Assembly (NCBI GenBank): GCA_021018995.1
Contig: CM037588.1
Location: 150,865,725 to 150,929,724, forward strand
DNA from: Chloranthus sessilifolius
Taxonomy: Eukaryota; Streptophyta; Magnoliopsida; Chloranthales; Chloranthaceae
Reading direction: 5' to 3'
DNA: 64,000 nt
The position numbers and the translations under genes are program-made. Positions 1 through 64,000 of the stretch are shown one piece after another (the stretch's first letter is position 1; every line of letters starts with the position of its first letter). The notes under the pieces are model-generated. The model made no database searches and was not told the origin of the DNA. It worked only from the letters and a program-made list of their open reading frames with translations.

Positions 1-666
1 TATACTCCTTGTTCTGTAAAACTATTGTGAACCATTAAACCGGACTGTTTGACCGCTAAACCGCTCAAACTTGACCGGTTATAGAACCGCGATTCTTAAT
101 ATTTTACAACGAGAATCGAGAATCGAGTATCTTTAAAATCGGTGCAAAAGATATTGAGTGGGTTGTGTTATATACCACCGATAAACTAGTGATGAACACG
201 CGCATGGAACCGTTGATTGTCTTGAATCAGACGATGGAGATCGTTTTCATCTCAATCTTTCACAAAATTGATCTTGAGATCATAACGCACCTGTCAGACG
301 GCTATATCTTGATTCCATGTGGCACACACATATGCAAAAGTAAGTATGTTATTAAAGTTAAATAATGATTTTCAATGGAGGACATGAGCGTGTTCTTCAC
401 TGTTACCTTATTGGACACAAAAGCAATATAATTATGACTTTATGGGAATAGGAAGAGTTTCCTCCCAGAGTCCTCTTATTGGCTCTTATGTCTTATCATA
501 AGCAAAAAAAAAAGGGAAAGCAACAATGGTCCCCTTCTTCATTGCCTCCCCATTTCCCACTAAAGGTGTGTGGTACTTTTCTCTTTCTCTACTTTTTTTC
601 TTCTACCCTTCATAGCTTGAGTATGTTTACTAATACTCACCAAGTATTATTTATTAATGATATTGG
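1..666. other. Intergenic, no gene recognised
   Basis: AT-rich sequence with short open frames only. The first 120 bases carry scattered AACCGG/CCGGTT and GAATCG words typical of decayed MITEs. The only assignable piece is one arm of a foldback family, listed separately. Confidence 0.6.
205..360. repeat. Single arm of a foldback (long-TIR) repeat family
   Basis: The words GATGGAGATCG, TCTTGAGATCAT, ACCTGTCAGACGG and CTTGATTCCATG occur here in the same order as in the arms of the inverted-repeat element at 28516-28880 and in the tandem block at 32870-33049. No opposing arm is visible nearby, so this looks like a broken or half element. The family name is unknown to me. Confidence 0.5.
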
Positions 667-719
<53 letters not shown>

Positions 720-740
720 TTTTTTTTTTTTTTTTTTTTT
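667..740. repeat. (TAA)n microsatellite followed by poly-T
   Basis: About 17 perfect TAA units (667-719) run directly into a run of about 21 T. Replication slippage is expected here. The pairing of a simple repeat with a homopolymer often marks an old retroposon tail, but no retroposon body is visible. Confidence 0.9.
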
Positions 741-1329
741 GTACATATCAATATGATACATATTTTAATAGATTGATATAAGGTAATTTATTTATTAAAT
801 GTTACATAATTTTTTCTTTACTAATTTTACAATTTTTTATAATTTATATTTTTTATTTAATTGTTTACAATTTTATTAGTGATATTATGGTTCTTTTGTG
901 ATTTGACCGCAGTTGATACGGTATTAATCGAATCAGTCCCTTTTATGGTTTGAAGTCAGATTCAATTTAAAAAAATTAATTTTAATTAGGTTGAACTAAT
1001 TTGAACCAAACAAGTCCCTTTTACCGTTCGAGCTCTGATCCAGTTTTAAAAACATTGGTTGTTATTCACTGTGGCTGTTCTTTCGCTAGATTTAGGTAAA
1101 CAATTTTTTTTCGTTTTTGGCATAACAGCCAAAAATAGGATTTATGTTGGACAGCGATAGTCCATAAAAAGTCATTTCAATCCTATATAGAAGGTTTAAT
1201 ATTATTTAAAAGACCACATAACTTCTGCCAAAAAAAAAAACAAAAAAAAGACCACAAAACTCTTTTAAAGACAGGCTCGGCTTTTCAATGACCGATTTCG
1301 TCTCTCATCAGGCCTGATACATCTTCTTA
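741..1329. other. Intergenic, no gene recognised
   Basis: AT-rich sequence with homopolymer runs. At 900-1060 there are degenerate words (GTCCCTTTTA twice, GTTTTAAAAACATTGGTT at the end) that resemble the end of an old hAT-type MITE. No boundary could be fixed. Confidence 0.5.
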
Positions 1330-1337
1330 CTTCTTAG

Positions 1338-1546
1338 CATGGATCAAAATGTCGGAAAACTAGTACGTATCATCCGGTTGGAAAACCGGTACGTATCGGA
1401 CGATACGTATCGGTACCGGTTTGTATCGAACGATACATTGAATGTAGCGTTCGATACATACCATACAATTGAATGTATCGAACGATACATTCAATGTATC
1501 GTTCATGTCTGATACCGATACGTATCGTTCGATATGTTGACCCATG
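1338..1546. mobile_element. hAT-like MITE, 209 bp, copy 1
   Basis: The element starts CATGGATCAA and ends TTGACCCATG, giving a terminal inverted repeat with one mismatch in ten. It is flanked by a perfect 8-bp direct repeat CTTCTTAG (1330-1337 and 1547-1554). Eight-base duplications and CA...TG ends are typical of the hAT superfamily. The interior is almost entirely GATACGTATCG, CGATACAT and ATGTATCG words that can fold on themselves. There is no coding capacity. Related elements are at 2243, 32418 and 57588. Confidence 0.7.
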
Positions 1547-1554
1547 CTTCTTAG

Positions 1555-2234
1555 TGCCCGTGCAGTTGATTGTGAGGAGTTAGTTCCAATTTGGTCTCTC
1601 AGAATCCATTCGATCCAGTCAAACTGCGTTATTGCATACGAGGGTTGGGCAGGCTCATATCCACTTTTGGCTAAAGCCCAACGGTACGCGTAACACCAAA
1701 AAAGTGATTGGCTCGCGTAATAGCCTCCCGAAATGCGTCTTCTAGCGGGAATACGAGTAATCCCTAAGCTAAGATGTGTCTTGTCCTTTATTCCAGTGAG
1801 GTGATTAGTAGAAATGATGCCACCCCATTCAACTCCTCACAGAATAGTCCTTTCTTGCATTCAACGAGGTTGACTATGAATGTGGAACTCTTAAGTGCAC
1901 GGCATAAGTCCATAACAAAAACAAAATCTGTATCCAGTAGGAGTGGAACGCATCCGCTTCAATCCTCTTCCATCTTTAGACTACAAAATAGTAGGTAGGT
2001 TACTGACAGGTGTTTTAAAACAATAAGAGCATGGCATGTTGAAAAATCCTATCTCATGGTACAAGTTATCTAACATCTAAGCATGAAAAGCAGTAATCCA
2101 TGAACCACTTTTTGACGAAAAAATCTCTTAAAGTGGTGGATGATGGATCCATACTATGGGTGCACCTTAAGGCGATCTTGAACATGGATTCCAAACTGCA
2201 AACCATATTTGAACAGAAAAAGAGATCTATCACA
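1555..2234. other. Intergenic, no gene recognised
   Basis: No open frame with recognisable similarity and no clear repeat. Base composition is more even than in the flanking MITEs. Confidence 0.5.
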
Positions 2235-2242
2235 GTTCTACA

Positions 2243-2550
2243 CAGAACTTTAAAATCCAAGGTCCTAAGCTGATATATATATCGGATTTGTATCGGCCAA
2301 ACCTGCCAATATTAAAGGACCTTTTTTTTATTTTAGTATATTTAAAATATATATATAATAATTTAAAACAAAAAATTTGGCCAAAAGACATTTTTGGCAT
2401 TATAATCCGGTTCATATCGGCCAATATGACCGGATATGGGCCGATATTTGACCCTATAACAAATCGAGGGTGTAGACGGTGGGTGGGGGTATTCTAACCT
2501 GGTGCAGATAGATCCATATGTGTCAGATATGGCCGATATTTAAAGCCATG
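2243..2550. mobile_element. hAT-like MITE, 308 bp, copy 2
   Basis: The element starts CAGAACTTTAAA and ends TTTAAAGCCATG, so nine of the terminal twelve bases are inverted. A perfect 8-bp duplication GTTCTACA flanks it (2235-2242 and 2551-2558). The body has repeated ATCGGCC/GGCCGATAT words and an AT-rich centre, like copy 1. It lies about 80 bp beyond the stop codon of the F-box/LRR exon, possibly in that gene's 3' flank. Confidence 0.7.
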
Positions 2551-2632
2551 GTTCTACATATTCACCCTGTACATTCATTCAGTAATAAAAGCAGAGCTAA
2601 GAAACCAAAGCCAATATACAAGTGCCTTGCCA

Positions 2633-3209
2633 TTACAATTTGCACAAAAAAGGAAACCCATTGAATACAGCAAGGATCAAGCAAACCTTCATCGTCCTCC
2701 TAATCATAATCCCCGTGAAAACAAGAACACGGCCCAATACCGAACTCAAAATAATCTTCGGACAGTGTGGACAAAACCAGGCCTTTTCCTCTTCAAATGG
2801 TCCTCTGTCAGACCGGAAACTCCTCAAATGGGCAGCTCTCTTCTGAACCTCGGATTCGAGCCCCATTTTCCCACAACCTGTAATATTGAGACTCTCGAGC
2901 TCTCTGCAGCCTTTGAGAATGATAAGCAAGGTTTCATAGGAAAATAAGGAGAACGAGAGATCTAGAGATTTGATTTTTGGGAGCCATTCAACAATGGCAT
3001 CAGCAGCACTCATGGGTATTTTATTAAAAGCTCTCAAATGAGTAAAGTTTCTGCAGTTGCAATTAATTTGCTGCAGAATTTCCGAGTGAAGGGAATATTC
3101 GTCGACGTCCATGCCTTCTAGCCCTTTCCATTTGCCTATCGCCTGGCGGAGGCCTTCCTTAGATATCATGGTCGGAAGCCTCAAATAGAAGAACTTCAGA
3201 TCAGGGCAC
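2633..3209 (-). CDS. F-box/LRR-repeat protein, last exon (F-box exon not found)
   Basis: A minus-strand open frame encodes leucine-rich-repeat sequence of the plant F-box/LRR type, resembling the At3g48880-like group. Repeats include LKFFYLRLPTMISKEG, FTHLRAFNKI, IKSLDLSFSLFSYETLLIIL and LESLNITGC, the usual 'category of L, C and D/S' spacing. Such proteins are substrate receptors of SCF ubiquitin ligases: the F-box binds SKP1 and the LRRs choose the target. A splice acceptor TTTGCAG at about 3210-3216 fits the start of the exon, so the frame seems to be the 3' exon, ending in a stop at 2633. No F-box was found on the minus strand upstream (higher coordinates), where a TRIM, a LINE and other elements lie. 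Either the intron is long or the 5' part is lost. The last 45 or so residues look less conserved and may be read-through into non-family sequence. Confidence 0.6.
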
Positions 3210-3484
3210 CTGCAAACAGCAATTGTATGTTCAGTAATCAATTTTTGTCACGTTTTTGTCGCCCTCGTTTATGAATTCTGTTGATTACAAGTCACCTCTA
3301 CAAAACCACAGATTTTGTTGGGCTGGTTTGTCCCAAATATGACCTATATTAGTAAGGTGATTAATAACACCTTAATAAAATGTCAAAGATGATAATAGAC
3401 TGAGGCTCTGAAATAAGTTGGAACTCAATTAAAGAATACCAGAGAGATGCATAGCTGGAGAAATAAGCAATAATTGATGATAAT

Positions 3485-3733
3485 TGTTAGAAGAGTCCCA
3501 CATTCCCTGTGGGCTTGGAGGTCTTGGCTATATATAATTTGGGCACTCCTCACCTTACAAGTCAGTTTTATCAGGTTGAGTTAGGCCCGTTGGATTTATT
3601 ATCATGGATCAGAGCAGGTATTTCTCCACTCCACGTCACCCAATTCAATTGTCCATGTGATTTGACTTGGCTCTATCCTGCCAACAGCAGGGGCGTGTTA
3701 GAATAGTCCCACATTGCCTGTGGGCTTGGAGCG
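3485..3733 (+). mobile_element. TRIM, decayed copy (3' LTR truncated)
   Basis: A miniature LTR element of the same family as the intact one at 42206-42536. The 5' LTR is 3485-3604 (TGTTAGAAGAGTCCCACATT...), the primer-site relic TGGATCAGAGCAGG starts at 3605, and a purine stretch GGGGCG precedes a second TGTTAGAATAGTCCC at 3696. Homology stops after about 38 bases of the 3' LTR. There is no coding capacity. The open frame that crosses it is not a gene. Confidence 0.75.
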
Positions 3734-4219
3734 ATTATAATTTCAGTGTTTCGGTGTGGAATGACTATATATACTAGATTGCTCACTTATTTATTAACGA
3801 ATTATTAACTAACCTCATTACAAGATTATATATGTACAAAAAGGACTTATTATATATAAATTAGTATGCTTTAAATATCATATTTATATTTAAGCATATT
3901 TTTTGCTTTAAATACCCTTTTTACAATCATAACTCCACAAAGTCAAACAATCATTATTTTTTAAACCCAATCTTCATTAGACTACCATCAAAACATCCTA
4001 GAAACGAGCTAACTTAGAAGAATAAAATTTCCAAGTATTTAAGATTTGATTAGCAATGCCTAAATGTTTTTGTGCTAGCCTGAAATCACCTATCTAGTTA
4101 TCCCATTGTGTTTTCGTATTGATTAAAAAACAAGTAAAAAAAGTATCAAATAATATGTATTGCAATCTAATATTTGTCAGTAAGAAGCCCTTAAGAGTCA
4201 TAATATATGAAAGGTAAAA
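3734..4219. other. Intergenic, no gene recognised
   Basis: AT-rich sequence, nothing recognisable; possibly the intron or 5' side of the F-box/LRR locus if that gene is intact. Confidence 0.4.
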
Positions 4220-4670
4220 ATCCCTAATTGAGGGTAGGGTCACCCTTATCAAGGCTGTTATGTCAAACATCCCAATCTATCGCTTGTCTATGTTGCAATG
4301 TCCTGCAGATGCAGCAAATAAGTTGAGTAGTCTCATGCAAAATTTCTTGTCGAGCAGAAGTAATGAAGGCAACAAAATACACCTTATTAACTGGTATGTG
4401 GCTTGTTTTCGAAGAGGGATGCCAGCCTGGGTATTCGAAGAATTAGACGAATAGTTTCGACCTCACTTGGCAAGTGGCTATGGAAGATTGGCAGTGATCA
4501 TGATGACTATAGGGATAGCTGTGACGGCAAAACTAGAGACAACAAAATCTGTTTCTGGAAAACATTTCGCTTGGAGAGATGTCGCTGAAGGCTAATTTCA
4601 GCAACCTATTCCAGTTTACAGTAAATAAAGAAGCTAAAGGGGGGAGATGGTGAATATCTCTCTATGTCAT
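4220..4670 (+). pseudogene. LINE (L1-type) ORF2 C-terminal relic
   Basis: The stretch between reverse transcriptase and the zf-RVT domain is recognisable. RVTLIKA-like sequence leads into MSNIPIYRLSMLQCPADAANK, then LMQNFLS and HLINWYVAC. A frame change follows, into LGIRRIRR and LGKWLWKIG, then KANFSNLFQF. These are standard landmarks of plant L1 ORF2 after the RT domain. At least one frameshift separates the two halves, so it is dead. No poly-A tail or target duplication could be assigned because the 150-bp CACTA element follows closely. Confidence 0.7.
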
Positions 4671-4754
4671 ACTATTTTGGGATATTAGATTGTGCCGCAA
4701 TCAATGTTACCCAGACACGTAACATAGGTGCCAAGTGTCAAAGTGTCATTAGAT

Positions 4755-4904
4755 CACTACAAAAAACAAGACTATTAGCGGCAGCCAAAAACTGCCGCTA
4801 TTAACCAAAAAACTGCTGCTAATACCCTTGTCGCTAATAGTCTTAATAGTTTTTTTATTAATAGCGACAGTTTTTTGGAGCTAATAGTTTTATGCTTTGT
4901 AGTA
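4755..4904. mobile_element. Miniature CACTA element, 150 bp
   Basis: It begins CACTACAAAAAAC and ends GCTTTGTAGTA, the inverted CACTA terminus with the last base changed. A 3-bp duplication GAT flanks it (4752-4754 and 4905-4907), as expected for CACTA (En/Spm) transposons. Subterminal TATTAGCGGCAG / CTGCCGCTATTA words are inverted copies, so the whole element can fold into a hairpin. It has no coding capacity. Confidence 0.85.
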
Positions 4905-4907
4905 GAT

Positions 4908-5501
4908 GTTTGGCACGCAAATTTCTAAAAATTCCAATACGGCGGTACAGCCTTGAGAGAAATAAATAAAAAAGGAAAACATAACATATATAGGAAAAAA
5001 TTAAAATTGAAGGGAAATCTTAGAGAGCCAAATGAAATATGTAATGAAAAGACACATAATGTATGTCATGAACATAAATGAAAGTATTATAAATTATACA
5101 AGTAGTTATCAAGGACCCAAGGTTTTTATTTTATGAGTTACTAAACTTTACATATTTTTTTTTATAAAATGACAATTCATTTTATCGTGTCAAAGCAAGG
5201 AACATTTTGATGATATTATGTAATATATTCATACATATCTAGAAGTATTGTGCTGTGTTGAGGGGTATCCAAGTGCTACCAAGTATCGACATGTAAAAAA
5301 TCTCAAAAGTAGAAGTGCCTAGGCAAGACTGCCTGCAATCTCTGAGTGAAACCAACTCTTTTGTAGAGTTATTGGTGTGTCCTTCCTAAGATGCCTTGGA
5401 ATTCTAACCGAAAAGTATTTATACAGTCATGCTCTGAATTTTTTTTCCGAAGATCATTGATAGAATGGGCTATGGAAAACTAAAGCTCCTATCAAGGTTT
5501 T
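4908..5501. other. Intergenic, no gene recognised
   Basis: AT-rich sequence without an assignable feature. Confidence 0.5.
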
Positions 5502-5504
5502 TAT

Positions 5505-5837
5505 GGCTGCGTATGGCATAGCTCTCTGCTAACCCCTGCTATAAGAGAGTTCACTTGCTTTAGCAGGTTCTTATCCTCTTTGCTAACATCCTGATACCTG
5601 CTTTAGCAAGATTTTATGCAAGATTTACCTGTTCAACAATTCTACCCTCTTCTCTGCTCACTCCTTGTCAGAGCAGATTTTATTTGCTCTGGTAGGGAGT
5701 TAGTAGAGAGCAGGGAGGTTGCTGTTAGAGCAGATAAATCCTCCTTTATAGGGAGTTAGACAAGAGAATATGAACCGACTAAAGAAGGTGAACTCTCCTA
5801 TGGTAGGGGCTAGTAGGGAGCTATGCCATACGCAGCC
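5505..5837. mobile_element. PIF/Harbinger-like MITE, 333 bp
   Basis: Inverted termini of about 48 bp begin GGCTGCGTATGGCATAGCTC and return as GAGCTATGCCATACGCAGCC. The flanking triplet is TAT on both sides (5502-5504, 5838-5840). The interior matches the element at 28149-28510 word for word in many places (GCTTTAGCAGGTTC, GAGCAGATTTTATTTGCT, GTTAGAGCAG). The 28-kb copy has the classical TAA target. Confidence 0.8.
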
Positions 5838-5840
5838 TAT

Positions 5841-7759
5841 GTTGAACTAATGCATGCTGAAACTATGGATCTACTCATTCACTTCCTGTTAGCGACAGTC
5901 CTATGGGCTCACCTCCTCCAGCTTTCCAACTGTATGAAATGTGTACCTAACCATTGCAAAGAGATTTTATCGGCACCATTTTTCGGATGGGAGTAAAGCT
6001 GAAGGTCCTAGTCGTAGCCATTTTTCGGTCCCTTCCGTTGGAAAGGAATATGAAGATTTTGACGGAAAAAGAATCTCAATCCAAGCGGTGATTCAAACTA
6101 GCGAAAACAACTTCTTCACTTGGTTACCACCAAAAGTTTTTCAGGTTGATCCACAATAGATAGGACAGTTTTGAGCCTAGCTCTCTCGTTAGCTGAAGTC
6201 CTTATATTATTATGTTTCTGTATCTTGTATGCTCATCTGGTGCAATCCTTATTTTATTTTTTATCCTTTTTCCAAAGTGAATTTTGGAACACCTAAATAG
6301 TGAAATATGAAAATTATAGGTAAGGTGATGATAAATGTTTGAAAGCTCAACTCACACTCAAACTAAGAATACAAAGACTATGTGAGGTGACTTGCAAATG
6401 AGGACCTCTACCTTATTTATAGTTTATCAAGTGTATAATGGACGGTATAAGATTGGTTCATGTGTCATTCATCCAATGATTGGGAATGTTCTAGAGTTTT
6501 CTCTAGAAGCTTTTCCATCATTCCATTTTCTACACTCTTTCTAGGACTTTTCTCCAGGTTTCTAGAATCTTCCTTAGAGTCCTCCCATATACCTTCTTTC
6601 CTCTAAAAGCTTCTCCATCCTTCCCTTTTCTACATTCTTCCTAGGACTTTTCTCTAGGTTTTTAAAGTCTTCCTTAGAGCCTTCTTAACATTATCATGAG
6701 TTTAGATAAATGCATTGGGCTTCTACTTTCTTTGGACTAAAATAAAATAAATAGATTGGGCTAGGGTTGATTGTCAGCAGGTTTTACTTGCTTGATGCCG
6801 GAGATTGACTCATGCACTTATCTTAGTGCACATGCTTTGTGCATAATACAAACGTTTGAGAGAGGGTTCTTTAGGAGAGAAAAGCAGGCACCCTTTCATC
6901 GCTCTCCTTCTCTCTATCCCAAGAGATGGCATTAGGTGCCCCACTTAATACACAAAAAGCATTGATCTCTCTCCGTGGCTATCATCCAGTCAGTGCATAC
7001 GCATACGTTGGATGATGATCTATATAATGGTAGAGTCAACACGTGCCACCATGTGACGCCAAAAATGGAGACACAGGTAAAACAATATAAATGGCCTGTT
7101 TACTTTCAAGAATGAATGCATAAGTTACACAAATTTCAACTCTAAGAAGAAAAATGCCCCTTTAATTTGTCTTCTACATTTTTTTATTTTTTTGATTGTT
7201 ATAAAAAAAGAAAAAAAAATTGTTTTGCCCTCTCTCAAAACTATTCTCTATTCAATGACGTGTGGCAACACCACATCTTCATTGGATAGGATACCTCTAT
7301 TTGCACCAACCAAAACTCTAGAAGCACACACCTAGCCCACCTGCAGATAATTTGACAGGTGGGTGAAAACAAAGCTACCTTATGGGATATTTTCCTTAAA
7401 AAATGTCCACATCTCAATAGTGAAAATTATTTAAAGATCAATCACTTAATCCAATCTTCATATAAACAAAGTTATAGTTTAGAAGCAAATCACTGAAAAT
7501 TACAATCAACTAAAGTATATAGTGCCCCAGTCCAGGCACCAAACTGGTGTTTGGGGTGCCACATGTAACACCAATATAACCTAGGAATAGCCAAGAACGT
7601 TAGTCTAGATCTAGCGTCACATGGCTCTTCTTCATTTTAGGTTTGTTTGCATCTCCCACCTAAACTGTGCATTGCACAAGGTTCCTGCCAATGCGAATCT
7701 AATTAAAGAGCATGGTTATCCCAACAAGCAAATCTCCTTCATCTTAATATTTGATGTCG
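5841..7759. other. Intergenic, no gene recognised
   Basis: A 72-codon open frame at 5941-6159 has no recognisable domain. A tandem duplication of roughly 115 bp lies at about 6485-6695 (two copies of the block CTAGGACTTTTCT...CCTTAGAG). At 7525-7562 a GGCACC...GGTGTTTGGGGTGCC hairpin is visible. No gene or assignable transposon otherwise. Confidence 0.5.
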
Positions 7760-7764
7760 GAGTT

Positions 7765-8390
7765 TGTAACGGCTAAATATCGTATCATAATAACAATAAA
7801 TGATATGGGAAATATTTTGCATTAAGCAACGGAAGTGACGAGATAACAATAATGAGGACCTATTCGAGGAAATCCTAGGTCCCACAAGAAAGTCCCACTA
7901 ACAATCAACCTCCTCCTGTTAGGCCATCAAGTCCCTATTTAAATTACATTAGAGTTCAAGGTCTGAGGACATTTTTAACCCAATACAAATATCATCATGA
8001 AACCCGGAAATGAACCACCCAGTTAGATACATTTGGGGGACTTGATTTGCTAATCTTTCAAATTGTGCCTGATATGGTGAACCGATGTTTCTTTCCGCAA
8101 CTTAGATCGTGCCCCGTTGGGTTAATCAATCTTTGAAGTGACAAATCGGATACAGATGGTCTTCTTGAATTGATCCCAAGCATAGTTACCAAAAATGACT
8201 TTTTAAAAATAAAACTCATTTTAAATGCATTTTTTTATTTATGTCACTAATAAATATTTTCATTACTTTTTCCAATTGTTTCCCAAATTTTACTGATCTT
8301 TTTATTGGAAATTTTAAAATCTAAGCTCGAATCACACGATCAAATATACATCTTGATAAGAACATGTGTACCTTGTATTTAATTTCGGGT
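7765..8390 (-). repeat. Ty3-type LTR (3' LTR of a minus-strand relic)
   Basis: The sequence from TGTAACGGCTAAATATC (7765) matches, with changes, the stretch that begins at 10632 next to a primer-binding site. Shared landmarks are GTGACGAGATAACAATAATG, TTAGGCCATCAAGTCCCTATTTAAAT and AGTCCCA. The element therefore reads on the minus strand, with its 5' LTR at 10632 and its 3' LTR here. The upper limit is uncertain because a Copia relic follows. Confidence 0.55.
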
Positions 8391-10316
8391 TGATGTGCTA
8401 TTGATCTCTGCAAGAGAATCCGAGTCCACATTACCTCTCGTCTTCTCTAAGTTTAGCCTCTAGATGGGAATGTATTAGGGTTAGAAGAAGAGGGGACTAG
8501 GGTTAGAAGAAGAGGGGACGGTGATCTCCTTATATAGCCACTTGTCTTTCCTAACCCATCAAGGAAAGAGAGTGGAGACATATTACTTATATTAGGGAAC
8601 TACTTGCTTCCTATCACCTCGAGATACGTGTGATCAAAGGTCCAACCCAATTTTTAGTAGAAACCCAAAGATGGGTTAAGGTGTTGACCATAAAAATCCA
8701 ACATTCTCCCACTTGGTCTATACCTTAACTCATCTAAACATAATTTTGAAAAAGACTCTGAGCTGACAAACTTTGAAAAGCGGATGACCATCCATTTTAT
8801 ATTTTGAAAAATCATTGACCTCCACTACCTCGACGCTTCGTAACAATCACCCAAATTCAATAACAATATCAGTAAAGGATCATGACGCACAGGGTATTTC
8901 ATCTTACAAATCGACACTAGGCAATCCATGGTCACAAAACTACCATCATTAATGAACTTAAGTCTTTGCTTAGTGATACCAGACAACGCACACATATGTC
9001 GTACCTATATTTGTTCAACTTCATACCGCAGGGCATGCCTCTCTGATATTTTACTGGCTCTCTGCCTGTGACTCACGTTACCAATCTAACAGAAAGAAAG
9101 CTTACCGATGTGGTGTCTAATCACATCTAGCCCAAGCAAATTAGGAAAATTGAGATCTAACTTCACCACTCTGCCATGTGATACAATCCTTATGCAGATG
9201 GTCAGAGTATAATTACATGTACCCTCAATAACATGTACACAATTTCATACGATGAGTCAGTTATAATATATATTTGAAAACTCATCAATCCAAGCTAATT
9301 ATCTCCCACTGATTTGCCCATTCATAATAGCAATTAATGAACAACAGGAATGATTTGATATCAACTATTTATAATCATTTAATTAAACTTATGCAAACCA
9401 AGTCTATCAAAATAAATGTCAAAGTACTAACTAATGCCGTACAAAAATAAATGACGAAAATGTGATTTCAGTTATGAGACTTTCTCGGACTGAGATGTTC
9501 CTCTTTTGACCTGCTTCAATAGATCTTTAAATATAAAGCAGTCCCTCTGAAGATGTCCCTTTTGCTTGCAGTGTCAGCATTCTAAATTTCCAGGTTTGAC
9601 TTTCTTATTCGAATTATTCTCTACTCCAGCTCGCTTTCGATTGAAGTTCTGACTATGATTCTTTTTAAAAATCTTTATCAATCACTTTAAATATATATCA
9701 CTAACGATTTAATTAGAATACGTCATGATCATATGTCCTGGAAGATTACGTTATGACCATATGTCACTAAATATTCATCGTGAACTATGACCATATGTCA
9801 CTAACTATTCTTCGAAAATTTAAATTCTGATTTAGGGTCAAATTTGAATTAATTAGAGTGTTAGCTATGAGCAACTTTCACTCTTTGGGACAATCAGTCG
9901 CCATGTCTCAGCATCACCTCTAGGCAGAAACGTTAACATGCAGTTTGTTTCCCATGACAGTGCTTGAGAAAACACGCATAGACTTAATCACTCGTGTTGT
10001 ATGTTTGATCCAGACTCTTCATCAGCTTTGGCCAGAAAGATTGTTTTTCTCTTCCTTACGCACTTATGACTATTCTATTCACCGTACTTAGCCTCTAGAT
10101 GGGAATGTGCTAGGGTTAGAGCAAGAGGGGACGGTGGTCTCCTTATGTAGAAACTTATCTTTCCTAACCCATCAAGGAAAGAGAGTGGAGACATACCACT
10201 TATATTAGGAAATTACTTGCTTCCTATCGCCTCGAGATATGTGTGGCCAAAGGTCCAACCCAATTTTTAATGGAAACTCAAAGATGGGTTAAGGTGTTGA
10301 CCATAAAAATCCAACA
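8391..10316 (-). mobile_element. Deleted Copia retrotransposon nested in the Ty3 relic
   Basis: Two copies of one LTR segment lie at about 8452-8703 and 10088-10316. Both end, on the plus strand, in CCATAAAAATCCAACA, which on the coding strand is the LTR start TGTTGGATTTTTATGG. Next to the left copy is the polypurine tract CCAAGTGGGAGAA (8704-8717, minus). Between the LTRs only part of gag survives; integrase and reverse transcriptase are gone. The left LTR has an internal 22-bp tandem duplication (AGGGTTAGAAGAAGAGGGG, 8478-8523). The 5' LTR looks cut off on its inner side. Confidence 0.65.
9500..9625 (-). pseudogene. Copia gag zinc-knuckle relic
   Basis: On the minus strand the CCHC nucleic-acid-binding knuckle reads C-stop-HCKQKGHLQRDC, preceded by KPGNLE and followed by FIFKDLLKQ. 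The residue after the first cysteine, usually tryptophan in this family, is a TGA stop, so the frame is broken exactly in the knuckle. Confidence 0.7.
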
Positions 10317-10630
10317 CTTTTCGCTTTTTTTTTTATTGCCATGCTGATTTTTTCCTGAATTAGTACTTGGTAAGTATGATCCCAAGTTATTGGACCAAAG
10401 GTGGATGTCATCCACTGATACCATAGAGTCGCATCTCCTTGGAGATGAATAGATTTTAAACTGTTCCGCAATAAAATCTACCCAAACCGAGGTGGATTTT
10501 CCTCTCAGATGCCATGATGCTAGATTTTCCTCCGTTGTCGTCTTGAGTGAATTTACATTTCTTTCGAGTTCCTTGTTCGTTGCGCTGGCGACATGCAGAT
10601 GAAGCTTGAATGAGGCTAGTTTTGATACCA
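10317..10630 (-). pseudogene. Ty3-type gag relic with primer-binding site
   Basis: A minus-strand retrotransposon gag fragment. WVDFIAEQF and, in another frame, HLQGDATLWYQWMTSTFGPITW are the core of the Retrotrans_gag domain. The switch of frame between the two shows a frameshift. About 25 bases upstream the primer-site relic TGGTATCAAAAC abuts the LTR at 10632. The frame used by the longest open reading frame here mixes real and shifted gag. Confidence 0.65.
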
Positions 10631-10631
10631 A

Positions 10632-10862
10632 TTGTAACAATGTATTACGTAAATATCATATGGTAATTATCATATATGATCAACAAAAGTGATGAGATAA
10701 CAATAATGGTTACCTATTTGAGATGGTCCAGTCTCCTAATTCCCACATGGGAGTCCCAACAACAGTCAGCCTCCTTCCATTAGGCCATCAAATCCCTATT
10801 TAAATTGTAATTCATAATACTCTTATCCTACCTACAACCAAAGTTCTAATTTAACTAGATAA
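10632..10862 (-). repeat. Partial 5' LTR of the Ty3 relic
   Basis: Matches the LTR at 7765 (GTGATGAGATAACAATAATG, TTAGGCCATCAAATCCCTATTTAAAT). It is cut at 10863 by the insertion of the large-LTR element, whose 5-bp duplication TGCCT begins there. The rest of the LTR should continue after 21219, but I could not align it by eye. Confidence 0.5.
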
Positions 10863-11171
10863 TGCCTTGTTATGACCCGAATTTTGAAAACCCGTTTGTG
10901 TGGTCATAGAAGGGCAAAAGCACCGTTTGTGTGGTCGTCGTGATGGGGAGAAGCACCAACCATAGTAAGGGTGCTCCATACCCCAACTTTTAAAATTGCT
11001 AAAATTAGAGTCCTAATAGGACTCTTTTGTTTCAAATCACCGGTTGTAGATCTCTCTCTCACCCACGTTCTCTCTCTAAACCATATTTAGTAGCCTCCAA
11101 TAAAGGGATTTAATTTCCCAATTTTGACAATCGCATCTCAGACCTCATGGGCATGGCCCCCTATTTTTCCT

Positions 11172-11210
<39 letters not shown>

Positions 11211-11629
11211 CACTGTGAATCAAGCAGCCTCCCGATTAAATTAGCAACTCTCTCTCCTTCTTTCTCTCTCATCGAGCCAAAGCCTCTATTAATTGGACTC
11301 TTCCTTTGTAGCTACCCAGTTGAGCCAAACTCTCCCTCTCTATCTCTCTTTCCCTCTCTACGCCCCCTCTTCTTTGACTAGATACCCACAACAACAACTA
11401 AACAACCACACGCCTTTACCGTTCTCTCTATCTCTCTAACCAAAAGCCCATCCTCTGCTCCACATCATCTTCCATAGCAGCATAAGTTCACCTCATTTTT
11501 CCGTTGGGTCGATCGGGATCCGTCATCAGGCTCCCAAGGTTAAGAGACTTCGACTTTGTTGTAGTTACAAAAGTAGGTATGCTACAGATTTTGATGGATA
11601 GATCCATTTCGCAGTAAGAGACGGAGTTG

Positions 11630-12060
11630 AAAAACTCGATCAAGAGATGCATCAAGATTCTTTTCATAATTACAAATTTGCCTCAATAGGTTCTTAAATG
11701 TGAACGGCTCAAGGTAATGAAACTAAAATATTGTGGAATCAAGTTTCCTTGTTATGTGGATTTGGCTTCACTAAGAACCTTGTATCTATCGTATATTGAT
11801 TCAAGTGGCATCAAATCAGGTGGAATCGAACCAAGTGGCATTTTGAATTGTCAATTCTTGAATGGTTGTCCACTCCTCGAGGATTTGGAGATTGATTATT
11901 CTGATCTTTCGGACTCTGATGATTGTGATGGTTCAAAAGTTTTCCATATTTCTAGTATGCTAGTTAAGCATTTAACGATTCGCAAGTCTTATTTTCACAA
12001 ATTAGAAATTTATACTCCTAATCTCCTATCATTGGAAATTTTGGGACAAGCTTGTAAGGA
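11630..12060 (+). pseudogene. Captured F-box/LRR gene fragment (copy in 5' LTR)
   Basis: A plant F-box/LRR (FBD-like) leucine-rich-repeat segment is readable on the plus strand. In order: NLPQ-stop-VLKCERLKVMKLKYCGI, then FPCYVDLASLRTLYLSYID, CPLLEDLEIDYSD, FHISSMLVKHLTIR, and LEIYTPNLLSLEI. This is the usual LP..LF.C.SLK.LKL..C then LP.L..L.L pattern. The F-box itself and the C-terminal FBD domain are absent. One in-frame stop precedes the 162-codon open frame that begins at 11717. After about 12060 the frame continues into unrelated LTR sequence. It is not a functional gene; it travels as cargo of the LTR. Confidence 0.7.
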
Positions 12061-14655
12061 TATTTATTTTCGGAACACCTCATCCGGGCACCATCTTATG
12101 TGCTTAAACTCGGCTGCAACACTGGGTAAATGCATCAGAAAATTAGGCAAGGAGATAGACTCTTCACACGATCACAAGCAATGCGTCAAATCCGATTTAC
12201 GTTGACGCAAACCCTTCGATCCGAATCAACTGAATCTTTGCGAAATCTGCGCGATCACGCTACAATAGGTGGATACCCTTCCATCCATCCAAATCTACGC
12301 TTTTACACTTTTTGTGATGATTATATGAAAATTGCAATTTTTTATTCTTAGGTTTTGTGTAGATTCACAAGATGGTTATTGTCAAAGGGTTGACCCGATG
12401 GTTGGACCAAGCGATCGAGAACTATAGTATACTATATCCTTCTACATGGCACACAAGTGTGCCGATAAAATAGATCCCGAGGACTATAAATTGGGCACAA
12501 AGAAAGCCCATGTCAAGGATGGGTTGTTGCCCCATTCTATGTTTGACTGTGCACTCGATGTGGAGGTCTTCGTTTGATTGTTTCAATTTCGAGGATCCAA
12601 TCAGTTTCTTACCTTAGTCAAATCGTGGACTCCCCATAAAATTTGTTGCTTTTTACACTGATGGCTCACATTGATCTGTTTGTCATTATTTTTCATAAAT
12701 TTTAGTACTCTAAAAACCTGTGAATATATTGACTTTACACTTAAAATATTTCCTGCTCTTATTTTGAAAATTTACACATACATTGGCCAAAGGGTCCAGT
12801 TTGACCCATTAAATTAAGCAAACCATAGACATATGAGTCGAGGCCCGTGGATCTAAATAAAGATAATTTGGCTATCTGTTAAATCGATGGTCAGATTTTG
12901 ATTATAATAAACAAACCTTAGTCTTTGCACCACCTAAAGTGGTGCACATAACCACAGAAACTCCTGCACTTATGCCTATGGCACCTTAGTCTAGGGTATG
13001 GTTTGACATTTTTAGATCTCAAGTTTTAAGTTGAACTGGGATTGGAGACACCAAGAAGGATCCCTCATAAATTTTGAATCTCTTCTCATCTGACTAATAG
13101 TTTTATCTGAAAACAGATCTAGTCGATTTAGGCCGCTATACAAGTTTCCCAAAAATAATGAAGGGCTTTATAGCCTTAGACACCCAACGTCAAGGGGCAT
13201 GTTTGACTCCCAACCTGACCTTGAAAACAATTAAAATAGTGAGGGGTACGAATGGAAACCCACCTTTTAAGATTAGGAGAATCTTCTAGATAGATCTTTA
13301 AATCACGCCAAGATGGTGTACACTACTCGATGATCATACGATAATACAATCTTGATCAAAATCTGAGGCCATTCAGTTAATGGTCTAAATGATCAAACCA
13401 ATAGTGGCAATCATATGGTACTTAAACATCCATTACACTAATGACGTATGTAGGATTTGATTATTCTAAACTCGATCACATGCATCTTAAAATGCGTGTA
13501 TTGAATATTCAATGGTTTATCAGTGATTGAGTCATACCGAGACTAAATCTTATGGGAATCATATAAATGATCAGTCAGTTTTCATCAGATTGACAAGATC
13601 TATTTCATGAGACTAGTCTAACATCACCTTGTGATACATATTATAGTACTCACTTACCTTCATTGTAAGTTTTCTCCTCTCTCTTAATGATGAGTGAGAC
13701 GTCCGAATTACGAGAAATATTAATTCTCTTATGGTCAGATATTTTCTTATTATATGCTTCATTTGCATTGTGTGACATTCACCACTTAGAAGTACGTTAG
13801 GGCATATATATGTTAAGAAAAAAGAATAAGATATAATATACGACTTTTAAGCCTTCGTCACGGTAGGATTTCTTTTATTGTCACATGGAACTTGGAATGT
13901 AGGCATCCATGTATGGATGCAACACCTCTATGGGAGTATGAGCTGTCACACGAAGTACATCAAGGTTACTTCAGAACCCATCCCTTGGAAAGCGAGGTTA
14001 GTGAAGCCTATCGCACCGTGACCTATTCTAATTAAATTTAAGAAAAAATGGAATATGAATATATTAAACTACGAGATGTTAAGAGAGTGAGAACTTAAGC
14101 CCACACAAATATGAAATTGAGGCGGGGACCTAAGCCCAGATCCGAATAATGTTATGATAAGACACGTTGTGAAGACCATTTAAATATGAATTAAGTTTTT
14201 ACACGTGTCATACCTTACGAGCCACCGTAAGGGTCCAATGTCTGTAGCCAAGATGGGTCATAAGGACAATATGATACGACAGTGTCTCGACTTAAGGAGA
14301 TATTGATTTTTATGCGCGCAACCTCATCGGGTTGGATGGTGACTTATGTTATGATATGAAGGTTAGGTGATTATCTACACATGGAGCTCGCGTGATAGGC
14401 TCTAACAGCGATCCTGACACAGATCGTTTAAACAAAATAAGTAAAATACGAAGTACGTTGTGTAAGCTTATGGAGTAATAATAAGACTTCTGATATATCA
14501 TGTAAGTTAAGTTCACAAAACAAGTAAGAAAAGTGTTAAGCATCATATGTATTGAAGTCTGCTATGTTCTTTCAGTTTTATAGTTTTATGGATATGAAAT
14601 GTTTATGAAAATTTTTATTATGTTGTTTATATGGAATTGTAAAAGATTCACTTTC

Positions 14656-15225
14656 ACTCACGAAGTTGCACCCACGACCACCTGGATAGATTGTGGTGGA
14701 TTGGTTGTGCAACTCACTGAGTTTATGTGACTGAGTAAACTCATCCCCTCCCAAAAACTAACAATTGCAGGTGAAGATATGGACTACACTGCTCAGTGGA
14801 CTTGATGCGTTAGTAGATTATGCAGTTTATGAGGGTGATGACGTGGATGACCAGATAAACTATGTCAGGTATGTATTAATTGTTTAGTCAGACTTTCCAG
14901 TAGTGGATCGGACCTTTATTTATAGTTATTTGTATAATGGACTCACGAAGTTGCACCCACAACCACCTGGATAGATTGTGGTGGATTGGTTGTGCAACTC
15001 ACTGAGTTTACGTGACTGAGTAAACTCATCCCCTCCCAAAAACTAACAACTGCAGGTGAAGATATGGACTACACTGCCCAGTGGACTTGATGCGTTCGTA
15101 GATTATGCAGTTTATGAGGGTGATGACGTGGATGACCAGATAGACTATGTCAGGTATGTATTAATTGTTTAGTCAGACTTTCCAGTAGTGGATCGGACCT
15201 TTATTTATAGTTATTTGTATAATGG
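14656..15225. repeat. Tandem duplication 2 x 285 bp in the 5' LTR
   Basis: The block beginning ACTCACGAAGTTGCACCC occurs at 14656 and again at 14941, and its copies are nearly identical through TATTTGTATAATGG. The 3' LTR has no second copy and lacks most of the first, so the duplication probably arose in this LTR after insertion. Confidence 0.9.
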
Positions 15226-15424
15226 ACTCAAAATTAAAGGTAAGCTCAATGAAGGAAATTTTTTAATATGAGAAGAAGATTTGGTTCACGATTTTTGAAA
15301 GCCCAACTTTATGTAAGATTTAGTAAGATATGGATGCCCACTTATCGCCTTAACAAGCATGCGGTGTCATAACACAGAATTCTAGGTCATTGAAATCGGT
15401 TAGGATTCTGAGTCGTGACAGAGA

Positions 15425-15436
15425 TGGTATCAGAGC
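15425..15436 (+). other. Primer-binding site (initiator-Met tRNA type)
   Basis: TGGTATCAGAGC, four bases after the LTR end, is the classical plus-strand copy of the 3' end of plant initiator methionine tRNA. Minus-strand DNA synthesis of the element would start here. It fixes the 5' LTR end and the element's orientation. Confidence 0.9.
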
Positions 15437-16861
15437 TCAGGCTTTACGTCTTCGAGGAATATATGGCTTATATAAGTACACTATGGTGATTGAGGTGACA
15501 ATGATTCTAATCGACTCAAACTCTATATCTTTTGAGGACTGAAAGATTTTACGAAAGCATGATCAATAATGGTATAAGATTTTAATGTTCTATTGGAGAT
15601 TTAAAGATCTATTGGTTAAAAAGTTATATGGGCTAGAAGCATGTGAGGGAAATTGAAAAGGATCTTTGAAGATTGAGGAGCAATTAGAAGAGACATTTTA
15701 AAGTGTTGGGGAATAATTAGAAAAATAAATCTTGAATGATTTGATGATTTATAACTCATTATTATTTGAGATGTAGATTATAAGATTAGTTTATTAGATT
15801 AGAAGTTATTTTAGATTGAAAAATAAATTATTATCAGTAACCTTAGATGATATTGAAATACTTTATGATCAACGAGATATAATGAAGAAGATGTTATCTT
15901 GCAATGAAATTTTAAGAGTTATCAATTATGAGAAATAAAGATAAATTTCGAATAAATTATTTAAAGGTTACAAGAAGAAATAACTATTGAGGATTGAATG
16001 TTAGGAATTTTACTAAGCAAATGATATCAAGAATCAAATAATTTTAATGTATCAGTTGAAATTTTATTTCTAAGGATTTGGACCAAGTGTGACACTTAAA
16101 ATATCAAGTGCCTAAGGTTAATTAGGAATGACAATTAATTTGATACTTAAAAGACCAAATCTCAATATTAATCATAAAGGATTGATGAATCATGAGTAAT
16201 AAAGTCATGAAAATCGTGAAAAAGAATAAATTGATTTTGATTCCTACGTACCCCCTTTATTGAACTCATAAAGTACGATTTACACATCGAGTAACGTTTA
16301 ATAAAAGAAACAGCTCCCATCTGCATTCATTGGGTGCGACATGGTTAAATTCGAGAAATTGGAGAAAGATTTGAATAAAATTCGAAGAATAAAAAAATCA
16401 AGCGAATATTTGATAAAAGTTCGACATTATGTGTTCGGAGAAATTTGTGACAGAAGTTGGTACTATTTTATAGAATGATAAATCTAGCTCGACCTCTATT
16501 ATAGGGAGGGGAGAACCCTATCTCGATGATAGCATTAAATATTTAGTGTGCAAATAATGAAGAGTTGCGAGTGATTGTAGATTAACTAAGAAGTGATGAT
16601 TTGAGTTTTAATCACAAGCCTAATTTTCGAGGACAAAAATTTTAAAAGGAGGAGAGAATGTAATGACCCGGGTAATTGCAAACGTTGAATCGTTGACGTG
16701 TGAGAAAGTTTTGACTTTTGTTTGACTAATTTGACCTTAGTCAAACCAGTGACCCATTTGATGTGGCCTTTGGTCCCACTTTATCTTTTTAGGGAGTGTG
16801 CACAAGTACGAAATTGGAACCGATCTACGAATTAGTCGGTACATAATTTTCGGGGATGAAA

Positions 16862-16882
16862 ATTTCTTTTAGGGGGAGAAAA
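16862..16882 (+). other. Polypurine tract of the LARD-like element
   Basis: TTTTAGGGGGAGAAAA lies immediately before the 3' LTR start TGTTATGACCC at 16883. It is the expected plus-strand priming site. Confidence 0.85.
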
Positions 16883-17639
16883 TGTTATGACCCGAGTTTT
16901 GAAAACACGTTTGTGTGGTCATAGATGGGGAGAAGCACCAACCATAGTAAGGGTACTCCACACCCTAAAATTTCAAATTGCTAACATTAGAGTCCTAATA
17001 GGACTCTTTTGTTTCAAGTCACCGGCTGTAGATCTCTCTCTCTCACCCTCTTTCTCTCTCTAAACCCATATTTAGTAGCCTCCAATAAAGGGATTTAATT
17101 TCCCAATTTTGGCAATCGCATCCCAAACCTCACGGGCATGGTCCCCTATTTTTCCTTCTCTCTCTCTCTCTATATATATATATATCACTGTGAATCAAGC
17201 AGCCTCCCAATTAAATTAGCAACTCTCTCTCCTTTCTCTCTCATCGAGCCCAAGCCTCTATTAATTGGACTCTTCTTTTGTACCTACCAAGCTAAGCCAA
17301 ACTCTCCCTCTCTCTCTCTTTCCCTCCCTACGCCCCCTCTTCTTTGATTAGATACCCACCACAACAACCAAACAACCACACGTCTTTACCCTTCTCTCTC
17401 TCTCTCTCTAACCGAAAACCCATTCTCTGCTCCACATCATCTTCCACAGCAGCATAAGTTCACCTCATTTTTCCATTGGGTTGATCAGTATCTGATCCTT
17501 CATCAGGCTCCCAAGGTTAAGAGACTTCGACTTTGTTGTAGTTACAAAAGTAGGCATGCTTCGAATTTTGATGGATAGATCTATTTCGCAGTAAGATTAG
17601 TTATAAAACTCGATCTGGAGACGCATCAAGATTCTTTTC

Positions 17640-18020
17640 ATAATTACAAATTTACCTCAGTGGGTTATTAAACGTGGACGGTTCAAGGTACTGAAAGTAA
17701 AATATTGTGGAATCAAGTTGCCTTGTTTTGTGGATTTGTCGTCACTAAGAACCTTGTATCTATCGTATTTTGATTCAAGTGGCATCAAATCAGCTGGAAT
17801 CGAACCAAGTGGCATTTTGAATTGTCAATTCTTGATTGGTTGTCCACTCCTCGAGGATTTGGAGATTGATTATTCTGATCTTTCGGACACTGATGATTGT
17901 GATAGTTCAAATTTTTTTCATATTTCTAGTACTTAAGCATTTGACGATTCGCAAGTCTTATTTTCGCAAATTAGAAATTTATACTCCTAATCTCCTATCA
18001 TTGGAAATTGCGTGACAAGT
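17640..18020 (+). pseudogene. Captured F-box/LRR gene fragment (copy in 3' LTR)
   Basis: The same leucine-rich-repeat stretch as in the 5' LTR, from LKVKYCGIKLP through LRTLYLSYFDSSGIKSAG and CPLLEDLEIDYSD. The open frame at 17718-17936 stops after FHISST. The copy also has a TGA just after LLSLEIA. Substitutions are scattered over all codon positions as far as I can judge, as expected for cargo without selection. Confidence 0.7.
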
Positions 18021-18880
18021 TTGTAGGGATAATTATTTTGAGAATACCTCCTCTGGACACCATCTTATGTGCTTAAACTCGGCTGCAATACCGGGTAAAT
18101 GCATCAGAAAATTAGGCAAGGAGGACTCTTCACACAATCACAAGCAATGCGTCAAATCCGATTTGTGTCGACGCGAAGCCTTCGATCCGAATCAACTGAA
18201 TCTTCGCGAAATCTACGCGATCACGCTACAACAGGTGGGTACCCTTCTATCCATCCGAATCTACACTTTTACACTTTTTGTGATGATTATATGAAAACTG
18301 CAGTTTTTCATTCTTAAGTTTTGTGTGGATTCACAAGACGGTTATGGTCAAAGGATTGACCCAATGGTTTGACCCATCGGCTGAGAACTATAATATACTA
18401 TATCCTTTCACATGGCACACAAGTGTGACGGCAAAATAGATTCCGAGGACTATAAATTGGGTACAAAGAAAGCCCATGCTAGGGATGGGTTGTTGCCCCG
18501 TTCTATGTTTGACTGCGCATTCGATGTGGAAGTCTTCGTTTGACTGTTTCAATCCTAAGGATCCGATCAGTTTCTGACCTCGGTCAAACCGTGGACTCCC
18601 CATAAAATTTGATGCTTTTTACACTAATGTCTCACATTGACCTTCTTGTCTTTATTTTTCATAAATTTTAGTGCTCCAAAAATCTATGAATATATTGACT
18701 TTACACTTAAAATATTTCCTGCACTTATTTTAAAAATCTGCACATACATTGGCGAAAGAGTCCAGTTTGACCCATTAAATTAAGCGAACCACAGACATAT
18801 GAGTCGAGGCCCGTGGATCTAAATAAAGATCATTTGGCCATCTGTTAAATCGATGGTCAGATTTTGATTATAATAAATAA

Positions 18881-19480
18881 ACCTCGGTCTTTGCACCAAC
18901 TAAAGTGGTGCACATAACCACAGAAACTCCTGCACTTATGCCTATGGCACCTTAGTCTAGGGTCTAGTTTGACCGTTTTAGATTTCAAGTTTTAGACCGA
19001 ACTAGGACAGGAGACACCAAGAAGGATCACTCATAAATTTTGAATCTCTTCCCATTCGACTGATAGTTTTGTCTGAAAGCAGATCTAGCCGATTTTGGCT
19101 GCTATACAAGTTTCCCAAAAATAATGAACTTTATACCCTTAGAAACTCAACGTCAAGGGGCATGTTTGACTCCCTACCTGACCTCGGTATTTGCACCACC
19201 TAAAGTGGTGCACATAACCACATAAACTCCTACACTTATGCCTATGACACCTTAGCCTAGGGTCTAGTTTGACCCTTTTAGATATCAAGTTTTAGGCTGA
19301 ACTGGGACATGAGACACCAAGAAGGATCCCTCATAAAATTTGAATCTCTTCCCATCCAAATGATTGTTTTGTCTGAAAACAGATTTAGTCGATTTACGCC
19401 GCTATACAAGTTTCCCAAAAATAATGAAAGGCTTTATACCCTTAGACACTCAATGTTAAGGGGCATGTTTGACTCTCTAG
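18881..19480. repeat. Tandem duplication 2 x 300 bp in the 3' LTR
   Basis: The block starting ACCTCGGTCTTTGCACCA at 18881 returns at 19181 as ACCTCGGTATTTGCACCA and is followed by the same sequence for about 300 bp. The 5' LTR has one copy. The two units differ at several positions, so the duplication is not very recent. Confidence 0.85.
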
Positions 19481-21447
19481 CTAACCTCGAAAATAATCAA
19501 ACTAGTGAAGGGTCCAAATGAAAACTCACATTTTAAGATTAGGCGAATCTTCTAGATATATCTTAAAATCACGCCAAGATCGTGTATACCACTCGATGAT
19601 CATACGATGATACGATCTTGATCAAAATCCAGGACCATTCAGTTAATGATCTAAATGATTAAACCAATAGTGACAATCATATAGTACCTAAACATCCATT
19701 ACACTAATGACGTTGGTAGGATTAGATTATTTTAAACTCGATCACATTCACCTTAAAATGTGTGTATCGAATATTTGATAGTTTATAAGTGATTGAGTCA
19801 TATCGAGCCTAAATCTTATCGGAATCACGTAAATGACTAGTCGGTTTTCATCAGATCGACAAGATTTATCTGATGAGACTAGTCTAACATCACCTTATGA
19901 TACGTATTATAGTACTCACTTTCCTTCATTGTAGGTTTTCTCCTCTCTCTTAATGATGAGCGAAGCGTCCGAATTATGAGTAATATTAATTCCCTTATGG
20001 TTAGATGTTTTCTTATTATATGATTCATTTGCATTGTGTGGTATTCATCACTTAGAAGTACGGTAGGACATATATATATTAAGAAAAAAAAAATAAGATA
20101 CGACACACGACTTTTAAGCCTTCGTCACGGTGGGATTTCTTTTATGGTCACGTAAAACTTGGAATGTAGGGATCTATATATAGATGCAACACCTCTATGG
20201 GAGTATGGGCTGTCACATGAAGTACATCCAGGTTACTTCGTAACCCATCCCTTGGAAAGCATGATTTGTGAAGCCTATCGCACCGTGACCTATTCTAATT
20301 TAATTTAAAAAAAGATGGAATATGAATATATTAAACTACGAGATATTAAGAAAGTAGGGGCTTAAGCCCATACAAATATGAAATCAGAGCGGTGACCTAA
20401 GCCCAAAACCAAATAATGTTATGATATATTAAGACACGCTGTGAAGGCTAGCTGAACATGAATTAAGTTTCTACATGTGTCATACTTTACGAGCTACCGT
20501 AAGGGTACAATGTCTGCAGCGAAGATGGGTCTTAAGGACAATATGATACGACAGTGTCTCGACTTAAGGGGACACTAATTTTTATGTGCAACCTCATTGG
20601 GTTGGATGATAGTTTATTTTATGATATGGAGGTTAGGTGATTATGTACATGTGGACCTCGCGTGATAAGCTCGAGCAGTGATCCTGATACAGATCATTTA
20701 AACAAGATAAGTAAGATACGAAGTACGTTGTTTAGGCATATGGAGTAATAATAAGACTTCCGATATGTCACGTAAGTTAAGTTGATAAGACAAGTAAGAA
20801 AAGTGTTAAGCATCATATGTATTGAAGTCTACTATGTTCTTTCAGTTTTATAGCATTATAGATATGAAATATTTATTAAAAGTTTTATTATGTTGTTTAT
20901 ATGGAATTGTAAAAGATTCACTTTCACTCACGAAGTTGCACCTACGACCACCTAGGTATGTATTAATTGTTTAGTTAGACTCTCCCGTAGTAAATTGTAC
21001 CTTTATTTATAGTTGTTTTGTATAATGGACTCAAAATTAAAGGTAAGCCCAATGGCGGGAATTTTTAATATGAGAAGAAAATTTAGTTCACGATTTTTGA
21101 GAGCCCAACTTTATGTAAGATTTAGTAAGATATATATATCCGCTTATCGCTTTAACAAGCGTACGGTGTCATAACACGAAATTCTAAGTCATTGAGATCG
21201 ACTAGGATTCTGGGTGCCTATTCTAACCATGAAGAAAAGATAACAAATAGTACAAGTAAAATTAAGATATCTAGGGTCACTTGGAGTCATAAGCAAGTCA
21301 TGTGGCAGAGTTAGTTTGTCTTCTCATGGTAAAACAATATAGACAAGGAAATAAGACATTGCGCAAAAAATAAAACATAGAAATAAAAACATGTGTTTTC
21401 TTTTTCTTTTTCTTTTTTCCAGTTCTTTTCAACATTCCTCATTGGGC

Positions 21448-21799
21448 CATATGGGTGCAAGTTCCGTTAACAAACCCAAGCCAAAACCAATTTCTTTGGT
21501 TTGCGGTTTGGATCTGCCTGAATAGATACCAAACTAAAACAAATCGTTGTCGGTTTTGGTTAACCGAAATCTCCAAAATTTAAAACCAAAGCTGGAAAAA
21601 ATTCCTTCGGTATGGTTTCAGTTTTTTTCGACATTTTCAATTTTTTAGCTCTTTCACTTTTATAGGTTTTTGGGGCTCTTCCAAGTTTTGGTGTTAGCCA
21701 CCCAAAACCAAAACCGAAAAATGGTTTTGTTTTTGTGGTTTTGGGCCGGTTCCGATCCGTTTTTTATCCCCTTTTTTGGGTACAAAACTTGCATCCCTG
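21448..21799. mobile_element. Degenerate hAT-like MITE
   Basis: The left end CATATGGGTGCAAGTT and the right end AACTTGCATCCCTG are inverted copies of a (C)AGGGATGCAAGTT terminus, typical of hAT non-autonomous elements. The interior is full of AAACCGAAA/TTTTGGTTT words. No 8-bp duplication can be confirmed, so the boundaries are approximate. Confidence 0.45.
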
Positions 21800-22434
21800 C
21801 TAGATTATCTTAAAAAAATTAAAAATTCTTCTTCACCATTTGTTTATTGAGCCTTGAAATTTGAACTATTGAAATTATTCAATGTTCAAATTTATTTGTT
21901 AAAAATATTTTAATTTTTTTAAAATTAATCTCAATAATGAGCTACACCTGACACCAAAATAGTATTCTCGTTCGGTGTCACATAATGCTCCATAACGATT
22001 TTATCATAAGCTCACCGAATAATGTTGGCTGGGTTTATATAAAACGGTCAACAATAGAAATATTAAAATAAAAATTAATTAATATTCTTTAAATCAATTC
22101 AATGTTTTTAAATTTATTTTTTAGTTAAAATAATTTTATTCTCTTTTGGTCTTTTTGTATTTATAATATAAGTTAAAGTTTTCTTCATTTATTTCGAACA
22201 TTTTCTTATAATTTTGACCGATCGATTTTGCCTAAACTGACACTATTGTAATATTTCTTTTATTTTGTAGCCTCACTTACACGACCAAAACTGAACCCAC
22301 TTTAATCCCTCTATGGTTTCGATCGATGGTCGTGATGCACTCTACTTTAAATTATACTGTCATCTTATTTGGGCATTTAATTTTAGTATACTATATATGT
22401 ATAATTTTATCATTTTAACGCGACTACTTCGATA
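21800..22434. other. Intergenic, no gene recognised
   Basis: AT-rich sequence, no assignable feature. It may include the missing part of the Ty3 LTR split by the LARD-like element. Confidence 0.4.
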
Positions 22435-22439
22435 ATACG

Positions 22440-25400
22440 AAGTGTTAGAAATTCGATACCTCGTGAGAATCAAACTTTGACCTTCAAATTATCGAAATCA
22501 CACTTATAACCATATTCTATAATTATATTGATGTGTTATGTAAATAAATATAATTATAATCATAATCAAAATCTAAGTGTAAACCGTTATGTACATGTGA
22601 TACTTTTGTGCTTGCATCCTGATCAAGTTATATGAGTTAAGGATATGTTAAATCATGGGTACGAGAGTGTATGAGAACATGCCTACGCTTGGGCGTGGTG
22701 ACTCACTGAGATGGTATTGAAGCGAGAAATATACTGTATTTACATGCCTTATAACTCATGGTGGAATGGGGTCCATGACGAGTCGGGTGAGTGCGAATTC
22801 AGCGTAACCTCATATACGGTGGCATATATGGTGACCCGATCACCCCAAGTTTAAATATGATAGTATAAGTTATAAGTTAAGTTATGAGGTTCGACCATAG
22901 GCTTTAGCTGTGGTGAGGTCTTTTTTACAGTCACGTGAAACTCGGGATATTTGTTGTGAAAATTAAGTTGTACTCGTAAGTGCACGAATCGTGATATAAT
23001 CAGTGGGTGCAGAGTACGAGATCATTCCCATGAGGATTGATTAGAAATTTTAAAATAAAAAATAACAATTAACCAAAAGAATTTCCACAAATCTATCACA
23101 GTGTCTTCTAAATTAAAAACGTAAGAATTTGAAAAATAAGATAAATACTAACCACTAATTGAAATTTAATAGATTATAAAAGATAATGATTGGGATACTA
23201 AATCTTCCCATCGTAGGTTTATCATTTACAGAATATAAATCTGTAGGTTTATCATTTACAGAATATAAATCTGTGGATGAAGATATGAGATCTTCATAAG
23301 ATGTCTACGAAGGAGCACCGGCCCTGAACACTCATGAGTTTTAAAGTATAGATCTGAGATCATGGAAATGCGTGATTAACACCCCATGAGTGTATGATTA
23401 ACACTCACACCTCAGATAGTGATTGGAACTCACCATGGGATAAAGTCACACTATCAATTCAAGATCAAGGAGATGTGTGATTAACACCTTATGAGTGTAT
23501 GACTAACACTCACACCTCGGATAATAGTAGAACTTCACCCCGAGATGGGTAAAAATTTGAATGATATCATTATTGCAGATCTGAAATCATAGGGCATGAT
23601 TAGCTCCTAAATTTCAAATCACATTCAGATCACATTCATATCAACAATAATCTCTGAGCTCTTAAAAGAATCTAATATCTCACCCACACATTTATATTAT
23701 CGTAAATGAATACCTCGGATGGGGTTCATCAGATCCCCATCCTTAATGAAACTAGCTACACATAGTAACAGTAAAACAACATGATTGAAATGTAAACCAA
23801 CATAAACATTAAAATACCGTAAAGGGCTTTAATAATATCCACAAAAAGCTTTAATCTAAAGTACGTATACCTCCTTCTTGAAAGTGGATAAAAACCATGA
23901 AACTAAGACTTATCTTCTCTCCAGAAAAATGAATAATAAAAACTCGTTCAAGAAGAAACTGGGACCAAACGCCCTTACAAACTTGAAAGCAGAAAATTGG
24001 AGAAAAAATGCCAAAACAGAAGCCGCCTTCTCCTCCTCCCGAATCCTAGATTTTATGCCCCGAAAATAGTATTGAGATTCGGGCGGTCAAACTCAAATTC
24101 AAACTTGGTCGATTGATCGACTTAGTCAGTCGATCGATCGACCAAGTTAAATTGTATTATTCAAGTTTAAAAACTTCCGGGCTATGCCGATCAATTGACC
24201 AACAAGGGTCGATCAATCGACCTACTCAAAAGGTCTTGCTTTTCTTTATTTGTTAGTTCCTTTTCGCTTTTTTGCCATTTTGTGCTTCCTAATGAGTTTA
24301 ATGACCACTTTGTCCTGAAACTTAGAAAACTTGACAAATCATGTTAGATAGCTTTCACCGGACGACTAAATATAGATGTTTAGGGGTGAAATATCATCAA
24401 ATTTCACTGCACATCAATATTGACGTCTATGTACGGATGCAACCTCTTTATGGTAGTCTGGGCTGTCATATGAAGTACTTCCAGATTACTACGAAACCTC
24501 TTCCTTGAGAAGCGTGATTTAGGGAAGTTACCTCGCTATAATTTGTCTTAAGATTAAGTGTAACAGTACAATAAGATATGAGTATGAGATAAGATAAGTT
24601 ATGAAACGTATACGATAATAAGACACTGCTGTATAGGCCAGCAAAAAATTAAGAATATAAGTATCTGTACGTGTCGTTCTTTGCATAGCCACCTTAAGGG
24701 CAATAACGTCTTTCAGTAAAGACGGATCTCTGAAAGAGATTATGAGTATAAGAATATTATGAGTGACTTTGGCCATTATATCTCCCCATTGGCTGGATGG
24801 TGGAGTATGAGTTTGACACGAGGGCGTTATGATATAGTGGTATGATACTATGTTGACCCTCCCATGGTAGCTCGAGCAGCTACTCTGGCACAGGTCGTTT
24901 TGAATTTTACGAGTATGTTAGTTACGTTAATGCGATGTATAGACGTATGTGTGAGAATGATAATAAGACATGGTATGATATATTATGAGATATGGTAAGG
25001 TACGCTAAGATATGAGCGTCTAGATCATGGTCTTGCATTTATGATGTGATATAAGTTTTACTATATGCAAATAGTTTTATCTTTCTCTTGCATTCTGTTT
25101 TGAGATATTATATTTATTACTCACAAGATGCACCCACAATGCACCTGAGAAGTATGGGGTGGATTGGTGGTGTATCCACTGAGTTTACGTGACTGAGTAA
25201 ACTCTTCCTATGATAATTTAATAGTTGCAGGTGATTACGCTAGTAGAGTAAACACCGGCCATCCTGATCCCGCTAACGCTGATTTCATTGATCCCACGGG
25301 CGTTGAGTACCAAGAGCCTAGGGAGGGCAACGGAGCTGAGTACCAGGAGGGCTACGGTGTGATTTCGATCCGAGTGCTGGATATTGATCATTGCAGACTT

Positions 25401-25695
25401 GGTAGCAGATTTTGTCCATATTATTATCATTGATTTTATGATTTTATTTTATCGGATTTATCTCCGACTTTCATTATTATTTTATTGATGGATTATTTAG
25501 ATTCATTACTTTATTCTAGCATTTATGATTGCTTTTATTTCCACCATTATGTGTTGATTTTCACGGATTTCGTGGAACCATTTTTGCGCGATAACTCTGA
25601 TTAGGTGTATGACCGCTTAGCATATCCGGGATATGTGCGGGTTATAACTTGAAATTCTAAGCCTTCGGGATGAGGTAGAATTTCGGGTCATGACA
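22440..25695 (+). repeat. LTR related to the LARD-like element, interrupted
   Basis: The part after the nested solo LTR (24422-25695) follows the same order of blocks as the LARD LTR. These are GGATGCAAC.TCTATGG..GT.TGGGCTGTCA, CACCTTAAGGG.CAATG, and GTTTACGTGACTGAGTAAACTC...TTGCAGGTGA. It ends GGGTCATGACA, matching GAGTCGTGACA. Taking out the insert leaves about 1.8 kb. The pentamer ATACG occurs at 22435-22439 and directly after the end (25696-25700), a possible target duplication. The start AAGTGTTAG is not a clean TG, so the left boundary is tentative. No captured gene fragment is present. Confidence 0.5.
22952..24416 (+). mobile_element. Solo LTR, 1,465 bp, TSD ATATT
   Basis: Starts TGTTGTGAAAATTAAG and ends ACTGCACATCA, with a perfect 5-bp duplication ATATT on both sides (22947-22951, 24417-24421). 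The opening words GTACTCGTAAGTGCACGAATCG resemble a widespread plant LTR type. A perfect 30-bp tandem duplication lies near 23215-23275, and inverted TCGATCGATCGACC words at 24110-24230. Coding capacity is absent, as expected for an LTR left by recombination. Confidence 0.8.
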
Positions 25696-25835
25696 ATACG
25701 CGCCATAATCTGTCCTTTTTTTTTTTTAATATTTTGCTTTAGGGTGACTTATTGGGACCCTCACTTATATCACCATGATCAATCTACAAAACAGAAATAA
25801 AATATTTTATATATTTTTTATTTAGGGATAATTAG

Positions 25836-26010
25836 AGAAACATGGCTAAAAAATAAACTTTTTAGCAAAAAATATCCGATTTCAAACGTTTTAGAAAAAT
25901 GTTGTTTTCACGGATTTTGGAACTTCAGAAAACCATGAAAGCTGTTTTTCTAAGGCGTTTAAATTCAGATTTTTTTTTGTTAAAAAGTTTGTTTTTGAGG
26001 CATTGTTTCC
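25836..26010. mobile_element. Foldback MITE, about 175 bp
   Basis: Nearly the entire stretch is one hairpin. The left arm GAAACATGGCTAAAAAATAAAC and following words are mirrored by GTTTGTTTTTGAGGCATTGTTTC on the right. Long A/T runs make the arms imperfect. No target duplication is clear, so the superfamily is open. Confidence 0.6.
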
Positions 26011-26081
26011 AAAGTGCCCATTTATTTATATAGTTTACATATAATATAAGACTTATCTTGGCTTTTATATTAATCCATTTC

Positions 26082-26082
<1 letters not shown>

Positions 26083-26150
<68 letters not shown>
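26083..26150. repeat. (AT)n microsatellite
   Basis: About 34 uninterrupted AT units; cruciform-prone and expected to vary in length. Confidence 0.95.
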
Positions 26151-26152
<2 letters not shown>

Positions 26153-26390
26153 CAATAATTTTATCATAAGGGAAATGATTTCCTCACTCAAATTACGTTA
26201 GCTGCCTTTGATAAGTTACCAAAGGCAGCTGTTGCAGCCAATCACAACTTATGCCATGGCTTGGGCGAGCGGATATTACCCTTAGCCAAAATGTATATAA
26301 ATGCATATGTGTTTGTAACCACTTAAGCACAAATCCTACAGATTTCACAGCTTTTAAATCAGCCTAAATGCCTACTTAATACAGGTGTGT

Positions 26391-26472
26391 TAATCACAAA
26401 AAATATTGATTCTATTCGCCAAAAATACTAATAATCACAAAAAATATTGATTCTATTGGCCAAAAATACTAA
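26391..26472. repeat. Tandem duplication 2 x 41 bp
   Basis: The block TAATCACAAAAAATATTGAT through CCAAAAATACTAA occurs twice, with one base different (TTCGCC against TTGGCC). Confidence 0.9.
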
Positions 26473-26593
26473 TAATCACTGAGTGCAATGATTAGAGTTT
26501 CTAATGATCACTAACTTTAATGACAAAAACACTGATTAGGGTTTCAAAAATTTTGATATTATCAGTAGAGATATAGGGTTTTAGAGTTTTTAA

Positions 26594-26818
26594 GGTTGTG
26601 CGTAGGTTAACTGTCATAAGAGCAAACGCAGGTCTCTGCTTGCCTAAGCAGATAAAATCTGTTTTGGCAAAGAGCATGTAGAAAACAATTATATCACTTA
26701 AAACAGCTCTCCCCAAGAGTAAATGGGGAGAGGAGGTGTGCTATCAAATGCATAAACAATTCCCCTATAGAGCGAAAGAGCCAATCTTTGACCTGAAAGA
26801 GCTAACCCAGATGCAGCT
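26594..26818. mobile_element. PIF/Harbinger-like MITE, decayed, 225 bp
   Basis: The right end GAGCTAACCCAGATGCAGC is the inverted GGCTGCGTTTGGGTTAGCTC terminus of this family with changes; the left end is more decayed (GGTTGTGCGTAGGTTAACTG). TAA flanks both sides (26591-26593, 26819-26821). Internal words TAAGCAGATAAAATCTG and GAGTAAATG match the copy at 27530. Confidence 0.65.
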
Positions 26819-26821
26819 TAA

Positions 26822-27529
26822 GGGATTAGGGCAAATGAATTAGGAATTTAGGATTTAGCAAATAGATTGAGGGAGCCATTCTAAAAATAAATATAAATAT
26901 TAAAAAATAACTGTCATGATCGTCCCTCAATTTATTACACAATTGCACAGAAGTTGCAGAGAATGAGAGAGAAAATGGCGAGCGGTAGAGCTACCAACGG
27001 GCTACAGCCTGCAAGAGCACTTGCACAGTTGCACTACGTATAGAGCTATCAATGAGCTACAACTTGCATCCACGCCGAGCCAAGATGGGGAGAACGCTAT
27101 TCATCGGAAAATAAAACAAAAAAAAAAAGATGGAGAGAACGCGTCAACGTTGAGTCCAGCGTTAGTCCAAACTTCCAATTCCTCGAGTGAAGAAGGCATA
27201 GTCACCAACACGGCATATGGGAATAAAACGGCAATGTAAAATTCGATAAAAAAGAAAACAAAAAGTATGATAAAATGAGTTTTATACCAAAACATGTGCT
27301 TTCTACATTTATGTAGAAAAGGTCTTTTTATATATTTGCTGAAAAAATACATTTTAAATGCATTTTTTAATATATAAAATAGCCACTTTTTGTGACTGAC
27401 TGTAGTAGCCAGTAGTCAAGAGTAGTTGACTGGCAGTCACGTAGATTGGGGCCTTTTTTGTCTTTGTATTTGTACACACAGAGAATACAGTGGCGCTGTG
27501 AGAGTAATAGTACCTAATTATAATTGGTA
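26822..27529. other. Intergenic, no gene recognised
   Basis: Open frames of 72-83 codons on both strands here have no recognisable domain and overlap each other. An A-run (27116-27129) interrupts them. Nothing else stands out. Confidence 0.5.
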
Positions 27530-27778
27530 GGCTGCGTTTGGGTTAGCTCTTATAAAAGAAGAGGAGTAACTCTTTTACTGCTCTTTATCAAAGCAGATAC
27601 AATTGATAAAATCTGCTCTGAGATAGAACAGGCATAGAGCAGCTTTATCACTTCAAATGGCTCCCTGCCAGAGTAAATGAAGCAAAGAGCTATGTTACCA
27701 AATGTAAAAATAGTTCTATAACGAAGCCAAAAAGTGAAAGAGCTACTCTTTGCCCCAAGAGCTAACCAATACACAGCC
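27530..27778. mobile_element. PIF/Harbinger-like MITE, 249 bp
   Basis: Starts GGCTGCGTTTGGGTTAGCTC and ends with the inverted form AGAGCTAACCAATACACAGCC. The flanks are GTA and TTA, one base short of a perfect TTA duplication. The interior is rich in GCTCTTT/AAAGAGC words. Confidence 0.75.
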
Positions 27779-27781
27779 TTA

Positions 27782-28145
27782 GATTCCTTCTAACAATTAC
27801 ATATAAGGGCATTTTAGTAATCTTCTAAGATATCTTAATTTAAATAATATATAACATCTTATGTATATACATAATATAGTCATAAATCGAGCAAAGCTAT
27901 AGACTACTTGACTCGAGCTCGAGTCAATCTGTATTGAGCTTCTATTTTTTCGGCTCCGCTCGGCTCTCAAACTGTTGACAGACCTAAATCAACATATGAT
28001 CTACCATTTTGATAACTTGGATTGTTCAAAAAACCCCTTGAAAATCATGTGCCACATGTGCCACGAGGTTCACAACTGAAACGGCTATGCTCTTATTTGT
28101 AAGGCTACCTCTGCTTGTGCTCGCTCATTCTCCATCCTATGAAAT
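27782..28145. other. Intergenic, no gene recognised
   Basis: AT-rich sequence with a GACTCGAGCTCGAGTC palindrome at about 27911-27926 and nearby GCTCGGCTC words. These are probably the remnant of a hAT-like MITE, but no ends could be found. Confidence 0.4.
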
Positions 28146-28148
28146 TAA

Positions 28149-28510
28149 GGCTGCGAATGGCATAACTCTTTGCTAGCCCTAGCAAAGTTCACCCGCTTTA
28201 GCAGGTTCCCATCCTCTTTGCTAAAATCATGCTACCTGCTTTAGCATGTATTCATTTTCCTTAATAACTCCTTGCATAGCAAGATTTTATACAAAATTTA
28301 CTTGTTTAACAGTTTTACCCTCCTCTCTACTTACTCATCGCCAGAGCAGATTTTATTTGCTATAGTAGGGAGTTAGTAGGGAGTAAGGAGGGTGCTGTTA
28401 GAGCAGGTAAATCCTTCTTTTCAAAGAGTTAAAAAAGAAAATGGGAGCCAACTAAAACAGGTGAACTCTGCTATGGCGGGGGCTAGCAAAGAGCTATGCC
28501 ATACGCAGCC
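28149..28510. mobile_element. PIF/Harbinger-like MITE, 362 bp
   Basis: Ends GGCTGCGAATGGCATAACTC and GAGCTATGCCATACGCAGCC, with a perfect TAA target duplication (28146-28148, 28511-28513). It is the same subfamily as 5505-5837. It ends about 650 bp upstream of the FAS1-gene start codon. Confidence 0.85.
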
Positions 28511-28515
28511 TAAGT

Positions 28516-28880
28516 GTCTACGTCTTAACCCCTTGAAAATCATTGATTCCTTCTAATCAAATGATGGATAATGTGTTTCACCCCAATTTTCCACACAATA
28601 AATCTTGAGATTATGGCACACCTATAAGAAGGCCAGCTTTTGATTCCATGCGTCACAGATCCCCAAAAATAAACTTAAATCATATGGCACACATCACGCT
28701 CAAACGTGATTTAAGTTCATTTTTTGGGGATTTGTGACATATAGAATAAAAAATCGACCGTCTGATAGGTGCACCATGATCTCAAGATCTATTGTGTTGA
28801 AGATATGGGTGAAACACAATCTCCATCATCTGGTTAGAACGACTCAATGGTTATCACTAATCAAGGGGCTGAGACGTGGG
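28516..28880. mobile_element. Foldback / MULE-like element with about 170-bp arms
   Basis: Two long arms are inverted copies. On the left ACGTCTTAACCCCTTGA, ATGATGGATAATGTGTTTCACC, AATCTTGAGATTATGG, then CACAGATCCCCAAAAAT. On the right, in reverse complement, ACGTCTCAGCCCCTTGA, GATGATGGAGATTGTGTTTC, GATCTTGAGATCATGG, then CACAAATCCCCAAAAAA. The loop is short. Long arms with no coding sequence fit a MULE-derived or foldback element. A 9-bp target duplication is not evident. It ends about 280 bp before the FAS1-gene start, so it may sit in the promoter. Confidence 0.65.
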
Positions 28881-29159
28881 TGCTTTCGGAGAATGCGTGG
28901 GCGTTGCAATCAGAGGCACCCGATTTGTAAATGGGCGGTCATGCCCATTAATCCTAAATTACGGGGAAAGCCGCCATAGCCAATTGCAAGGGTATCTTGG
29001 TCAATTCAGTATCTCTAACGGTAATCTTGCTTCTTTTCCTCCAAAATAACTAAATTTTGAAACCCCAGAGCGTCTTCACTCCCCTTATTTTCTTTGCAGA
29101 TCAAACCCCTTCCTCCTTCGTCTCTCTCAAGAAACCCTTTCTTTTTCCACCATACAACC

Positions 29160-30239
29160 ATGGCCTCTTCCTGCTCTCATTGGTGGCACGCCCCAATCTA
29201 CATTACAATCTCCATAATCCTCGCCATGGTAGCAATCTCTACACCTTTTCACTCGATCAACAAAACTTATATCCCAATCTCCCCGAAACAAGAACCCTCG
29301 TACATCGAACACATCTCCGTGAACGCCTCCTATGCTCTCCGCAACTCGGGTTTCAATTTCATGGCTACCCTTCTGCAGATATCAACCCATCTCCTCCCTC
29401 CTTTCGAATCCACCATTTTCGCAATCCAAGATCCTGCAATATCAAACATTTCTCTTCCTTCTTGGAAGATGAAAGATCTTATGCATTACCATACTTCTCC
29501 GATTAAGCTTTCGTGGAATGATCTGTTGGAAAAGCCCTCTGGAAGTTGCGTCCCAACCCTTCTCCACGGAAAGAATCTCGTGATCACCAAGGCTAATGGC
29601 ACCAAACGATCATTGCAAATCAATGGCGTCATGATTTCTCACCCAAATATTTTTGTTCAAGGTCCTTATGTAATTCATGGAGTTCTTGCGCCTTTCTATT
29701 CATTCGAATACAAAGATTTAACAATCGGTGAAGACCATCTCCCGTTGCCTGTCTGCAACGCAAATTTGGGCCTAATTGAAGATGCAAAGGAGGCAGGAAG
29801 TGCTGTTCCATGGGGTCGGATTCTTACACTGCTAAGCTCGAACGGGTTTATTTCATTTTCGATTGGCTTGCATTCGGTTCTCGATTCGATTCTTGCAGAT
29901 TTCCCTGATTTGAATACGGTTACTATTTTTGCTCCTCCAGATGATGGATTTGCATATGTTGCCTCGCCTACACCATTGTTAGAAATGATTGTGAGGTTTC
30001 ATATACTGCCTCGGAGATTTTCTTATGGTGATTTGACTTTGATGCCAGAGAACGCAGCTCTTCGTACACTGATTCCGGATCGAGATCTCAACATAACAAG
30101 TGGTGGTAATTTTAGTGAGATCCTGTCCATTAACAGCATCCAGATTACTGTGCCTGATATGTTCTCTGATCACGGGTTTGTCATTCATGGGATTTCTCGA
30201 GCTTTCCAAATGGTAAAGCTTTCGATGAAATCCAGTTGA
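29160..30239 (+). CDS. Fasciclin-like arabinogalactan-type protein (two FAS1 domains)
   Basis: An intronless gene for 359 residues, secreted or membrane-anchored, of the plant FLA family. FLAs are cell-surface adhesion-like glycoproteins linked to wall architecture and growth. Residues 11-26 form a hydrophobic signal or anchor segment (APIYITISIILAMVAI). The first FAS1 domain covers about 55-180, with an STIFAIQD box near 84, Tyr-His near 110 and the closing PYVIHGVLAPF near 169. The second covers about 215-350, with VTIFAPPDDGF near 253, MIVRFHILP near 275 and HGFVIHGISRAF near 337. At least six N-glycosylation sequons are visible (NKT, NAS, NIS, NGT, NIT, NFS). I chose the ATG at 29160, not the in-frame one at 29094, because it starts the signal segment (MASSCSHWW). 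Pro/Ala/Ser-rich AGP stretches and a C-terminal GPI-anchor signal are not obvious, which points to the FLA20/21-like subgroup. Two MITEs lie upstream. The frame is open and uninterrupted, so the gene is probably functional. Confidence 0.85.
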   Translation: MASSCSHWWHAPIYITISIILAMVAISTPFHSINKTYIPISPKQEPSYIEHISVNASYALRNSGFNFMATLLQISTHLLPPFESTIFAIQDPAISNISLPSWKMKDLMHYHTSPIKLSWNDLLEKPSGSCVPTLLHGKNLVITKANGTKRSLQINGVMISHPNIFVQGPYVIHGVLAPFYSFEYKDLTIGEDHLPLPVCNANLGLIEDAKEAGSAVPWGRILTLLSSNGFISFSIGLHSVLDSILADFPDLNTVTIFAPPDDGFAYVASPTPLLEMIVRFHILPRRFSYGDLTLMPENAALRTLIPDRDLNITSGGNFSEILSINSIQITVPDMFSDHGFVIHGISRAFQMVKLSMKSS

Positions 30240-31774
30240 GGCATTTTATGGTTGATGGGTTCTTGGGTGATGCTTCTTTGATTTCTGGTGCTGTTGAATG
30301 CCACAGAATTTGGTTTTTTTGTTTTTTTTGTTTCAGCAGACAACTCGTTTGCAGATAGGTTGTAGAAATGTTTTGTTTCTCTAGAATCCATTACTTTTTG
30401 CTGTAATTCTCTCTGCTTTTACTTTCATCTTCCTTGTATGCTGAGCTTTGTTTCAACAAATTTGTAGCCCTGAAAAGCTGAAAGAGTCCTCTGTTTCGCT
30501 TCTTTTTTGTACAAATGTGTGTTAATTTGGAAGAAATTATGTTGGCTTTAAGATGATTTTAGCCTAATCCTATCAGGTCCTTAACAAAAATATTAGATGG
30601 TATTAGCCTAAATTCTATCATGAGCTTAACAAAATGTAGAAAGAAGCAGGGTGGGCTAGTCTGATTAGCTTTGAGGTTAAGTTTTTAGTGGGGACTTAGA
30701 AGCCACAGCCAATCGGGCAACGCATAATTTGAATATTATATTAACCTAAATAACACAAATGGATTTAGCCCATGTTACTTAATTTGCTCATTCACCTAGC
30801 GAATTGTGAATTGGGTACAGCAAACCAGTTGCAGTTCAATTCATTCCAATTCAGTTTGACAAGCGAATTGGTTGGTCAGTGCTAACTATTTTGTTTTAAA
30901 ACAAATTTTAAAAGCATAGAGAGAAGTTTTGGCCCTTACAGACTTTATGGTTTTCAAGTTTTATAGTTACCAAAGTAGTAATCTACATAAAGAGTGCAAA
31001 TTTATATAAAAATAATAAATATTTTCAAAACTCATCTTACCCCTAGAGAATCGGGCTTATTTGATAGTAGGGTATTGCGAACCAGAATTCCAACCAAGCG
31101 AACCAGCAAACTAAGTTACTTTGGTTTATCCAGAACCTAGTTTTGGTCAAAATTGACCATCAATGTTTTTCAAGTTTTATATGGGTTCAGAAAAGCCTTA
31201 CTCCAATTTAGTAAGCTGGTTTGCATCCCTAGTAGAGCAAATGGAGTTTGCTGAGAAGATGACTCTAATCTAGTAGCAGATCTAATTCTGGTTTTCAAAC
31301 ACAGCATCAGGCCTTATATGCAGGTGCTAATTAACTAGCATTTTCTTGCTTTACACTTTACCTTTCATCAGTGCCAGGTGCTGATAAATATAGTTGAAAA
31401 GTTTGTTCCCATCTTCCTATTAGCATATCACTAATCATACTAAATGTTTTACACACTCTTGTTACAGCTATTGTTTTTTTTTTATCAATATATAACCAAG
31501 AAGCAGAGTAAGAGCATTACTCGAAAAATATAAAAATTAATAATTCAGTGAGCCTCTTCAAAGGATTTACTTGTTAGAAGGTTGACTCAAAAAAATATAT
31601 TGTATAGACCAACTAAAAGAGCGGTAGATAGTAGAAGCCTTGCATCTATATTGGATGAGATGCACAACAAAACTCATAACAGTTCAACTTCTCTCGTCAA
31701 TGTAGAAGAGCTGCTAAATAAGGTGGCAATTCTCATGCTAGGGAAGGAGTGTTTTCTAAATTAAGATATTAATA
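30240..31774. other. 3' flank of the FAS1 gene and intergenic sequence
   Basis: The first 300 bases are T-rich, as in a plant 3' UTR, without a clear AATAAA. At 30553-30632 the phrase AGCCTAA(A)T(T)CTATCA...CTTAACAAAA occurs twice. About 30770-31235 contains GCGAATTG/CAATTCGC words and ends GGTTTGCATCCCTAG, like the terminus of a hAT-type MITE. The 60-codon frame at 31582-31764 is not recognised. Confidence 0.5.
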
Positions 31775-31776
31775 AT

Positions 31777-31779
31777 AAA

Positions 31780-31841
<62 letters not shown>
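31777..31841. repeat. (TA)n microsatellite
   Basis: About 32 TA units ending six bases before the LTR-like sequence at 31848. Confidence 0.95.
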
Positions 31842-31843
<2 letters not shown>

Positions 31844-31847
31844 TTTA

Positions 31848-32220
31848 TGTTGAGATTGCGCCTTGATTCTGTTGACGGTACGGATCAACAGGTTGGACTA
31901 TACACCCAGCCACAGCTGCACGAGTTAATCCTAGGGTTACTGAGGGTATTTTCGTCATATTATATATTGGGCGGTCATACTTTGTATTAGATATAAACTC
32001 TAATTATATATTAGGGTTATATTGGAAGAAACTTAATCTCTGTATTTAGTGAGGTGAGATCCAAGAGATTTTAACCCTAGTTCTCACATAGTAGTGAAAG
32101 GACTTAGAATCGCCGATAGACGTAGGCAAATTGCCGAACCACGTAAATCTTGTGCTTGTGTTTTGTTTGTTTTGTGTGTTTTTTTATTTTCATATTTTTC
32201 TACACTTTATATAGGTGGCA
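31848..32220 (+). repeat. Probable Copia LTR (solo or truncated)
   Basis: Starts TGTTGAGATTGCG and includes TATATTAGGGTTATATTGG and CGTAGGCAAATTGCCGAACCACGTAAATC, then a T/G-rich tail. This is the usual end of Copia LTRs of the kind whose transcripts carry GCCGAACCACGTAAAT. No partner LTR or coding region on the plus strand follows. The right end and any target duplication are not resolved. Confidence 0.5.
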
Positions 32221-32513
32221 TTTCACCAAGATTACAAGAAAAGTAGAAGAAAATAAAATCTAGCCTATGATCTAATATAGAGTGTTGCACAGAAATTCTT
32301 AAAGTAACCAACGATCTCACAATGAACGGTCAAATAAGAACGCAAAATAAAAAAAAATCAAACACAATCATATAAGAGACAAAATTTATGTGGTTCGGCA
32401 TTTGTTTATGTCAACGGCAAGGTGTCAAAACTTATATCGGACTCGGGTATCAATTTATGGAGGACTGATACGAATCAGCCGATACATATCAGCCATTTTT
32501 ATTTTTTTTAAAA

Positions 32514-32514
<1 letters not shown>

Positions 32515-32573
<59 letters not shown>
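32515..32573. repeat. (TA)n microsatellite
   Basis: About 29 TA units. It creates the artefactual Tyr-Ile open frame at 32390-32575. Confidence 0.95.
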
Positions 32574-32580
<7 letters not shown>

Positions 32581-32889
32581 TACTGACTAGTGAATACTTG
32601 TATTCACATTAATGTGAAGGGGTAAGACTGGTAGGGCATGGTGTACCAGTAATTGCACCGATGGATCTGGACGATCTTAACCGTCCAATAAATACATTTA
32701 TTGCAGTGGCTTTTTTCTGTGATGATTGACAAGCTGTCAGACACACAAGAGCAGCCGGTTCTGTTTTTTTAAAGTGTGAAGCATGATAAGTTGTCACATC
32801 ACACAAACTATCCGTTTACTTTTTCACCAACATCCCATACGCCTTTAAACTCGTTGATTGCTTGATATCAGATGATGGAGATCGTGTTA

Positions 32890-33049
32890 CGCCCCAATAT
32901 TCTACGAGAAGGATCTTGAGATCATTTCTCACCTATCAGACGGTAAGTTTTTGATTCCCTCCACGCTCCGATATTCTACGAGAAGGATCGTGAAATCATT
33001 TCTCACCTATCGACGGTAAGTTTTTGATTCCCCTCACATCTCATATCCA
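32890..33049. repeat. Tandem duplication of foldback-family sequence (2 x about 77 bp)
   Basis: ATATTCTACGAGAAGGATC, then ATCATTTCTCACCTATC and GACGGTAAGTTTTTGATTCC occurs twice in a row. The same order of words is found at 205-360 and in the arms at 28516-28880. Confidence 0.8.
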
Positions 33050-33849
33050 CAAAATATGACCTAAAATCAGAGTCTTAGACCACTTGCCAAGCTGTCAAAC
33101 AAGACGCTGGTTTGCATGCATTCGCGGGGCTACGAATTGGTCAATGCCTGAACTTGATATATCGGTTTGGCCAAAACCCGATACGTATTGCGGATACGTA
33201 TCGGTATCAGCCGATTTTTGATATCATGGTTCACGGGTAATGATGATTCACTATATTGATGATTCCACAAAAATACAAGAACACTTAAGTCTTATCAAAG
33301 CTTTCCACAAAATTTTAGATAAGTTTACCAAAGCTTTATAATGATATATCAACTCTCTAATTTGTCTAAGAACTTTTTCCTTATATAGAAGATACTAAAT
33401 CCTACTAATATAATAGAGACTACTAAATACGGAATATTAACACAACTGGGTCATCGTCAGGTTGCTCGACCGGGAACCAAAGTTGCTTGAGTGACTTAAA
33501 CCCGAAAGTTTGCCTGTTACATGAGTAAACTGATTGCTCGAGCGACTTATACCAGTAAGTTGGCCCCATTGGGCGACCCATATCGCTTGAGCAGATTTGG
33601 TTCCCGCTCGAGCTAGCTCTAGGAAGTTATAACCTAAAACAATAATTCTCCACCTGACTCTAAGCTTCACCATGTGCTCTTTCCTTCGATCATCGCTAAA
33701 CTCGTTTCACCGCTGCCACCACCACCCCGAGGGCGCCCAAACCTGTTGAGCATTAATCAAATCCAAACAATGTTTAGACTTGACCACCAGTACCATCTTT
33801 TTCATTATATCCGCAGGATTGTCTTTCGTACTCACCTTCTTCAAAGATA

Positions 33850-34090
33850 TCTCGCCATTTTTTATTACTTCTTATACGAAGTCATACCGTATATCAATGT
33901 ACTTGATACGAGCATGATATACATGATTTTTTGTAAAGTAAATAGCACTCTGGCTATCGCAGAACACATAAACACTTTCTTGTGAGATCTTCAAATCACC
34001 AACTAAGCCCTGAAGCCATAATGCTTCTTTCATTGTCATATACTTTACCTCCATAGTAGACAAAGCCACTATATCCTATAACATCGACCT
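33850..34090 (-). pseudogene. Copia RNase H relic
   Basis: The C-terminal RNase H of Copia is readable as LSTMEVKYMTMKEALWLQGL, VYVFCDSQSAIYFTKN and HARIKYIDIRYDFV, matching the A.YMA..EA.WL..L / CDSQSAI.L / H.RTKHID.R.HF landmarks. The usual Glu of the AEAEY box is present as MEVKY. The downstream end runs into stops before the 3' LTR. Confidence 0.8.
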
Positions 34091-34169
34091 CCAGCCAATA
34101 GAGTATTCACTGCCTTTGAGTTCTCCATCTCATACCGTGAGAATGCCTTCTCCAGATAACTCTTCTGTG

Positions 34170-34720
34170 TCAGACACAACTACCCTTTCTGTATGTCTCT
34201 TTGAATCTCTATCCGAAGAATTTTTCTTCTTACGCCAAGATCCTTCATCTCAAACTTTATGCTAAGTTGAGATTTCAACTTGTTGATCTCCAACATGCTC
34301 TTTACAGCTATGAGTGTGTCATTAGCATATAAGAGAAGATAAACAAATGAGCAATCCGCTAGCCAACATGAACCCTTCATGTTGGCTCATATAGATCTTC
34401 TCCAAATCACAATGTAGAAATGTCATTTCCACATCGAGTTGCTCTAACTCTAAGTCCAACTGTGCTACAATTGATAACAAAATTCAAATTAAAGTGTATT
34501 TCACAATCGGTAAAAACACCTCATTGTAATTAATTCATTCCTTTTGTGCATAGCCCATTGCTATCAACTGGGCCTTGTACCTTATACCACTACTTTCCAA
34601 ATAACCCTATTTCTTTTTATAAACATACTTGCACCCAATCACTCTCTTATTCTTAGGTAACTCTGTCAATTTTTAAGTCTGATTCTTATAAAGAGAATCC
34701 ATCTATTCATCCATTGCGAC
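34170..34720 (-). pseudogene. Copia reverse-transcriptase relic
   Basis: VYLLLYANDTLIAVKSMLEI corresponds to the catalytic YVDDMLIA box; the double aspartate is now AND, so the active site is damaged. LKSQLSIKFEMKDLGV follows, then a ...KILRIEIQRD landmark. Upstream RT sequence at 34380-34720 is broken into several frames, including a stretch encoding the ECIHKKK.IG-like connection. Confidence 0.75.
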
Positions 34721-35149
34721 TTTCCATTCCTGTGCACATCTTCCACTGATTGCATCCTTAAATGAAAATGACTCATTGCCATCCAATGTCAACGCATAGG
34801 CGACCATATCCTCATGACCTTTGCGAATTGGTGCTTTAGCATTCCTTTTGAAATTTCCACCCGTTAAGGATTTCTCTGGCTCTCTCTCAACTGTTTCTAC
34901 ACTTGAAATTTTTACACCTTTTTCTGATGTAGTAACTGTAGGAGTTTTTAACTTTACCTCGGACTAATCTTTCGCTAACTCTTTAATTTCCATGCTTTGT
35001 TTGTTAGAAGTTTGCATAACATATTCATCAAAGGTCATATATCTACTGATCACAACTTTATTCTGCTTGAGACACCATAACCTGTATCATTTCACATCAT
35101 CTGCATACCTTAAGAAAATCACTTTCTTAGCTCTTGGGTCCATTTTAAT

Positions 35150-35720
35150 ATCTCTTACGGTAATTTGTTTACTAGATAGCATGCCTCAACCCAGAACTCT
35201 CTACCCAATCCAGCATTAGATAACATACATCTTGCTTTTTCAAGTAGAGTTCTATTCATGCGTTTTACTATCTCATTTTGTTGCGGTGTATTCCTCAGTG
35301 TGAAGTGCTTAACAATACCGTTGTCTTCACAGAACTCTTGAAATTGTCCACTGTTGTACTCGCCACCATTATCGGTTCTCAACCGCTTAACCTTCCTTTC
35401 AGTCTGATTCTCAAACAATATTTTTCATATCTTGAAGATTTTCAATACCTCATCTTTACTCTTTATCATGTAGATCTATACATACCGAGAGTAATTGTTA
35501 ATGAAAGAGACGAAGTACCTAACACTACCTCTAGAAGGAACCTTTGAACGCCCATATATCTGAATGTATATAATCTAATGTGCCTTTCGTAGTGTGAACC
35601 GTTGTGTTGAACTTAACCCTACACTATTTTCCTGAAGACACAATGCTCACAAAAATCGACTTTGTCAGCCTTTACACCTTTCAACAAGCCATGCTTGCTC
35701 AACTTTGTCATCCCTCTTTC
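35150..35720 (-). pseudogene. Copia integrase relic
   Basis: FCEHCVF (the second half of the HHCC zinc site) lies near 35640. The core domain has VKRLRTDNGGEYNSGQF and TPQQNEIVKRMNRTLLEKA, then FWVEACYLVNKLP. The DNGGE aspartate is present; the catalytic Glu position reads E in NEIVKRMN. Frames change between the zinc site and the core. Confidence 0.85.
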
Positions 35721-35731
35721 TTACATCTGTT

Positions 35732-36180
35732 CTAGCCGCATGTGCCATAGCAGTGTAGAGGACAAATGTCTTCTTCTAACTTAGATACCACCACTCCACT
35801 TGTCACTGTACTCCTTGATAGAAAGTAAAGGGTCTCAACCTTTTTCATTTTCATCACAACCAAAGATTCCTTTGTCACCTTCAAAACTCCATCTTGAGTT
35901 ACAAACTTGAGCCCATTAGAGTTTAGTGTACTAAGCAATATGAGGTTCTTCTTTAGTTCCGAAATATGGCATACATCGGTCAATGCTCTCACAACCCCAT
36001 TGTGCATTTTTATTCTAATACTCTCATTTTCAACTGTTTTACAAGCCATATTGTTACCTGCCAAAATCGTTCCACCATGCACCTATTTATAAGATGTGAA
36101 CCAATCCCTATTGGGACACATGTGGTAGGAACACCCTAAATCAAATATTCATGCATTCTGTGAGTATTTATTAGAAGCCA
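35732..36180 (-). pseudogene. Copia protease and GAG-pre-integrase relic
   Basis: IFDLGCSYHMCPNRDWF, the protease active-site region (D-S-G altered to D-L-G), lies near 36095-36150. It is preceded by an in-frame TGA. The GAG-pre-integrase part follows with GNNMACKTV, IRIKMHNGVVRALTDV and LKKNLILLSTLNSNGLKF in a 116-codon open frame. Confidence 0.8.
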
Positions 36181-36369
36181 TTAACAATACGTTCTTATCA
36201 TTATCTGGAGCTTGTTCGGCTATACCAGCTTCATCAATAACCCCTTTCCACTTCTTATCCTGAGCATCGTTCCTTCTTGATTTAGATATGGACTTTGATC
36301 TATTCCTTCCAGTCTTATGACCCTCTGATATTCTCCTAACAAAAAAGTCATCTGCTTGTGTATCACCAT

Positions 36370-36955
36370 CTTAACCTTTCTTCCTCATGTTATTTCAAAG
36401 CAGTGTCGTTGTAATCGAGTCCAGTTCAATAGTTTCCTTCCCATAGTATAAATTAGTAACTAGGTGCTCATAAGAATCGGGGAGAGAAGACAAAAGCAAT
36501 AGTATTTTGTCTTCATCCTTAACCTCTTCTCCAATATTTAATAATTCAAATATTATTCTATTAAATCCATTGAGATGTTCGTTGAGAGGAGTGCATTACT
36601 TCATGTGCAACTTGTATAGTTGTTCTTGAGATAGAGACGACTCATCAGAGATTTCATCATATTGAGACTCCAATTTATCCCACTGCACGGTCACGGAGTT
36701 CTCCGGCTTCACATTATACATAATCTCTTTTACTAGACATAGCCGGATCGTACTACATGCTTGAAGTTCAAATTCTTCTCAATTATCATCGGACATATCC
36801 GCAGGCTCACCCATAAGCCATTTTAACGCCTTGTGCAGCCCCTGTTGAATCAAGATATCCTGGACTTGTACTTGCCACATGCCGAAATTAATCTTTCCGT
36901 CGAATTTCTCAACCTTAAACCTCACGTTCGTAACTTTTACGGAATTCGATGCCAT
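36370..36955 (-). pseudogene. Copia gag relic
   Basis: Starts at the ATG at 36955 with MASNSVKVTNVRFKVEKFDG, then FGMWQVQVQDILIQQGLHKAL, WLMGEPADMSDD and, after a TGA, a UBN2-type gag core (CLVKEIMY, LYKLHMK, LNEHLNGFNRI, LLLLSSLPDSYEHLV). Several stops are present. A CCHC knuckle was not found, perhaps deleted. The leader between the gag start and the LTR carries the primer site. Confidence 0.8.
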
Positions 36956-36984
36956 CACTGATCGTAGAACATAAACCTAATATC

Positions 36985-36997
36985 TATGATACCAATT
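36985..36997 (-). other. Primer-binding site relic of the Copia element
   Basis: On the minus strand TGGTATCATAGAT, two mismatches in twelve from the initiator-Met tRNA complement, a few bases inside the 5' LTR. Confidence 0.7.
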
Positions 36998-37000
36998 TAT

Positions 37001-37539
37001 TGTATGGAAGCTCTCAAATTAACCAATGAGCTCACAATGAACGATCAAATAAGAATGCAAAATAAAAGTAAATCAAACATAATCACACAAGAAACAAAAT
37101 TTATGTGGCTAGGCAATTTGCCTACGTCGGGCAACGATGATTCACTGTATTGATGATTCCATAAGAAAACAAAAATACTCAAGCCTCACCAAAGCTCTCC
37201 ATAAAATCCTAGATAAGTTTACCAAAGCTTTACAATGATATCTCAACTCTCTAATTCATCAAAGAGTTTTTCCCTTATATAGAAAACACTAAATCCTACT
37301 TCTAATCTAAGAGAAACTTCTAAATACGGAGTATTAACACAACTGGTCGTTGCCGGGTCACTCAAACGGGAACCAAAGTCTCTTGAACGCCTTAGACCCG
37401 AAAGTTTTCCCTTTACATGAGTGCATTGGTCGGTCGAGCGACTTACACCAGAAAGTTGGCCCCATTGGGCTACCCACCTTGCTCGAGCGGATTTGGTTCC
37501 CACTCAAGCGAGCTCTAAGAAGTTAGAGCCTAAATAACA
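37001..37539 (-). repeat. 5' LTR of the Copia element (539 bp)
   Basis: Runs, on the minus strand, from TGTTATTTAGGC to CTTCCATACA. It carries a TTATATAGG-type promoter box (CCTATATAAGG region, near 37275). The matching target duplication TAGAG lies beyond it. Confidence 0.85.
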
Positions 37540-37696
37540 TAGAGGATGTCCTGGACTCCCAAATAACTTATGATTGAGATTATACCACCTGCTGAGGAGA
37601 CCCATTACAGAGCCCGTTGAAAAGAAGGTAGTTTTTTAAGAGTCTTCAACAATGGTATAGTAGAAAAGTATGAGGCATTTACAATACTAATTCTTA

Positions 37697-38073
37697 GGGT
37701 ACGTTTGGTTCATTGTAATTGGTTCCCTGTAAAAATCACTTTACCTGTAAAATGATGCTGACTAGATTATATATAAATTTTACTTTTTCTCATGTAAAAT
37801 ACATGTTTGTTTCACCGTAAAATTTTGGTGCAAAATTCACTTTTTGTAAAAAATAAAGCCTTTGGGGTTTGCTTTTTTACTTTTGCAAGTAATATTTTAA
37901 TATTACGAGCCATCACCCTCGTAAGTCAAAAAAATTACAAGTAATTTTTGTAGCACAATCCACGAGAAATTACGATGAAACAAACGACTTTTGGTGTAAA
38001 AAATAGAGCTGTTGGAGTGATATTACAAGCTTTACATGTAATATCCCCCTTTACATTGAAACGAACGTACCCC
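37697..38073. mobile_element. MITE, 377 bp, with GGGTACGTTTGG termini
   Basis: The left end GGGTACGTTTGGTTCATTGTAA returns inverted on the right as TTACATTGAAACGAACGTACCC. Internal TTACATGTAA/TTTTACTTG words are also mirrored. A TTA precedes the left end, but the right flank is CTT, so the target duplication is uncertain. The termini resemble PIF/Harbinger Tourist-like MITEs. Confidence 0.7.
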
Positions 38074-38212
38074 TTCGTGTAATTGTGTATCCTGTTTCAG
38101 CTTTACTCCCCTCTCGATATATGTGTGATATTTCCCATGTGTAATCTAAAGAATTTCATTGATACTACTGCCTATAATAACTTCTAATTTCACCACCAAA
38201 TCCGATTTGATT

Positions 38213-38401
38213 TTAAATTGGATGGAGCTGGTTGAAATGTTTCTTGTAAAGAGTATTTCCATGCGGCACGGCTACGAAATCAGTAACATTGTTTGTAGAA
38301 TAGCCAACAGTTCCCATGAACCCCACTAAAAACATCCAGTTTGGTCTCTGAGCTGCCATCCAAAACCAGTTATCCTTCGGTTGCCTGCAGCAGCACGTCA
38401 C
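38213..38401 (-). CDS. Small unrecognised ORF, possible 3' exon
   Basis: The minus-strand frame ends ...NWFWMAAQRPNWMFLV, then GFMGTVGYSTNNVTDFVAVP and HGNTLYKKHFNQLHPI before a stop. Composition and the ordered mix of polar and hydrophobic residues look more protein-like than most frames here. A CTGCAG acceptor-like sequence lies at the upstream end (38386-38391), so it could be a last exon or a retrocopy. I do not recognise the family and no neighbouring exon is evident. Confidence 0.25.
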   Translation of the reverse strand: MTCCCRQPKDNWFWMAAQRPNWMFLVGFMGTVGYSTNNVTDFVAVPHGNTLYKKHFNQLHPI

Positions 38402-39130
38402 AATTGAATTCGATTAAACCCAGTTTTCGACATTTTACAGTTATTGTTGGGTTCAGGAGTCTGACAAAATTCGAAATGGATGGATGATTCCAAGGTAGAA
38501 ATTGTGTTGTGTAAGCATTTCGGAGAGGGGAGTTTTCAGTTTAGATAAGAAGGGAGTGGGCATAAGGCGTGAGCTTTGATGTTTAACCATCTTCCTTTCT
38601 ATCCAGAGAACCCATTATTTTTGTTGGGTTAAGTTTACGAGGAAGGAGTTCAAAAATTGGGCGAAATCTGATTTTGTGGAGTATTATAACTCCATCGTGT
38701 TGGTTGCGTATTTTTTGTTTTTGCTTGAGGGTGTTTGAACCCTTTGTTCTCTTTCAGCTTCTTCTTTTTGATCTGTTGTACTTTCATTTTATCAATATAA
38801 GTAATCAAAAAAAAAGTTTTCTTTCGAAATTTTTACAGAAGGAAGAGACAGGATAAACAAATTCCCACCAACTTTTCCCACATCTCGGTTGGATTTTTTT
38901 GTGTGCCAATTTTTACGGTAGAAAATAGATACAGTAAGTATTATTCAGATGTTTCAGTTTTTTAGGCCCATGGAACTCATAGCCATTCTTCCAGAATGAC
39001 ACACTCTGTATAATGGATAATAAGATAATTTCTCTCACGTGTTTTTCACCGAGATTACATTGCTATTTGTAATAGTTATACAAAGGCATTTACGGTAAGT
39101 AAGTGGCATTACAATTACATTATAGCTAGT
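38402..39130. other. Intergenic, no gene recognised
   Basis: T-rich sequence with an AATAAG/poly-A stretch at 38794-38815; open frames are short and not recognised. Confidence 0.5.
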
Positions 39131-39150
39131 GATTTACAGTGAGTATTTTT

Positions 39151-40139
39151 ATTTTATTTTTTTCGATCACTAAAGTTGTAATTTTATTGAAGAACTAATA
39201 TAAACAGCCGAGACCAAGAGAAGGACAAACTAGTCCTCAAAACAAGAGAAAAGCAAGAACATAAAGAACATATAGCAGCAACAACACTACATGAAAAAGA
39301 AAAAAAAAATACCTTACCACCCCCTACACCAGCATACACCCCCAACTCTTCCCTATCAGCAGGTTAGGGGGCCGTAACATCATAACCTGAACCTGATTGT
39401 GCCCCAAAGCGACGCCCCGGAGGCTAGCCCAAGCAGAGAACGAAGCTGAAATATGGTCAGCAACACTGGTGACTAATCGACTTATCGACTTCTCCCATGA
39501 AAAATCCTAAGATTCTGCTCTCGCCATAAGGCCCAGCATACTATAATCGGAATAATGCTAACTATCAGAAGATATCTCCGAAAAGCGGAAATTTCAGCCA
39601 GCGTCGATCTACATGGAATGTGTAAACACCCCTGAAAATTCATCCCACTCCTAAACCGACTCCATACCATTTAGGAAAACGAGCACAGCAGCATCGAATG
39701 CTCCGTGGATTCTGCATCCTGACAACATAAGTTGCATCTGTTTAGCATTTGAATCCCCCTTCTGTTGAGCAAGTCCATCGTCTTGATTCGTGTATGAGCC
39801 ACACGCCATGTAAAGAGAATGGATCTAGCCGGAGCTTGCACCTTCCATATCCCCGTCCAGACATGGCCGATAAGAGGTTTCCTTCAGAGATAATTATAGT
39901 CCGATCTAACCGAAAAGATGCCGTCTTTTGTACCCGCCCATTTTCTAGTATCTGCCCTATCATTCAGCTGCGGGAAAGCCATCAAAATCGCCGACAGATA
40001 ACCCAATTCTTCAGCTTCAGCAGGCCTTAACTCACGCAGGACCTCGACCACTCTTGGTATCCATCAGCAGTTCTCACACAATAAGCCACCATATCACCTT
40101 TCTTACAGCACAGATTATAGATTCTAAGATATACAACAC
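39151..40139 (-). mobile_element. 5'-truncated LINE (L1-type) with 20-bp target duplications
   Basis: Minus-strand zf-RVT (reverse-transcriptase zinc-binding) landmarks are readable: LFTWRVAHTRIKTMDLLNRR, C after GGFK, and IIVCWALWREQNLRIFHGR. They are split by stops. The 3' end, at low coordinate, has an A-rich tail (T-rich on plus, 39151-39164). Flanks are 20-bp direct repeats starting GATTT(A/T)CAGTGAGT, 18 of 20 identical (39131-39150, 40140-40159). It is a classic target-primed insertion truncated at its 5' end. Confidence 0.8.
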
Positions 40140-40159
40140 GATTTTCAGTGAGTGTTTTT

Positions 40160-40520
40160 TAAATTTAAAAGTTGCCAACTTGGAAGATTCACAAGGATAA
40201 GCTTTCATTATAGTTTTCGGTCAAAGAAAAAAAAGCTTTCATTAGAGCTTAGATTTGATTGGAGTCGTTGGAGATTGCGATCTTGATGGAGCGGATAAAT
40301 CAAATTTGCATTTGAATTGGTGAGAGGTTGTATTGAAAATGTATTACTAACACCCTCCAAGCAGCGGAGACAGAGTGTTCCATTTTTACCCTCATTCCAC
40401 ATCAGGGAAACAGGTTGTGGCTTGACTAGTAGAGTGAGTTATCAACTTGAACTTTAGGAGCTCATTTTGCAAGCAGGGTCTAGTCTAGGGGTAAAAATGG
40501 AAAATGTATTACTAACACCC
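40160..40520. other. Intergenic with a 21-bp exact direct repeat
   Basis: The 21-mer beginning GAAAATGTATTACTAAC occurs at 40335-40355 and 40500-40520. Between the copies are the mirrored words CCATTTTTACCCT and GGGGTAAAAATGG. The second copy abuts the start of the recognisable Copia coding relic, so it may record a rearrangement at that border. Confidence 0.6.
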
Positions 40521-42205
40521 ATCATACCAATCCTGTTAAGTTACCCACAGGTTACACTCTTCATTTTCACACATTGGGACGGTAACATTGTCATCAAATT
40601 TATCCTTAACCAATGTCCTTTGTGTTTCCAAATTTCAGTTTAATCTTTTATCCATTAGCAAACTAACTTCAAGTTTAAATGGTGCTGCCATCTTTTATCT
40701 GTCTTTTTTTGTGTTTCAGGATCTGCCATCGAAAAAGCTGATTGGAATGAGTGAAGTTCGTGATGGGCTCTACCACGACAACCCCTGCCATCCACCATGT
40801 CCACCAGTCAACATTGCATCTCCAATATTTGGGTGCTCGATCCACCATATTTGTCCGATAATGGTGCAGAATTTCTCTCTAACCAAATGCAGTACTTTTT
40901 CTATAATCGTGGCGTTATTCATGAACGCACGTGTAGAAATACCCCAGCTAAATGGGGTTGCTGAATGCAAAGTCCGACATCTCCTCAATGTTGCACGGTT
41001 TTTACGTTTTCAATTTCATATCCCTATCACTTTTTGGGGCGAATGCATCTTGACTGCAACCTATTTAATTAATAGGATTCCTACTCCCAACTTGAAGAAC
41101 AAATCACCACATGAATTACTCTTCAAATCTCCTCCCACCTATGACCATCTTTGTGTTTTTGGATGCCTTTGCCATTCACAAACACTTCGCACTTTTCGTA
41201 ATAAATTTCTCCCCTTCCCCGAGCCTGCAAATGTGTCTTTATTGGCTATCCGTTTGGTCAAAAGGCATATCGAGTTTATGACCTTAGCACCAATCGCATT
41301 TTTACCTCCCGAGATGTTGTCTTTATGTAACATGAATTCCCATTTCCGTCTCTACCCTCAACACCGTCAACTCCCCAAGCCGTTAGCTCATCTCCAATCT
41401 CTGATATCCCTTCACAAATAACCGAACCAAACCCATTACCATCAACTCCATCAACATTATCACCTAACCCAACCGACTGCACTTCCTCTCAACCACCACC
41501 CACCTCCACCAATGCCCAACCGGCCTCATCGAACCATCAGCAATCCATCTTATCTCCAACCTTATCCAATTGCTCTACCAAATCTTCACTCTCCGATCAG
41601 CACATGGCAGGTACTGCACCCATTATCCAACACCATTGCCTATGATCGTCTCTCCCAAACATTTAGCCTTTTTAACTGGTATTTCTCACCATGTTGAACC
41701 CAAAACTTTTACCCAAGCAATGAAACACACTCATTGGCATGATGATTTGGCTACTGAATTTCAAGCATTAGAGGCAAATAAAACATGGACACTCCAATAC
41801 TTACCTCTAGGCAAGAGAGCCATCAGATGCAAATGGGTGTATAAAGTCAAACATCATGCAGATGGCTCCGTTGAACGTTTCAAGGCCTGCCTCGTGGCCA
41901 AGGGTTATACTCAAATTGAAGGCCTCGACTACCATGCCACTTTTGCTCCCGTGGCAAAGCATGTCACCATACCTTGCCTACTTGCGGTTGCAGCTGCACG
42001 TAACTGGCTCCTTCACCAACCCGACGCTCACAATGCATTTCTTCATGGCGATCTTCATGAAGAAGTCTACATGAATATTCCGCCGGGTTTTGCGAAACAG
42101 GGGAAGTGTGTATGCCGTCTTATCAAATCACTATACGGACTCAAGCAAGCATCTCGAAATTGGTTTTTCAAATTTTCCTCCACTCTTCAACTAGCTGGAT
42201 ACCGT

Positions 42206-42536
42206 TGTAGAATTCCATGGGACTAACTCAACCTCACAAAACCAGCTTGTAAGGTGAGGAGTGCCCAGATTATATATAGACCAAAACCTCCAAGCCCACA
42301 GGCAATGTGCGACTATTCTAACACGCCCCCACACGTGTTGGTGGAATTGAGTCAAGCCAAATCATATGGACAATTGAATTGGGTGACGTGGAGTGGAGAA
42401 ATACCTGCTTTGATACCATGTAGAATTCCATGGGCCTAACTCAACCTCACAAAACCGGCTTGTAAGGTGAGGAGTGCCCAGATTATATATAGACAAAGAC
42501 CTCCAAGCCCACAGGCAATGCGGGACTGTTCTAACA
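42206..42536 (-). mobile_element. Intact TRIM, 331 bp, TSD ACCGT
   Basis: Two 118-bp LTRs (42206-42323 and 42419-42536) surround a 95-bp interior. Read on the minus strand the LTR starts TGTTAGAA.AGTC and ends GGAATTCTACA. The primer site TGGTATCAAAGC follows, and the purine tract GTGGGGGCG precedes the second LTR. A perfect 5-bp duplication ACCGT (42201-42205, 42537-42541) flanks it. It sits in the RT domain of a Copia relic, whose reading resumes on the other side. It has no coding capacity and needs proteins in trans. Confidence 0.95.
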
Positions 42537-42719
42537 ACCGTCAATCACAAGCTGATCACTCCCTTTTCACTTGCTCAACGGGACGATCTTTCACCGTTTT
42601 CCTTGTGTATGTTGATTGTTGAAAACATTCTCATCATGGGAAATGATGGCGCATCTATCATCAAGTTGAAGGAGTTTCTTGCCCAAAATTTTCACACCAA
42701 AGATTTGAGCACTTTTGAC

Positions 42720-42806
42720 AGCTGTCTTGAAGAATGTGAAGGGTGTATTTCCGTTGATTAAGGAAAATACCCTTGATACACCCTTGACATTCTTCAAGAC
42801 AGCGAG
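42720..42806. repeat. Inverted duplication (hairpin) inside the Copia relic
   Basis: GCTGTCTTGAAGAATGTGAA and following bases (from 42720) are mirrored by TTGACATTCTTCAAGACAGC (to 42805). The arms are about 28 bp with one mismatch around a 30-bp loop. The right arm is normal RT coding sequence (…TLDILQDS); the left arm replaces the expected LGIEVA region with its reverse complement. This looks like a templated repair event. Confidence 0.75.
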
Positions 42807-43435
42807 CACCTTGGAGCAAGGCCTGCTGCTTTTCCAATGGAGCAACATTTACATCTCACACTTGATCAAGGTGATCTCCTCCCTGACCCGACCATTTAGC
42901 GGCGGCTTGTGGGTCGATTAATTTATCTCACAATCATGCGCCCAGACATCGTCTATTCCATCTATCTTTTAAGCCAATTTATGCATCAGCCCAGACAACC
43001 TCACCATGATGCTGCCATTTGAGTGCTTCGATACATCAAATCTTCACATGGCCAAGGAAGTTTTTTGCCAACAGACTGCTCTTTTCAAATCTCTGGTGAT
43101 TCAGACTCCAATTGGGCAAGTTGTCCAACCACACGCCGCTCCACCACAGGTTATTTTACTATGCTCGGCAATAGTCCCATCTCTTGGAAATAAGAAAAAA
43201 CAATCTACTGTTTCTCGTTCATCGGCGGAGGCCGAATATTGCGCTATGGCCACTGCAACTTGTGAGCTCATTTGGCTACAGGCTTTGCTCCGTAATCTCA
43301 AAGTTCATCATCACTGTATTGTGACAATCAGGCATCATTACACATTGCCGACAATCCCATTTTTCAAGAGGAAACAAAGCTCATTGAGATTGCCAACATA
43401 CTCCACTCTTCTCCCCTCATGTATAAAATAGGAAG

Positions 43436-43600
43436 GAAGGACATATAACCTCCTCTTTAAGATCTCCATGGAGGAAAACATTCTTAACATTAAATCGCTG
43501 AGAGGCCAGGTCTTATGTGCCGCAAAAGATTTGAGGAGGTGAACTGAATTCAACTTGGCCACAGGCGCAAAGATGTCTTGATAATCAACACTAAAAATTT
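43436..43600 (-). pseudogene. Copia reverse-transcriptase fragment, minus strand
   Basis: YQDIFAPVAKLNSVHLLKSF and AAHKTWPLSD match the E.FAPVAK...VR.LLSLAA...WPL landmark. After a frameshift the NVFLHGDLKEEV box follows. The RT N-terminus is not found next to it; 43600-43830 is unrelated non-coding sequence. Confidence 0.75.
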
Positions 43601-43946
43601 GTCAAATAGTTAATCACTAACCAAAATAAAAGGGATAGAAATAAAAGACAAAGATGAGACAAATGAAGAATGTAAGGAGGAAAGAAAATTATAAGGCACA
43701 AATTTGCTGGCAGGGTGTGGTGTACAGACAAACTTGCTACTAGGATGTGGAGTACAGGAGCAAGACCCCCTTATGTAGCGCAATAGGTATGTCAATGTCA
43801 GACACACGAGGCAAAGAAGTTTTACTTTCTTATGGACTTGCCTCTGGGGTTGAAGTTTGGTTCATATTCTGAGAGAGAGTGGGCTAGATTTTCTTCCGTG
43901 TCCTCAGTTAAGGATTTTTCCAAACTTTCCTTTTCCTTGCACCCTT

Positions 43947-44600
43947 TTATCTTTGATTATTTGTTGGAAAGTTTTCTTGAACATATTCTTCTCCATCTCT
44001 TAGCCCATCATTGGGCACATTTATTTGAAGATTTTCATCTTGGCCTTGCAAATACTGATCTTCAATCTCAGACATTCTCTTGTATGGGATGCGACAACAA
44101 CATAGTGCTCTCTTGCTTGCTACTCTCCCCCTAAAGAGCACAATGGGTATTGACAAGGGCATAATAAGGAGAAAACTCAAAGAATCTAATATCCATAGTC
44201 TCAAACCGTTTACAGGACATAGGATCATAACACTTATACCCCTTCTATGATGGGGAATAGCCAATGAAAATACACCGAACAACTTTAGCATCCAATTTAC
44301 ACAACGGATATCAGGTACCTGGGCAAAATACAAACACCGAAATACTCTAGGAAGGACCGAAAAGAGCGATGACGAAGGAGATAACATGCGAAAAGGGAAT
44401 TTGCCTTGAAGGAAAGCAGTTGGCATTCTATTGATTAGAAAATATGCCACGCAAACAACTTTAGTACATTCTTGTTTTGTGACATTCATTTCAATTAAAA
44501 AGGCCCGAGCTACCTCGAGCAAATGACGATTCTTTTTCTCAACTACTCTATTTTGTTGGGGGTATATAGGCAAGTGATGTGCTACTCAATGACATGAACT
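43947..44600 (-). pseudogene. Copia integrase fragment, minus strand
   Basis: A 208-codon open frame with PQQNRVVEKKNRHLLEVARA, FLINRMPTAFLQGKFPF, VPRVFRCLYF-like and YDPV-like landmarks of the Copia integrase core and its C-terminal extension. The catalytic Glu position (…VVEKKNRHLLE) is kept. Upstream, the first part of integrase is cut by the LTR at 44905-45795. It is probably the same element as the RT fragment at 43436. Confidence 0.8.
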
Positions 44601-44904
44601 TGAAGATCAGATGGAAGGTGAGGTGAAGAGGACTCTCTCCTATTATCTTACTGTAACACTTTCACAGATGTGTCAGAATGGTTTTGAACAAGTTTATGAT
44701 TTCGGACGAGATTTTGATCCATGCGTCCAATAGACTTTTTTTTTTTTTGCTGCAAAATGGGATAAGATTTTGTGTCACTTGGATAAATTAGATCAATAAA
44801 ACCTCCATGCAATGTTGCACTATGTGGCTCAAAAGTGAGATGGTAAGGGCGAGGGAAGCCGATCCCTATTGAAAAACATTGCATCAACTACCGAAATTTT
44901 GGTA

Positions 44905-45795
44905 TCCTAGATTTGCCTAGCGATAATATAGAGAATAAATAATAAAAATAAAGCAATCACCACTACAAATAATATTTTTACGTGGAAAACTCAAAAGGAA
45001 AAAATCACGGGATCTATGTCAGATCCATGGCAACAAATACACTATGAGTTCAAGGGTTATAGAAAGTACCGAATGAATGCAGACACACTAGTCCTATCAA
45101 ACCTTCCCAAACCACAACGCTAGATTCCACTACGCGTCCTCATAGATTCCCGATTTGTCGCCTTCAACCACCGAGTCGCACGATGGTTCACTTGTATTTA
45201 GAAGAGCCACAACACCACCTCAGATTCTACCAAGGTCACTCAATTCCACAAGCCAATACACGCTCGAAACCTCAAGCGCAATATTCTTCAGAAAGATAAA
45301 AGCAGAAAAAAGCAGCCTTTGAATCACCTAAGGAGATCTGATCAAAAGTTTTAAAGCCAAAGGTTTTCATCTCTCGAAAGGACGGCTAAGCAATTAGGTT
45401 AAGAGAGAGTTGGAGCATTCTTCAAGGAGTCCGAAAGCAACTATATATATTTATCCCTAAAAACCCTAAAAAGAGATAAATAAGAATACTTTAGATTCGG
45501 AAGCAATCCCATAGTTGACCATAACAAAACTGATGGTCAACCACCAAATCAAAGGTGGTTAACCACGTTTTGTTTCGTGGTCAGCCATCAAAGCTTTGAT
45601 GGTTAACCACAATATAAAACGTGGTCAACTGAGGAGGAAAAGGTTTTTAGAAAAAGGTCTCCTTGAAACAACAAACACTTGTGGATCAATATTAACCAAT
45701 CAAACACCATAGGATCCACAAGTGATAGGTTAAGCTTGGCGACATATGGGAGTGAACTACTAGGTTATCATAGATCGTGACAATCAGATCTAACA
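44905..45795 (-). repeat. 3' LTR of a Sirevirus-like element
   Basis: The upper end is fixed: on the minus strand the polypurine tract AAAGAGGGAGAT directly precedes TGTTAGATC. The body contains a TATATATA promoter-like box (near 45445) and mirrored GGTTAACCAC / GTGGTCAACC words at 45530-45630. The lower end, near 44905, is only estimated from the change of sequence character. Confidence 0.65.
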
Positions 45796-47699
45796 ATCTC
45801 CCTCTTTATCACCATCTATGACAAAACCTAGTTTACAAGGGTATAGCAAAAAAAAAATTACATCAATCATAAAGTAACTACAAATAATCTATATGTCATG
45901 CGAAAAAAATTACAACTCAAAACACTCATCCTAAACCTATGCCACGTTAACCACAAGATGATGTTGCATAGGATGATGTTTAATATCTCCAACCTGTAAT
46001 CTGAAACACTTAAAAAAATAAGTTAGCTCATATCTGAAGTAAATAAGTAAAACACATCATATTATTGTTTGGAGAAGAAACAAATCACATCATATCATTT
46101 CTAAAAACCAAAGTACACTTGCTAAAAACAAAAAAATATTTCATATCACACATACCCCACAGTCATTACTCCCCCTTTTTGTCATAAGGGGACAAAGGAT
46201 AATTTTTCAAGTTAGAGAAACATAAACATAAACTAACAAGAAACAAAAGACTAAATAAGACTATCAAATTTTGTTATAAGCTCTTGAAACCCATTCTTCC
46301 AATCACTTTCCAACTAAGATCAAATATTCATCATTCAAACCTTTAAAAGTTAATTTCAGAATTTGTAAAAATGAAATGAAATCAAGTATGTCATCATCAC
46401 AATCATAAAATTCAAAGAATCATCAATCATGCATATCGAATCAGAAAGGATAATTCTACAATTCATTGAATCTCAAGTGACTAGTAAACAACATACATCG
46501 CACACATATGCCTTCAAAGCAACAAACACTCATCAATCTTATTTATGCAAATTCAAAACTTTCACATATATATAACAAGATAAATGTGATGATGCAATGG
46601 CCAAGGATAATTGTTTCAAACATGAAAAGTGTAAGAAAAAAAATAGGTGGTATAAGGTGAGAAATTTATTTTTTAACCCAACTACATCTTCAAATCATGT
46701 TAATCGTCATTAAATAACAAAGGGAAGTATATAAAATTGTGTAAATCCAAATACCCAAGTGGACTTTCCAATCATTCTACCCAAGAGGATGGTTGCTTTC
46801 TCACTAGACTTGTGTAGGTAGTCATTTTCATCTCTTCCTCATAACTTCTGAATTGAGGAGAATAAAACTTTTGAGCTGCTTTTTTTTTAATTCCATAAAA
46901 AAAATAACGATTAAGTGAAATTTGAGGACGATGACTTCACTCTACAACTGACTCTGTAGCTCTTTTCGCCATTCACTTAGTGATGGCTTTCACACAAGTC
47001 GTCTGTGTAGCCTTTTCCCATTAAAAAAAAAAGTAAGGCTCAAAAAAGGCTAATGGCATAGGTGACACTCAAAATGAATAGATAATCATCCAAAGTTAGA
47101 ACATCACCTTCAAAAAATTTGTCTACTATATGGTGATGGATTAAAAAGTCACAAATGTATGATTTTAAAGGTTAATTGACTAAGATACACATATGCACAC
47201 AATATAATGAAAAGCACCCATGCACTTAAAATTTAATGAATATAAGGAGAGGCCTAACATATACAAATGTGCATGCAAGACAATAGAATTGAGCATATGA
47301 TTATAAATATGACACTCATAAATATTTTTTCTTTTTCTTTTTCTTTTTTTTTTAAATCTTTTCAAAAAAAAAATTTATTTTTTTATTTTTTGTAAAATAA
47401 AAAAATAAAGGAGAAAGCAAAAACCTACTAAGAAACAAAAATAAAGAAGCTCGAATCAAATCGCTCTTCCTGATCCACTTGAGAGTGTATCTAGGAATTG
47501 CAATACCAGTGTAAAAATCGTTTCTCTCAACTTTTCTTAAATTTGACTTCAAATTATGATATTGAGAAACCTTTATGTACCTATTAGAGGTAGGTCTATT
47601 AAAGTGCATATTTTTATTTCTATCATTATGAGCATTTGGGTACCTATTTGGAATATATCTTCCATGAGACCGATTACTCTCCCTTTCTATGAGATTCCT

Positions 47700-48224
47700 T
47701 CCAATCACTGGGAATTGATATATATCCCTTCTAATAGCACGGTTAGAAATAATGTGCCCTTGTCTACCACAATAGAAGCACCTAGGGACTTTTCTTTCAA
47801 CAGTTTTTGGAACTTCAAGTATATTCATAATTGGCTTTGGATTGGTTTTAGGCGGCTTAGAGGAAGAAGTACCGACATATCCAAGACCACCCTTATTAGT
47901 TCTTGACTTTCCAATGCCAAGCAAATTTTCAATCTTTTCTTCACCCTTGCAAAAGCTAGTGAACTTTGAGGTTGATGAGGCTAGTTCACTTTTTAACTTC
48001 TCATTTTCAATGGTGAGGACCTTAAAATTCTCATGATGCTCTTAACATTCATTTTCAAGAACCCTAACTTTGTCTTGGAGAGATCTCATAGTTCTTTCTT
48101 ATTTCTCCTTGACAAGTTTAAGTTCCTCAACCTCAGACTTTAGAGAAGAGTTAACACTTTTCAACTTGGATATTTCTTTTAATTGCTTACCCTTCATTTT
48201 GATCAATTTCATCCACTCGAGGTA
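47700..48224 (-). pseudogene. Sirevirus gag, coiled-coil and C-terminal knuckle part
   Basis: Minus-strand sequence reads EWMKLIKMKGKQLKEISKLK and on into a Glu/Lys/Leu heptad-rich region. LLGIGKSRTNKGGLGYVGTS follows, then CFYCGRQGHIISN. This order (coiled coil, GLGY, CCHC) is typical of Sirevirus gag-pol. The last Cys of the knuckle is absent and in-frame stops are present. Confidence 0.8.
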
Positions 48225-48229
48225 TAACT

Positions 48230-49193
48230 TGTTATATTTATTATTAATATAATAAATATTTTAATAATTTAAAGAAAATAAAACTTTATTTGATTTCTTA
48301 GTTTTGGGTTGGGTTTTTAGGCAATAGTTATTCTCAAGTTTTATATGCAAATGAATAGTCCCACATTGGTAAAAATTAAAAGTGCTTAGGCTATATATAG
48401 AACCTTTCACCTTCTATTATTGTTTAACAATAATAAGAGAAGAGTGTGCCTAGCGGCGAGTCAGCGTGTCATACACACAGGCGCGTCTTGGCGTGATTAC
48501 GCTTAGGGTGCATTACGCTTTAGGCGCGACGACTTTGCACTTCGCGCGACGCGCGATCGTCGCAAGGAGAGGTTTGAATTTTGACCAGTGCATCCAACGG
48601 TCCGATTATTCGTAATGGGCTGCCTAATGGGTCACTATTCAACGGGTCAATTCGGTCTATTGGGCCAAACGGATTGGTCAAATATTGACCGTTGGACCTA
48701 ACTGCTTTTACAACCGCTTATAAAGGTGTATAACCGTCAATTTGAATTCAAAAGTTACAACCTTTCATGCAGCCGTTGGATGTTGCGGTTGAGATCTTTG
48801 AAAGATCTGAGCCGTCCAAAATATGACTGTTGGTCCAACAGTCATATTAAAATTTCTATATAAGGAGGCCTTAGGACACAGATTGAAACACTCTGAAATC
48901 CATCGGAATCCTTGCATAAAACTTGAGAATTCCTCTTGCTATCTTCTTTTGGTGGTACTCCATCGGATTGAGTTTTCTGGGGCGATCCTCTACTATTGCA
49001 AAGTAACGGATCGCATCCAAGAGATTGGGCTCGTTGTATCCTGGAAACGTCTCGCTGGAACCCTTTTGCAAACTCGAAGATTTACTCGAGTAGGGAGCGA
49101 ATAGCGTTTTAAAGACAACGATTACGTGCCTCGAGTCCAATTCTCTTGCCCTTTTCATCATTTTCGGATTTCTGTTCTCTGTAATATCTAACA
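48230..49193. mobile_element. Solo LTR, 964 bp, TSD TAACT, inside gag
   Basis: Starts TGTTATATTTATT and ends GTAATATCTAACA, with perfect TAACT duplications (48225-48229, 49194-49198). A TATATATAG promoter-like box (about 48392-48400) and a GCGCGAC-rich stretch (48470-48560) are inside. Gag reading ends at AYGEL on one side and resumes with EEWMKLI on the other, confirming the insertion. The LTR probably reads on the plus strand. Confidence 0.85.
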
Positions 49194-50096
49194 TAACTCA
49201 CCATAGGCTTCATTAATGTCACAAACCTCTTCTTCAAAATTAGATGCCTCCATCACAATAACAATATTATCTTCCTCAACTAAATTAGAAGATGAGGCAT
49301 TAGGATGTTGAATAGTGACAACGAAAGCCCTTAATCCATACTCAATCGGAGAGGATTCATCATTGGATGAGTTCTCATGATCATCAGACTCTTGAGTGGC
49401 CATAATTTCTTTGGATTTGTCTTTAAATTTCTTCCTATTATCACAATCCGCGGCAACATGTCCAAAACCATGGCACTTAAAACACTGAGTGTCTTCAAGA
49501 GCCTCTTTCAAGGGCTTTTTCTCATATGAATTTCCTTTGTCAAACTTTTTAGGAGAGTTCTTCTTACTTGTGTATAATTTCTTGAATTTTTTAACAAGCT
49601 AAGTGAAATCTTCAGAATCGCCATTGTCACTATCAGTTTCAGTTTCAATCTTGGACGATCTGAAGGCAATGGTTTTAGTCTTATGAATATCCTCAATTTT
49701 ATATTCATAAGTCTGGAGAGACCCAACAAGTCTATCTAAGTTAATACTTTCAATTTCCTTACTTTTAACAATGATGGTGACTTTGGACCTAAACCGCTTA
49801 GGAAGCGATTGTAGAATTTTACGAACAATCTTGGAGTTAGAGATGGGTTCTTTAAGATTGAAGGAACCATTAACAATGTCATTAACTCTGATGTAGAAAT
49901 CAGAGAAATTCTCATCCTCTTCCATGTGGAGATTTTCAAATTGTGAGGTGAGCATCTGAAGCTTAGACAACTTCATTTGTTGAGTTCCTTCGTAGGTAGT
50001 CTCAAGGATCTTCCAAGCACCCTTGGCTATCTCACAAGTACTAATCCTATGAAACTCGGATACAGTAACAGCACTAAAAAGTGTATTAAGGGCTTT
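49188..50096 (-). pseudogene. Sirevirus gag, N-terminal domain and first zinc knuckle
   Basis: The UBN2-type gag core is well preserved: MKLSKLQMLTSQFENLHM, DFYIRVNDIVNGSFNLKEP, KIVRKILQSLPKRFRSKVT and GSLQTYEYKI. It is followed, after a frame change near 49599, by the knuckle CFKCHGFGHVAADC (49443-49484) with all ligands present. An acidic linker then leads toward the coiled coil. The 5' part of gag beyond 50097 is missing. Confidence 0.85.
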
Positions 50097-52433
50097 TGTA
50101 ACAGCCCGGATTTCGGCACCCCGAAACCCACACCATCGGTACAGCCCTCATGGGTCATACCTCATATGTCACACGGAACACCTGGTACAACCGCACATGA
50201 AGCGGAACAAAGCACAAACTAAAACAAGTAGAGCGGTAACAAGGAATAAATTTTCATTTCACGTAAGATAGCCCAAAAGATTTTCAAAAGACGGCTCAAT
50301 CCTCATACCAATCGCATGAACAAAAGAACCGAACCGAATCATCCGTGACACGCCAAAAGTCACACGAAAATGGTTCGCCAAAAAGAATAAAGGATTCCAA
50401 AGTAAATGACTTCTTACAGAACATAAATGGCTGGATGCACCAAGCCTTACAATTAATCTCACAAAAACACAAAGCGGCACAGTAAATCTACTAGAAGAAC
50501 TCCTCTAGAGGTTGCTCTATCTCCTCCTCGGGAACGTACTCCGAATCTTCTAAATCTAGATCCCCCTCAGAGATCTCCAAACCTGTGACGAATAGTCGAA
50601 GGGTGAGCTACATCATAGCTCAGTAAGGAAAAACAATAGCAGATATATTCTCTAACATCACACATATCTTTCATGACATATTTCAATGCGTAGAAATCAC
50701 AATTTAAAAACATTGCATTATCTCAAAATGAATAGCTGGTGCTTAGAGTCAAACACTTTGATCATAATCTCTAAAACACACACTTAGAACACACACACTT
50801 AAATCGATTACTTAAATAGTTCCTCGAGCATGTATAGCCTCGAGCCCTTGATGGAATACCCACCATCGCCGTTCACATAAATCATTGCACAATGCCCAAG
50901 TACCTTTGTATTAGGTGACTTGTGCCGAACGAAGTATTTTCACTGTTGGAAATCAAAGAACGGATGTCCCGCCATACCGGTACACAATTTCTATCGGATA
51001 TCCCGCTGAGTCGGTTACGGTTATCCCGCCGTGTCAGTTGAGTATTCACAATTAAACCTTAAATCAACTGTGCAAAAGTTTTCATATAGTTTATCACCGT
51101 GAGTTTGTGCTAATCATAGTAGTTTAAACTTCTCAAATGTTCCATATAAATACTTAATCACATGGCTTTCGATGTCACACACACAATGATTTGCATCCTT
51201 TTGATGTCACACACGTCACACACACATAGAGTTCTTCTCTTAGTGATCATACCTACTAACTTCATATGTTCAAAAGGTATGAATGAATCTTGCTATTTCA
51301 AAAGCAAAAGTCAGAAAGCAAACATTTTTATATCTCATCACTACACACATGCTAGCTGAAATCGAATACATATGCTAAAGAGTTTTTCCTACCTTAATGA
51401 AGTCACACAAAAGGTTCAACCATATATATATCTCATGAGTCTCCATACATATCCACGCGTCAATCCTATAAGCAAAATATCCAAACATCCCATAAGAATG
51501 CTTAAAAGACTCTAAGGTATACATTGCTAAAGAATTCAAAGCAAAAGAACACACATATGTACTCTGTTCCTCGCGCGAGTGAGCTCTGAAGCTCGGGCGC
51601 GCGAGCCTAAAAGTGTCATTTTCTCACGCGACCGATATAACATTCAATTATCTGAAGAGTCCCGCTCGAGCGAGACATATTTCACTTAAGTCCTCACGCG
51701 AGCGAGACACAAGACCCTCACAGACTTACTTAAGTCTTCATGAGGCTCCCCAAGCCTTCTCTCTAGTTCTCGCACGAGCGAGCTCTGAAGCTCGTGTGCA
51801 CGAGGACCAGAGATATCCATGTATGAGTTTTCTCTTCAACTCGATCTACACTAATTCACAACCATATTCCTCATACATCATGATGAACAATAAATGACCC
51901 ATTATAAATACAATGAGCATTGATTTCATACCTTAAACATGATGATCCCTCCATAGATCGGATTTTCTCCCTTTGGAGAAATAAAAAGGGTTTCAAAACT
52001 CAAAACACCCACGCCTTTAAACTGAGCCCACCGATCACAACGAAGTCATAAAAATCGTGTTGCTCAAGTCCTCACACACACTTGCACAACTTCTCTTGCA
52101 ACCTCTTGGATCTAATCACATGGATTCAACAAATCCCTTCTATTTCTTCTTAAAACCCTCTTTCTCCTTTCTTTCCTTTTCTCTACTTCTCAACAACTCA
52201 AACAAGGAAAAAGAACTCACGTGTGAGACCCCCTTATCCTATTAGTTGAGTTTGCTTATATATTAAACACATACACCTAAGACACATATTAGTTTATTCA
52301 CTAACACCCTACGGTGTTAGACACATACACACAAGGTGTGTAATTTGTATGGGTTCAGTTGTGAACCACACACACATACAACCTGTACACACACAATTGA
52401 CTTATACGGGTTACAAAAATTGGGGTTATTACA
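50097..52433 (-). repeat. Ty3-type LTR, about 2.3 kb
   Basis: On the minus strand it starts TGTAATAACCCC at 52433 and ends CGGGCTGTTACA at 50097. The polypurine-like tract TTTTGTAAGGTGGGTTGAA and the typical TTTCGAGGATGAAAATTTT lie just upstream (52434-52470). It is therefore a 3' LTR with a short piece of interior attached. It contains an acidic-coding block preceded by an acceptor-like CAG (about 50500-50590), a feature shared with the LARD LTRs. Repeated CGCGCGAG/CTCGCGCG words occur at 51570-51810. No 5' LTR is seen. Confidence 0.75.
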
Positions 52434-52570
52434 TTCAACCCACCTTACAAAATTTTCATCCTCGAAAATTGCAATAAGTCACGATCACAATGTATGGTTA
52501 TGTAGACATCCAAATTTGGCCCAAGGCCCGATCGAAACACATTTCGAGAGAGGCGCGTCACCGAGCTTTT
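52434..52570 (-). other. Interior end of the Ty3 element above
   Basis: About 40 bp of recognisable PPT region, then sequence without recognisable coding. The junction with the next LTR lies near 52570. Confidence 0.5.
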
Positions 52571-54153
52571 GATGGCATGTAAGGTACCCTTAGGAAGCCT
52601 TTCAAACCTCTAGGAATCACCCTAGATCCCTTAGGAACCTCTCCGAACCCTTAGAAAATAATCCCGTTTTGGACCCGAACCTAGCTTTCCCAAGCAATGG
52701 ATGAAGGATGGTGCACCAGGACTAGCTACGACCTTTTACTGTAATAGAATCTCATACCATTGAAAAGTAGAAGTCGCCAATTTCCAACGGTACAAGAATC
52801 ACCCCAATCGGAGCTGTGTACGCAAAGATATGGCGGTTCGAACCCGAGAGGCAAGGAGGTAACATCAAGTGAACCCCCTTAGAGATTTGGCGCAACGAAT
52901 AGGTGCGCCAGGCCATTTCTCCCCATAAATGGCTTGGCGTAACTAATAGTTGTGGCAGTTACAAGTAAGCTTGGTGAACTATTAGTTGCGCCAAGCCATC
53001 TCCCCCCAGATTAATCTTGGCGCAACTAATAGTTGCGCCAGCATTAAGGTGGACCCCACCTCGGGGAGCCAACTTTTAGGCACTGTGCATGTACTATTTT
53101 ACTATGTATATGCTTGGCGCACCTAATAATTGTGTCAGGCATATGAACAATAACCCCTGATTTCTGCCCCGAAAATCAAGATTGGGGTTTGACTTGTTAA
53201 CCATTTTGACCTTTGGGGTGTGTTTTGTTGGTTCTGTTGCACCCATTTACTACCTATGTGCAACCCCTTAAGTGATTTAAAGCTTCATCCAATCATCCAT
53301 CATTGGAGCACCTCTTCACATATTTCAAGGCTCCAAAAACTTTAGGAAATCTTAGATGCTAGATTATCTAATTCCTAATCTTGCTTAGCCTCTAAGTAGC
53401 CTCCTAACCCACCCTTTTCCTATAAATAGAACCCCCCCTCCCCTTAGATTAAAGGTTGAGAAAATTACCTAAGAGAGAAAAAGCTTAAAGTGAGAAGATC
53501 TTTCTCCCTTTAATGCACCATTGCTCATACAAATTTCAGAATTGATAAACCTCCTTCCAAGCCTTACCTTTCATAAAAAGCCTCTAAGTTAGGTGTGCAC
53601 TATCCATTTGCCTTCCCTCTCTACCTCTTAGCTAACAAGCCTTAGAGGTTAGAACCCCTTTTTCCATCATTCAAGCTTTCAAAAGCTCATCAAAGCAAGC
53701 CAACGCAAGGCTCCTCAGCGGTGCAACAAGGGCCCTAGAGCTCCGGCTCTCCCCTCTATTCCTCTACCTTCTCGATCATTCCTCCATCCTCCCATTTGTC
53801 CATTACGCCGCCAAATTTTTGGTAGGAACGGAGGGGTACAAATAGGATTTAAGACCCATTTGAGCAAGAGGAAGCTATTTTCTTTTCTTTTACATTATTT
53901 TTGTTTTGGCCATTAGTAGAGACCGGGTTAAGCGGGTTGATTGGGTGCCTAATACCTTCTCAATCGATAATTGAAGCCCCTACTCAAGAACCTTTGGTAC
54001 AAATCGAATTCAGAGTCATATTTGTGACGCTTCGGTGCTTATAAAAATGATCTAAGTTTTTTGGGACAATAAAAGCTCCGGGTGGCAACTCTATATTTTT
54101 GTTAGCGAGCGTATACCCGCGACGAGATCGTCAAAAAATCTCACGATTGTACA
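52571..54153 (+). repeat. 5' LTR of the TAT/Ogre-like element
   Basis: The right end TCACGATTGTACA is fixed by the primer site that follows. The left end is estimated. It contains a TATAAATAGA promoter box (about 53421-53430) followed by a C-rich transcript start region, and five copies of the 23-bp inverted-repeat motif at 52888-53137. Confidence 0.6.
52888..53137. repeat. Five copies of a 23-bp inverted-repeat motif (LTR cluster)
   Basis: The motif has 11-base arms, TGGCGCAACTA and its complement, around one base. Copies start at 52888, 52935, 52972, 53018 and 53115. The one at 53018 is perfect; the others have one to six changes. Orientation is palindromic, so each can form a short hairpin. 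Confidence 0.85.
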
Positions 54154-54155
54154 GA

Positions 54156-54173
54156 TGGCGACTCTACTAAGGA
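54156..54173 (+). other. Primer-binding site, tRNA-Arg-like
   Basis: TGGCGACTCTACTAAGGA lies two bases after the LTR end. It resembles the TGGCGACTC-type primer sites of Ogre/TAT elements, which are reported to use tRNA-Arg. The tRNA assignment is from family knowledge, not computed. Confidence 0.65.
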
Positions 54174-54279
54174 GTAGCTTGTAGAGCTTCCCCTTGAACT
54201 TGGCCTCTTTATTTTTTATTTTACTAACCTTTTTATTTTTACTCACCCCTCCGATTAAGTCATTTTACTTACCCCTACT

Positions 54280-54480
54280 TTTACGTCATTTACGAGCCTT
54301 AGCCGATTGGCGGGCCTATATACATGCGCATTATCTTTTAATTTTCTTTACTTTTCCGTCATTTTAGTGCATTAGCTGATTGGCAGGCCTACTTGCGCAT
54401 TGTCTTTTAATTTTCTTTAAATTTCCGTCATTTAAAGTGCCTTAGCCGATTGACGGGACTACTTGTGCAAACATATCCTA
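54280..54480. repeat. Tandem repeats of about 65-80 bp (three units)
   Basis: The phrase TTAGC(C/T)GATTGGC.GG.CTA followed by GCGCATT.TCTTTTAATTTTC and TTCCGTCATTT recurs from about 54297, 54370 and 54432. It belongs to the untranslated leader of the Ogre-like element. Confidence 0.75.
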
Positions 54481-54976
54481 ACAATGGATGCTGGCTCGTA
54501 GTGGCTGCACGGGATCATCACCCCCGATCTTTGAACTAAAGAAAACTTTCATGAAAAAAAAAAGAAGCTCTGAAAAAAATTAAAATTGACCCAAGATAGG
54601 GAACTTAATCAATTTGTTTTTACGGGGTAGATTTTTAAAGGGTTGGGTTTAGGCACACATACAACCACCCGGGTCTTAGTATGACGGCAGCCCCCAGTGG
54701 TGATGATTCAAAAAAGTCTCAGCCCACTTAGTATCCGAGAAGGCACTTGTGCTGGAGGTATATCGGGTGAGTCACCTATTCCTACAAGTTTAAAAGCCGT
54801 TGGGGAGCGTGCTAGCGAGTTATACCGAACTCAAACCCTTAGGTTCGGTGAGGAGAGAATGATTCACTAAAAAATCAGTTAGTTCTCGGAAGCCCAGCTT
54901 CCACAAAAAATCAGTTTAGAGACCAATTTCGAACTAAACTTGTTGTTGCCAAACAAACTGGAGAGCCATATTGCTC

Positions 54977-55093
54977 TGGCGCAACTATTAGTTGCACTAA
55001 TGCAAAATGCCCCAACAGTACACTGGCGCAACTGATAGTTGCGCCAGCTTTAAATTTGGGATTTTTACTCTGGCACATGTATTAGTTGCGCCA
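54977..55093. repeat. Three copies of the 23-bp inverted-repeat motif (leader cluster)
   Basis: Copies start at 54977, 55024 and 55071, exactly 47 bases apart. The one at 55024 has only its centre changed. Spacing and recurrence differ from the LTR cluster, where distances are 37-97 bases. Confidence 0.85.
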
Positions 55094-55581
55094 GTTTAGT
55101 TCTGAACAGCAATAGTTTGGATATGTGGCCTTTTCCACATACTGAGTCCCCCGATTAGTGTCTTAGTGCCTTTGTTTGGACCCCGCCACCTCCAACACCT
55201 AATATGCCCCCACCGGTCAAAAGAAAGTAACTTCTTTTTTACTCATTTCGAAGGATCGGGTCATTTGCCTCGATTTTTGTGCCTTTAATAGATCAAAGGT
55301 CTTCCTTTAATTCTTCCGAAGTACTTCGGAATCATTGCCGCGGGTCCTAAATTAGGATACAAAAGCCACCCGAGAAGGGAATTCCAAGGCCTCGGAACCT
55401 TTATTTTTATAAAAAAATCTTTCTAAAAATATTAAAAAATAAAAAAACCTAAAAAATAGAGTTCTTATAGTGCCAGCACAACGGTATCATCTTGCCCTCC
55501 ATCGTCTCGTAGGGGAAGAAGGAGGAAAGTTTTCGAGCCTTATCCAAGGCACCCATACCCGACCCGATACCGAGACATGTC

Positions 55582-56571
55582 GTGGGTAGTGGATCCAGCT
55601 TATGCCGATCCCGACTCATCCGCTCCACATTCTCCAACCTACTCCCATTCAGGAGAAGTTTTTTCCACCATCCCCCTCACCCAATCACCTTGTACAATTA
55701 CTGGATCCTTTGGTACCCTCATTTTCCCAACCACTACTTCCCAAAATATCTAAAATCACGCCTCCCCCATTCCCCATCTTTTGCCCAAACGATGCCTATG
55801 CCCCCTCCCATATCCATGTCAAATCCAACACATTTCTCATCCACATCCATACAAAACCCAACCCAATTTTCCCCATCCACATCCATGGCCCATGTTCAAT
55901 CTTCCCCATATAGGCCCGATCCACCCTCATTCACCTATGTCACTTCCACCTTATCAAACCCCCCACAAATCCTCCCATCTACCCAGGTCATGCCCATTTT
56001 TATCGCGGTCATGCCCGATTTTTCCCAAACACTTACACTTTACCCTTCATCATCTCTAAATATTCCCAACCCATCCCCCTTTGCCAATGCCCCACTTCAT
56101 CCCTCTAATCCACCCCATATCCCATCCGTTACCCGGGTCATGCCCGATTTTACTAAGACCATGCCTAATTTACCAACCACATCCACCCCATCTACGTCTC
56201 ATCACCCTTTAAATCCACCATCTCTATCCGACCTTCCTTCCATGACCATGATGGAGGAGATGTTCCAAACCTACTCTATGTGGAAGGCTTCCCAAAATGC
56301 CTCCTCTCCTCCACACCCCATATCCATGAACCCATCCCATACCCTAACCAATCTCCATGCCTCACTCCCCCATGACCCCCATCATCCACGCCACCCAAAC
56401 CCACATTTCCCACACACCCCAAGGCCCATTGGCCCAAGCCCCCATTTCCCACATGACCCAAGGCCCATTGGCCTAAATCCCTATTTCCCACATGACCCAA
56501 GGCCCATTGGCCCAAATCCCGACTTTTCGCATGCCCCAAGACCCATTGGCCCAAAACCCTACCACCCATAA
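55582..56571 (+). pseudogene. Proline-rich ORF of the Ogre-like element (gag N-terminal region)
   Basis: A 329-codon frame rich in Pro, His, Ser and Thr, with repeats. Near the end a 13-residue unit (PHFPHDPRPIGPN-like) is repeated four to five times at 39-bp intervals (about 56400-56560). Ogre/TAT elements carry a Pro-rich N-terminal gag region, which fits the position between leader and pol. The capsid and zinc-knuckle parts are absent. No host gene of this kind is suggested. MMEEMFQTYSMWKASQ at about residue 223 is the only non-repetitive segment. Confidence 0.5.
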
Positions 56572-56773
56572 ATACCAAGGCCCAATGGGCCAGACCCATC
56601 AAAACCCAATGGGCCATACCACCAAGGGCCCATGGGCAAGACCCATCAAGGCCCAATGTGTTAACCCACCAAGGCCCAATGGCCCATGGCCCAAACCTAT
56701 CATGACCAAGACCCCCATTATCGAGGAAACGGAGGACAATAACCTGGGAACTGAGGAGATTCCCCGAATTACC

Positions 56774-57462
56774 AAGATTGGAACATCGCTGTCTCCCGAA
56801 GAAAGAAAAAGCATGATCGATTTCTTTCAGTCATATCAAGACATTTTTGCCTGGTCATACGAGGACATGCCTGGTCTGAACATCAATTTGGTCGAGCATG
56901 AGTTGCCTCTCTACCCTGATATAAAGCCGGTTAAGCAGAAGCTGAGACGTCTCCGACCCGAGTGGATTTTAAAAGTTAAGGACGAGGTCATCAAGCAGTA
57001 TGACATGGAGTTTCTCATGGTATCTAAGTACTCGCAGTGGCTAGCCAATATCATGCCTGTGTCGAAGAAGGATGGAAAATTTCGCATGTGTATCGATTTC
57101 TGTAATTTGAATAAGGCAAGCTCGAAGGATGATTTCCCACTGCCACACATCGACATCTTGGTCAATAACACTAATATGCACAGGATGCTTTCTTTTATGG
57201 ACGGATTCTCCAGATACAATCAGATAAAGATGGCAGAGGCAAATCGAGAGAAGACTGCGTTCATCACTCCTTTGGGAACCTTTTGCTACAGAGTCAGGCG
57301 ATTTGGGCTAAAGAACGCCGGTGCAACATACCAGAGAGCTATGATCGCATTGTTTCACGACAAGATGCACCGAGAAATTGAAGTGTGCGTCGATGATATG
57401 ATAGCCAAGTCACCGGAGCAAAACGATTACTTGGTAAACCTTCAGAAGTTGTGTGAGGAAAA
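56774..57462 (+). pseudogene. TAT/Ogre-type reverse-transcriptase relic
   Basis: The pre-RT landmark LSPEERKSMIDFFQSYQDIF, then AWSYEDMPGL, leads into the RT domain. KPVKQKLRRLRPEW, GKFRMCIDFCNLNKAS, FPLPHIDILVNNT, FMDGFSRYNQIKM, FGLKNAGATYQRAM and the catalytic CVDDMIAKS follow. Both active-site aspartates are present. The open frame is uninterrupted from 56492, but it fuses out-of-frame proline-rich repeats to pol. It loses homology after LQKLCEE, where an AAT repeat begins. RNase H and integrase are missing. Confidence 0.9.
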
Positions 57463-57587
57463 TAATAATAATAATATTTATCTTTTTCTTAATCGACAAA
57501 CAGGTTATTTCACCCGATTTGATCATTGTTAGGGATTTCCAAGAAACAGGGGCTTGAGTTGGAGGTTTTCTTCTGATTGGTGTTTAT

Positions 57588-57937
57588 CATAGTGACAAGT
57601 TTCATTTTCGGCAACATTTCGATAGGGGGTCATTTCGGTTCATTTCAGATAAATTTCGAGAAAAATTCGAAAAGTTTAGGAAAAATTTTGGGGAGTACAA
57701 AAAATATTAAATATAAATTATATTTAAACTTTATAAAAATTTTATTTATTATTTTAAAATGACAAAAATTAGAAAAGATTCATTAATTTCAGTGAAATTT
57801 CGTTAATTTTGCCGAAATTAATAAAATTTCAACAATTTCAGAGAAATCATCAAAATTTCCTCCAAAGTTTCGCCTAACCTCTATTTCGGTAAATTTTGAA
57901 AAAGATTGGAAGAATTTCGGAAAAATTTATCACTATG
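57588..57937. mobile_element. hAT-like MITE, 350 bp, copy 4
   Basis: Starts CATAGTGACAAGTTT and ends AAATTTATCACTATG. Flanking octamers GTGTTTAT (57580-57587) and GTGTTTAA (57938-57945) match at seven of eight bases. The interior is dominated by ATTTCG/CGAAAT words, a different core from copies 1-3 but the same design of dense short inverted words between CATG-like ends. Confidence 0.65.
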
Positions 57938-57945
57938 GTGTTTAA

Positions 57946-58798
57946 ATGTTAGACGATGTTCAGATAGTGACTTTTGCTTATCTGCTTAACAAAGTAAACT
58001 CTGAACATATTCATCTTATGATTACTTAATTGAGCGTAGCTTATGTCTTATAAAAAAAAAAAAGTAAGCCTAGGTTACGTGGATTCGGAGAATAGGGAAA
58101 TGGAGTAAGCTAGTTTGGATAATTTCTTTATGATTATATATATAATGATAATATGGATTGAACTACACTCAAGTTATGTGGGTGCCACGTGCACATGCAG
58201 ATATGGGATCATGAACCGTTGAAAAAAAATCTGTTTTATTTTGGATGAATCAAGGTAATACTTTGGTTCATGAACTATTTTCTAAAATAAAACCTAAAAG
58301 TAGAAGTACAAATTTGATCTGGCCATACAGCTCGGGAAGCTAGAAGTCGCACAGGTATGCTTTTCTTGATTTAATTCCAATTCAAGTAGTATTTTGAGCT
58401 TTAAATTGCATATGTAGAATCCCAGCCCAAGCCGATGGATGAGAATCCAATCAATCAATAAAGTAGGCTTCAACTTCTACCCTTTCTGTCCTGACCCGAC
58501 GTCGAATCTATTTCTTTCATCCACGTCGTCCATGGAAACGTATCCATGTTTCTATTATGAACTCATGGCAGATAGTCATGGTATTTGCGTTGCCTTTTAG
58601 CGAATGCAACAATGCTTAATCTCAAATTATAACGGCCCTTGAAATTATCCGGGCCTTAGTTACCCGAAGCAGCAGGAGCGTGTAGTAGATTGAAAGAAGG
58701 GAGCTTCATCAAAAGCTCAAAATTGAATTATTTTATATCAAAAGTGAGAGAAGCACTCTAAGCAAAAAATTCTACTACTAGGATTCAGGCACATTAAC
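57946..58798. other. Intergenic, no gene recognised
   Basis: AT-rich sequence with an A-run at 58052-58063; nothing else assignable. Confidence 0.5.
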
Positions 58799-58801
58799 AA
58801 G

Positions 58802-60060
58802 CACTACAAAATAAAAAACTTTTGGAGACTATTATTGGAGACGGCTTTTCGAAGCCGTCTCTAATAACCATTTATTAGAGACGGCCATTTGAAAAGCCGT
58901 CTCCAATTCTTTTATTAGAGACCGCCATTTTAAAAGCCGTCTCGATTTCTTTTATTAGAGACCGATATAGCCGTCTCTATAAGGTCCACTTCATGTATAA
59001 GTAGGTGGTAGCTTTAGAGACTACATAAAAAATCGTCTCTAAATGTCTCGTTACCACCAATAGAGACGGTTCAGCCGTCTCCAAGTGATCTAGTTTAGGT
59101 CATAAGTTTTTATTTATTATTATTTTTTTTAATGAGAAAAAGTCGTAGGTTATATTGTTGGCGGTTGCAAATAACTTAACTCGACCTAGCCCTATATATA
59201 GGCACCGTTCACAAATATACTTCACGTCTTCAACTCGCGGCGAGGTGACAACGGAGGCTCATTCTCTCTGATCTCCGAGAGGGAAAACCCAACCAAAACC
59301 CTAACAAAGATCTCAGATCTCAATAACCTAGCATCTTCTCACTCTAATTCCACAAAGAGATGTCTCGATTTCTAACATTCTTCGATCCTCAAGGAAATCG
59401 ACGCCTCTAAATCTAGACTCAGGTCTTCAACTCGTCGCGAGGGGACAACTGAATCTCGTTCTCTCTGATCTCCGAGAGGGAAAACCCAAGCAAAACCCTA
59501 ACAACGATCTCATATCTCAAAAACCTAGCATCTTCTCACTCTAATTCCACAAAGAGACACCTCAATTTTTGACATTCTTCGATCCTCAAGGAAATCGACG
59601 CCTCTAAATCTAGACTCTCCAAAAGATATAAGGTAATTCAATTTAAAATCTGTCATCTTCTCGATTTTGATTCGCTATTTTGTGTTTTTTGGCCGTTTTC
59701 TGTCCATAAATTAGTGATTGTTCAGTAGATTAGGATGACCTCCATTGAGTTTTAACATTAATATAAAGAATTACCGATATCAGTGATAGATGCTTTGTTC
59801 TTATTAGATTTAATATAATTATGCACGGATCTGATAGTTTTGTGAGAAAATTTTGAACCATCTTCTTGTTTTCCTATTGATAGTGGTGATGAAATACAAA
59901 ACATGTAATTAGGAAGCTAATTTTAACTATTCAGTTGTTTCTATTGTCTAATACTAGAGCTTTTGTTGTTATGATGAGATCTATTTTGATTGAACATTTT
60001 GATGCACGGATCTGATGGTTTTGCGAGGAAATTTTTCATCTTCTCCCTTAGAGGAAAAAG
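58802..60060 (+). mobile_element. 5' end of a larger CACTA transposon, truncated
   Basis: Starts CACTACAAAATAAAAAAC. Subterminal repeats GAGACGGC and GCCGTCTC occur about eleven times within 58827-59085, the usual transposase-binding arrangement of CACTA elements. After a TATATATAGGC promoter box (59192-59202) comes a leader of the AAAACCCTAAC type, present twice, and a donor-like AAG/GTAATTC at about 59630. No transposase coding follows and no matching 3' terminus was found. The right limit is uncertain. Confidence 0.7.
59226..59620. repeat. Tandem duplication 2 x 197 bp of the CACTA leader
   Basis: GTCTTCAACTCG.....CGAGG starts at 59226 and again at 59423. Both copies run through CTCTGATCTCCGAGAGGG, TCGATCCTCAAGGAAATCG and CCTCTAAATCTAGACTC. 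They differ at about ten positions. Confidence 0.9.
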
Positions 60061-61234
60061 ATATATAGTCGTTCTTAAAAGCTTACTTTTCAGATCCTTG
60101 GCCATGTTCAGCCGACCTATTTTTTCATTCCACTAGCTAATTTATGTTTTTTCATTCCTACTTTGTCTAAAAAAATTGATAATTGGGAATCATACAGAGA
60201 AAACCAAAAGTAAAAACAATAATTAAAGCAAAGGTCAGCATATTTGATTAGGAACAGAACTCAGAAATCTACTTGATAATGAGAAGAAATTAGCGGGATT
60301 TTTATGATTGTTTTTGTTGAGAAAAAAAAAGTGAGTTTTGCCTTGGCTTTTGAGCCCCTCCACCATCCCAATCCGAGTTTTATCCTCCGTTGATTGCTGT
60401 AAATAAGTCTTTAAGACTGTCTTTTGTCTTTACTGCTACAAATCTGATCGCACATATTCTCTGCTTTGCTGATTCTTAAAGTCATTGTGGTTCATGAAGT
60501 GAAATAGAGGAATTAAAAGTGTGTCTTAACATAGATTTGTGGATAGATCATGCGATTCTTATCACGATGATACCAAGTTTAATGCGTAAAAGTCTGAACT
60601 AGAATATTGTAAAATTGGGGCGCTTTCTCGTGTTTTGACACGCTACAACCGATTCTACATTTAGGTTTTATCTACTTATGTCCTCGTAAAAAAATGTCAT
60701 ACAAACTAAATAGCTAGGTGGAATACCATATAGCTAGGTTATGACATCAAGTATAGGCATAGCGCCATCGTGACACCATGTAGGTTACAAATACTAGTTT
60801 TCCTGCTCATTTGGTTTAACACTCACCAAGACATCTCCCATTCAGCTAGAGTCAACAATATGTTCCCATGTTAGGTTTGAGTCTTATGACCTCTGCTCCT
60901 TCACTTAGAGTTTTCTTTGTTTGTTCATTGATGAACCTCAAAAAGTAAGAAGGCTTAATTATGTTTGCGAAATCTGGGCATGATGAGTAGATATGATTAA
61001 AATTAAAATCATATTCTGGTCATCGTAACCCTTCTTGAACATGTGAAAATTGTATAGGAGAAGGCGCTTCATGTGAAGCTGAAGTATACCAATGGAATAC
61101 TCACAGACTAATGGGGTTGACCATGATGAGATATTTGCTAGTGTAAGCTGATGAGATATTAATTTATCTCAAGTGCCTAATGTAACAGAGGTCTTTACAT
61201 CGTATCGATGAAAAGAATTAAAACCATGGAGAAT
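60061..61234. other. Intergenic, no gene recognised
   Basis: No recognisable gene. The phrase ATGCACGGATCTGAT.GTTTTG occurs at 59822 and 60002, linking the start of this stretch to the CACTA interior. Confidence 0.5.
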
Positions 61235-62150
61235 TACAACTTATCAATGGCCTCCTCTCTTTGGGATAAAACCACTGCAATGGCCTAGCTCCTCAGCTTT
61301 CAACAAGTGCTCATGAAGACCTTCTACCACGATAAGAAATAGGAAGGGTAATAAGGGATCTCCTTGTCAAAATCCATTTATAGCTGGAAAGTACTCATAT
61401 GGAGCACCGTTTATTAAAATAGATTGATGGAAGAGACGCATTCAAAAATCCAATTTTAACACCTGTTGCTCATTTCCATTCGCTCCATCATATAATCTAA
61501 AAACCCCAATCTGCAAAATCTTATGCTTTTTCAAAATCAACCTTTAGAATTAGACCTGGGTTCTTATTCTTGTGCTGTGATTCCATGCATTCGTATGCAA
61601 TCGAAATCCCATCCAAAATTTGGCTACCGCGGATGAAAACTGTTTTGATTATCTGAAATAATTTCGTCCAAAATTTCCTTGAGGCGATTGGCCAACGCCT
61701 TGCCAATTATTATCTAATCCGTAGCCCAAACTGACCGGCTGAAATTTATTTACCTCGTCCGCGCCATGAGCTTTTCGAATCTGCGGAATGAATGTTGATT
61801 GATTTCTTTTCTGATAATTCTGGTTTCGTAAAATTTTCTGAGCACCGCCATTAAATTCTCTTTAATGAAGCCCCAACATTTTTGGAAAAAAAGGATGGAA
61901 ACCCATTCTACCTGGGTGCTTTTTCATATTTGGGCTCCGTAATTGAGAGATGGTGTGAAATGAAATCCCATCCAACTTGGGTCAAACCATGTTTTCTAAG
62001 AAAATCTTGTAGTGAAATGTTCTACAGATTCCTCTGTGCCCTTCTGTAAATTGTCCCTCCGTTCCACAAGCTCCGAAAAACGTTTCTTACTGTTTGCAAG
62101 ATCAGCTTCCAGCTTTGCGATGAACATTCTGAAAATGTGATGGTGGGCAT
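61235..62150 (-). pseudogene. LINE (L1-type) reverse-transcriptase relic
   Basis: On the minus strand the RT domain of a plant L1 ORF2 is readable through many stops and frameshifts. Landmarks are FFQKCWGFIKENLMAVLRKF, ANRLKEILDEII-like, QILDGISIAYECMESQHKNK, LILKVDFEKA, INGFQGDPL-like with LFLIVVEGL, and KAEELGHCSGL. It covers fingers to palm. No tail or target duplication is evident at the low-coordinate end. Confidence 0.75.
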
Positions 62151-62196
62151 TTGCGGAATCAATAAAAATATCATTGCTATTGTTTTAGAGCCAAAG

Positions 62197-62220
62197 AAAA
62201 AAAAAAAAAAAAAAAAAAAA
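62197..62220. repeat. Poly-A run (24 A)
   Basis: Uninterrupted A-run just outside the LINE relic, on the opposite strand to the one expected for that LINE's tail. It may be the tail of another retroposon or a slippage product. Confidence 0.9.
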
Positions 62221-62571
62221 CACTTGTTCAATTACTTTGTGGTTTGTTTTCTTCTTTATCCTTTTCCAACTACTTTGTGGTTTGTATTTGAGCTCTCAAT
62301 GAAAGTGAATGGATGTGACTTGTTCTAGAAAAAAGGTTGGAGGTTATTCCCCATATGAGGACCATATAATAAAAACTAATTTTTTAAATTAATCCTGTAA
62401 AAGTAATAGCTATTTTACTATATTAAGTTCCAATGCTAATCGCACCAAAAATGAATCTGATCCCCGCCAAAACGTTCACCGCCAACAAATTATGAGGCAT
62501 GAATTATCAGAGAACACATGGTTCGCTTGGAAAAGAGAACCCTGAATTAGTGTCACTAGCTAATTCAACAC
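62221..62571. other. Intergenic, no gene recognised
   Basis: CTTTGTGGTTTGT occurs twice (62236, 62272). Nothing else recognisable. Confidence 0.5.
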
Positions 62572-62574
62572 TTA

Positions 62575-62778
62575 GGTCAGGTTTGGGATTGCTCTTTGGA
62601 GGCAAAGAGCAGCTCTCTGCTCTGGTGCAAAGCGCTTTAGTATGGGACTGTGCTTGGTTAGAGCTCTCACTCTTCAAGAGTGAAAGAGCTGAATTTGGAT
62701 CTCTTTAAAAGAGCAATTTAAACCCGATCTTTTGAGTGGCCTGCTCTTTGCCACCAAAGAGCAATCCCAAACACAGCC
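62575..62778. mobile_element. PIF/Harbinger-like MITE, 204 bp
   Basis: Left end GGTCAGGTTTGGGATTGCTC, right end GAGCAATCCCAAACACAGCC (inverted). Flanks TTA (62572-62574) and ATA. The interior is built of GCTCTTT/AAAGAGC words as in the 27530 copy. Confidence 0.75.
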
Positions 62779-62781
62779 ATA

Positions 62782-64000
62782 CTCACTGCATTCACCATAA
62801 TAATCATTTTACATAGATCAAAATGGCAGGGCTCATCCCTGCCAAAGGCTATGCTGATAAATGATTCACCATAAGAATCATTTAGTTTGGAGTAGGCACT
62901 ATAGTTATACATGGATTCCTTTTTTTATCGAAGGACAGAAATTGACGGAATTTATCACATAGTATACTTGTCAATGGGCCAAAGTTAGTCCAATGTAGAT
63001 GGCATTTAGGGTTTTGATCCTCTATTTGATACTTCTGGTGCAGTCCCAATGTGAGACTAGGTGCAATGAATTTAGAAACGAGAACCCATATCCCAAATTT
63101 TAGACTCAATAAAAAATAAACTCCAAACCCTTGGGCTCTCTCGCCTCTTCTCTCGAGTCTCAACCCTCGGCTGATTTTAGTAGCAGTGTGTGTAGTTCAT
63201 GCTTAGCGCTAACGGTCAGTGGAATGCATGAATAATTTGACTTTGCATGCTCTGCGGCGCTCTCCTGCTCAGGTCAATCTCCTTCTAATTAGTGAAAGTC
63301 AAAATTGATTTGCAGTATCTCTTGAGCCTATGTTTAGGCTGAGCTGGAATTGACCAGTTCATTCACTCACAAAGAGACCAATTCCAGCTCAATCAAAATA
63401 AAGAAAGTGACTTCTCCCTCTCAACCTCTCTGTTTTTTCAATTTAATCAATTAAACTCAGCCTAATAATATCCTCAACTGCAGAAAGATTTTTTTTTTTT
63501 TTAAAGTCTGCATGACAGTGTTGTTCTACTACTGTTTATTTTTTGTAAGGTTAATATGTTATGTTGCTTCCTTTCTTATCTAAGTTTGAGGAGGTAAGGC
63601 ATGGTCCTTCCTTTCTTATCTAAGTATGCTGTGTAAGTTGGCTTTTTTTCAACTCCGTGCATCTATTTTTCCACAAATCATGTGCTCACACACACAGTTC
63701 TTACCTACCTGGAAAAAGGTAAACATTTTTTGTTGGTTGCCTTTCAGATTCACACTACTTAAGTGATAACAGTTTTATGGGATATAAATGAAATGAACCA
63801 GGGGGTAATACCCTGCTATTGAGTTGAAATTAAGGTATAGGTTGAGTGATTTTTCTGATGCCTTATTTATGAAATTGATCCTACTTGAGAAAGTTAAAGC
63901 ATAGGTTTTACTAGTGAATTTTGTAACCTCTTATACTATCACCATATATTATATTTTTATTTAGTTCTATAGCGGATGTTGGTTGTGTCAGCCTCAAAAC
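62782..64000. other. Intergenic, no gene recognised
   Basis: Open frames here are short and unrecognised. At 63334-63470 nested inverted words (TTAGGCTGAG...CTCAGCCTAA around GAGCTGGAATTG...CCAATTCCAGCTC) suggest a small MITE. TCCTTTCTTATCTAAGT occurs twice (63570, 63610). A T-run lies at 63489-63501. Confidence 0.5.

Follow-up and report, generated by a model that had tools for sequence, protein, structure and literature searches.

A probable LARD-type retroelement insertion, dominated by its LTRs, in the genome of Chloranthus sessilifolius

Results

The 64-kb stretch of Chloranthus sessilifolius DNA analyzed here (the window; the parts of the element lie on its plus strand) contains a 10347-bp element. 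This is very probably a non-autonomous LTR retrotransposon of the LARD type that inserted long ago into this flowering-plant genome. Self-alignment of the window revealed two direct repeats, a 5′ LTR of 4553 bp at 10868–15420 (LTR1) and a 3′ LTR of 4332 bp at 16883–21214 (LTR2), in agreement with the pair of 4.3–4.6 kb described in the original prediction, which had also put the LTRs at about 86 percent of the element (8885 of 10347 bp, 86%). The longest aligned piece paired 10924–13221 with 16908–19184 (89.8% identity), the second-longest 12915–14683 with 19181–20953 (88.1%) and the third 15152–15413 with 20954–21215 (87.8%), giving an identity of about 88–90% in the aligned pieces. Both repeats begin with TGTTATGACCCG, and the window has two occurrences of TGTTATGACCC, one at each repeat start. 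The 12-nt primer binding site TGGTATCAGAGC (15425–15436), which we take to fit tRNA-Met, begins 4 bp past the end of LTR1 and occurs nowhere else in the window on either strand. At the other end of the interior, the polypurine tract AGGGGGAGAAAA (16871–16882) directly abuts LTR2, and the 5-bp sequence TGCCT flanks the whole structure as a target-site duplication (10863–10867 and 21215–21219). The primer site, purine tract and duplication had all been predicted, and each was found in its place.

The predicted TG…CA ends were found in one repeat only. LTR1 terminates in GTCGTGACA (15412–15420), which leaves its TG…CA ends intact, whereas LTR2 stops at 21214 with CTGGG, without the final 8 bp of LTR1 (TCGTGACA) and hence without a CA end. 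The simplest account of this would be a small deletion beside the target duplication. The missing end is a point against the LARD-type insertion that we favor, and two long direct repeats lying close together, taken with nothing more, would also be produced by a segmental tandem duplication in which no retroelement took part. We consider that explanation hardly credible, because the repeat borders coincide with retroelement landmarks (TG start, primer site, purine tract), a target duplication is present and the sequences outside the repeats are dissimilar: alignment of the 100-bp outer flanks of the LTR pair gave scores of 13 and 14, and in sets of 500 shuffles 379 and 328, respectively, scored as high. 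Homology between the repeats thus ends at the element borders. Taken together, the repeats, primer site, purine tract and target duplication are well supported as a single LTR-retroelement insertion.

The interior (15421–16882) is 1462 bp long and has no recognizable coding sequence, as had been proposed. It contains none of the three open reading frames of at least 80 aa listed for the 10–22-kb region, and a Pfam scan gave no match at E ≤ 1 in any of its six frames. The element therefore combines paired LTRs, a primer site, a purine tract and a target duplication with an interior without protein-coding capacity, as LARDs do, the CA end of LTR2 being the one part missing, and its length exceeds the 4-kb LARD criterion in the excerpted text of PMC2533021. 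On these grounds of anatomy, borders, target duplication and coding content, the assignment to one non-autonomous LARD-type insertion was upheld. Within the window there was no second full copy of the element and no empty-site look-alike with a match spanning the join. The LTR start pattern had no match in viral contigs, and neither Rfam at the gathering threshold nor a tRNA scan returned any hit in the whole window.

Alignment of the 3′ part of the interior with the functional border revealed a feature that was absent from the original prediction. The region 16621–16683 resembles 16844–16906 and carries an additional interior-end/purine-tract/LTR-start junction, with purines at 16644–16658 and TGTAATGACCCGGG from 16659. 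The local alignment score was 54, compared with at most 31 in 1000 dinucleotide-preserving shuffles. This extra, diverged junction precedes the junction in use by 224 bp, and a similar one lies on the minus strand at 52423–52470 (81% over 48 bp), bringing the number of junction motifs in the window to three. The interior thus seems to contain a 3′ junction that came from a different, though related, element, which suggests that the Chloranthus element arose when two such elements recombined. Chimaeras of this kind have been proposed to form by switching of template among packaged RNAs, with Veju and BARE-2 cited as cases (PMC13317346, excerpt), and the same process may have taken part in the making of this element.

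The same junction bears on two other explanations. Two LTR-start junctions only 224 bp apart, together with the loss of the last 8 bp of LTR2, would be expected if an old Del-like fragment and a second, separate insertion happened to mimic one element. That is very unlikely, given that TGCCT matches on both sides, that homology begins at the LTR start and extends almost as far as the LTR end, and that the primer site and purine tract are correctly placed. It is easier to entertain, if still doubtful, that the locus is a one-off copy of a coding Del/Tekay-type element that was internally deleted or recombined, and that it does not belong to a non-autonomous family that propagates. The duplicated junction does point to rearrangement, and this is the only copy known here; against it, none of the six interior frames retains a recognizable gag-pol remnant at E ≤ 1. 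This explanation shares its anatomy with the LARD-type insertion that we favor and differs from it in family status, so the probabilities that we attach to the two overlap.

After insertion, the LTRs diverged to about 10% mismatches in the aligned pieces. The Kimura distance between LTR1 and LTR2 was 0.092 for the first main piece and 0.127 for the second; the first piece is the less diverged of the two. With the rate taken from PMC5664825 (excerpt), 1.3e-8 substitutions per site per year, these distances correspond to an insertion age of about 3.5–4.9 million years, and the insertion would be older than that if the plant is slow-evolving. Each LTR also carries a tandem duplication of its own. 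Self-BLAST placed one of an approximately 285-bp unit (97.9% identical) at 14656–15230 in LTR1 only, and self-BLAST and alignment placed another of an approximately 300-bp unit (89.3% identical) at 18881–19489 in LTR2 only. The latter is a different duplication and looks older than that of LTR1.

To place the element among known lineages, we compared it with published descriptions. In the survey excerpted from PMC6317226, 93.4% of plant LTR elements show 5-bp duplications, and tRNA-Met primers are ascribed to Copia lineages and to most chromoviruses, not to other Gypsy elements. The element has a primer site of the tRNA-Met type, as most chromoviruses do, a feature that is common to Copia too. 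The LTRs of Del/Tekay chromoviruses are described as the longest known, at 1.1–4.4 kb with one maize LTR of 4831 bp (PMC4029996, excerpt), and at 4553 and 4332 bp the Chloranthus LTRs fall inside the overall Del range of 1143–4831 bp. Very long LTRs, a tRNA-Met primer site and, in LTR1, TG…ACA ends are shared with Del/Tekay (PMC4029996, PMC6317226, excerpts). At the sites described as conserved in Del, the U3 end and U5 positions −1, −2, −3 and −6, both LTRs open with TG, and LTR1 has a terminal ACA and a G at −6; the end of LTR2 has been lost. Two features speak against the likeness. The LTRs are longer than the averages of the eudicot Del subgroups (1190–3737 bp among those given in passages from PMC4029996), and positions −8, −9 and −10 of the LTR1 U5 read T, G and A, which is neither the GGG of Del type A nor the TTC of type B as excerpted from the same paper. 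Del/Tekay chromoviruses also carry gag-pol, unlike the element described here. Because the U5 triplet does not match and there is no pol with which to place the lineage, we call the element Del/Tekay-like, not a member of Del/Tekay. Its helper was probably a chromovirus of Del/Tekay type; the authors of PMC4029996 (excerpt) expected LTR end sites to help in tracing the helpers of LARDs.

At 24416–25234 the window contains a diverged LTR relative (60.7% identity over 922 bp, E 9e-34), whose alignment is confined to the 3′ portion of the LTR. The sequence GGGTCATGACA follows at 25685–25695, at a roughly collinear distance from this fragment, and the stretch between the two is unaligned. A search for pol beside the 52.4-kb junction or upstream of the 24.4-kb LTR fragment gave no Pfam match at E ≤ 0.01 in any of six frames.

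The claim that the LTR carries gene cargo found weak support. An open frame in LTR1 (11690–12205) spans 171 codons from stop to stop, or 162 aa from the ATG at 11717, and, as judged by eye, resembles F-box/FBD LRR proteins. When a 1.3-kb piece of LTR1 was scanned, one of the three forward frames, this one, gave a weak F-box/FBD-type LRR-like match to Pfam PF24758 (LRR_At5g56370; E 0.0056, 16.8 bits against a cut-off of 27). The match was not recovered at E ≤ 1 when the whole of LTR1 was scanned in that frame, and all six frames of LTR1 yielded only three Pfam matches (E 0.14–0.44), all below the cut-off and none of them LRR. The corresponding LTR2 piece in three frames and the reverse strands of both LTR pieces had no Pfam match (0 of 9 frames), nor did any of the six frames of the whole LTR2. 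Two protein searches with the LTR1 frame were also negative: among 31 word-sharing candidates in the first, in which full-length F-box proteins were outside the reach of the query, none had E ≤ 0.001, and among 341 candidates in the second, none had E ≤ 1. The plant content of the protein database is shown by the fasciclin-like protein of the window, which matched 201 proteins at E ≤ 0.001. Mismatches between LTR1 and LTR2 at codon positions 1, 2 and 3 numbered 15/168, 13/169 and 10/168; they have no codon-position bias and do not resemble the mismatches of a protein-coding sequence that is under selection. A nearby LRR-like open reading frame (2633–3244), considered as a possible source, did not match the LTR1 frame. 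A functional gene in the LTR is thus unsupported, the below-cut-off match being confined to one repeat and lost in the whole-LTR1 scan, and the cargo would at best be the decayed piece of an LRR-like sequence; it does not amount to a demonstrated gene.

Discussion

Elements made up mostly of LTR and without coding capacity are already known, and the Chloranthus element is mostly ordinary among them. Sukkula, a LARD of barley and other grasses, is likewise non-autonomous and combines an interior of about 3.5 kb with LTRs of about 4.4–5 kb. The Medicago truncatula LARD Mtr77, which we compared by its published description, is likewise LTR-dominated and without recognized coding sequence; it has 2191-bp LTRs in a 4668-bp element, that is, about 94% LTR, and an interior of 286 bp by subtraction or about 200 according to the paper text (PMC2533021, excerpt). 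In comparison with Mtr77, the LTRs described here are twice as long and surround an interior of 1.46 kb. With Mtr77 at 94% LTR and Del/Tekay LTRs published to 4.4–4.8 kb, the 86% found here is within precedent, contrary to the proposal that the ratio of LTR to interior lies beyond the described range. Mtr77 is present in five full-length copies with 26 strong hits (PMC2533021, excerpt).

Host sequence within LTR elements also has precedents. Host genes inside such elements are common, with 672 cases in rice and 1343 in sorghum (PMC3726574, excerpt), and elements that lack gag or pol contain about 72% of the retroduplicated NLRs of pepper (PMC5664825, excerpt). Cassandra (PMC7215508) and BARE-2 (PMC13317346), in the excerpts consulted, have host or foreign sequence within the LTR itself, the LTR change of the BARE-2 type being ascribed to template switching. 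In particular, Cassandra LTRs carry 5S rRNA sequence and its promoter, which provides a precedent in principle for a host promoter built into an LTR. By comparison with all of these, the host-like piece in the Chloranthus LTR amounts to a weak, decayed resemblance to a protein gene. The literature listings examined contained no report of a protein gene within the LTR itself, which is weak evidence of absence. It is unlikely that the element represents a LARD family that propagates by means of a Del/Tekay helper and in which the U3 half of the LTR was replaced by the promoter and first coding part of a host F-box/LRR gene. If this were true of a multi-copy family, it would make a good case for how elements acquire new promoters.

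For the LARD-type insertion that we favor, the anatomy is compatible with the following course of events. RNA polymerase II would have transcribed the element from its 5′ LTR, and the RNA may have been packaged by proteins supplied in trans from a Del/Tekay-type chromovirus. Reverse transcription would then have been primed by tRNA-Met at 15425 and second-strand synthesis by the purine tract at 16871–16882, and the second junction in the 3′ part of the interior suggests that two related elements recombined there or that the template was switched from one to the other. The helper integrase would have recognized the TGTTATGACC/…TGACA ends and left the 5-bp duplication. Subsequently, LTR1 would have gained its tandem duplication and LTR2 would have lost its last 8 bp.

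The element is one more clear case of a non-coding, LTR-dominated insertion in a flowering plant, and the doubled purine-tract/LTR-start junction can serve to recognize recombination among related elements. Elsewhere in the window, the fasciclin-like protein used above to gauge the database is encoded at 29157–30236; among the matches listed, the best 120 of the 201 at E ≤ 0.001, the closest were from Tetracentron (61%) and Nelumbo (60%).

Sequences related to the LARD LTR and its junction

By sequence alignment and motif, we identified the plus-strand interval 24416–25695 as the remnant of a related, Del-like LTR, a degenerate 3′ portion ending in GGGTCATGACA. The LRR-like 5′ half of the LARD LTR had no alignable counterpart in this remnant, and the 12-nt primer site that follows the first LARD LTR (LTR1) was absent downstream of it. 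The type of purine-tract/LTR-start junction seen in the LARD recurs a third time on the minus strand at 52423–52470 (TGTAATAACCC); a scan of three frames on the upstream side of this copy returned no Pfam matches.

Each LARD LTR carries a separate tandem duplication, at 14656–15230 in LTR1 and at 18881–19489 in LTR2. The LTR2 duplication, with units 89% identical, looks as old as the divergence of the LTRs, yet the corresponding LTR1 position holds a single unit.

Neighboring elements and other features

Upstream of the LARD, the 7827–10806 region contains two diverged repeat pairs (7827–7945 with 10681–10806, 75%; 8497–8703 with 10110–10316, 91%) and TGGTATCA at 10630 on the minus strand. This region is possibly an old Copia-type element beside which the LARD inserted. 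Direct repeats of ~405 bp (82%), with copies 3.9 kb apart, were found at 33234–37534 and are perhaps the LTRs of another element. Matches to Copia reverse transcriptase (RVT_2; 41468–42223, plus strand), Copia gag (Retrotran_gag_2; 49599–50147, minus strand) and Gypsy-type reverse transcriptase (RVT_1; 56477–57529, plus strand) look like parts of broken elements.

An LRR-like ORF at 2633–3244 (minus strand) weakly matched Pfam PF24758 (E = 0.00042; 20.5 bits, cut-off 27), as did the open frame within LTR1; direct comparison of the two found no similarity. The fasciclin-like arabinogalactan protein 21 gene, its frame open, lies at 29061–30239 on the plus strand and helps to place the host. Three long alternating-TA runs occur at 26082–26149, 31775–31848 and 32507–32583.
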